Source: a virus
Length of the DNA stretch: 28,704 bases
Reading direction: 5' to 3' (one strand)
Virus record (IMG/VR): IMGVR_UViG_3300025070_003511
Span: 1 to 28,704 of that record
Shown: positions 1 to 28,704 of the stretch, in pieces
Layout: every line of letters starts with the position of its first letter
Numbering within the stretch: position 1 is the first letter of the stretch
Translations under genes and position numbers: made by a program
The notes under the pieces: generated by a model
What the model was told of the DNA's origin: nothing
What the model saw: the letters and a program-made list of their open reading frames with translations, nothing else
Database searches by the model: none

Positions 1-195
1 TGTTAGTTCTTCGCCATCAAACCATCTTTGTACAAGTTTTATACTACCAAAATTACTGCCTCCGTTGGCACCTACATTTATAACATCGAGTCCTTGTTCT
101 TCTAACAAGTATTGTAAATGTTTTTCTGGGGGAGGTAATGGTGGCCCGTAATAATTAGGATTAGCCCAACTATCACCGGCAATTAATATTGTCAT
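1..195 (-). CDS. SGNH/GDSL-like hydrolase, N-terminal fragment (cut by window edge)
   Basis: The first 65 codons of a gene that runs off the left edge of the window. The protein starts MTILIAGDSWAN and continues to NVGANGGSN. A hydrophobic strand followed by GDSW resembles block I of SGNH/GDSL esterases (nucleophile Ser9), and the NxGxxGxSN segment resembles the glycine of block II, though the catalytic His/Asp block lies outside the window. The ATG overlaps the stop of the upstream gp16-like gene as ATGA, so the two are probably translationally coupled. In phages such enzymes may act on cell-surface glycans or lipids or be virion-associated. That role is inference from the family, and the fragment is too short to choose a substrate. 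Confidence 0.5.
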   Translation of the reverse strand, partial: MTILIAGDSWANPNYYGPPLPPPEKHLQYLLEEQGLDVINVGANGGSNFGSIKLVQRWFDGEELT

Positions 196-668
196 GACTT
201 GTCTGGATCTTTACCTAATACTTTTAATAATTCATTTCTATCGAGTATTGTGGCATTAACTTCTTCAGGGTCTGCGCCATCTTTTTTAGAACGTAAATCT
301 AAATTTGCTTTTTTCAGCATGAGGTCTATTTGTTTTAGTTTACGAGTTGTTTTACTGTCCTTTGCTTCTAGTGCTATTTTGAGCATATTAGCGGCATTAT
401 TAAAAACTGGGCCTGCCGCCATGTCAGTCATGTTCATGCCTAGGCTCATGAGTTGCTCGTAACTGTCAACTGCTTGTTTAGCAATATCATCCATTTCAGT
501 GTCATGGGCTTCCATGCCTCTAACTTCAGCAAGAGCATTATTAATTTTTTCGCTTATAGTAATTGCATCTTGAATTTCTTGCACTGTAACTGGATCAGTA
601 GAAACTTCGTCAGATTCCATTTCGTCTAAGTGTGGTAGATTAAATTCTTCTTCTAATTTTCGTGTCAT
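192..668 (-). CDS. 16: Probable terminase small subunit (T4 gp16-like)
   Basis: 158 residues, close to the length of T4 gp16 (about 164). An acidic N-terminal part contains an NLP motif, a central helical region (about residues 65-125) matches the helical, oligomerising core of gp16 proteins, and the C-terminal segment NATILDRNELLKVL resembles the typical gp16 ending (NAxFxGxxxELxxxI). gp16 forms a ring that binds DNA and stimulates the large terminase gp17 during packaging; gp17 is not in the window. The call rests on overall pattern and late-gene context, not on a catalytic motif. The gene follows gp4 directly, and a late promoter box AATAAATA lies exactly 5 nt before the ATG with no ribosome-binding site. 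The stop overlaps the start of the SGNH-like gene. Confidence 0.6.
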   Translation of the reverse strand: MTRKLEEEFNLPHLDEMESDEVSTDPVTVQEIQDAITISEKINNALAEVRGMEAHDTEMDDIAKQAVDSYEQLMSLGMNMTDMAAGPVFNNAANMLKIALEAKDSKTTRKLKQIDLMLKKANLDLRSKKDGADPEEVNATILDRNELLKVLGKDPDKS

Positions 669-673
669 AATTG

Positions 674-681
674 TATTTATT
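674..681 (-). promoter_or_regulatory. T4-type late promoter box fused to the gp16-like start
   Basis: AATAAATA read on the minus strand, followed by CAATT and then the ATG at 668. The box overlaps the gp4 stop codon. With T4-like spacing (box at about -13 to -6), transcription would begin at or next to the start codon. No Shine-Dalgarno sequence is present. Confidence 0.6.
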
Positions 682-1147
682 ACTTGCGTTTTTTAGCAAC
701 ACGTTTCTTAGGCTGACGTTTTTTCCTAGTTTGAAATATTTGGTCTTCATTTATAACTTTGAAACGTATGCCTTTACGCTCACACCATTCCTGTGCGGCT
801 GTCCATTTAGCGGCATTAATTGCTGTTTGCGTTGCTTGACCTTGACTTCTAGCATTTTCTAAAGTGGTTTGATTTGCAGGTTTGATTTCTATTAATTCAA
901 CATGCTCTTTACCATCTTTATCTAAATACTGTATCATAAAATCAGGAACATAGTTTGCATAATTTCCTGTTAGTGGATGTCTATATGGAATTTTAATATT
1001 CTCACTAGCCCACTTTAATATGTTTGGGTGGTTATCACATAGTCGCATGAATGCCAATTCCCAACTGCTACGATAAAATGGAGCCTTGCCACCAACGTAC
1101 TTTGTAGAATTCGCAACTGTATATGTGCCTTGAGCAAACTTGTTCAT
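680..1147 (-). CDS. 4: Head completion protein (T4 gp4-like)
   Basis: 155 residues, matching the usual length of T4 gp4 (about 150). The N-terminal half has the family signature: QGTYTV, then KYVGGKAPFYRSSWEL, a region on ground states of the fold with IPYRHP, then VPDFMIQY and ELIEIKP. The PDF...E-I-K-P arrangement is the core of a TnsA/endonuclease-like fold found in this family. The C-terminus is a very basic tail (RKKRQPKKRVAKKRK), suitable for DNA binding. In T4, gp4 finishes the head after packaging and before the tail joins. TATAAATA lies 5 nt before the ATG with no ribosome-binding site. The gene is followed by the gp16-like gene. Confidence is high because several separated motifs match in the right order. 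Confidence 0.85.
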   Translation of the reverse strand: MNKFAQGTYTVANSTKYVGGKAPFYRSSWELAFMRLCDNHPNILKWASENIKIPYRHPLTGNYANYVPDFMIQYLDKDGKEHVELIEIKPANQTTLENARSQGQATQTAINAAKWTAAQEWCERKGIRFKVINEDQIFQTRKKRQPKKRVAKKRK

Positions 1148-1152
1148 ATTAA

Positions 1153-1160
1153 TATTTATA
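1153..1160 (-). promoter_or_regulatory. T4-type late promoter box fused to the gp4 start
   Basis: A perfect TATAAATA on the minus strand, followed by TTAAT and ATG at 1147. It lies directly after the stop codon of the upstream gene (1161-1163). No Shine-Dalgarno sequence lies between box and start. Confidence 0.7.
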
Positions 1161-1589
1161 CTAAGGACGTATAAAAGTACTTGCAGGACTGTCTGAATTG
1201 TTTTTAGGCTTTACTAAACCAATTCTATTACCAATTGGTCTTAACAAATTCATTGCCTTGTAAGCATCTTGAGTGAATTGCAACGAAGAATCGTTGTTGT
1301 CAAAGTAAGTCAAAGGATGTACACCTTGGTCTTTTGATACTTTGATTAAAATTTGTGCCATCGCTTTAGCATTAGGTGGCTTGAACCCAATTTCTTGTAG
1401 TTTAGTGTAAACAACATCAAGTTGTTGTGGTTCTATATTGTCATCAACTATTAATTCTGCTAACAATGTTGCACTTGCTTCTGGTAAAGGAAAATTTATA
1501 GTGGCATTTTTTAAGTATGCTGTTAGCACACCTTGAGTGATTTCGTAGGATATTTCATTACCAAATGTTGTGTAAAGAGATGTACTCAT
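1161..1589 (-). CDS. Unknown late protein, possibly baseplate or tail component
   Basis: 142 residues that I do not recognise. The protein begins MSTSLYTTFG and is soluble-looking, with no signal peptide or membrane segment. An N-terminal strand-rich part (to about residue 45) is followed by helical stretches and a Pro/Ser-rich end (NNSDSPASTFIRP). Its ATG overlaps the stop of the upstream tail-tube-like gene (TAATG), so it is translationally coupled to it and probably works in the same structure. Position between tube-related genes and gp4 suggests a small baseplate or tail-completion protein, but no motif supports a particular T4 gene number. Confidence 0.6.
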   Translation of the reverse strand: MSTSLYTTFGNEISYEITQGVLTAYLKNATINFPLPEASATLLAELIVDDNIEPQQLDVVYTKLQEIGFKPPNAKAMAQILIKVSKDQGVHPLTYFDNNDSSLQFTQDAYKAMNLLRPIGNRIGLVKPKNNSDSPASTFIRP

Positions 1590-2977
1590 TATGGTGTGGC
1601 TCCTCTAGTAGGAGTATTTTCTTCTGGTGGATCCTCTGCTTGATCTTCTGGAGCAATAACTGATCTCACAGCATCTACAGCACCACTAACGCCATTATTA
1701 ACAGCATCAGGGTTTTGATCTAAGTATCTAATTGCACTTTGTCCTAAAGAACCTAATGCGGCATCTTTGATATCTGCACCAGTAATTGCCGCTGATAAAC
1801 TTGCATCAAGTAAATCTCCAAACCAACTTTCGCCAAACAAGCCATCGGGTGCCGCATTATCTGGGAATGTTGCGGCTTGCCCATAAACTTGTACTAATGC
1901 ATTATTATCTTCATCGCCTTCAGCATTGTTTTGTGCATCTGTTACTTCTTCCCCATCTGGTGCTGAATCGCCAGTTGTTTCTTCTGAGGCACCATCTGCT
2001 GTTGATTCGTCTTCTTCTACTGGTGGCGTATCTATTGCTTCTTCTTGCACACTTCTGGTTAACATTAGATCAGAATCATTAGGTGTTAAAAATTCTAAGT
2101 TTTGCTCTCCTAAGTGTCCAGAAGCAAAATTATCTTCCATAACAGGATCTAATTCATGTGCAGGACCTTTCATATTCTTTGCTGATGGGTCAAATCTATC
2201 GTTATCTTCAGCACCCAAGTCAAAGTTTGCAATACTGTGAACAGTGAATTTTTCGTATTGGAATTCTAATCCAAATTCAAATGCATTTGAATCAGCATAG
2301 TCCAAAGGTGATGGTGTGAATCGAACAAGATAAGGATTTATTAAACTGTATTGTATGCCTTTTCTACCATGGTACAAAACGTAATCTATACGTTCAAAGA
2401 ATTGAGATGTTTTTTGTATGTTTAATCCATCTGAATTAGAATCAAACTTACCAGTAAATTTAGACATGCTAGAATCATCTGATTTTCCAAATGTGGAACC
2501 AGCAAAATCTGTGCCGCCAAATGATTTACCAGCACTACTACCACCAATATCTCTTCTAAATGGGCCGTCACCTTGTTCTTGGTTACGTGGATCCATGAAG
2601 TGATATGAAAAATATTTCATTAGTAGTGAAATCCATTCATTACCCACTGTATCATAAACCTGCATAGTCACAGGGTTATATTCTCTACCGGTGAGTTTTA
2701 TTCTTTTTCTATTGAATGAATTCTTAATTTCTGTTTGAAAGTTTACACTAGGTAAGTCAGCAGTCTTTACCAGACTGCTGATTGTAGTACGATATTCGTT
2801 TATGTTTGCTGGGTCGCCATACAACGAGCCAAAAAATTCTCTGTTGAGAATAAAGTTGACATAACCCTGGAATTTTTGTCTAACAGGGTTAACATGGGGT
2901 CTAAATCTGTAAGCATTATGGAAGTCTTGAACATAAAATTTCTTACCACCAAGTTTGCCAGAGCCAAATAAACTCAA
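1589..2977 (-). CDS. Tail-tube-like structural protein (gp19/gp54-type fold, acidic C-terminal extension)
   Basis: 462 residues. The N-terminal two thirds resemble the tail-tube family: the segment KLTGREYNPVTMQVYD matches the conserved ITGRExxPLT stretch of T4 gp54, the tube initiator that is itself related to gp19, and later FGLEFQYEKFTVHS looks like the last strand of the tube fold. The region from about residue 300 to 360 is acidic and low in complexity (many E, D, G, A), ending in a variable tail. The start is TTG: an in-frame stop lies just upstream, no ATG is available, and a strong Shine-Dalgarno AGGGGG (2986-2991) sits 8 nt before it. It follows gp19 by 18 nt. It is probably the tube-baseplate junction protein; gp48 or another gp19 paralogue are alternatives. 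Confidence 0.6.
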   Translation of the reverse strand: MSLFGSGKLGGKKFYVQDFHNAYRFRPHVNPVRQKFQGYVNFILNREFFGSLYGDPANINEYRTTISSLVKTADLPSVNFQTEIKNSFNRKRIKLTGREYNPVTMQVYDTVGNEWISLLMKYFSYHFMDPRNQEQGDGPFRRDIGGSSAGKSFGGTDFAGSTFGKSDDSSMSKFTGKFDSNSDGLNIQKTSQFFERIDYVLYHGRKGIQYSLINPYLVRFTPSPLDYADSNAFEFGLEFQYEKFTVHSIANFDLGAEDNDRFDPSAKNMKGPAHELDPVMEDNFASGHLGEQNLEFLTPNDSDLMLTRSVQEEAIDTPPVEEDESTADGASEETTGDSAPDGEEVTDAQNNAEGDEDNNALVQVYGQAATFPDNAAPDGLFGESWFGDLLDASLSAAITGADIKDAALGSLGQSAIRYLDQNPDAVNNGVSGAVDAVRSVIAPEDQAEDPPEENTPTRGATP

Positions 2978-2995
2978 GACGTTAACCCCCTGTTA

Positions 2996-3643
2996 TTATG
3001 ATAATGGGCTAGGATCGTTTAGATCAACTGACGGGTTAAATGCTCCACCTAGAGGTCCTGTTACTAATCCATTAACGTCATTACTACCTTGATAATGTCC
3101 TGCGTTATCGTAACGAACCTGTAAAATAATTTGTACTGGATCATTTGCACTATAGTCACTATCACTGTAATCAACGTTTGTTAAGAAACAACCTTCTAAG
3201 AACCAAACTTCACTAGCACCTGCGTTAACGCCATCTAAGATTTCAATTTGCATATCAAACTTATAGTCGTTACCTGATGCTGGAGATGTTTGTTGGAAAT
3301 GATTTAACTGACGTTGAACTTGGGCACCTACTATCTTAGAAACGCCATTTGAAATGTCGTCTCTTAAAGTGACAGTAACTTGCTCCCAGGCATGCTTACC
3401 TTGTACATATGACTTGGAGTTATAACTATCAATCATTACTTCTTCATATGTAATCTTTGGTCTAGTAACACTTTGCACATTTTGTGTAAAGATTCTTGAC
3501 TCAGGCTCGCCACCAAAACCACCAAGCATTGCAACTCTAAAGCGATACTTTAGTTTAGGCATTAATATGCCGGAACCTGTAGAACCACTCAAAGGTACAC
3601 CGAATTTGCTTCGGGTTTCTATTCTGTTAATTTCATCTGCCAT
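2996..3643 (-). CDS. 19: Tail tube protein (T4 gp19)
   Basis: 215 residues, a little longer than T4 gp19 (163). Typical family features are MPKLKYRFRVAMLGGFG near residues 28-44, VQSVTRPKITYEE, the strand WEQVTVTLRDD around residue 90, and a final strand QIILQVRYDNAGH. gp19 polymerises into the inner tube of the contractile tail, through which DNA passes. The ATG is preceded by a good Shine-Dalgarno (TAGGAG). A late promoter box GATAAATA at 3677-3684 gives a leader of about 28 nt. The upstream gp18 gene ends in its own terminator, so tube and sheath appear to be separate transcription units that can be tuned independently. The C-terminus (NPSVDLNDPSPLS) is a short extension. Confidence 0.9.
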   Translation of the reverse strand: MADEINRIETRSKFGVPLSGSTGSGILMPKLKYRFRVAMLGGFGGEPESRIFTQNVQSVTRPKITYEEVMIDSYNSKSYVQGKHAWEQVTVTLRDDISNGVSKIVGAQVQRQLNHFQQTSPASGNDYKFDMQIEILDGVNAGASEVWFLEGCFLTNVDYSDSDYSANDPVQIILQVRYDNAGHYQGSNDVNGLVTGPLGGAFNPSVDLNDPSPLS

Positions 3644-3676
3644 TGTGTTCTCCTACGAACTTTAATTATATACGAA

Positions 3677-3684
3677 TATTTATC
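3677..3684 (-). promoter_or_regulatory. T4-type late promoter box for gp19
   Basis: GATAAATA on the minus strand, 33 nt upstream of the gp19 ATG and followed by a leader containing TAGGAG. Being just downstream of the gp18 terminator, it should restart transcription for the tube gene. Confidence 0.7.
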
Positions 3685-3728
3685 ATATTTGGGTCAAAAT
3701 CATTAACTCTGTACTTAATTCAGCCAAT

Positions 3729-3753
3729 AAAAAGGGCGGATAAACCGCCCTTT
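3729..3753 (-). terminator. Intrinsic terminator after gp18
   Basis: On the minus strand AAAGGGCGG, a 5-nt loop and CCGCCCTTT form a perfect 9-bp stem followed by TTATT. It lies about 20 nt after the gp18 stop codon and ahead of the gp19 promoter. Confidence 0.85.
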
Positions 3754-3771
3754 ATCAAGTTATTGAATAAC

Positions 3772-6594
3772 TTAGTTGGTTTGACCCAATGTGTTTTGTA
3801 CACGAATCGGAATGTAAATAAACTCAACTGCTTTGACTGGCTGTATAGCAATGTCAATGTAAAGTTCATTTCTATCAATCCTTGCTGGTGTATTGTTTGA
3901 GCTATCACAAACTGTTACAAAGTCATATAGACCACGTTGTGATACAAGATTACCTAAGAATCTATCAACTAATACTTTAGCATTCTGACGTGTAATTTCA
4001 TCGTTTGGTTCAAATAAGAATGGCTTAACTATATCGTCAAGTCTTTCTCTGAGATAAACAACCAATCTAGCCACGTTAACTCTATCCAATGCACTTGCAG
4101 AACCTGAAAGAGTTTTTTGACCAAATATAGCAAGTCCTCTACCTGGGAACTGTGCTATTGGGTTGATTCTATTAATGTATAGACCATCTCTTTGACCTTC
4201 ACTTAGACTCACAGCCTTAAATTCGCCTGAATCTGGATCAATGTAACCTACGCCACTTGCATTACTTACAACACCACGTTGGAAACCAGCCGGTGCAAAC
4301 CATGGGAAAGCAACCTGGTCGTTAAACGCAATAGTTCTTAATGCAATGTGTGATGCTGGAACAACAATGTCATTACCTGCTAAGTCACTTGTTTTACCAT
4401 GTGGATAGTAAACAGCCGCATAATCAAAGTTTGAAACCAATCCATCTTCACCGTTTGAAGTAGCATTGTTTGCATTTGTTGCCCAAGCCGCTGTGCTTGT
4501 TGCGTCTGCTTTAAGTCTTAACGGAGCATCAGCAATAACAAATGCTGTTTCTTTTCTGTTTCCGCTTAAACTTACCATCTCATCCATAAGCTCTGGATAA
4601 CCAGGACATGCAATCAAGTTAAATCTATTAGACTCATTTCTGATATCTTGATTAGAATTAATTACTGCTTGTAATCCTTTAACAACTGCTCTTCTTTGTG
4701 CTTTTCTAAGCAAGTAAGGTGAACCGTCATCTTTATTACCACTGTAATCTACCCATCTGTTACCAATTAATGTATTACCTACTTTGTGAGCAAGAGTCCA
4801 TTGCTTGACGTTACCGCCTGAGAATCTCTTGTTCCATCCTAGGATATCATATGGATAAAGACTTGCTTGAGGAGCGTCTGCATCTAATGTTGCTGATCCA
4901 GGTGCTTCTCTGAAGTCTGCGAATACAATACCATCACCGCTGTCTTGATCTGAACTATCAACAAGTACCCAAGCACCGCTTGATCTCTTGTAAATACGTG
5001 GATAGTTTTCTAAGTCAGCACTGCTGATCCATAAATCGCCATCTACTAATGCACTTGTGCCATCTCTTTGTACACTTGGTTCACTAGCCGCAATGTTAAC
5101 ATCATATGGATAAGTAGCCCAAGTACCTGCATTGTTATATAAAATATCAATAGAGGAATTACTTACTGAACTATCGTACCATAATGTACCATTTGCTAAA
5201 CTACCTGTGATTTCATTTGCACTTGCAGTAAATGTAGGTATTTCCCAATTACTGTAATGAGCGTCAAATCCTAATTCTGTTAATGGGTTAAATCCATTAC
5301 CTAAAGAACCGTTTTGGATTCTAATATCTTTACCGCCGCTTACTGTAATTGCAATACGTCCTGCAACGTTAGCAACTGATAATAAGTCTGAACCTGTTTG
5401 AGCTGGAGTTGCAACACTAATAGCATCTTGGATACCTGTGATAACATCACTAAGTGTTAAGTTACCATCTGAATCGCTGTCTTTACCAAATAATGTAACA
5501 GGAATCACGCCGTTTACTGAACCGTTTACAACGTCGTTGTCGTTTACAACAATTTCAAATGCTGTAGAACCACTTACGTGTTGTGTTGCGGACCATGTTT
5601 GACCTGATAGTGATGCTGAAGTGTCAGCAACTAAGTTACTTGCACCATTGTGTCTCTTAATTGAGATGTTAGCAACTTCTTTGTCGTAATCAACCCAAAT
5701 ATCTCCTGCTTTTACAGAAGGATAAGCACCATATGCTTCATATGAATTAACTTTTCCAACAATATTTTCTGAAACAAATTGTCCTGCTGATGCGTCATAT
5801 CTTTTCAAAATAACATCTGAACCGTTATTTTGCTTTGATAGTTGTAGGAATAAGTCACCTACTGACAATGCACCACCGCCACTTTGAACAGTTGGAATAG
5901 TTGTGTGAGGACCAACTTGGAAATCATGTGAGCTTCCAAATGTGCCGTTGTTGTCAATTAACAACCATGCACTTGAAATCTTTTGATAAAGTTTAATGCC
6001 TGTTGTTACTGTTGCGCCTGTATTGCCTACAAAGACAACACAATATTGACCGTTTTGTCCAAATGATGTTAAAGGTACGTTAGAACCGTCAACGTCATTT
6101 GCACCAGGAATCAATACTGATTGTTTAACCCAGCCAGTACCTGCTCCGCCCCATCTCTTAAGACCCCAAACTGTGTCATCTGAATCTAACCAGTATGAAC
6201 CGTTTGATGGTTTTGCAGTTGGTGCCGCGGCACTTGGATTTAATGCGTCTAAATCAACATCCGCTCTTAGAACGTATGCTCTATTAGCGATGCCTAAAAA
6301 ACTATAAGCGGCTTGAAGACCGTATTCATTACGCTCGTCGCCGTGTAGAGGAGTTCCCCCTAATGTTTTGAAACTTGGATTACCATAGTTAGAAAGTAAT
6401 TCTCTTTGACTAGTGATAAGTTTTACGTTTCCTGCTACTGCATCCGTTGTAAACGCCGCAGTACCGCCTGCTGGTGAAGGCTTATCTTTGGCTGTTGCAA
6501 TAACAACTAAAGGCACCGTTCCTGTTCCAGCAGTAGCATAAAAACTTTCATTACTGAGTTCTATACTAACACCTGGTGATACTAATTCTGCCAT
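3772..6594 (-). CDS. 18: Contractile tail sheath protein (T4 gp18)
   Basis: 940 residues from the ATG at 6594 (MAELVSPGVSIELSN), chosen because GGGAG lies 6 nt upstream. The upstream extension in the same frame has no ribosome-binding site and crosses the promoter. The N-terminus (SPGVSIELSN...TVPLVVIATAK) and the C-terminal 230 residues (GLYINRINPIAQFPGRG, ARLVVYLRERLDD, FEPND, FVTVCDSSNN, AVEFIYIPIRVQ) are typical of phage sheath proteins. The protein is far longer than T4 gp18 (659). The extra length is in the middle, about residues 110-560, and contains repeated units of the form GDLWISS / GDIWVDYDK / GSYWLDSDD, which look like repeated small surface domains. The sheath surrounds the tube and contracts at infection. 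The gene has its own late promoter and terminator. Confidence 0.93.
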   Translation of the reverse strand: MAELVSPGVSIELSNESFYATAGTGTVPLVVIATAKDKPSPAGGTAAFTTDAVAGNVKLITSQRELLSNYGNPSFKTLGGTPLHGDERNEYGLQAAYSFLGIANRAYVLRADVDLDALNPSAAAPTAKPSNGSYWLDSDDTVWGLKRWGGAGTGWVKQSVLIPGANDVDGSNVPLTSFGQNGQYCVVFVGNTGATVTTGIKLYQKISSAWLLIDNNGTFGSSHDFQVGPHTTIPTVQSGGGALSVGDLFLQLSKQNNGSDVILKRYDASAGQFVSENIVGKVNSYEAYGAYPSVKAGDIWVDYDKEVANISIKRHNGASNLVADTSASLSGQTWSATQHVSGSTAFEIVVNDNDVVNGSVNGVIPVTLFGKDSDSDGNLTLSDVITGIQDAISVATPAQTGSDLLSVANVAGRIAITVSGGKDIRIQNGSLGNGFNPLTELGFDAHYSNWEIPTFTASANEITGSLANGTLWYDSSVSNSSIDILYNNAGTWATYPYDVNIAASEPSVQRDGTSALVDGDLWISSADLENYPRIYKRSSGAWVLVDSSDQDSGDGIVFADFREAPGSATLDADAPQASLYPYDILGWNKRFSGGNVKQWTLAHKVGNTLIGNRWVDYSGNKDDGSPYLLRKAQRRAVVKGLQAVINSNQDIRNESNRFNLIACPGYPELMDEMVSLSGNRKETAFVIADAPLRLKADATSTAAWATNANNATSNGEDGLVSNFDYAAVYYPHGKTSDLAGNDIVVPASHIALRTIAFNDQVAFPWFAPAGFQRGVVSNASGVGYIDPDSGEFKAVSLSEGQRDGLYINRINPIAQFPGRGLAIFGQKTLSGSASALDRVNVARLVVYLRERLDDIVKPFLFEPNDEITRQNAKVLVDRFLGNLVSQRGLYDFVTVCDSSNNTPARIDRNELYIDIAIQPVKAVEFIYIPIRVQNTLGQTN

Positions 6595-6629
6595 AATATT
6601 CTCCCAATTTAATGTTAAATGGTTATTAC

Positions 6630-6637
6630 TATTTATG
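6630..6637 (-). promoter_or_regulatory. T4-type late promoter box for gp18
   Basis: CATAAATA on the minus strand, 35 nt before the gp18 ATG. The resulting leader carries a GGGAG ribosome-binding site. A 10-bp tandem repeat lies just upstream. Confidence 0.7.
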
Positions 6638-6650
6638 AAAAATAGCAAAT

Positions 6651-6706
6651 ATTATGGTGTTTTAGATAGTATTGGGTGGTATTAAGTGGTATTAGGTGGT
6701 ATTAAA
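6651..6706 (-). repeat. 10-bp tandem repeat upstream of the gp18 promoter
   Basis: On the minus strand the unit ACCACYYAAT occurs three times in a row (positions 6700-6671), followed by two decayed units (ACTATCTAAA, ACACCATAAT). The period equals about one DNA helical turn. The array begins at the dNMP kinase stop codon and ends 14 nt before the gp18 late box. It could be a protein-binding array, a phased AT element, or slippage-derived junk. Confidence 0.75.
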
Positions 6707-7361
6707 CTGACTTTAGATGCCTAAATTCGCCGGTGTCCCAGTCTCTTATGTCGTCAACTTGCTTTTCTAAGTCTTCTAAACTACCATCGTTCTTAATAAT
6801 GTAGTCTACTGGATAGCCTGCCCAATTCCATTCACTCTCATGAACGTCTTTGTATGTGGTTTCCATTAAGCGTCTGCTAACAACATTAGTGCTTGCCTTA
6901 GATGCTGTTTCAAACCACTCAGGTAACTCACCACGTTGTACCCAAATAATTTTTCCGTCCATGCCTTTGATGAGATCTAGTTCGTTTGTAAAACGTGCAT
7001 CACTGATTACAGTACACGGTGCAGTTTTTTCAAGTTGCATTATTCTGTATTCTAAACTGCTTAACCAAATATCCTCATGGAAATGGTTACGCATAACTTC
7101 AGTACCCATTAATTGTAATGCTAAACGTGGTGTAAAATTAGGCACACCTAGTCTATTGCTCCAATATAAATCTGGTGTTTCGCGAAAGTCTCTGCTTTCA
7201 ACGGTATCACCTTCGACTAAATCTCTAGGCCAACCAAAAACTGTAGAACACATATCTTTAAGGGGTGCGGCAAAACTATCTTGCCTACAACCTCTTTCTA
7301 CAAACATTTTTGCTACTGTGTCTTTGCCACTGCCTATGAAACCAACAATGCCTATAATCAT
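6702..7361 (-). CDS. 1: Deoxynucleoside monophosphate kinase (T4 gp1-like)
   Basis: 219 residues. A P-loop GFIGSGKDT at residues 7-15 binds ATP; the GKDT form is characteristic of the T4 gp1/dNMP kinase family. PLKDM near residue 33, RLALQLMGTEVMR near 79-91, the WVQR strand and the ending NDGSLEDLEKQ match the same family (T4 gp1 ends TNDGSLEELFSK). The enzyme phosphorylates deoxynucleoside monophosphates to diphosphates for phage DNA synthesis. It is an early-type function placed between the neck gene gp13 and the sheath gene. The ATG follows the gp13 stop by 3 nt with only a weak AGG upstream, so it is probably coupled to gp13. Its stop codon lies inside the first unit of the 10-bp repeat. 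Confidence 0.85.
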   Translation of the reverse strand: MIIGIVGFIGSGKDTVAKMFVERGCRQDSFAAPLKDMCSTVFGWPRDLVEGDTVESRDFRETPDLYWSNRLGVPNFTPRLALQLMGTEVMRNHFHEDIWLSSLEYRIMQLEKTAPCTVISDARFTNELDLIKGMDGKIIWVQRGELPEWFETASKASTNVVSRRLMETTYKDVHESEWNWAGYPVDYIIKNDGSLEDLEKQVDDIRDWDTGEFRHLKSV

Positions 7362-7364
7362 ATT

Positions 7365-8126
7365 TTAACCTATTACAAATCCTAACGGAATATTACCTTC
7401 TTCCATATTGTGTAGACTTTGGAGTAATCCTTCTATTTCAGTTGCACCTTCTGTTTTTAATGTGTCACCATTTAACTGAATTGCACCACCTGCACCAGGA
7501 AGGCCACCTGTATATTTACTTCTTGCCTCACCAAGTATCATTTTAGATTGAGCAAGAGCATATGAACCAAGCCAATTACTTGCATATACATCGCCTAATA
7601 AAATGTTCTCTGGAATAAAATTATACACACCTACAGCAATTTCTTCATCTGTTTTTACGTTACGTAAAATTTTCAATTGCTTAGTGTTTCTGTTCCAGAT
7701 AAAATTGTATTCACTACCAAATATTCTACCAATGGTTTCTTTGTATTGAGAGAATGCATCAAATGTTGCAAGTCCACCTATTTGGCCTGCATTTAACAGA
7801 TACATATTATTGAATGCCACATCAAAAGGATCAAAATTAACACCTGAACCTGAACTACTACCAACACCTCTACGGTACAAACGTCTAACTTCTTGTACTT
7901 CGTTAGGCAACGTATAGTCCTGTGTGTCAGGTTGTGTCTGTAAAAACATTATGCTTTCTTCAACACTGCCTGCACTGAGTTGTCTGTAACGTGCTATTGC
8001 TTTATCTACAGCAACGTCATAGTGTTCTCGGTCAAGTTCTACATCAACTATACCGTCTGCAAGACGCAATCTAATTTCTGAAATTAAATCGTCTCTACTT
8101 GAATATCCTATTTGATCTTTTGGCAT
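7365..8126 (-). CDS. 13: Neck protein (T4 gp13)
   Basis: 253 residues from the ATG at 8126. A longer reading from GTG at 8141 would start inside the late promoter box and is rejected. The N-terminal helix pair (RDDLISEIRLRLAD, then VELDREHYDVAVDKAIARY) matches T4 gp13 (ELKDVILRRLG, VELTPDQIYDCIQRALELY). The C-terminus (LPGAGGAIQLNGDTL...EGNIPLGFVIG) matches the gp13 ending (LPGGVTIDGQRL...PPFGILVG). gp13 joins gp14 to form the neck that closes the filled head and accepts the tail. GATAAATA lies 5 nt before the ATG with no ribosome-binding site. Unusually its partner gp14 is on the opposite strand, separated by an unknown gene and an epimerase. Confidence 0.85.
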   Translation of the reverse strand: MPKDQIGYSSRDDLISEIRLRLADGIVDVELDREHYDVAVDKAIARYRQLSAGSVEESIMFLQTQPDTQDYTLPNEVQEVRRLYRRGVGSSSGSGVNFDPFDVAFNNMYLLNAGQIGGLATFDAFSQYKETIGRIFGSEYNFIWNRNTKQLKILRNVKTDEEIAVGVYNFIPENILLGDVYASNWLGSYALAQSKMILGEARSKYTGGLPGAGGAIQLNGDTLKTEGATEIEGLLQSLHNMEEGNIPLGFVIG

Positions 8127-8131
8127 AACAC

Positions 8132-8139
8132 TATTTATC
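8132..8139 (-). promoter_or_regulatory. T4-type late promoter box fused to the gp13 start
   Basis: GATAAATA on the minus strand, then GTGTT, then ATG at 8126. No Shine-Dalgarno sequence is present. Confidence 0.7.
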
Positions 8140-8150
8140 ACTTTTTAAGG

Positions 8151-9302
8151 CTAGAATGCCTTGAGAATGATTATATGGTTGTTGATTCTACCATTTAATT
8201 TAGTGTCAGTGGTTTTGATCTCATCAAATGCTTTTTGATATTTTGTTTTAGCATTGCCCTTAAACAATTTTAATTGCTCTGCTGGTTTACGCAAAGTTTT
8301 CTGTAAACTTTTACCTTCATCAAATTGTTGTATAGTTGTGCCTTTAACATTGAGGCCCATGTGTAGTCCACCTACTTTGTATATACCTATTTTTCTGTTC
8401 TTGGTATTGAATACCCATATCTCTGTGGCGTCAACAATTTCTGTAGGATTAATACTTGCAATGCCTAGTTCAGGACAATTCAATTGATACTTCAATTTAG
8501 ACACAAGTTTTTCTTTGCTAACTGCTTTAGGCTTACGTGGCTTACGTTTTGCTTTACCTGTTTCAATAAAAGTATCACATGCAGAATTAATTTTTTCTAA
8601 GAATGTCATATATGCTTTACGCATCTTGGGAGTTGTAAAACTATATGCTTCTTTGATTTCCTCATCCTTCCAAGTTATCAATTCTTGTGCTTCATCTAAA
8701 TGACCCTGAAACTCTTCTTTGATAATTTTTGCATGATTAGGTTTAACAACGCCGCCATCGAATGCTCTCATCTCAGTATATGGATCAAACTTTTTGAGAT
8801 CGAAGTTACCTTCTTCCTGATCCATTAACTGATCAATATAACCTTCCCAATTACCACAGAGGTCCTCTACCTGGCCTTTCATACGTTCTTGTATGCTGAT
8901 TACTTTTTTAGGTTTTTCCTCTGCCTTCTTTTGTTTCTCTTCTATAATTTCTTCTGCTTTATCTACTAGCATAGGAAGTTTATTGATTAGATGTTTTTTA
9001 ACATCAGGGTGCATGTACCCTTGAGTCTTTGTCCAGATGAATGTGTGTTTAGCAAAACTTCTAAACCAAACATCGGGTACTTTTTTAAGTTTCTTGATTA
9101 GTTCCTTATCGAGACCGCTGTCCTTATCAAGCCAACTACCTACTGTGGCATCGGCTTTCTTGTCAGGGATTTCATAATGAACAAAATACTCAAACTTACG
9201 ATACAGAGTAGTCTTCTCCTCGTCAGTCTTAGCATTGTTGATACTGAGCCAATCTGGTTCAGGCATCAAGTATAAATTTTTCTTTGTGGGTCGTTTAGCC
9301 AT
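8151..9302 (-). CDS. Unknown lysine-rich protein under a sigma70-type promoter
   Basis: 383 residues, not recognised. The protein is very rich in Lys and Glu, with a basic start (MAKRPTKKN), a charged helical segment around residues 125-150 (KAEEIIEEKQKKAEEKPKK) that could form a coiled coil, a basic linker near residues 255-270 (KAKRKPRKPKAVSKEK), and a C-terminal domain with strands (ATEIWVFNTKNRKIGIYKV). There is no signal peptide or membrane segment. Such composition suggests nucleic-acid binding or scaffolding, but that is a guess. It is the only gene here preceded by a perfect host-type promoter, suggesting early or constitutive expression rather than late. The stop lies about 25 nt before the gp13 start. 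Confidence 0.8.
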   Translation of the reverse strand: MAKRPTKKNLYLMPEPDWLSINNAKTDEEKTTLYRKFEYFVHYEIPDKKADATVGSWLDKDSGLDKELIKKLKKVPDVWFRSFAKHTFIWTKTQGYMHPDVKKHLINKLPMLVDKAEEIIEEKQKKAEEKPKKVISIQERMKGQVEDLCGNWEGYIDQLMDQEEGNFDLKKFDPYTEMRAFDGGVVKPNHAKIIKEEFQGHLDEAQELITWKDEEIKEAYSFTTPKMRKAYMTFLEKINSACDTFIETGKAKRKPRKPKAVSKEKLVSKLKYQLNCPELGIASINPTEIVDATEIWVFNTKNRKIGIYKVGGLHMGLNVKGTTIQQFDEGKSLQKTLRKPAEQLKLFKGNAKTKYQKAFDEIKTTDTKLNGRINNHIIILKAF

Positions 9303-9331
9303 ATATGTCGTTTCTACATGTGTAAAAGTTA

Positions 9332-9359
9332 ATTATACACGTATTTTATTTTGTGTCAA
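9332..9359 (-). promoter_or_regulatory. Consensus sigma70-type promoter
   Basis: Read on the minus strand: TTGACA (9359-9354), a 16-nt spacer, then TATAAT (9337-9332). Both boxes are perfect matches. The predicted transcript starts near 9325, about 23 nt before the ATG of the Lys-rich protein. Confidence 0.8.
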
Positions 9360-9381
9360 CAACTATATATCAAATTTTTGG

Positions 9382-10344
9382 TTATTTGCCCCTGCTAAAC
9401 TTCGTATTGTTGTTAAAAGGCAGATCATTTGCAATAATGTCCTTCCAAATTTCTATGGTTCTGTCTAAGCCTTCGTCTATTTCAACAGTTGGTTTCCAGC
9501 CAGTTCTCTCGGTTAACTTAGCAGGTGAACTGTTTAACAAAAAGATTTCTCCATCACGTACAGGCTTGGTATCCCAATATACTGTTCCGTTCCAACCTAA
9601 CTTATCTGCTATTAGTTGAACATAGTCCTTGATCTTAATTGCATTGTCTGGACCTAAACAAAATATTTCTCCAGCAACTTTTTCTGGATTACGTATTACA
9701 GTTTCCCAAGCATCAAGTAAATCTTCAATGAAAATAAAGTTTCTGTAAGGCTCGCCGTAGCCCAAATTGATTTCATTTGGGTTGGTTAGCATTTGATAAA
9801 TGATTTGCTCAGTAACAAAAAAGTTATTGTCACGTCTACCATAAGAGTTCGTTTGTCTAATAATAGTGTAAGGTAAATTGTAACACCTACCTGCATACTC
9901 TAAATATTTTTCACAGCCATATTTTGCAACTGCATAGGGAGCATTAGGATTTGGAGGAGTTTCCTCAGTGAATGCCCAAATATCTTCTGGTACTTCGTTA
10001 CCATCTCTGATTAAATCACTAATAGGTTGCCAGCCATACACTTCCATTGTACTTGCAAACACAAAGTTTTTGAGATTAGTCAACTCTCTACAACTCTCAA
10101 TTAAGTTCACTGTGCCTACATAATTAATCTCACTAAATGTAATTTGCTCGTAGAAACTTTGTTCGACTTCTGTTCTGGCGGCTAAGTGAATAATAAGATC
10201 AGGATCAACACGTTTGAGTTGATTTTTAACTGCTACATGGTCTCTGAGATCGTGCTCAAGAGTAAATATTTCGTGCTCAGATTCTAGTCGTTTTGTCATG
10301 TGCGAGCCGATAAAGCCATCTGCACCAGTAATAAAAATTTTCAT
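9382..10344 (-). CDS. NAD-dependent sugar-nucleotide epimerase/dehydratase (extended SDR)
   Basis: 320 residues, the usual size for extended short-chain dehydrogenases. The Rossmann motif TGADGFIG (residues 6-13) binds NAD(P). The catalytic Ser/Thr is in ASTMEVYG (S98/T99) and the YxxxK pair in YAVAK (Y137, K141). RQTNSYGRRDNN and YRNFIFIEDLLDA are typical of the UDP-glucose 4-epimerase / dTDP-glucose dehydratase group. The likely substrate is a nucleotide sugar for a surface polysaccharide or a glycosylated phage part; which sugar cannot be told. A late promoter TATAAATA (10373-10380) and an AGGA ribosome-binding site precede the ATG. It lies between the neck genes gp13 and gp14, an unusual site for a metabolic gene. 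Confidence 0.85.
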   Translation of the reverse strand: MKIFITGADGFIGSHMTKRLESEHEIFTLEHDLRDHVAVKNQLKRVDPDLIIHLAARTEVEQSFYEQITFSEINYVGTVNLIESCRELTNLKNFVFASTMEVYGWQPISDLIRDGNEVPEDIWAFTEETPPNPNAPYAVAKYGCEKYLEYAGRCYNLPYTIIRQTNSYGRRDNNFFVTEQIIYQMLTNPNEINLGYGEPYRNFIFIEDLLDAWETVIRNPEKVAGEIFCLGPDNAIKIKDYVQLIADKLGWNGTVYWDTKPVRDGEIFLLNSSPAKLTERTGWKPTVEIDEGLDRTIEIWKDIIANDLPFNNNTKFSRGK

Positions 10345-10372
10345 ATATGATCCTGTGTGTTGTATATAGAAC

Positions 10373-10380
10373 TATTTATA
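10373..10380 (-). promoter_or_regulatory. T4-type late promoter box for the epimerase
   Basis: TATAAATA on the minus strand, 28 nt before the epimerase ATG; the leader contains AGGA at 10351-10354. It faces away from the gp14 promoter about 45 nt further right, so this is a divergent late-promoter pair. Confidence 0.7.
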
Positions 10381-10424
10381 GACTCTACAACTTTCAATAG
10401 CATACTTTCGATTAAAAATTTTCT

Positions 10425-10432
10425 GATAAATA
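10425..10432 (+). promoter_or_regulatory. T4-type late promoter box fused to the gp14 start
   Basis: GATAAATA, then GTAGT, then ATG at 10438. There is no Shine-Dalgarno sequence. It also argues against the longer reading frame that would begin near 10357. Confidence 0.7.
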
Positions 10433-10437
10433 GTAGT

Positions 10438-11499
10438 ATGCCAAGACTAAGTTTATGGAATCCAGTAAAGAAAAACGACTACAAATTTATAGATAGAATT
10501 GTAGGCGAGCATATCCATGCGGGTGGCACTGGAGTTCATGTACACAAATATTTAGGAGTTCATGCTGAAAATGATGGCAAGGATCCTACAAGGCCTAGTA
10601 GTGCAGATAATAACTCAGAAGTTTTTATACAGGACTTATTATTCTTAGAGAATAGAGACCGTAAATATAGTAAAGACATATTTGAATTACGTGGGCAATA
10701 CAACATTCAAGACAATGATTTTGATCTAACACAGTTTGGTGCTTTTTTAGCAAACGACACACTGTTTATGAACTTCCATATTGAAAGTATGGTAGAGGCA
10801 GTTGGACGTAAACTAATGCCAGGTGATGTGTTAGAACTCCCTCATTTACGTGATGATTTGTTATTAGGCAGTGAAGAAGCAATCGACAGATATTATGTTG
10901 TTCAAGAAGGCTCAAGGCCTGCTGAAGGATATGATCCAGGTTGGTGGCCTCATTTGTGGAGAGTTAAACTTGGTCCAATAAGCGACAGTCAAGAATACAG
11001 AGATATACTTGGTACTGGTGAAGAAGAAGGCGATCTAAGAACATTAATTAGTACGTATCAAAATGAGATACAAGTTAATGATGCTATATTAGAGCAGGCT
11101 AATAATGATGTACCATATGATCCTCAGTATAGAGAGACTGCACATTTATATTATGATGAATCTGTCAAAGATAAACCAGCAGTAGGTGTTGGTACTTGGG
11201 CAGGTGGGGACGCACCGAATGGAATCAGTGTAGTCGGAAGTGGAGAAAAATTTCCTACAAGTGGCATTAACGATGGAGACTATTTCTTAAGAACCGATTT
11301 CCAACCAAATAGGTTATTTAAGAAAAAGGGTACACGTTGGATTAGAATATCAGATGATAATCAAAGTCAATGGGCCGCGGCGAATAAAATTCTCACTTCA
11401 TTTATTAACAACGACAACTTTAGTGTTGCAAATGATGGCGAGGTAACTGAAGAGAAAACTAATCTCAGTAAAGTTGTAAAGCCAAGGACGGATGATTAA
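10438..11499 (+). CDS. 14: Neck protein (T4 gp14, marine T4-like form)
   Basis: 353 residues starting MPRLSLWNPVKKNDYKF. This N-terminus, the IQDLLFLENRDRKY segment, FDLTQFGAFLANDTLFMNF, GRKLMPGDVLELPHL and WWPHLWRVKLGP are, as I recall, the hallmarks of the gp14 neck proteins of marine T4-like phages. The middle aligns with T4 gp14 around its FSNFGMQVQDEVTLSI region. The C-terminal part has the sequence FPTSGINDGDYFLRTDFQPN, which looks like a surface add-on domain. gp14 forms the neck with gp13. The 27 codons upstream in the same frame are rejected as a start because they include the promoter region. The stop overlaps the lysozyme start by 8 nt. Confidence 0.85.
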   Translation: MPRLSLWNPVKKNDYKFIDRIVGEHIHAGGTGVHVHKYLGVHAENDGKDPTRPSSADNNSEVFIQDLLFLENRDRKYSKDIFELRGQYNIQDNDFDLTQFGAFLANDTLFMNFHIESMVEAVGRKLMPGDVLELPHLRDDLLLGSEEAIDRYYVVQEGSRPAEGYDPGWWPHLWRVKLGPISDSQEYRDILGTGEEEGDLRTLISTYQNEIQVNDAILEQANNDVPYDPQYRETAHLYYDESVKDKPAVGVGTWAGGDAPNGISVVGSGEKFPTSGINDGDYFLRTDFQPNRLFKKKGTRWIRISDDNQSQWAAANKILTSFINNDNFSVANDGEVTEEKTNLSKVVKPRTDD

Positions 11500-11977
11500 A
11501 ATGTTTAGCAAGTTATTTAAGGATACAAAAATGGATAGAGAAGCAGTATTTGAACAATTAAAAATTGATGAAGGAGTAGTGTATGAAATCTACAACGATC
11601 ACCTCGGTTACGCCACGTTTGGAGTTGGTCACCTTGTCCTCGAAAGTGACCCGGAACATGGACAACCAACAGGAACTTCAGTATCGGAGCAAAGAGTTAA
11701 GGAGTGTTTCGAGAACGACCTTAACACTGCCATCGGAGAGTGTGACGCTCTATACGAAGGAGGGGAATTTAACGACCTACCAGACGAAGTCCAGCAGATC
11801 TTGGTCAATATGATGTTCAATATGGGACGAACAAGACTAAGTAAGTTTAAGAAAATGCATGCCGCAATTTTAGAAGGTGACTGGAAAACAGCCGCCATGG
11901 AAGGTAGAGACAGTAGATGGCACAAACAAGTAACAAACAGAGCCGAGAGACTAATGGTCAGGCTCGAGAACGTATAA
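11492..11977 (+). CDS. T4-type lysozyme (glycoside hydrolase family 24)
   Basis: 161 residues, matching T4 lysozyme (164). The catalytic set is present with T4 spacing: Glu27 in IDEG, Asp36 in YNDHLGY and Thr42 in YATFGVGH (T4: E11, D20, T26). NMMFNMG and SRWHKQVTNRAERL match the C-terminal lobe (T4: NMVFQMG, SRWYNQTPNRAKR). It cuts the glycan strands of peptidoglycan. There is no signal peptide, so it needs a holin for lysis or is carried in the virion. Start 11492 is chosen because AAGG lies just upstream; a Met at codon 4 is an alternative. It sits between gp14 and gp15, and its bases are clearly richer in G+C than either neighbour (hand count 114/240 for 11581-11820), suggesting recent acquisition. 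Confidence 0.92.
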   Translation: MIKMFSKLFKDTKMDREAVFEQLKIDEGVVYEIYNDHLGYATFGVGHLVLESDPEHGQPTGTSVSEQRVKECFENDLNTAIGECDALYEGGEFNDLPDEVQQILVNMMFNMGRTRLSKFKKMHAAILEGDWKTAAMEGRDSRWHKQVTNRAERLMVRLENV

Positions 11978-12105
11978 CAGATAGAGCGTTCAAAATACTA
12001 GAACAAGGCAACCCCAAAGGTTGGTTTTGGTGTTCTGACAGACGTGATTACTACAGATATCATGACTGGATGGAAGGAACAGGAATAGGAAAAAATGGCA
12101 GGTAA
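11917..12105 (+). CDS. Small unknown protein overlapping lysozyme and gp15
   Basis: 62 codons that fill the otherwise empty 117 nt between lysozyme and gp15, with a 61-nt overlap with the end of lysozyme and an 11-nt overlap with the start of gp15. The part outside the overlap has a protein-like, aromatic-rich composition (GNPKGWFWCSDRRDYYRYH), which argues for real coding. No ribosome-binding site precedes the ATG and no other start is available in frame. No function can be proposed. Confidence 0.45.
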   Translation: MAQTSNKQSRETNGQARERITDRAFKILEQGNPKGWFWCSDRRDYYRYHDWMEGTGIGKNGR

Positions 12106-13447
12106 GAACCTAGATTATTGGTACGATGAACAGATAAAACGTTATCTAATTCAACTTGTCAGAATTTTCTCCAATTTCAAAGTTAGAGAAAACACTGATA
12201 AAGGTACCAACTATAATCGTGTGCCTGCAAGGTACGGCGACATTAGTAGAATGGTTGCACATATACTGCGTAACAATTCAGAGAACACAGTAAACAGTGC
12301 GCCAATGATAACTGTCAGCATTGGCAGTATAGCCGTTGCCAGAGAAAGAGCTCAAGACCCATACTTAATGGACACACAACAAGTTGCCGAAAGAGAATGG
12401 GACAGAGAAAACAATATGTATACAAGTGAGCAAGGAAACTTGTATACAACTAAAAGGTACATGCCAGTGCCATACAACTTATCTATTAATGTTGATATAT
12501 GGACAACTAATACTGATACTAAATTACAATTACTAGAACAAATTATGGTATTGTTTAATCCAAGTATTCAATTACAATCAAACAGCAATCCATTAGATTG
12601 GAGCAACGTGTTTGAAGTTGAAATGACTGACATAAACTTTAGCAGTAGAAGTCTTCCTGCAGGAGTAGACGAGCAACTTGATATAGCAACATTAACATTT
12701 GATGTTCCTATTTGGATCTCTCCTCCAGCAAAAGTACAAAGACAAAAGATTATACAAAAGATTATTGCTGATATACACAAAGTAAGTGACATAGATTCTC
12801 TAGGAATTACAGATGATTCATACTATGATTTCTTTGAGAACTTTGATGAAACAGGGCAAGTGGTAATAACTCCAAACGATTATAAACTACAAGTTGCAAA
12901 CGGTGGTGTAAAACTTATCACAATACAAGGCCAACCAGTTAAGTGGAATGACTTAATAGAAATGCAAGGCGAACTAAAAGCAACAAGCAGACTTGAATTA
13001 AATTTATCAAACGACATGGATGACATATCTCAATTAGTTATTGGTACTGTTGTTGCTAATCCACTTGATGAAACATCATTGATTTTTAATATAGACAGCG
13101 ACACATTGCCGTCGAATACACTCAGTGATATTACAAAAATTATTAATCCTCAATCATCTAGACCCAGTAACGGTTTAGACCCACAAGCATTAGGGCAAAG
13201 GTATTTGATTACAGAAAATATAGTGCCTACGTTTGCAGAATGGGGTAGTATTAATGCAAGTGCAAATGACATAATAGAGTACGACGGTAACCAATGGAGC
13301 ATAGTATTTGACAGTAGCAATGTTAGCGATCTTGCTTATGTAACTAATTCATATACTGATGCACAATACAAATGGACTAAAGCAACTGGCTGGATAAGTA
13401 GTTGGGAAGGTGAATACAACGGTGGTTACTGGAGACTTATTTTATGA
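12095..13447 (+). CDS. 15: Tail sheath stabiliser / tail terminator (T4 gp15)
   Basis: 450 residues. The N-terminal 230 residues match T4 gp15 (272 residues) along their length: YWYDEQIKRYLIQLVRIFSN, then a VP.RYGD segment, YNLSINVDIWTTNTD, LLEQIMVLFNP, VFEVEMTDINFSSRS and LTFDVPIWISPP, each with a T4 counterpart in order. The remaining 220 residues are a C-terminal extension with a WGSINASANDIIEYDG segment and a repeated Trp-rich end. gp15 caps the finished tail and provides the surface that binds the gp13/gp14 neck. The ATG has a good Shine-Dalgarno (AGGAA). The stop overlaps the Nudix start (ATGA). The order gp14-lysozyme-gp15 keeps the T4 neck order with an inserted lysozyme. Confidence 0.85.
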   Translation: MAGKNLDYWYDEQIKRYLIQLVRIFSNFKVRENTDKGTNYNRVPARYGDISRMVAHILRNNSENTVNSAPMITVSIGSIAVARERAQDPYLMDTQQVAEREWDRENNMYTSEQGNLYTTKRYMPVPYNLSINVDIWTTNTDTKLQLLEQIMVLFNPSIQLQSNSNPLDWSNVFEVEMTDINFSSRSLPAGVDEQLDIATLTFDVPIWISPPAKVQRQKIIQKIIADIHKVSDIDSLGITDDSYYDFFENFDETGQVVITPNDYKLQVANGGVKLITIQGQPVKWNDLIEMQGELKATSRLELNLSNDMDDISQLVIGTVVANPLDETSLIFNIDSDTLPSNTLSDITKIINPQSSRPSNGLDPQALGQRYLITENIVPTFAEWGSINASANDIIEYDGNQWSIVFDSSNVSDLAYVTNSYTDAQYKWTKATGWISSWEGEYNGGYWRLIL

Positions 13448-13869
13448 TCAAAGCCGCTGGCGTATTGTTTCTAACAAAAGACACAGGTCGATGCCTACTA
13501 CAACTAAGAAACAGTGACAAACGTTATAAAAATACGTGGGGATTTTTTGGCGGTATAATAGAACAAGGCGAAACACCATTTGAATGTTTACAACGAGAAC
13601 TAACTGAAGAAATAGGCTTTATGCCTCAATTAGAAAAATTAAATCCTATAGATGTATATCAAAGTAGAGACAAGAATTTTTTATATTATAGTTTTGTTGC
13701 AGTTGTAGAGAAAGAATTTTCTCCTACACTCAACAGAGAAAGTGCAGGCTATGCCTGGGTAGACATAGGGCAATGGCCTAGACCGCTCCATCAAGGAGCA
13801 AAGATCACACTTGGTACAAACGGCGGAACAGATAAACTGCATACTATATTAGACATTCACACAGATTAA
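13444..13869 (+). CDS. Nudix hydrolase
   Basis: 141 residues with a perfect Nudix box at residues 37-59, of the form GX5EX7REUXEEXGU: the motif begins GIIEQGE and ends RELTEEIGF. The REUXEE glutamates bind the metal ion. Nudix enzymes hydrolyse nucleoside diphosphates linked to another group, for example oxidised dNTPs, NAD, ADP-ribose or capped RNA; the sequence does not show which. An N-terminal strand KAAGVLFLTKDTGRCLLQLR and the W32 GFFGG segment are usual for the family. Its ATG overlaps the gp15 stop, so it is expressed with the neck genes. T4 encodes a Nudix enzyme elsewhere in its genome (nudE), so a Nudix gene is not foreign to the group. Confidence 0.9.
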   Translation: MIKAAGVLFLTKDTGRCLLQLRNSDKRYKNTWGFFGGIIEQGETPFECLQRELTEEIGFMPQLEKLNPIDVYQSRDKNFLYYSFVAVVEKEFSPTLNRESAGYAWVDIGQWPRPLHQGAKITLGTNGGTDKLHTILDIHTD

Positions 13870-13888
13870 ATAATGATTTACTGGAGTA

Positions 13889-14518
13889 ATGGTGTCAAGT
13901 GTTATTGATTTCATATGCATACGCATACAAGCAGAATTAGATAAGTTTGAAAAAACAAAAACGCTACCTCATGACCTTTTAGATGGTATTTGGTCTATAG
14001 ATGATATAGAAAAATGCAAACCTCACATGTCAATTGCATATCAAAAACGTGCTGAAAAGTTAATAAAAGAATACTCCCAGAACATGCACAAAGACTTAGC
14101 ATCTCTCAGAGAGTCTTTGAAAAAAGAATACGGCCAAGGATTAAAAAATTCTAGAACTAGATCACAAGAATTTATTTTTCCAAACATAATGAAAAAGTAT
14201 CGAACTGATATAAATCCTATACGTGCAATATATTACGAAACAAGAAATATGGTGCGTAGATATAATCCTGATGATTATAATCATCAATGGCTTGCAGAAT
14301 TAGTAACAGACAAAGCATTTAATAATGCAATGCTTGATGCGTTAGAGCATGACATAAAACGTATAGAAAAAATACTTAAAAGATACTACTGGCCTTTGTT
14401 AAAATTAAACGAAAAGCAAATTCCATTAGAACTATTTCATGCAAGGCAACACATTAAAGATGCCAGATACTATTATGAATTTTTCCTAAACATGCAAGAT
14501 TGGATGCCTGACGAATAA
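13889..14518 (+). CDS. Unknown helical protein
   Basis: 209 residues, not recognised. Predicted mainly helical by eye, with charged amphipathic stretches (KRAEKLIKEYSQ around residue 52, DIKRIEKILKRYYWP around residue 155) and many Tyr/Arg pairs. No signal peptide, no membrane segment, no Cys-rich or enzymatic motif. The start is chosen by TGGAG 5 nt before ATG. It follows the Nudix gene by 19 nt and is probably on the same transcript. No function is proposed. Confidence 0.75.
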   Translation: MVSSVIDFICIRIQAELDKFEKTKTLPHDLLDGIWSIDDIEKCKPHMSIAYQKRAEKLIKEYSQNMHKDLASLRESLKKEYGQGLKNSRTRSQEFIFPNIMKKYRTDINPIRAIYYETRNMVRRYNPDDYNHQWLAELVTDKAFNNAMLDALEHDIKRIEKILKRYYWPLLKLNEKQIPLELFHARQHIKDARYYYEFFLNMQDWMPDE

Positions 14519-14519
14519 T

Positions 14520-14527
14520 CATAAATA
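14520..14527 (+). promoter_or_regulatory. T4-type late promoter box fused to the 74-residue gene
   Basis: CATAAATA, then TTATT, then ATG at 14533; no Shine-Dalgarno sequence. It starts one base after the upstream stop codon. Confidence 0.65.
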
Positions 14528-14532
14528 TTATT

Positions 14533-14757
14533 ATGAAGGGCAGTAATATAATTCTGATTGCTGACATGATAGAAGAAAAACTCCGTAAAGAAAAAGAGTT
14601 GGACTTTTACGAAGCCGAATTAAAGAAGTTATTGTTGCGTATGAGTATGGTAAGACAAGAAATCTCAGTAACTGAAACTATTATTAATATGATTCAGAAA
14701 GACGAGATTCCTAACTTATTAGCCAACCTCGAAAGATACGAACTAGATATAGAATAA
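14533..14757 (+). CDS. Small coiled-coil protein
   Basis: 74 residues, almost entirely helical with heptad-like Leu/Ile spacing (MIEEKLRKEKELDFYEAELKK... in part), charged ends and no membrane segment. A short coiled-coil of this kind may be a chaperone, an adaptor or a structural peptide; nothing more can be said. It has its own late box 5 nt before the ATG. Its stop codon is separated by a single base from the stop of the convergent cyclase gene, so there is no room for a terminator between them. Confidence 0.7.
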   Translation: MKGSNIILIADMIEEKLRKEKELDFYEAELKKLLLRMSMVRQEISVTETIINMIQKDEIPNLLANLERYELDIE

Positions 14758-14758
14758 C

Positions 14759-16816
14759 TTATTTGGTGGTTGCAATAAAGATACCGTTCCAATCAGCGGG
14801 GAGGTCCTGTGTTTTTTGATATTCGCAACGATCAATCCACATATCGTAGTAGCCTATCATTCTACCATCAAAATGTGTCTTTAACAATTCACACATTTTA
14901 ATTGCTTTATCAAAATTTTGATTTCTATAATGCTTATGCATATCGGCATGCATTTCTCTAGACTTAGCATGTTTGCTTGGCTTGTAATCAAGTACAGTGT
15001 AAATTTCTATGCCAACACTTTTACCTTTAACTGCCAAGTCATCTACTTTCAAATAAAAGAAATCATTTTTAGTTTTGTGATATGTGCTACCGCCTACCAA
15101 TAAGAGGCATCCATACTCTTTACACTTAGACTCAATTCGTGCGGCAGTTGATACAGCATCTCCAAGTACATCATAACTATGTCTGCTTGTAGAACCCATC
15201 TCACCGAGATAACCAACGCCAGTGTTAATGCCAGCCCCCATACCAATTGGAGGTCTTCCCTCTGCTGTGATCTTATCATTAAATTTCTCCACTGCTCTCA
15301 GCATATCCAAACCGGTTTGCACTGCTGAATGTTCATGCTTTGCATCGTCGTTTGGTGCATTGTGTATATGCATACTTGCATCACCTATGTACTTGATAAT
15401 CATACCGTCTGCATCAAGTACAGGTTGTGTGATAGCATCCATATATCCATTCATTAGTTTTGTGAGTCCTTGTACATCATCTCCAAAACTTTCACCTAAT
15501 GGTGTGAAGCCACGCAAGTCTGAGAAGCATATTGATATCTCTCGCTTCATGCCTTCTTTGATCAGTGCAGGATTTTCTTGTAGCATACGCACAACTGTGG
15601 GTGAACAATATCCTGCAAACTGCTTTTCTATTTCTTGTCTGAGTTTGAATTGTATCCAGAAGTTATTAAAACTTGCATGAGTAAAGATTAGGAATGCACT
15701 TATTGCTGGAAAAGTTGCATCAAATAAAACTAAATTTGCTGTGTAAGAATTTACACTGTAGTATACAATTCCGCCTATAATAGTAACCGTAGTTACCAGT
15801 CCTGCCCATATAGGCAACTTATATATTGCTAAAGCAATCAATACCATACTCAACAACGCACACAGAAGCTCTGTAAGCGACGATAATTCAGATCTGGTAA
15901 TGTTACTCCCGTCTATAAAATTCTGTAGCATGTGTGCTTGTATGTGCTGTGGTAGTATGTTGCCTCTCGGAGTGGGAACCGGATTAGCAACACCTTCTGC
16001 ACTTACTCCCACTATCACGAACTTTCCACCTAAGTCAGGCAGTTTACTCGCATCTGTATATTCGTATTCTTCAAATGTATTGTTGAAGCGAATATAGGCA
16101 GTTCCATCTGTCTGTGTAACTATGGGATCGAAAGGTGGTACTGCAAATTCTTGTACACCTATCTCTGATGTCTTTAACATATAACTTGGCTTTTGTGTAT
16201 ATGCTCTCAACATCTCAATAGCAAAAGAAGGATATATTTTACCCTCTACTCCAATTGCTAAAGGATATGTTCTTGTTTGATTATCTGGTTGTGGGGCACT
16301 TGCTATTACTCCTATACCGTCAGCCGACTGTTCGAGCTCTGAAATATTTATGACGAGATTTGGCCAACTTAGCAAGAAGTCTGTCGCTTTCGAAGGGCCT
16401 ATTGTGGCTGTGCCAATGTGAGGGCCTGAACTCCTCACCCCTTTGGCAGACGGGGTCTGGCTTAAAACGACTCCATTCTCGTTTATCCAACTCGATAAAA
16501 TCGGGTCGCCTCCAAACCTGTCCGGTTCCGAAAACATAATATTCAGCCCTATAATGCCCCCATTCATCGTTCTCAAATCGCTTATCAGTTGAGCAAAATT
16601 CTGTCTCGGCCATGGCCATTGTCCCCATTGTTGTAAGCTCTTTTCGCCTATGTTTATTACTACAACTTCGTCGCTTTGTTTAACTTCATCTAATTGTTGG
16701 TAGTAATCGAATGTCTGTGAACGCAGACTTTGAACTGGCGTAGGGTCAGCAACTCGTAATGCTGTCAGTAGTAATATAGATATTGCTACGGCATAGCCGC
16801 TGTACAACCATTTCAT
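14759..16816 (-). CDS. CHASE2-domain class III adenylate/guanylate cyclase
   Basis: 685 residues and apparently complete. An N-terminal membrane segment (about 4-21) precedes a CHASE2 sensor domain outside the cytoplasmic membrane (about 25-300; VVVINIGEKSL, WPWPR, DPILSSW). Three hydrophobic segments follow (about 315-385), then a class III cyclase domain (about 425-610) and a C-terminal helical tail ending DLPADWNGIF, usual for this family. Metal-binding residues are Asp433 (FSDLRGFT) and Asp479 (IGDA), the purine-recognising Lys is in IIKYIGD, and GDAV keeps an Asp expected for ATP. The catalytic Asn of the N-x3-R pair is Ser556 with Arg560 kept. The product would be cAMP (or cGMP) made in response to an extracytoplasmic signal. 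GATAAATA lies 5 nt before ATG. Part of the CHASE2 region is unusually GC-rich. Confidence 0.93.
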   Translation of the reverse strand: MKWLYSGYAVAISILLLTALRVADPTPVQSLRSQTFDYYQQLDEVKQSDEVVVINIGEKSLQQWGQWPWPRQNFAQLISDLRTMNGGIIGLNIMFSEPDRFGGDPILSSWINENGVVLSQTPSAKGVRSSGPHIGTATIGPSKATDFLLSWPNLVINISELEQSADGIGVIASAPQPDNQTRTYPLAIGVEGKIYPSFAIEMLRAYTQKPSYMLKTSEIGVQEFAVPPFDPIVTQTDGTAYIRFNNTFEEYEYTDASKLPDLGGKFVIVGVSAEGVANPVPTPRGNILPQHIQAHMLQNFIDGSNITRSELSSLTELLCALLSMVLIALAIYKLPIWAGLVTTVTIIGGIVYYSVNSYTANLVLFDATFPAISAFLIFTHASFNNFWIQFKLRQEIEKQFAGYCSPTVVRMLQENPALIKEGMKREISICFSDLRGFTPLGESFGDDVQGLTKLMNGYMDAITQPVLDADGMIIKYIGDASMHIHNAPNDDAKHEHSAVQTGLDMLRAVEKFNDKITAEGRPPIGMGAGINTGVGYLGEMGSTSRHSYDVLGDAVSTAARIESKCKEYGCLLLVGGSTYHKTKNDFFYLKVDDLAVKGKSVGIEIYTVLDYKPSKHAKSREMHADMHKHYRNQNFDKAIKMCELLKTHFDGRMIGYYDMWIDRCEYQKTQDLPADWNGIFIATTK

Positions 16817-16821
16817 AGTAA

Positions 16822-16829
16822 TATTTATC
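16822..16829 (-). promoter_or_regulatory. T4-type late promoter box fused to the cyclase start
   Basis: GATAAATA on the minus strand, then TTACT, then ATG at 16816; no Shine-Dalgarno sequence. It places the cyclase under phage late control and indicates that the gene is integrated into the phage programme rather than an assembly artefact. Confidence 0.7.
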
Positions 16830-16836
16830 GTATGCT

Positions 16837-17553
16837 TCAGTCAACAAAAGCACGTTCGAGCATGAAGTCTCCCATCTCACCTGTGTTGCCTTCTTGGAAA
16901 CCTAATTTAGAAAACATGTCTCTGCACTCTCTATTCAGGTCTGGCGAACCGCATACCATTACAGCATCTAACTCTTTACTAAGATTTCTATTCAGTGTAG
17001 GTTCAATGTGATTCCAAAATCTGCCTTGTCGAAAATATTTTTCTCTGGTAACAGAGGGTATGTATGTAAAAGGCATCATTCCTTCTATCTCATCTAATGA
17101 ATTTTTGTGTGTGATTTCTGCAACTTCTCTTACAGTATGAAACAGATACACATTTTCAAATCTACTATATGTCTCTGGATCTTTAGCAATGCTTAAAAAG
17201 GGTGCTATGCCGGTTCCAGTTGACAACATAATTAAATTTTGTTTTGGTGTAAGATAATCACATACTAGACTGCCTGTACACTTTGGCTTTAATAATATAT
17301 CGTTGCCTGGCTGTATGTGTTGTAATCTACTTGTTAATGGACCATCGGATACTTTAATACTGAGAAACTCTAGATAATCATCGTAACAAGTACTCACTAA
17401 ACTGTATGCTCTATAAATTGGACGTGGTTCAGCATCTAAACCAATCATAGCAAATTCGCCATTCTTGAATCTAAATGATTTATTTCTGGTAGTTTTGAAT
17501 GAGAAAAGTCGATCACTATAGTGATTTACTTCTAAGACTTTTTCTGTTAGCAT
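16837..17553 (-). CDS. fpr: Ferredoxin/flavodoxin-NADP+ reductase (bacterial Fpr type)
   Basis: 238 residues, slightly shorter than E. coli Fpr (248). RAYSL (residues 48-52) is the FAD-binding RxYS motif, STGTGIAPF (111-119) binds the NADP pyrophosphate, VCGSPDLN (near 200) is the NADP-binding CG motif, and the C-terminus GEMGDFMLERAFVD matches the proteobacterial type, which ends in an aromatic-containing FVE/FVD tail. It moves electrons between NADPH and ferredoxin or flavodoxin. In infection it could feed reductant to ribonucleotide reduction, Fe-S repair or oxidative defence. No ferredoxin gene is in the window. TATAAATA lies 5 nt before the ATG. It follows the membrane protein gene and precedes the cyclase. 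Confidence 0.9.
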   Translation of the reverse strand: MLTEKVLEVNHYSDRLFSFKTTRNKSFRFKNGEFAMIGLDAEPRPIYRAYSLVSTCYDDYLEFLSIKVSDGPLTSRLQHIQPGNDILLKPKCTGSLVCDYLTPKQNLIMLSTGTGIAPFLSIAKDPETYSRFENVYLFHTVREVAEITHKNSLDEIEGMMPFTYIPSVTREKYFRQGRFWNHIEPTLNRNLSKELDAVMVCGSPDLNRECRDMFSKLGFQEGNTGEMGDFMLERAFVD

Positions 17554-17558
17554 GAATC

Positions 17559-17566
17559 TATTTATA
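17559..17566 (-). promoter_or_regulatory. T4-type late promoter box fused to the reductase start
   Basis: A perfect TATAAATA on the minus strand, then GATTC, then ATG at 17553. It lies 5 nt after the upstream stop; no Shine-Dalgarno sequence. Confidence 0.7.
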
Positions 17567-17571
17567 GATAG

Positions 17572-18087
17572 TTATCGCAGATTGCAACGTCTTTCGGCTT
17601 TACTGATAAGCCTAAAATTATTATTCACAACAAATCCACCTAGTAGCAAAGGTGCCACTAGTTCGGCTCTGGTAATGTTATCCCATCCTATTGCACTGTA
17701 TGTAGGAAACAAAATTACACCTTTTAATAATGCCATTTCACCTACTGTAGGTATTTCAGGCAATAATGGATTTGCTTCTTTAATACAATCATATTTTACA
17801 CCTTCATATGTACTGTATATGTCTGCTAGTTGCAAACCCCAAAACAACATCCACATCCAGTTGTCTGCAGGTTCACTCCAATAATTATTTGGAATATATG
17901 CTTCCATTAGGAATTCACGTTGTTCAGGCAATACAATTGGTGGAACACCATAAACTTGATCTATGACTTCTTGGCTGTAAGGGGCATGCCAGCCATTTTG
18001 TATACTATGTATTTGTAATGGCGTTAATTTAGCAGTTGCACTTAAAGAAAAAAGCGACAACAAAATAAATGCTATCGCTTTCAACAT
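17572..18087 (-). CDS. Secreted or membrane protein of unknown function
   Basis: 171 residues from the ATG at 18087, chosen because AGGAG lies 8 nt upstream. The N-terminus (MLKAIAFILLSLFSLSATA) is a signal peptide with likely cleavage after ATA. The mature part has Trp-rich WMWMLFWGLQLADIYSTYEG, then KEANPLLPEIPTVGEMALLKG and hydrophobic stretches around residues 115-130 and 140-155, suggesting an inner-membrane protein. The LADIYSTYEG...EANPLL pattern recalls the small DUF5658-like membrane families, a weak similarity from memory. It lies downstream of the lipoprotein gene and may share its transcript. Confidence 0.75.
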   Translation of the reverse strand: MLKAIAFILLSLFSLSATAKLTPLQIHSIQNGWHAPYSQEVIDQVYGVPPIVLPEQREFLMEAYIPNNYWSEPADNWMWMLFWGLQLADIYSTYEGVKYDCIKEANPLLPEIPTVGEMALLKGVILFPTYSAIGWDNITRAELVAPLLLGGFVVNNNFRLISKAERRCNLR

Positions 18088-18196
18088 TATTCGCACTCCT
18101 GAGGATTCTCGGTGCAATATTTTTTAATTTGCTGTATTAACATTTTAATATCACTCCCGTTAGTTGCCTTACTCTCTTTGCGAGGAGAGATCAGGC

Positions 18197-18463
18197 TTAG
18201 TCCTTTTTTGGGTCTTGAAGTTCGTCTGTTTGTTTATCGACTTCTGTTTCTACAGTTTCGATAACTCCACTTGCCGCTTCGGCCGCAGTGTTAGCAATAC
18301 TAGACGCATCTTCTAAAACTGCTTGACTTACAGTCGAAACAGCATTAACAGAACCGTCTATTACGCCTGTCGTGAACTCTTTTCCTCCTTCAATTACTGC
18401 ACCAACTGATGCACAACTTACAAAGAAGAACAGACCTGCGAACATAGAAAATATATTCTTCAT
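18197..18463 (-). CDS. Small lipoprotein
   Basis: 88 residues from the ATG at 18463, chosen by GGAGAAA 5 nt upstream. It begins MKNIFSMFAGLFFFVSCAS: a lipoprotein signal with Cys17 as the likely acylated residue. The mature chain is Ala/Val/Glu rich and probably one long amphipathic helix (VIDGSVNAVSTVSQAVLEDA) with a charged, acidic-basic end (DELQDPKKD). Layout resembles entericidin-type or Lpp-like small lipoproteins of the outer membrane, but no specific family match is claimed. It has its own late box and a structured leader, so it is probably controlled separately from the curli genes just upstream. Confidence 0.75.
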   Translation of the reverse strand: MKNIFSMFAGLFFFVSCASVGAVIEGGKEFTTGVIDGSVNAVSTVSQAVLEDASSIANTAAEAASGVIETVETEVDKQTDELQDPKKD

Positions 18464-18490
18464 ATTTTCTCCAGTTTTTAGGTTAACCAA

Positions 18491-18533
18491 GGTAGATAAT
18501 TATCTACCACCGATGAAGATCAACGTATCTTCA
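18491..18533 (-). promoter_or_regulatory. Two inverted repeats in the lipoprotein gene leader
   Basis: GGTAGATAATTATCTACC (18491-18508) is a perfect 18-bp palindrome. TGAAGAT, a 6-nt loop and ATCTTCA (18514-18533) form a second 7-bp inverted repeat. GGTTAACC (18481-18488) is a short palindrome next to them. All lie downstream of the late box and upstream of the ATG, so the mRNA leader should fold into consecutive hairpins. They could be an operator for a dimeric protein, mRNA-stabilising structures, or a weak terminator for the curli operon; no U-run supports the last. Confidence 0.7.
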
Positions 18534-18537
18534 AGTA

Positions 18538-18545
18538 TATTTATA
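18538..18545 (-). promoter_or_regulatory. T4-type late promoter box for the lipoprotein gene
   Basis: A perfect TATAAATA on the minus strand, about 75 nt upstream of the lipoprotein ATG and just after the 81-residue gene. The long leader contains the two inverted repeats. Confidence 0.65.
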
Positions 18546-18559
18546 CAATAACACATTCT

Positions 18560-18805
18560 TTATGCTGTGTAATAAGGGCCAACTTGCTTACATTGGAAAC
18601 TGATTGTGTAGCCTGGTTGTGCATATTCTTTATGTTCTAACCAGTAATCAAGCCCGTGTTGTTGCAAATGTCTATCATACTTAGGGTCAAACTTAAATGC
18701 AACACAATGCCAATCTTGAACAAATGTTCTGACTATTTTTGTATTAAGAATTTCGCCTGATGACGTACTTAGTATTAATACCAATGCGGCTTCTGTGTAG
18801 CCCAT
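18560..18805 (-). CDS. Small unknown protein at the end of the curli operon
   Basis: 81 residues starting MGYTEAALVLILSTSSGE. The start follows the stop of the upstream gene by one base, so it is coupled to it. A mildly hydrophobic N-terminus (residues 5-14) is too short to be a sure signal peptide. Two Cys (in DWHCVAF and ISFQCKQ) could form a disulphide if exported. The remainder (KFDPKYDRHLQQHGLDYWLEH) is charged and aromatic. Its place as last gene after the curlin, FecR and CsgG genes suggests a helper role, but nothing in the sequence shows which. Confidence 0.65.
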   Translation of the reverse strand: MGYTEAALVLILSTSSGEILNTKIVRTFVQDWHCVAFKFDPKYDRHLQQHGLDYWLEHKEYAQPGYTISFQCKQVGPYYTA

Positions 18806-18806
18806 G

Positions 18807-19097
18807 TCATGAAAACTTCTTTTGGAGCCATTTGAAAACGGCGTATATTGATAGTCCGTAAAAGGCTAACACACTCATTGGTAGTGCTATGTAGGCCAAT
18901 TCCCACGGACTGAGGAATAGTATTTCCCAGGTAAAGTTTGCAACGGCTTCTGCATCACCTAATGGTTGCAGTTCAAGCATTTCTGAATCCATTTCAACAC
19001 CTGCTTCTTCCATCATAACAATGAGTTCATCGTATGATTCAGTGTCTAAACAGATTTCAAATTCTTCTGGACAATTTCCGTCGCCGCCGTAATCCAT
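18807..19097 (-). CDS. Single-pass membrane protein with acidic N-terminal domain
   Basis: 96 residues. The first 60 are strongly acidic (MDYGGDGNCPEEFEICLD, then MMEEAGVEMDSEMLE) with two Cys (residues 9 and 16). Residues about 66-88 form one membrane segment (LAYIALPMSVLAFYGLSIYA), followed by a short basic end (KWLQKKFS). By the positive-inside rule the acidic domain would face the periplasm. Its ATG overlaps the stop of curlin-like 2 (TAATG), so it is made with that protein. It might anchor or chaperone a curli component in the inner membrane; this is inference from position only. Confidence 0.75.
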   Translation of the reverse strand: MDYGGDGNCPEEFEICLDTESYDELIVMMEEAGVEMDSEMLELQPLGDAEAVANFTWEILFLSPWELAYIALPMSVLAFYGLSIYAVFKWLQKKFS

Positions 19098-20200
19098 TAG
19101 TTGCTACCATTTACTGTTACTGAACACCCTGCTGTGTTATAACATACACCTGTTATACTATAACTACCTGCTTGACTTGTAACATTTTGTGTTAAGTTGA
19201 GGGTGTAAGCACCAGTGCCATATGTTAAATCTATGGCCGCTGTTGCGGCATTACTGCCTCGTTGATTAACATCAACACTATGTCCATCGCCATCTAACAC
19301 AATGTCTGCCCATTTGACACCACCGTTACCACGTTGATATAAATCCACAGTGTTACTATCACCGGTTATTTCTATGAAGCCATCGTGTCCTGCTTTGCCC
19401 ATTTGTGTATGGTCTACATTATTACTATCACCTGTAATGATATTTGCTAGGTGATGTCCTGCTCCGCCACTGCCTCTGTTGGTGTCTGTTTGATAACTTG
19501 CTAACACATTGTTATCTCCAGTCACTGTCCAGTATGCTTCATGGTCTCCTGTTTCGTCAACATCAGTTGTACCATCAGCATGTTTGCCTTGCCACACTTT
19601 GAGATTGTTACTGTCTGAATTAGAGCCTAATAAAACATAAACATGGTTGTCGTCTTGCCCGTTGCCCTGATAAGTATCTATGTTGTTGTAAGTGCCAGTA
19701 AATACTTCAAGGTAAGCATAATGACTGTCTCCTGCTTGATAAAGTTGAATAGCATTATTAGTGTGACTATTACTTCCACCTGCTTCTAACCAAGCATAGT
19801 TATTATCACCTATTACATCTGCTTGTAATGAAACTGAATTACCGTGAGCATCTAAAAATAAATCATTGGAATTACCGTCGATGTCTCCTCTTACATTTTG
19901 ACTACTACCACTTGACCAAAGGCCCACATCGTTAAGGTTGCCTACCATGTCAATGTCAAGACTTAAACTGGCACCATTTAGACTGGCGGCTCCAGTTAGT
20001 TGTAAATTTTTTACTGTGTTGCCGTAACCTTGTTGTAGAATATTGAGATCTAAGTTATTACCTGCTTGATTAATGAGGATAGTGTTATCCGCATTTGCTT
20101 TTGTAGGTATTAATAAAAACATGCCTAATATAATATACCCCAATACTAAAAGAGGGGTATCTTTTGGTTTCATGTTGTTTAGTTTTTTATCTATGTTCAT
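19097..20200 (-). CDS. Curlin-repeat secreted protein 2 (CsgA/CsgB-like)
   Basis: 367 residues. An N-terminal signal ends at KANA (residue 37). The mature protein opens with NTILINQAGNNLDL and ILQQGYGNTV, a motif shared with curlin-like 1. Repeats with the curlin pattern (N-x-hydrophobic-x-x-x-Q-x-G/N) follow: GDSNNVDHTQMG, GDSNTVDLYQRG, GHSVDVNQRG, GDNNVLASYQ and related units with a period of roughly 20-25 residues, giving a predicted beta-solenoid amyloid. It ends with a Cys pair (CYNTAGC). Asn, Gly, Gln, Asp and Ser dominate. It would be exported by the CsgG pore encoded upstream. AAGG precedes the ATG, and a late box within the upstream FecR gene (20228-20235) can drive it. It is much longer than E. 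coli CsgA (151). Confidence 0.87.
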   Translation of the reverse strand: MNIDKKLNNMKPKDTPLLVLGYIILGMFLLIPTKANADNTILINQAGNNLDLNILQQGYGNTVKNLQLTGAASLNGASLSLDIDMVGNLNDVGLWSSGSSQNVRGDIDGNSNDLFLDAHGNSVSLQADVIGDNNYAWLEAGGSNSHTNNAIQLYQAGDSHYAYLEVFTGTYNNIDTYQGNGQDDNHVYVLLGSNSDSNNLKVWQGKHADGTTDVDETGDHEAYWTVTGDNNVLASYQTDTNRGSGGAGHHLANIITGDSNNVDHTQMGKAGHDGFIEITGDSNTVDLYQRGNGGVKWADIVLDGDGHSVDVNQRGSNAATAAIDLTYGTGAYTLNLTQNVTSQAGSYSITGVCYNTAGCSVTVNGSN

Positions 20201-20201
20201 A

Positions 20202-21389
20202 TTAACCTTGTGACTGTCTTATGTATATATTTATGCTACTACAATCGTTAACACAAATAATGTTACTACGGTTTTCTATATCTGTTTCTATTCTTGCACT
20301 ACTGCCAATTGGAACCTTAACACTAATTTTACCATTAACATCTCTTAAAAACCAAATTTGTCCACCACTGTCTATAATAGTATTAAACTGTGTCTTAGGA
20401 TCAAATCCAGGATTGAGTGTTCCTGTGATAATATCTTTTCCCACACGTTCGCTTGATGCTGACAAACGGTCTTTGCCTAATTCATCTACATCTTCTATTA
20501 ATTCTAGTAAATCCTGTAAAAAATCTACTCCCAAATAATCAATGTCTAGTTCAGTAAATTCTAATGAAACATCGTCTGAGTTATCATCTAATAAATTTTC
20601 TTCTAAAAAATCTACATCTAAATCATTAAATGCAAGATAATCTATGCCTCGTTTTTCTGCTTGTTGTTGTTCTTCTGCTTCTGTTATTTGTACTGGTTCA
20701 CTTACAATAAACATATTGTCTATTTGATTAATATCTAAGTTTGTTAATGTAACTGGCCTAGTAGGCTCTTGTTCAAATGTTGTAACCATAACTGCTTGAT
20801 ATGCTTCTGTTAGAAATACTTGGCCGCCATCATTAGTAACACTTATACTGCCTGAAGGTTTACATCCTTCTTCAAGTTTAACTCTATCGTTGCAGTTTTC
20901 GTCTGGTAACAGTATAACAAGGCTCCTACCTAACTCGTCTACTGTTGTTGTAAAATCTGTACCCCTAACGCCAATAGTGGCAGTGGGTGTTTGTATTTGA
21001 ATATTTTCTCTTGGTACTAATCCTAATCCACCTGTGGCAAATCTTGCTGTGCCTTGTGCAAAATTTAATGCCATTCTGCTTTTACTTGGATTGGGATCGT
21101 AGACATACTCGTTAATTTCTATTAACGTATGCTCAGTCATACTGACTTGTGTCTCGTCTATAAACTGTATCTTTAGCCTACCATTTGTTGTTTCAACGTT
21201 ATCCATACTAACAATGCCAGTATCAATTGTTGCTGAAAGTTGTTCACCGGTAGTACGTTCTATACTGCCCGGTGAACCGCTTTGTTCAAAAATGTCGCCG
21301 ATAGACTCTCCGGCTACAAATGGTGCCGAAAACAGAAGAGCTACGAGTACACTAATCTTTTTGTGTAATCGTAACTGTTGCGTTTTCAC
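20202..21389 (-). CDS. FecR-domain periplasmic protein
   Basis: 395 residues. A signal peptide (KKISVLVALLFSAPFVAG, cleaved near residue 27) is followed by a FecR domain: IQFIDETQVSMTEHT and IEINEYVYDP (residues 75-99), then TPTATIGVRGTDF (134-146), its signature. The middle (about 235-310) is very acidic. The C-terminus has a Cys pair (CVNDC) followed by a strand SSINIYIRQ. There is no membrane segment, so it should be periplasmic or exported. In bacteria FecR proteins often sit next to CHASE2-cyclase genes, and one lies downstream here. The start is GTG at 21389: a stop lies 3 nt upstream in frame and no ATG exists before the signal peptide. It overlaps curlin-like 1 by 38 nt. Confidence 0.88.
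   Translation of the reverse strand: MKTQQLRLHKKISVLVALLFSAPFVAGESIGDIFEQSGSPGSIERTTGEQLSATIDTGIVSMDNVETTNGRLKIQFIDETQVSMTEHTLIEINEYVYDPNPSKSRMALNFAQGTARFATGGLGLVPRENIQIQTPTATIGVRGTDFTTTVDELGRSLVILLPDENCNDRVKLEEGCKPSGSISVTNDGGQVFLTEAYQAVMVTTFEQEPTRPVTLTNLDINQIDNMFIVSEPVQITEAEEQQQAEKRGIDYLAFNDLDVDFLEENLLDDNSDDVSLEFTELDIDYLGVDFLQDLLELIEDVDELGKDRLSASSERVGKDIITGTLNPGFDPKTQFNTIIDSGGQIWFLRDVNGKISVKVPIGSSARIETDIENRSNIICVNDCSSINIYIRQSQG
20228..20235 (-). promoter_or_regulatory. T4-type late promoter box inside the FecR gene, ahead of curlin-like 2
   Basis: CATAAATA on the minus strand, within the last codons of the FecR gene (SINIYIRQ) and 27 nt before the curlin-like 2 ATG, with an AAGG ribosome-binding site in between. 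It would give curlin-like 2 extra late expression. Because it is also coding, chance is possible. Confidence 0.5.
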
Positions 21390-22071
21390 TGTCTATATTC
21401 AAATCCATATGACTATAACATGATGATGTACCTGTTGGGCAAGTACCAGAACTTTGAATTAAATCAAAGTCGCCGCCACTACCGTCGTGTACTACTTTCA
21501 TGTATTGATATGTTCCATCAGTTTGACTAGTAACAAAGTTGTTGCTATCGCCTGTAATATCAAAATTCCAAGTAGAATCATCTACTTCAATATCGATATC
21601 CCACACATTGCTGTCACCAAGTATTGTTAGGTCAAAGTCCAATCTTTCTGCACTTGCCGCACTACCTAGGTCAAAATCAAATGTGTTTGAGTCGCCTGTA
21701 ACATCTACTAGGATATCACCAGAATCTGCAGATCCTGTACTACCTATTAAAATATCCCACACGTTGCTGTCGCCAGTAAAAGTCCAGTCGTATGTACTGC
21801 TGTCTGCAGTAATTGCACCAAAAAACTTATTACTATTACCAACTTGGTCGAGGTTTATATTTAATGATGAGCCATTGATATCTAAATCAGATCCTTGTGT
21901 TGAATCACCTGATATTTTGTTACCATAACCTTGTTGTAAAATGACTAATGTTAATGTATCACCTGCTTGGTCAAGCAAGATCTCATTATCTGTTGCACTT
22001 TGTGACAATGCAACTCCACTAAACATTAAACCTGCTGTCATAACTAATGCTGACAATTTATTCTTCAACAT
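21352..22071 (-). CDS. Curlin-repeat secreted protein 1 (CsgA/CsgB-like)
   Basis: 239 residues from the ATG at 22071, chosen by a perfect AGGAGG 6 nt upstream, which is encoded in the last codons of csgG. The signal peptide runs to about residue 24 (LVMTAGLMFSGVALS). The mature part starts with EILLDQAGDTL and ILQQGYGNKI, shared with curlin-like 2. Then come repeats of GDSN followed by hydrophobic/aromatic residues: GDSNVWDI twice, GDSNTFDF and GDSNNF, spaced about 20-35 residues and rich in Asp and Trp, predicted as a beta-solenoid. The C-terminus has the Cys pair CPTGTSSC. It overlaps csgG by 14 nt and the FecR gene by 38 nt. It is probably an amyloid-type substrate of CsgG. Confidence 0.87.
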   Translation of the reverse strand: MLKNKLSALVMTAGLMFSGVALSQSATDNEILLDQAGDTLTLVILQQGYGNKISGDSTQGSDLDINGSSLNINLDQVGNSNKFFGAITADSSTYDWTFTGDSNVWDILIGSTGSADSGDILVDVTGDSNTFDFDLGSAASAERLDFDLTILGDSNVWDIDIEVDDSTWNFDITGDSNNFVTSQTDGTYQYMKVVHDGSGGDFDLIQSSGTCPTGTSSCYSHMDLNIDSENATVTITQKD

Positions 22072-23077
22072 TGTTTCCTCCTGAGTTTGTAGTATCGTTG
22101 AGATCAATCAAGTCAATGTTTTCAATATTTTCAATGAAAACCTCATCTTTAATTTCCCAATATCCTCTCTGATCGCCTTGTTCTATGAGAGCAAGAACTG
22201 CCGCTTCTACTGCACTTCTTACTGCCCAAGTAACACTTTCATTTGAGGTGATACCTGTTTCTAACTCTAATAATTTTGTATCCATATCAAGGAAACGAAA
22301 AACGTCTCCTCCCATGCCTACACTCAAAATTGTCTTGTATGTCTGTACATTGAGAATAATTTCGCCGGTAAGTACGCTCACTGCTCTAAGACTAATTACT
22401 ATACTATCTCGTCTATATTGTGAACTACCACCAATACCTAAGTACCTTGCTCCATTACCTCCTGTTTCTATGTTGCTGTCATAACCTACTATACCACCTT
22501 CAAGTAAAATTCCTGCAAACAACATAGGTTGTAAATCAGGTGCCTCACCGCCGGCTTTTCTAACATCATCTCTTGTACTTCGAATAATCTGCCTTTCTCG
22601 TACAAGATTGTCAAGACCCAGACCTCTTTCCACGACTCGAAACCAAGTACCGTTACCAGTATCTTTGGCTCCTGCCGCCTTAAGAGCATCTATTAATAAT
22701 GCTTTTGCCCCTTGCGTTACCGCTGTAGAAAATAAAGCAATATTATCACGTTGCTTTCGCTGACCGGTTAAATCAGCAAACTCATACACAGCAACCACTG
22801 GCATAATTTCTGCTGGTGGAAGTTGTCTGAGCTTCGCGTATGTTGGGAGTTCAACTTGCCCTGGCTCTTCAATGCACTCCATGGCCGAGTCCCAACACCA
22901 CTCTCCCGTAAGGGAATTCTGTGGTAATGCTAAAGATGCACATCCTGTAAAAAGTAAACACATTGCTGTAATACATGCAATTTTCGTGCCCCTTTTTACT
23001 GCGTCTTTAACACCCGTAAACGCATCATAAAAATTTAAGTGTGGGATTTCCCACACTGATCGACTATTGTTAGCCAC
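22058..23077 (-). CDS. csgG: Curli secretion channel CsgG
   Basis: 339 residues against 277 in E. coli. The match covers the whole chain: VYEFADLTGQRK, FSTAVTQGAKALLIDALK, FRVVERGLGLDNLVRERQII, ILLEGGIVGYDSN, GGNGARYLGIGGSSQYRRD, VLTGEIILNVQTYKTILS, VFRFLD and ETGITSNESVTWAVRSAVE all have direct CsgG counterparts. A lipobox-like FTGC46 gives the outer-membrane lipid anchor. CsgG forms the nonameric pore that exports curli subunits. The start is GTG at 23077 overlapping the csgF stop; an in-frame ATG at codon 39 would remove most of the signal peptide. The region before the signal is unusually long (about 32 residues) and contains a hairpin (23038-23057). Confidence 0.96.
   Translation of the reverse strand: MANNSRSVWEIPHLNFYDAFTGVKDAVKRGTKIACITAMCLLFTGCASLALPQNSLTGEWCWDSAMECIEEPGQVELPTYAKLRQLPPAEIMPVVAVYEFADLTGQRKQRDNIALFSTAVTQGAKALLIDALKAAGAKDTGNGTWFRVVERGLGLDNLVRERQIIRSTRDDVRKAGGEAPDLQPMLFAGILLEGGIVGYDSNIETGGNGARYLGIGGSSQYRRDSIVISLRAVSVLTGEIILNVQTYKTILSVGMGGDVFRFLDMDTKLLELETGITSNESVTWAVRSAVEAAVLALIEQGDQRGYWEIKDEVFIENIENIDLIDLNDTTNSGGNNVEE
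23038..23057 (-). promoter_or_regulatory. Perfect inverted repeat with U-rich tract in the csgG start region
   Basis: AGTGTGGGA and TCCCACACT are 9-bp arms separated by 2 nt; as RNA they form an 8-bp GC-rich stem with a 4-nt loop, and on the transcribed strand are followed by TTAAATTTTT. It lies inside codons 7-14 of csgG. It looks like an attenuator or terminator placed between the upstream csgF part and the csgG part of the operon. Confidence 0.6.
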
Positions 23078-23609
23078 CGATTGCTACTCCTACTGGAATA
23101 TCAATAGTGGTTGTCGAACCTTCTGCGTCTACTATTGTTAATCTAATTATTTCTATACCATCTTCACCCATAAGTCTTTCATACGTTACAGTGTTACCTT
23201 CGATGGTAAAGATGCCGTAATCGGCACCCTCTTCATTACCAAACATCTGATCTACTAATTGTCTAGATATCTGACTATAAATTCTGCTTTCTAAGTTTCT
23301 CAAAAACTTGTTTAATGTTGAGTTTTCTTCTTCACGTTGCTGACGTAATAGTTCTGCCTCAATATCATCTCTAATTTTGTCCTTGCGACTTTTTTGTTGA
23401 TTCTCAATAGTTAAATAATGTGCGCCTGTGCCAACGCCGCTAAAACTTGGATTCTTAAATTTATGAACTAGTTCATCGGCTAATGCCAACGGACTCATAA
23501 CCAACAATCCTAATAAAACACCAAACGAGAATGCTTTGAATAAATCACTTCCGGACCAAATACGTGGACCAATTTGTTTTTTTAATAACTCATAATCTTT
23601 ACTGTTCAT
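23070..23609 (-). CDS. csgF: Curli accessory protein CsgF
   Basis: 179 residues. A signal anchor ends at LALA44. The mature start DELVHKFKNPSFSG aligns position by position with mature E. coli CsgF (GTMTFQFRNPNFGG), the part that inserts into the CsgG pore. A helical middle (residues 75-130, LRQQREEENSTLNKFLRNLESRIYSQI in part) and a C-terminal strand region with GADYGIFTIEG and LTIVDAEGSTTTIDIPV complete the family layout. CsgF sits at the cell surface on the CsgG channel and helps nucleate curli. An n-region of about 24 residues precedes the hydrophobic core of the signal, longer than usual. AAGGAG precedes the ATG, which overlaps the stop of the upstream gene. Confidence 0.92.
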   Translation of the reverse strand: MNSKDYELLKKQIGPRIWSGSDLFKAFSFGVLLGLLVMSPLALADELVHKFKNPSFSGVGTGAHYLTIENQQKSRKDKIRDDIEAELLRQQREEENSTLNKFLRNLESRIYSQISRQLVDQMFGNEEGADYGIFTIEGNTVTYERLMGEDGIEIIRLTIVDAEGSTTTIDIPVGVAIGG

Positions 23610-23907
23610 TGTCTGTCTCCTTGTGCTTTTTTAGAGTGTCTTGATCTTTTGCGTCTTTGACAAGTTGCTCTTTAGCACGGTACTCTAATACAACATTAAC
23701 TTTTTGTTGTAACCTAATTAAATCCTGATCTAACATTCTTGTTTGATCTATAACTCTTATTAATGCCATATGCATTTCTTCAAGTTGTGGATTAATGTGT
23801 TCTCCTATAAACCACCAAACATAATATATAAAGTAACCTAGTCCAACCATCATGACTATGGGAAAGCCATAATCATTAATCAGAGAGGACACACTGGAAA
23901 TTTCCAT
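23599..23907 (-). CDS. Single-pass membrane/coiled-coil protein 2
   Basis: 102 residues. One membrane segment near the N-terminus (about 14-34; FPIVMMVGLGYFIYYVWWFI) is followed by a long charged helix (about 40-90) that probably forms a coiled coil, ending in a basic-acidic tail. The layout and several positions match the other small membrane protein of this operon at 24134-24430 (both have L-I-x-x-x-G-x-P-I, then G-x-F-I, and end with V-x-x-x-L-E-x-R), so the two look like diverged paralogues. Possible roles are a holin-like or scaffold function or an inner-membrane partner of curli export; the sequence does not decide. It is preceded by GGGAG, overlaps the AbrB-like gene stop (TAATG) and overlaps csgF. 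Confidence 0.75.
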   Translation of the reverse strand: MEISSVSSLINDYGFPIVMMVGLGYFIYYVWWFIGEHINPQLEEMHMALIRVIDQTRMLDQDLIRLQQKVNVVLEYRAKEQLVKDAKDQDTLKKHKETDNEQ

Positions 23908-24134
23908 TATGACTCCCGTGGATTTATATGAGTAATATCCAGTAAATTAACTTTTTTTAATGTTACCTCTTGGGTAACAGGGTCTACAAATGACATAAAG
24001 CCATCGCCGGGCTTAATATTGAGATACTTAGCCTCTAGTTCTGGAATAGTTATGGACTCATCTTTCTTGAGATGAATATAATATTCCGCAAATACCATTG
24101 CGATATCGCTATTGTTTGGTTTAATGCTTTGCAT
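23907..24134 (-). CDS. Small AbrB/MazE-like protein (putative DNA-binding)
   Basis: 75 residues. The second half (residues 28-62) reads ITIPELEAKYLNIKPGDGF then EVTLKKV, which follows the swapped-hairpin AbrB pattern (strand-IPxEhxxxhxIKPGDxh-strand-hxLKKV) used by AbrB and MazE-type DNA-binding proteins. The first half (NSDIAMVFAEYYIHLKKDES) would supply the opening strand. If correct it could be a small regulator of the curli operon in which it lies, but this rests on a motif pattern seen by eye. It is preceded by AGGAGAG and is linked by TAATG overlaps to the genes on both sides, so it is strictly co-translated with the two membrane/coiled-coil proteins. Confidence 0.6.
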   Translation of the reverse strand: MQSIKPNNSDIAMVFAEYYIHLKKDESITIPELEAKYLNIKPGDGFMSFVDPVTQEVTLKKVNLLDITHINPRES

Positions 24135-24430
24135 TAATCTCTCCTCGCATCTAATTTACCGTCTTCAATAAAATTTTCTGCTCGGGCAACTCTGTCTATG
24201 TCTGGTCTTAACTCTAATGCACTGCTTACTAACAAATCAATTTTCATCATCTCGTTACTCATAGTACGAGCACGATTTTCAAGACTGTTGCAAAAAATAG
24301 TTAGTGTTTTGATTTCTTCTACTATGCCTTGTAAAATTTGTTTGATTACAAGAAAGATAAAGAATCCCATTACAATACTACCAGCAATGGGGGCACCAAC
24401 CTCTGCTATTAAGTTAAAAATTTCATTCAT
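24134..24430 (-). CDS. Single-pass membrane/coiled-coil protein 1, first gene of the curli operon
   Basis: 98 residues from the ATG at 24430, chosen because AGGTGG lies 8 nt upstream; a GTG 12 nt earlier is an alternative. One N-terminal membrane segment (about 12-35; GSIVMGFFIFLVI) is followed by a long helix (about 40-85) with coiled-coil character. It resembles the gene at 23599-23907 in size, order and several aligned residues. It opens the operon after a late box at 24525-24532. Its function is unknown; the position ahead of csgF and csgG suggests an inner-membrane component for the same system. Confidence 0.75.
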   Translation of the reverse strand: MNEIFNLIAEVGAPIAGSIVMGFFIFLVIKQILQGIVEEIKTLTIFCNSLENRARTMSNEMMKIDLLVSSALELRPDIDRVARAENFIEDGKLDARRD

Positions 24431-24524
24431 ACGTGTAGCCACCTATTTGTTTCTGTTTATGGTGTTTATAAGTGTATGTGTCTCGGATAGAATTTTATTG
24501 TTCTAATTTATACCTACCCACATG

Positions 24525-24532
24525 TATTTATC
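24525..24532 (-). promoter_or_regulatory. T4-type late promoter box for the curli operon
   Basis: GATAAATA on the minus strand, 12 nt after the fibre-gene terminator and 94 nt before the ATG of the first operon gene, giving a leader of about 90 nt. It puts the curli-like genes under late control. Confidence 0.65.
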
Positions 24533-24543
24533 AGTTTAGCCAT

Positions 24544-24573
24544 AAAAAAACCTAGCACCGAAGTGCTAGGTTT
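24544..24573 (-). terminator. Strong intrinsic terminator after the fibre gene
   Basis: On the minus strand AAACCTAGCAC, a TTCG tetraloop and GTGCTAGGTTT form an 11-bp stem followed by a run of T. C(UUCG)G is a very stable loop. It lies about 30 nt after the fibre gene stop and isolates that gene from the curli operon. Confidence 0.9.
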
Positions 24574-24605
24574 ATGCTTTCTAATCTAGTAGGTTATTTT
24601 TATTT

Positions 24606-27600
24606 TTACATCAAGTTAACAAGTACTTCGATGACTGCTTCGCCACCTTCACTTGAACCAATCGCCTTACCAATGATTCTACCTGGACCTGCATTATTGT
24701 CAACTTTTGCATGACCTTTAATGCTTGAACTTACTAGTAAATCACCTTTAGCAACTGGACCTGAAACCTTACATGGTACCCTTCCTGTCAATGCAATTGG
24801 GTGTCCATCTGCTTCTGCGTTCATTAAGTATGCTGGGTCTGTACTTACAACACCTGCAACTCTATGACATGAGTCTAGTTCACAAGCAACAACTTCTTGG
24901 TCTCCACCAAAGCAAACAACATCGCCTGGCTCTAAATCTGCAGGACCAGCATATCTTTCTGCTAAGTCAGCATATCTTGCCGCTGTTGCTGTTGCTGTAA
25001 TAACACCTGCACTAAAGTTACCCGAACCATCTCTTGCTACCACTGTACTTGCAGTGTTTGCACTTGTTGCGTTAACGTTAAGTGTAACACTACCACTTGA
25101 ACCACCACCTGTTAAGTAAGAACCTGCTGTAACACCTGTAATATCACCTGTTCCGCCAGTAACAACGTCTGTAACACGACCGTATGCGTCAATTGTGATA
25201 CTGTCAATCTTAGTGCTGTTTGCTGTACTACCGTATGTAGCCGCACCTGCACCTGCTGTTGCTAGTGCAACTGTAACTGAACCACTTGAACCGCCACCTG
25301 TTAAACCAGTACCAGCAGTAACACCTGTGATGTCACCAACGTTAGTTGTAAAGCCTGCATCGTTATTAAAATCACTTAGTGTGATTTCTGAAATAAGTTT
25401 TCTGCTACTTGTACCATTATCTAATATAACAAGTTCGTCTTGAGAACCAACAACTGCCGCTGTCATATCCGGTAATTCGTTACCAGCAAATGCTAGTGAA
25501 ACTGTACCTGATGTACCACCACCACTTATACCAGTACCTGCTGTAACACCTGTAATTAATCCAGTATCTGTTAAACTAATTGCACCAGTTGTACTGTTAT
25601 ATGTAATACCTGTTCCACCACTTAATAAGCCTCTAACATGTGAGTCGCTTAGTGCTAAACTAACACTACCACTTGCTCCACCACCTGTTAAACCGTTACC
25701 AGCACTTACGTTTGTGATGTCACCTACGTTAGTTGTATAACCAAATGCTTGTATTCTATCATTTACTGCCGCCGCTGTCATCAATACTGTGTCTGAATCA
25801 CTAAATGCTTCTGAACCAGTTTGTATTGCGCCACCTGCAAATTGTGCTACTGTTAAGCCACTTACATTAAGTGTAACTGAACCACTTGATCCACCGCCAC
25901 TTAAACCAGTACCTGCACTTACGTTTGTTATATCACCAACTGTTGTTGAGTAACCTTGACCAATAACAAAGTCATAAACAGCATCTGCTGTTGGTATTGC
26001 TGAACTACCGTTTGCAACTGCACCAGTGTTAACGTTAAGTGTAACACTACCACTTGAACCACCGCCTGTTAATCCTGTTCCTGCTGTAACACCTGTGATG
26101 TCACCAACATTACTTGTCCAACCTTGGTCGTTGTTGAAGTCACTTAGTGTGATTTCGCTAACAAGTTTTCTGCTACTTGTACCGTTATCAAGAATAACTA
26201 ATTCGTCTGCTGAACCGTCAACTGCCGCAGTCATGTCTGGTAGTTCACTTAAATCAACATTAAGTGTAACTGCACCACTTGAACCGCCTCCTGAAAGACC
26301 TGTTCCTGCTGTAACTGCTGTAATATCACCTGGGCCTCTGCTGTATGAAATAACACCAGTTGAACTGTTGTATGATAAATCACCACTTACACTAATTGCA
26401 CCACGTGCTCTTGCTGTAGTGTGGTAAAGGTTGCTTGAACCTTCTGATAAATCATCTGTATTAGCCGCCTCTATTCTAGCATCTGCTCTAGCATTTGTGA
26501 AGTATAAGTTTGAACCTTCTGCTAAATCGCCTGTGTCTTTAGAACTTAAATCTAAGTTTCCACCAACTTGTAATGCAATTCTTGCATCTGCTCTTGCATT
26601 AGTATAATATAGATTTGATCCTTCGCTTAGATCACCTGTATTAGCCGCCGCAATCTTTGTATCAAAGTTTGCATTACCACGTGCTGTTGTCCAGTAAAGG
26701 TTTGAACCTTCTGCTAAATCACCAGTGTCATGATTAGATAAACTTGAAACTGTACCTGTTACAGTACCTTCTAAGTTTGCAACCAATGTTCCTGTAGTAA
26801 TACTTAATGCGCCTGTACTTGCGCCTGTGAATGCACCAGTACCTAATGTAAATTTGTCAGCACTTTCGTCCCAACCAATAAATGCATTATCACTAGAACC
26901 TCTTTCAAAAACAAGACCCATATCATTTGATGGTGTTCCTGTTGTGCCTGTGCCTAATTCAATTAATGCATCTTCAATTGTTGTGTTAGTTGAGCTTACA
27001 GTTGTTGTAGAACCGTTAACTGTTAACGAGCCTTGTACAAGTAAGTTGTTAAATTCAACGTTGTTGCTTGTACCAACTGCCTGGCCAATGCTGATTGTAC
27101 CACTTGATATGGAAACACCAGTACCACCTGAGAAGTGAGCTCTTACTTCACTTGCACTTGGACCTGTGTAAGTAATAACACCTGATGTGCTATTGTATGC
27201 TAATGATCCATCACCACCTGCGTCTGTTGCACTAATTGCCGCTCTGGCTCTTGCTGTTGTATGGTATTGATTTGAACCTTCGCTTAAATCACCTGTATCA
27301 AATGGTGAAAGACTTACTGCTAAGTCAATTGTTCCATCTGAATCTTGATATGTTGCTGTAATGCCTGATTCTGTATTTGAACTAAACATTCCACCTGCAA
27401 TATCTTGTACTCTTTCAGTAGTATGATATAAGTTTGTACCTTCTGCTAAATCACCTGTATCAAAATCTGACATGTTGACTGCAATGTCATCTGCGTTTAC
27501 AGTAATACCTGTGCCAGCACCAATATTTAATGTTGCTGTACCTGAAGTTGCTCCTCCAGTTAAACCAGCACCTGCTGTAACACCTGTTACATAACCAGTG

Positions 27601-28704
27601 TCTGTTAAACTAATTGCACCAGTACTGCTATCGTAAGTAATACCTGTTCCGCCGCTTATTGCCGCTCTTACTCTTGCATCAGTATAATATAAGTTTGTTG
27701 AACCTTCGCCAACGTTATCTGTGTCAGCACCACTAAGTGCCGATACTGCTCTTGCGTTTGTGAAGTATAAATTTGTTGAGCCTTCTGTTAAGTCGTCTGT
27801 ATCTTTAGAACCTAAGTTTAGATTTGCACCAACTTGTAATGCAATCCTTGCGTCTGCTCTTGCATCAGTGTAATATAAATTAGAACCTTCTGCTAAGTCT
27901 GCTGTACTTTCCGCCAAAGCATAGTAAGCACTACCGTTATTAGTGAATTCCCAATTATCATCAGTTTCGTTCCATCTAAACTGTACATCAGTAGCATCAC
28001 CTCTGTCAACAATAAATCCAACGTTTTCAGTAGGGGATCCTGAAGTTCCGCTGTTTAATTCAACAAGGTTGTCTGCTATTGTTAATGCACTGCCTTCTGC
28101 GGCTAATGTACCACTAAATGTAGTGCTACCACTAAATGTTTTGTTACCTGCAACTGTTTGGTTGCCTGTTGTTCTTACAAGATCACTTGCCGCCGCAACT
28201 CTTGCGTCTGCTCTAGCATTTGTAAAGAATAAATTTGTTGAACCTTCAGTGATATCATCTGTGTCACCGCTTAGTTCGCTTAAATCATCAGCAGTATCAA
28301 CTTGTGCATCAACGTATGCCTTAGTAGCCGCATCTTGAGCCGCTACTGGATCTGTTACGTTGTTAATGTGATTACTGTTAACATTAATGTTTGAAGCAAA
28401 CTTAACACCACCACTTGATGTGATAGTTTTGTCTGCTGTTAAAACAACGTCTGTTTTTAATTGAATGTCACCACCTGATGTTAATTCAATATCACCAGTA
28501 CCAGTTGTTAAAATGCTGATGTTTTGGTTTGTGTCAGCACTAACTTGAATAGTACCTGAACTATCTGAAAGTACTTGCTGACCGTTAACGTATAAAGATC
28601 CTGGACCTACATATACGTCTTTCCATACATTAGATGCACTACCTAAACTGTATGTATTATTTGCACTTGGTTCGAAGTTAGCCGCAAAACCTGTTCCACC
28701 TGCT
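24606..28704 (-). CDS. Large repeat-rich tail fibre-like protein, C-terminal 1365 residues (cut by window edge)
   Basis: The reading frame is open to the right edge and its start lies outside, so the visible part is a minimum. Near the visible start YSLGSASNVWKDVYVG and DAATKAYVDAQV are typical of phage fibre/appendage proteins. The body contains about ten units of EGS(T/S)NLYxTxARA and about eight units of GVTAGTGLTGGGSSGSVTL. Two copies of a roughly 70-residue block (DMTAAV...DELVILDNGTSSRKL...) are almost identical. The C-terminal domain (ADLAERYAGP, EPGDVVCFGGD, CKVSGPVAKGDLLVSS, GKAIGSSEGGEAVIEVLV) is a conserved fibre-end domain, probably a trimer tip or chaperone-like region. A strong terminator follows. 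The likely role is host recognition or a virion appendage. Confidence 0.88.
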   Translation of the reverse strand, partial: AGGTGFAANFEPSANNTYSLGSASNVWKDVYVGPGSLYVNGQQVLSDSSGTIQVSADTNQNISILTTGTGDIELTSGGDIQLKTDVVLTADKTITSSGGVKFASNINVNSNHINNVTDPVAAQDAATKAYVDAQVDTADDLSELSGDTDDITEGSTNLFFTNARADARVAAASDLVRTTGNQTVAGNKTFSGSTTFSGTLAAEGSALTIADNLVELNSGTSGSPTENVGFIVDRGDATDVQFRWNETDDNWEFTNNGSAYYALAESTADLAEGSNLYYTDARADARIALQVGANLNLGSKDTDDLTEGSTNLYFTNARAVSALSGADTDNVGEGSTNLYYTDARVRAAISGGTGITYDSSTGAISLTDTGYVTGVTAGAGLTGGATSGTATLNIGAGTGITVNADDIAVNMSDFDTGDLAEGTNLYHTTERVQDIAGGMFSSNTESGITATYQDSDGTIDLAVSLSPFDTGDLSEGSNQYHTTARARAAISATDAGGDGSLAYNSTSGVITYTGPSASEVRAHFSGGTGVSISSGTISIGQAVGTSNNVEFNNLLVQGSLTVNGSTTTVSSTNTTIEDALIELGTGTTGTPSNDMGLVFERGSSDNAFIGWDESADKFTLGTGAFTGASTGALSITTGTLVANLEGTVTGTVSSLSNHDTGDLAEGSNLYWTTARGNANFDTKIAAANTGDLSEGSNLYYTNARADARIALQVGGNLDLSSKDTGDLAEGSNLYFTNARADARIEAANTDDLSEGSSNLYHTTARARGAISVSGDLSYNSSTGVISYSRGPGDITAVTAGTGLSGGGSSGAVTLNVDLSELPDMTAAVDGSADELVILDNGTSSRKLVSEITLSDFNNDQGWTSNVGDITGVTAGTGLTGGGSSGSVTLNVNTGAVANGSSAIPTADAVYDFVIGQGYSTTVGDITNVSAGTGLSGGGSSGSVTLNVSGLTVAQFAGGAIQTGSEAFSDSDTVLMTAAAVNDRIQAFGYTTNVGDITNVSAGNGLTGGGASGSVSLALSDSHVRGLLSGGTGITYNSTTGAISLTDTGLITGVTAGTGISGGGTSGTVSLAFAGNELPDMTAAVVGSQDELVILDNGTSSRKLISEITLSDFNNDAGFTTNVGDITGVTAGTGLTGGGSSGSVTVALATAGAGAATYGSTANSTKIDSITIDAYGRVTDVVTGGTGDITGVTAGSYLTGGGSSGSVTLNVNATSANTASTVVARDGSGNFSAGVITATATAARYADLAERYAGPADLEPGDVVCFGGDQEVVACELDSCHRVAGVVSTDPAYLMNAEADGHPIALTGRVPCKVSGPVAKGDLLVSSSIKGHAKVDNNAGPGRIIGKAIGSSEGGEAVIEVLVNLM
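25262..26237 (-). repeat. Two long direct repeats within the fibre gene
   Basis: Blocks at about 26237-26030 and 25469-25262 (about 208 nt each) encode nearly the same segment, beginning DMTAAV, containing DELVILDNGTSSRKL and EITLSDFNND, and ending in GVTAGTGLTGGGSSGSVT. The only differences visible in the protein are a few residues (for example DGSA against VGSQ, QGW against AGF). Recombination between them would delete or duplicate about 770 nt in frame. Confidence 0.85.

Follow-up and report, generated by a model that had tools for sequence, protein, structure and literature searches.

The question raised by this locus is what a bacteriophage does with a complete sensor cyclase. The 28.7-kb virus record analysed here (the whole stretch of 28,704 nucleotides is called the window below) comes from a marine virus that infects bacteria, and the first observation made on it, an intact phage gene for a CHASE2-class III nucleotidyl cyclase, was confirmed. 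The product is a complete membrane-bound enzyme that probably acts as a sensor of the cell envelope and produces a signalling nucleotide. The original prediction regarded such a gene as unusual for phages, but homologues are annotated in Pelagibacter phage HTVC008M and the Melnitz phages, and the module that holds them is described by Wittmers et al. (2022; PMC9599517). The gene is thus of a known kind; its jumbo phage carrier is new, and its catalytic type is derived.

The cyclase gene and its predicted structure

The reading frame at positions 14759–16816 on the minus strand is unbroken and encodes 685 amino acids (PHROG_35576, 4.5e-151), which we assign to sensor type S1 and catalytic type A. 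Two Pfam matches, both beyond the curated cut-off, place a CHASE2 domain (PF05226) at residues 15–325 (E 1.2e-38) and a Guanylate_cyc domain (PF00211) at residues 424–606 (E 1.5e-16), where profile positions 6–179 of 183 are aligned, so that the profile runs across the entire catalytic domain. In the AlphaFold model (pLDDT 86.5, 34-sequence alignment), a transmembrane (TM) helix precedes an alpha/beta domain on the extracytoplasmic side, after which come another three TM helices; a linker then leads to the cyclase fold (residues 423–609), and a short helical extension follows at the C-terminus. The predicted TM helices (7–23, 312–333, 336–361, and 368–400) flank CHASE2 with one on its N-terminal and three on its C-terminal side, a membrane topology that is predicted from the structure model. 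The top PDB match of this model in Foldseek was CyaB of Pseudomonas aeruginosa (3r5g; TM 0.91 over the target), and the class III domain presumably acts as a dimer. The original prediction of a full-length, membrane-anchored CHASE2 class III cyclase therefore holds, with its topology as modelled, and the viral relatives on which that prediction was staked number 96 in IMG/VR. The C-terminal helical extension (residues 612–685; window 14759–14983) occurs in catalytic types A and B, is absent from type C, and varies more than the remainder of the protein between close relatives.

The active site and its constraint

The metal-binding Asp pair (D433 and D479), the substrate-binding pair (K475 and D549), and an Arg (R560) are all present in the window cyclase. 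The metal and purine residues claimed originally are therefore there, but the claim passed over a Ser (S556) that replaces the transition-state Asn. Measured against the canonical site of bacterial CHASE2 cyclases (K, T/S, N, R), the substrate Lys and the transition-state Arg are kept as K475 and R560, while the second substrate position, a Ser/Thr in those enzymes, is D549 (codon 15170–15172, minus strand) and the transition-state Asn is S556 (codon 15149–15151, minus strand), as placed by alignment. The Asp pair, the Lys, and the Arg were invariant among 82 phage and 78 bacterial sequences. In contrast, the T/S + N combination found in every phage representative of types B and C (21/21) and in every bacterial relative (78/78) is replaced in all 18 type A representatives by D + S, and the coupled change from T/S to D and from N to S was seen in none of the former (0/21 and 0/78). 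Because of this difference, we file the window enzyme as a derived variant, apart from the canonical members.

The tree branch leading to type A is very long (3.4 substitutions per site). Nevertheless, catalytic-domain dN/dS was about 0.055–0.064 in most type A pairs; it was 0.12 between the window and one jumbo contig (L012), a pair with low dS. Judging from these ratios, the type A catalytic domain is under strong purifying selection, and a dN/dS of about 0.06 implies a constraint under which the window cyclase is presumably an active enzyme. Its product is most likely cAMP, as suggested by the retained K475, and the Ser at the transition-state Asn position may lower the activity.

A late promoter at the start codon

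The T4-type late promoter −10 element GATAAATA (16822–16829, minus strand) lies 5 nt ahead of the cyclase ATG. The core motif ATAAATA stands exactly 5 nt before the ATG at 7 of the 31 gene starts, and these seven are all the cases among the 1074 ATGs of the window; random sets of ATGs never contained more than three. The position alone is informative: the window contains 14 copies of ATAAATA against 11.6 expected, which is no over-representation, and we dropped abundance as evidence of promoters since the count was not significant. The motif is kept in place in the upstream regions of 28 of 39 distinct relatives, where the 33 nt further upstream are just 32% identical. The late promoter originally proposed at the gene start is thus borne out by position and conservation. 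In T4-like geometry, TATAAATA covers about −13 to −6. Given this geometry and the 5-nt spacing, transcription would start from the A of the ATG, and the cyclase mRNA is predicted to be leaderless.

Two spacing classes of the motif occur in the window. The exact 5-nt class, which is predicted to be leaderless, comprises the gene starts at 668, 1147, 8126, 10438 (plus strand), 14533 (plus strand), 16816, and 17553, versus a class in which the motif lies 27–35 nt before the ATG (gene starts at 3643, 6594, 10344, and 20200), several of them with a purine-rich stretch resembling a ribosome-binding site.

The curli module around the cyclase

The original prediction treated the cyclase as a stand-alone signalling gene and missed that it is actually the final gene of a curli/FecR module transcribed in the same direction. 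In the order of transcription on the minus strand, this module consists of two homologous 102-aa proteins (24134–24442 and 23599–23907), CsgF (23070–23609; Pfam CsgF 4.4e-17), the curli secretion pore CsgG (22058–23077; Pfam CsgG 1.7e-47), curlin-repeat protein 1 (21352–22107), an exported FecR-domain protein (20202–21389; Pfam FecR 1.5e-11), curlin-repeat protein 2 (19097–20200; Pfam Curlin_rpt 1.8e-7), small accessory genes, and the cyclase as the last gene. Curlin-repeat protein 1 is related to protein 2, matches CsgA weakly (NCBIfam, 6.9e-5), and may truly start at an internal codon; protein 2 has a late-promoter motif 27 nt upstream. Among the 19 loci that extend 6 kb or more upstream, 18 have CsgG, the curlins, and FecR ahead of the cyclase on its own strand. 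The same gene order is annotated in Melnitz and HTVC008M, and the csgF-csgG-curlin-FecR-curlin-cyclase order reported for pelagiphages (Wittmers et al., 2022; PMC9599517) is also that of the window.

The accessory genes, all on the minus strand, are less regular. A FAD/NAD-binding oxidoreductase (16837–17553; Pfam NAD_binding_1 7e-9) is not constant in the module; it has a 5-nt late-promoter motif of its own, and some relatives have it ahead of the cyclase but others behind. A DUF5658 protein (17572–18117; Pfam) and a 97-aa protein that is probably exported (18197–18490) are each present in about half of the loci compared. The 102-aa protein conserved immediately upstream of csgF has apparently one TM stretch. 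The 102-aa pair, coiled-coil-like in sequence and of no known domain, precedes csgF in most of the phage curli modules compared, and these proteins are possible pore- or holin-like partners. Neither matched HisKA or HATPase in Pfam or NCBIfam, so the histidine kinase reported ahead of csgF in podovirus modules has no counterpart at this place in the window. A very long repetitive protein of at least 1365 aa (24606–28703) with recurring DLSEGSNLYYTNARADARI-type repeats is probably a tail fibre; the part of its ORF that was tested had no Pfam match.

The presence of curlin-repeat genes in the Melnitz record sits oddly with the statement in the Melnitz paper that csgA/csgB are lacking. Together with the small upstream genes that bear no signs of a kinase here, this has a bearing on what is in print. 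An unannotated record of 1,499 bases (OR851715.1, "Salmonella phage S.Kent 1-2-1") contains a CsgG match at 42%, which is probably host DNA contamination.

FecR as a candidate partner of the sensor

The phage FecR protein ends in a curlin-like strand (INIYIRQ in the window). A curlin-type strand of the form [IVF]x[IVF]xQ was found in the tails of all 19 distinct phage FecR proteins, compared with 32 of 41 curlins, none of 28 bacterial FecR proteins, and 1 of 433 other (control) ORFs; the motif was picked after the tails had been viewed, which makes these counts descriptive, while the bacterial and control sets still give a fair contrast. Both Ile residues and the Gln of this strand are the same in all of 15 phage FecR proteins. 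In a model with a pLDDT of only 59, the folded FecR part resembled the anti-sigma signalling domain of PupR (Foldseek), and the C-terminal domain had no Foldseek match.

FecR beside a CHASE2-cyclase is, by genome comparison, a bacterial pairing. FecR genes numbered 32 in the flanks of bacterial CHASE2-cyclases, where the density measured in 12 of those genomes (0.85 per Mb) would predict about 1; this ratio is approximate, since the density was obtained with the Pfam model and the count with a profile grown from phage FecR. FecR lay within 200 bp of the cyclase in 19 of 80 cases. Because csgG was found near none of these 80 bacterial relatives, the coupling to curli is a phage arrangement that had no precedent among those tested. 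In Campylobacterota, CHASE2 cyclases cluster with cAMP phosphodiesterase, FecR, and TPR genes (PMC9239204), and biofilm formation in Burkholderia is controlled by an operon of LysM-FecR and a CHASE2-kinase (PMC5192318). A point against FecR as the input comes from Sinorhizobium meliloti, in which a FecR-domain gene among the targets of Clr/cAMP signalling was dispensable for signal perception (PMC5498481).

The carrier is a jumbo phage lineage

From the match of the module to HTVC008M and Melnitz, the window was expected to be a pelagimyophage (Kyanoviridae), which its structural proteins ruled out. For the tail tube and one structural protein, the nearest relatives are in the jumbo phages PA5oct, Phosso, and Atu_ph07 (45–51%). 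The 940-aa sheath recurs at 52–85% in 20 of 29 cyclase-carrying IMG/VR records (one a partial match where the contig ends), among them two contigs of 339,794 bases (L012) and 216,820 bases (L041); in Melnitz and HTVC008M only a short stretch of it matches. In the 339,794-base contig, the capsid protein shares 70% identity with that of PA5oct-like phages. Judging from these proteins, the window and its close relatives belong to a PA5oct/Atu_ph07-like jumbo lineage, not to Kyanoviridae, so that the same module has a carrier different from the podovirus or myovirus pelagiphages of the published set. The open-access literature gave no previous description of a jumbo phage with a curli module, which is weak evidence of novelty.

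The structural genes of the window (192–8141 and 10438–13447) show resemblance to T4-type head closure, tail tube, and the 940-aa sheath, and include a gp15-like sheath stabiliser and a lysozyme-domain protein. L012 and L041 are PA5oct-like jumbo contigs that carry the curli-FecR-cyclase module. A group at 55–59% (L060–L073) was considered podoviral on account of its missing late promoter, but the members tested carry the 940-aa jumbo sheath.

Sensor and catalytic halves are exchanged

The two halves of the cyclase have different relatives. Compared with one homologue (L036), the window protein is 82–100% identical in the sensor and TM part and 17–52% in the catalytic part, while with Melnitz the sensor is at 24–50% and the catalytic domain mostly at 72–95%. 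The same is visible in DNA: identity to L057 is 97–100% over about residues 406–540 and mostly 58–77% in the sensor, and identity to L053, whose phage sheath is 85% identical to that of the window, is 87–99% over residues 60–300 but drops to about 50% in the catalytic half. Trees of the split domains disagree, and AU tests rejected a single history with p-values (2.4e-7, 8e-79, 1.6e-4, and 1.5e-75) that are indicative, as the groups were named after the trees had been seen. Five combinations of two sensor types with three catalytic types were found. According to identity profiles and alignment, the main junction lies approximately at residues 394–398, just past the last TM helix (15623–15637, minus strand), and other exchanges begin earlier, within the TM part. 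These comparisons indicate that phage CHASE2 sensors and catalytic domains are cassettes shuffled between viruses. Because CHASE2 and the cyclase stay joined though each is swapped, both functions seem to be selected.

Possible roles of the phage cyclase

Expressed late, the cyclase most likely reports on curli/envelope state through a cyclic nucleotide of its own making. To the fuller proposal, that it forms the signalling end of a curli (type VIII secretion) module carried by the phage, in which the state of FecR and curli passes through CHASE2 to a cyclic nucleotide, we give almost an even chance. Late in infection, the gene's own gp55-type late promoter would lead to a CHASE2 sensor cyclase placed in the host inner membrane. 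CsgG and CsgF would form a pore in the outer membrane and the two curlin-repeat proteins would be exported, together with the FecR-domain protein that ends in the same type of strand. FecR, the putative input of CHASE2, would inform the periplasmic domain of ongoing secretion or fibre assembly, and the dimeric class III domain would then produce a cyclic nucleotide in the cytoplasm, most likely cAMP, as K475 is kept. No cNMP-binding domain (PF00027) was found in the complete Melnitz and HTVC008M genomes or in four IMG/VR records, so the putative receptor must be the host's or of another type. PF00027 was present in 142 of 191 sampled Alphaproteobacteria, and the listed genomes without it were almost all small.

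That the intact, late-expressed, and constrained cyclase instead raises host cAMP late in infection and shifts metabolism or regulation independently of curli seems unlikely. A soluble cyclase would do for such a reset, yet the large sensor is always retained and the gene keeps its place as the last of the curli/FecR module; late expression is also late for reprogramming, and the phage brings no receptor. The reset of host cAMP originally suggested found no specific support, there being no cNMP-binding domain in the two complete phage genomes, whereas the suggestion that the enzyme reports on the envelope is favoured by the gene surroundings. About as improbable is a weak or changed enzyme in type A (the window and Melnitz), drifted from cAMP synthesis to another product or to a mainly structural or sensing role, as the coupled replacements and the very long branch would allow. 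The invariant Asp pair, Lys, and Arg and the low dN/dS in most type A pairs argue against such drift, and exchanges between type A and the canonical-looking types B and C within one sensor context point to equivalent outputs.

The original prediction, partly supported overall, had also raised cyclic-nucleotide defences. PADLOC profiles of PycC do match the catalytic domain (4e-16), but only over the shared class III domain, which lends no specific support to a Pycsar-like cyclase or decoy, and no Pycsar effector, cNMP-binding gene, or adjacent cNMP-sensing effector was seen among the module genes and neighbours scanned. We know of no Pycsar cyclase with a CHASE2 sensor, and a role in defence or counter-defence chemistry is very improbable. 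The chance is equally slim that the gene is a passenger riding with the curli module for no benefit; some phage curli modules do lack the cyclase (PMC9599517), but strong purifying selection, an own late promoter, and repeated domain replacement without loss speak against it.

We therefore return to the reporter of curli/envelope state. A possible but doubtful extension is a phage-specific "fibre-secretion sensor", in which marine jumbo phages run a curli system whose FecR, with its curlin-like last strand, has joined the curlin export and fibre pathway and reports to a cyclase with a catalytic half that phages trade as a cassette at the TM/linker junction. Through this diversifying second-messenger output, phages would set the timing or manner of cell aggregation or lysis. 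Roles proposed in print for phage curli are aggregation, superinfection exclusion, uptake, and lysis timing. If the model is true, at least two distinct myovirus lineages rewire the host envelope with a curli machine and monitor it via their own second-messenger sensor. The cassette exchange suggests that a pairing of "any sensor plus any cyclase" is kept by selection, and so offers a natural experiment in the modularity of sensor enzymes. The FecR tail predicts export of FecR by CsgG, as the 5-nt spacing predicts the leaderless mRNA. Three points deserve to be followed: the swapping of cassettes, the curlin-like tail of FecR, and the carriage by a jumbo phage.

Comparison with known systems

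The module of the window shares its genes and their order with the pelagiphage module (HTVC008M and Melnitz), and the cyclases are homologous over their full length (52% to Melnitz and 34% to HTVC008M). The window differs from the module of Wittmers et al. (2022; PMC9599517) in its PA5oct/Atu_ph07-like carrier, in the accessory genes between curlin 2 and the cyclase, and in small upstream proteins without a kinase domain where a "histidine kinase" was described; neither the domain shuffling nor the FecR tail is reported in the available text of that paper. The sensor is of type S1, as opposed to S2 in the published module.

Bacterial CHASE2-class III cyclases (those of Alphaproteobacteria, e.g., Sinorhizobium CyaD1, and of Campylobacterota; PMC9239204) have the same domain order, about 30% full-length identity, and frequently an adjacent FecR gene, in which they resemble the phage module. 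They differ from the window at the active site (T/S + N against D + S), and bacterial FecR lacks the curlin-like tail and bacterial CHASE2-cyclases lack nearby curli genes, whereas the phage module has both. The BiofilmReg operon of Burkholderia (PMC5192318) likewise combines FecR with a CHASE2 sensor in biofilm control, but there the output runs through a histidine kinase and a response regulator, and there is no curli pore, while the output in the window is a cyclase. Finally, P. aeruginosa CyaB shares the cyclase fold, while in the alignment it has Asn at the transition-state position occupied by S556 in the window. The input domain of CyaB differs from the CHASE2 domain of the phage enzyme.

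What the first reader, a model, noticed from the sequence alone, without database searches (positions are those of the whole stretch)
18560..24532. Ten-gene curli-like secretion operon on a phage
CsgF and CsgG are unmistakable, with two curlin-repeat exported proteins, a FecR protein, two membrane/coiled-coil proteins, an AbrB-like protein and two small proteins in one tightly overlapped operon behind a late promoter. CsgE, CsgC and CsgD are absent here. Curli-related clusters have been reported in pelagimyophages without a known function. A late-made amyloid at the surface of an infected cell could block superinfection, hold progeny or cells together, or turn the CsgG pore to lysis. The presence of both pore and substrates argues for real secretion.
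Basis: partly seen in the sequence, partly recalled or inferred. Interest (0 to 1): 0.88.

Follow-up and report, generated by a model that had tools for sequence, protein, structure and literature searches.

The report
Curli-type fibre module on jumbo phage
A marine giant phage carries a late-switched set of genes for building and exporting sticky curli-like amyloid fibres from the cell it infects, a module already reported in smaller SAR11 and OM43 phages and found here to be under strong purifying selection and to come with two unexplained membrane proteins seen only in phages.

Summary
Window 18560-24532 (minus strand) encodes CsgF, CsgG, two exported curlin-repeat proteins and an exported FecR-domain protein, plus five small genes, behind a T4-type late promoter conserved in all 23 close relatives examined.

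Phage curli modules are already published for pelagimyophages, OM43 phage Melnitz, HTVC023P-type podophages and one marine T4-like virus, so the kind is not new.

- The phage belongs to a jumbo myophage lineage (PA5oct/CBB/Atu_ph07-related; relatives on 217-340 kb contigs). I found no curli report for that lineage.
- All six module families are under purifying selection, with little gene loss.
- A paired single-TM/coiled-coil family was seen only beside phage CsgF/CsgG. It has no kinase domain, although the published module puts a 'histidine kinase' at that position.
- FecR has a signal peptide, a curlin-like last strand and a match to an adhesin-anchoring domain; FecR followed by CHASE2 recurs in bacteria.
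- A Hyphomonas operon (CsgF-CsgG-curlin-FecR-cyclase) is the closest bacterial counterpart found.

Best reading: a working late curli-type display system. Its benefit to the phage is not determined.

The parts
24548..24573 (.). Hairpin terminator separating the upstream fibre-like gene (ends 24606) from the operon
   Evidence: 11-pair stem, scored on both strands
24525..24532 (-). T4-type late promoter motif GATAAATA of the curli operon
   Evidence: Conserved upstream of the first gene in 23/23 loci of the window's clade, 150/211 overall, 3.9% of random stretches
24134..24442 (-). CC1: single-TM coiled-coil protein (phrog_18771), start GTG 24442 or ATG 24430
23907..24134 (-).
   Evidence: No Pfam/PHROG/NCBIfam match
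23599..23907 (-). CC2: single-TM coiled-coil paralogue of CC1 (phrog_18771)
   Evidence: hhalign of the two families E 2e-16
23070..23609 (-). CsgF
   Evidence: PF10614 4.4e-17; N-terminal FxNPxF motif aligns with E. coli CsgF
22058..23077 (-). CsgG, lipoprotein outer-membrane pore
   Evidence: PF03783 1.7e-47; family profile matches PDB CsgG at 3e-71; invariant lipobox Cys
21352..22071 (-). Curlin-like protein 1 (ATG start at 22071; a TTG start at 22107 is also open)
   Evidence: Profile to PDB curlin 8c50 5e-5 and CsgA 0.005; all-beta AlphaFold2 model, pLDDT 87
20202..21389 (-). Exported FecR-domain protein with C-terminal beta domain ending in a curlin-like strand
   Evidence: PF04773 1.5e-11
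19097..20200 (-). Curlin-like protein 2
   Evidence: PF07012 1.8e-7; profile to PDB 8c50 5e-9
18807..19097 (-). Small protein with C-terminal TM segment; relatives seen in L002, L026 and, by eye, L225
18560..18805 (-). Small 81-aa protein, seen only in the window and its near copy L002
18538..18545 (-). Second late-type promoter motif TATAAATA, start of the next unit
   Evidence: Exact match; its conservation was not tested
18197..18463 (-). Small lipoprotein (ATG at 18463), shared by the window's clade
   Evidence: 14 loci
17572..18117 (-). Exported DUF5658-like protein; in many relatives it follows the cyclase
   Evidence: PF18902 2e-5
14759..16816 (-). CHASE2 plus class III nucleotide cyclase, regular member of the module
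   Evidence: PF05226 1.2e-38, PF00211 1.5e-16

Best explanation
This is a phage-adapted curli-type (type VIII) secretion and fibre-display module, switched on late in infection from the phage's own late promoter. CsgG forms the outer-membrane pore and CsgF caps it. Two Sec-exported curlin-repeat proteins pass through as fibre subunits. The exported FecR-domain protein, whose last strand looks like a curlin half-repeat, is more likely a periplasmic or surface anchor of the fibre and partner of the CHASE2-cyclase than a transcription regulator. Two coiled-coil membrane proteins form an inner-membrane pair seen only in phage versions. The infected cell would carry adhesive fibres; sticking infected cells, debris and neighbours together near lysis is the most likely benefit. 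Shown here: gene identities, conserved late promoter, purifying selection, co-occurrence, phage lineage. Inferred: secretion, fibre formation, FecR anchoring, cyclase signalling and the benefit.
For: CsgG, CsgF, curlins and FecR identified. Late promoter conserved. dN/dS medians 0.085-0.186 for all six families, none at or above 1. In 76 loci with full surroundings no CsgF, CsgG or FecR is missing. CsgF keeps the N-terminal FxNPxF motif. Second curlin of other phages carries PA14 caps in 4 of 16, as expected of an adhesin tip. FecR ends in IxIxQ in 116/116 unique proteins versus 34/3506 other ORFs and matches an adhesin anchoring domain (5ix9, 4e-4).
Against: No CsgE detected. Several window curlin repeats lack the usual glutamine. 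The predicted curlin 1 fold has no significant PDB match. PMC9004378 saw no clumping of Melnitz-infected cells in culture. No secretion or fibre has been observed for any phage system in the papers read. Conservation of the FecR end is among homologues, not independent events.
Confidence: 0.6

Rival explanations
1. Superinfection exclusion: the late fibres coat the infected cell and block adsorption of competing phages; any aggregation is a side effect.
For: Same gene evidence as the best explanation. Proposed in PMC9599517.
Against: Exclusion is usually wanted early, whereas the promoter is of the late type. Exchangeable caps on curlin 2 are not needed for a plain shield.
Confidence: 0.2
2. 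Lysis pore: CsgG, with CsgF, serves as a gated outer-membrane pore that helps time or complete lysis; the curlins are not secreted as fibres.
For: Proposed for Melnitz in PMC9004378. Late promoter. The coiled-coil pair has weak holin (phrog_4898, E about 0.03) and YvrJ (0.025) matches.
Against: Curlins, CsgF and FecR are all retained under purifying selection, which a bare pore does not explain. CsgG acts in the outer membrane. PMC9004378 called the fibre genes missing, but the deposited Melnitz record has two curlin-repeat proteins and a FecR protein next to csgG.
Confidence: 0.1
3. Signalling module: FecR and the CHASE2-cyclase sense secretion or envelope state and raise a cyclic nucleotide in the infected cell; the fibre part is secondary.
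For: FecR directly followed by a CHASE2 protein recurs in bacteria, 7 of 30 FecR loci in the sampled order. Metal-binding and other cyclase residues are kept across phages. By fold the FecR domain resembles the PupR signalling domain.
Against: No sigma-factor gene was seen among the window proteins scanned. Expression already has a phage late promoter. One typical transition-state residue position differs between the two cyclase types.
Confidence: 0.2
4. Uptake: the unplugged CsgG pore lets scarce nutrients or cofactors into the infected cell.
For: No CsgE plug detected. Proposed in PMC7029224 and PMC9599517.
Against: Does not explain conserved curlins and CsgF; a late promoter is poorly timed for import.
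Confidence: 0.05

Closest known systems
Phage T8SS module of HTVC023P-type pelagipodophages and pelagimyophages (PMC9599517, PMC7029224)
   Same: CsgF, CsgG, curlin, FecR, curlin, cyclase in the same order; no CsgE. In HTVC008M two coiled-coil genes precede CsgF as here.
   Different: The window phage is of a jumbo lineage. Here the cyclase sits in a second unit after inserted genes. The literature calls the gene(s) before CsgF histidine kinase; no kinase domain is found in the proteins at that place here.
Methylophilales phage Melnitz curli operon (PMC9004378)
   Same: CC pair, CsgF, CsgG, curlin, FecR, curlin, cyclase
   Different: CsgG 41% identical to the window's. Melnitz is a smaller Kyanoviridae phage of OM43. 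The paper reads it as a pore without fibre genes.
Curli genes in a T4-like virus assigned to marine Bacteroidetes (PMC7198788)
   Same: Three curli genes annotated together on a marine T4-like genome
   Different: Its sequence was not compared here; host assignment and full module not described in the passage read
Hyphomonas sp. TMED17 curli operon (L226)
   Same: CsgF-CsgG-curlin-FecR-CHASE2 cyclase in the same order
   Different: Bacterial contig of 705 kb, no CC pair, a single curlin gene; long branch in the CsgG tree
E. coli csgBAC/csgDEFG
   Same: CsgG, CsgF N-terminal motif and curlin repeats
   Different: CsgE not detected; FecR, cyclase and the CC pair are additional
Caulobacter holdfast anchor protein HfaB
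   Same: CsgG-family protein (NCBIfam HfaB match 5e-7)
   Different: Match far weaker than to CsgG (5e-52); HfaA and HfaD were not searched for

Membership tests
Type VIII secretion (curli) system | CsgG outer-membrane lipoprotein pore | tested here: met
   PF03783 1.7e-47; PDB CsgG 3e-71 by profile; invariant lipobox Cys
Type VIII secretion (curli) system | CsgF | tested here: met
   PF10614 4.4e-17; N-terminal motif conserved
Type VIII secretion (curli) system | Exported curlin-repeat subunits | tested here: met
   PF07012 for curlin 2; profiles of both families to PDB curlins; signal-peptide-like N-termini read by eye
Type VIII secretion (curli) system | CsgE periplasmic gate | tested here: not met
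   PF10627 not found in eight records, E. coli control positive. PMC9599517 states that Alphaproteobacteria also lack CsgC, CsgD and CsgE, so its absence does not exclude membership
Type VIII secretion (curli) system | CsgG-dependent export and amyloid fibres | not testable with these tools
   Needs an experiment
Pelagiphage-type phage T8SS module | Order CsgF-CsgG-curlin-FecR-curlin with a cyclase | tested here: met
   in the window the cyclase is separated from the second curlin by inserted genes
Pelagiphage-type phage T8SS module | Histidine kinase gene(s) in front of CsgF (as labelled in PMC9599517) | tested here: not met
   The two proteins there are about 100 aa, one TM plus coiled coil, no kinase domain in 41 members. 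Whether these equal the published genes is inferred from position and number; those sequences were not read
FecR anti-sigma regulator (FecR/PupR type) | FecR domain | tested here: met
   PF04773 1.5e-11; fold match to PupR 6ovk 5e-5
FecR anti-sigma regulator (FecR/PupR type) | Cytoplasmic anti-sigma domain and partner sigma factor | tested here: not met
   The protein begins with a signal-peptide helix followed directly by the FecR domain; no sigma factor among the window proteins scanned
Pelagimyophage (HTVC008M-like) | Structural proteins closest to HTVC008M or cyanomyophages | tested here: not met
   Full-length sheath matches are jumbo phages; pelagimyophage-type contigs match only in part
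Holin (YvrJ/BhlA type) for the CC pair | Significant match to a holin family | tested here: inconclusive
   Only weak hits: PHROG holin E about 0.03, YvrJ 0.025 in 2 of 20 members

The most novel reading that the evidence does not exclude
Phages have turned curli into a distinct fibre machine. A phage-specific inner-membrane coiled-coil pair runs or gates secretion where CsgE is lacking. FecR, ending in a curlin strand, anchors and seeds the fibre in the role of CsgB. Exchangeable caps on the second curlin choose what the infected cell sticks to. The machine has spread across several marine phage lineages, jumbo phages included.
Probability: 0.25. Interest if true: 0.8.

Novelty: new member of a known kind. 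Interest (0 to 1): 0.52.

Why it matters
If the module works, some marine phages make their host build an adhesive amyloid coat late in infection, which would bear on aggregation, gene exchange and phage competition in the open ocean. Finding it in a jumbo-phage lineage widens its known spread. The conserved coiled-coil pair and the FecR-CHASE2 pair give concrete genes to test in place of 'function unclear', and the 'histidine kinase' label in the literature needs checking.

Tried and rejected
Megablast of window 1-24000 against phage records: no match. Rfam and tRNA scans: nothing. Late promoter by motif count in the window alone: not significant, so conservation across loci was used instead. 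PADLOC: only Pycsar-cyclase matches to the cyclase catalytic domain; not read as defence because no effector was found and the enzyme is a CHASE2 fusion. Fold search of curlin 1 in PDB: no significant match; in viral models it finds curlin-associated phage proteins. GxxN repeat count against shuffles: 6 versus 1.5 expected for curlin 1, but no clear excess for curlin 2 (9 versus 5.6), so not used. Genome MW574966 was opened to read its 'histidine kinase', but no curli gene is annotated in the 45 of 59.8 kb viewed. Spanin reading of the CC pair: not favoured, because the positive-inside rule puts the coiled coil in the cytoplasm in 271 of 278 proteins. MAG contigs carrying the CC pair (L220-L225, L227, L228, L240) were treated as phage: L221 and L225 show phage genes by eye, the others are presumed.
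Full report
Observation. The operon is real. Ten minus-strand ORFs between 18560 and 24442 overlap or nearly touch. Five carry firm assignments: CsgF, CsgG, two curlin-like proteins and FecR. A hairpin terminator (24548-24573) separates the operon from an upstream fibre-like gene, and GATAAATA follows at 24525. The motif is too common in the window to mean anything by itself. It stands, however, upstream of the first operon gene in 23 of 23 loci of the window's clade and in 150 of 211 loci overall, against 3.9% of random stretches. As far as sequence can show, the operon is under phage late control.

Boundaries. The next unit begins with TATAAATA at 18538. It holds a lipoprotein, a DUF5658-like exported protein, a reductase-like protein and a CHASE2-cyclase at 14759-16816.

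Which phage. The window is a 28.7-kb IMG/VR record. Its 958-aa tail sheath matches jumbo phages PA5oct, Paride and MIJ3 at 43% over 98% of its length, then CBB and SNUABM_47. Its sheath-stabiliser-like protein matches Phosso, PA5oct and Atu_ph07 best. Among curli-bearing contigs, those of 250 kb (L020), 217 kb (L164) and 340 kb (L166) have sheaths 54-58% identical over nearly full length; the other contigs with a sheath match do so only in part, at 34-44%. In the CsgG tree the window groups with those large contigs (SH-aLRT 98, quick tree). The comparison with pelagimyophages therefore needs amending. The papers searched hold no report of curli in jumbo phages, which is not proof of absence.

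Is it kept? dN/dS between independent pairs of relatives is low for every module family (medians: CC 0.085, CsgF 0.133, CsgG 0.141, curlins 0.186, FecR 0.134, cyclase 0.144; none at or above 1). Most of the highest values come from pairs below about 50% identity, where a Nei-Gojobori estimate is unreliable. In 76 distinct loci with room on both sides, CsgF, CsgG and FecR are never missing; one lacks a CC gene, two lack one curlin and five lack a detected cyclase, some perhaps only because the fetched stretch ends.

The coiled-coil pair. The two 102-aa proteins are paralogues (hhalign E 2e-16), each with one TM segment and a coiled coil that charge bias places in the cytoplasm (271 of 278 proteins). 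Searching the viral collection with their own profiles gave 135 new loci. In 132 of these CsgF or CsgG is present; in the other three the held sequence ends at or just after the CC genes. Each search kept only its 80 best hits, and some loci overlap, so distant members are under-sampled and the loci are not all independent. No match was found in 385 genomes of the Hyphomonas class, though without a positive control, and none in the clearly bacterial curli loci. No kinase domain appears in 41 members. PMC9599517 reports a histidine kinase, 'sometimes two', in front of CsgF; position and number suggest these are the same genes, but I could not read those sequences.

FecR and cyclase. FecR here begins with a signal-peptide helix and ends, in 116 of 116 unique proteins, in an IxIxQ-type strand like that at the end of curlins, against 34 of 3506 other ORFs. 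These are homologues, so the count shows conservation, not repeated origin. The AlphaFold2 model has a FecR domain and a separate C-terminal beta domain joined by a low-confidence linker (pLDDT 80). By sequence the FecR domain matches the cell-surface anchoring domain of an ice-binding adhesin (5ix9, 4e-4); by fold it resembles the PupR signalling domain. FecR followed by a CHASE2 protein on the same strand recurs in 7 of 30 FecR loci sampled. One bacterial operon, in Hyphomonas sp. TMED17, has CsgF-CsgG-curlin-FecR-CHASE2 cyclase in that order, which differs from the statement in PMC9599517 that the cyclase is not within bacterial T8SS operons. Whether that operon is donor or recipient is open, because its branch is long.

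Curlin 2 caps. In 4 of 16 phages sampled the second curlin begins with a PA14 domain; in others a different globular start is visible by eye. In the window it is repeats throughout. Such exchange fits a ligand-binding tip.

Mechanism and verdict. The simplest reading is a late-made curli-type secretion and display system. Whether the gain is aggregation near lysis, exclusion of rivals or something else is not settled by sequence; Melnitz-infected cells did not clump in culture (PMC9004378). The lysis-pore and uptake ideas explain fewer of the conserved genes. The system is a new member of a known kind, with the jumbo lineage, the coiled-coil pair and the FecR reading as the added points.

Noticed in passing
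window 3772-6648 and 12095-13447: Tail sheath and sheath-stabiliser-like protein place the phage with jumbo myophages (PA5oct, CBB, Atu_ph07, Phosso), not with pelagimyophages.
   Followed up: yes
L226:9486-15509: Hyphomonas sp. TMED17 has a CsgF-CsgG-curlin-FecR-CHASE2 cyclase operon and is the only bacterium on the viral side of the CsgG tree.
   Followed up: partly
L306, L309, L315, L320, L327, L329, L332: FecR directly followed by a CHASE2 protein recurs in bacteria; in six of these seven short loci no curli gene was seen.
   Followed up: partly
L043, L046, L056, L057, L074, L082: Second curlin carries different N-terminal domains: PA14-like in some, another globular start in others.
   Followed up: partly
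alignment A5 (window 14759-16816 and relatives): The CHASE2 cyclases carry two types of catalytic domain (YDVLGDAVS and YSVIGDAVN motifs) behind homologous CHASE2 domains, as if exchanged.
   Followed up: no
window 16837-17553: Flavin/NAD-binding reductase-like protein (PF00175 7e-9) next to the cyclase.
   Followed up: no
L056, L057, L063, L075, L081: In these loci CC genes lie on the opposite strand to CsgG, in L056 together with the cyclase, so the pair can be its own transcription unit.
   Followed up: no
L220-L225, L227, L228, L240: Contigs binned as Bacteroidota, Rhodobacteraceae or Synechococcus MAGs carry the phage version of the module; probably phage contigs in MAG bins.
   Followed up: partly
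OR851715.1 (hit H7): A 1.5-kb unannotated record named Salmonella phage S.Kent 1-2-1 holds a CsgG-like frame; probably host DNA.
   Followed up: no
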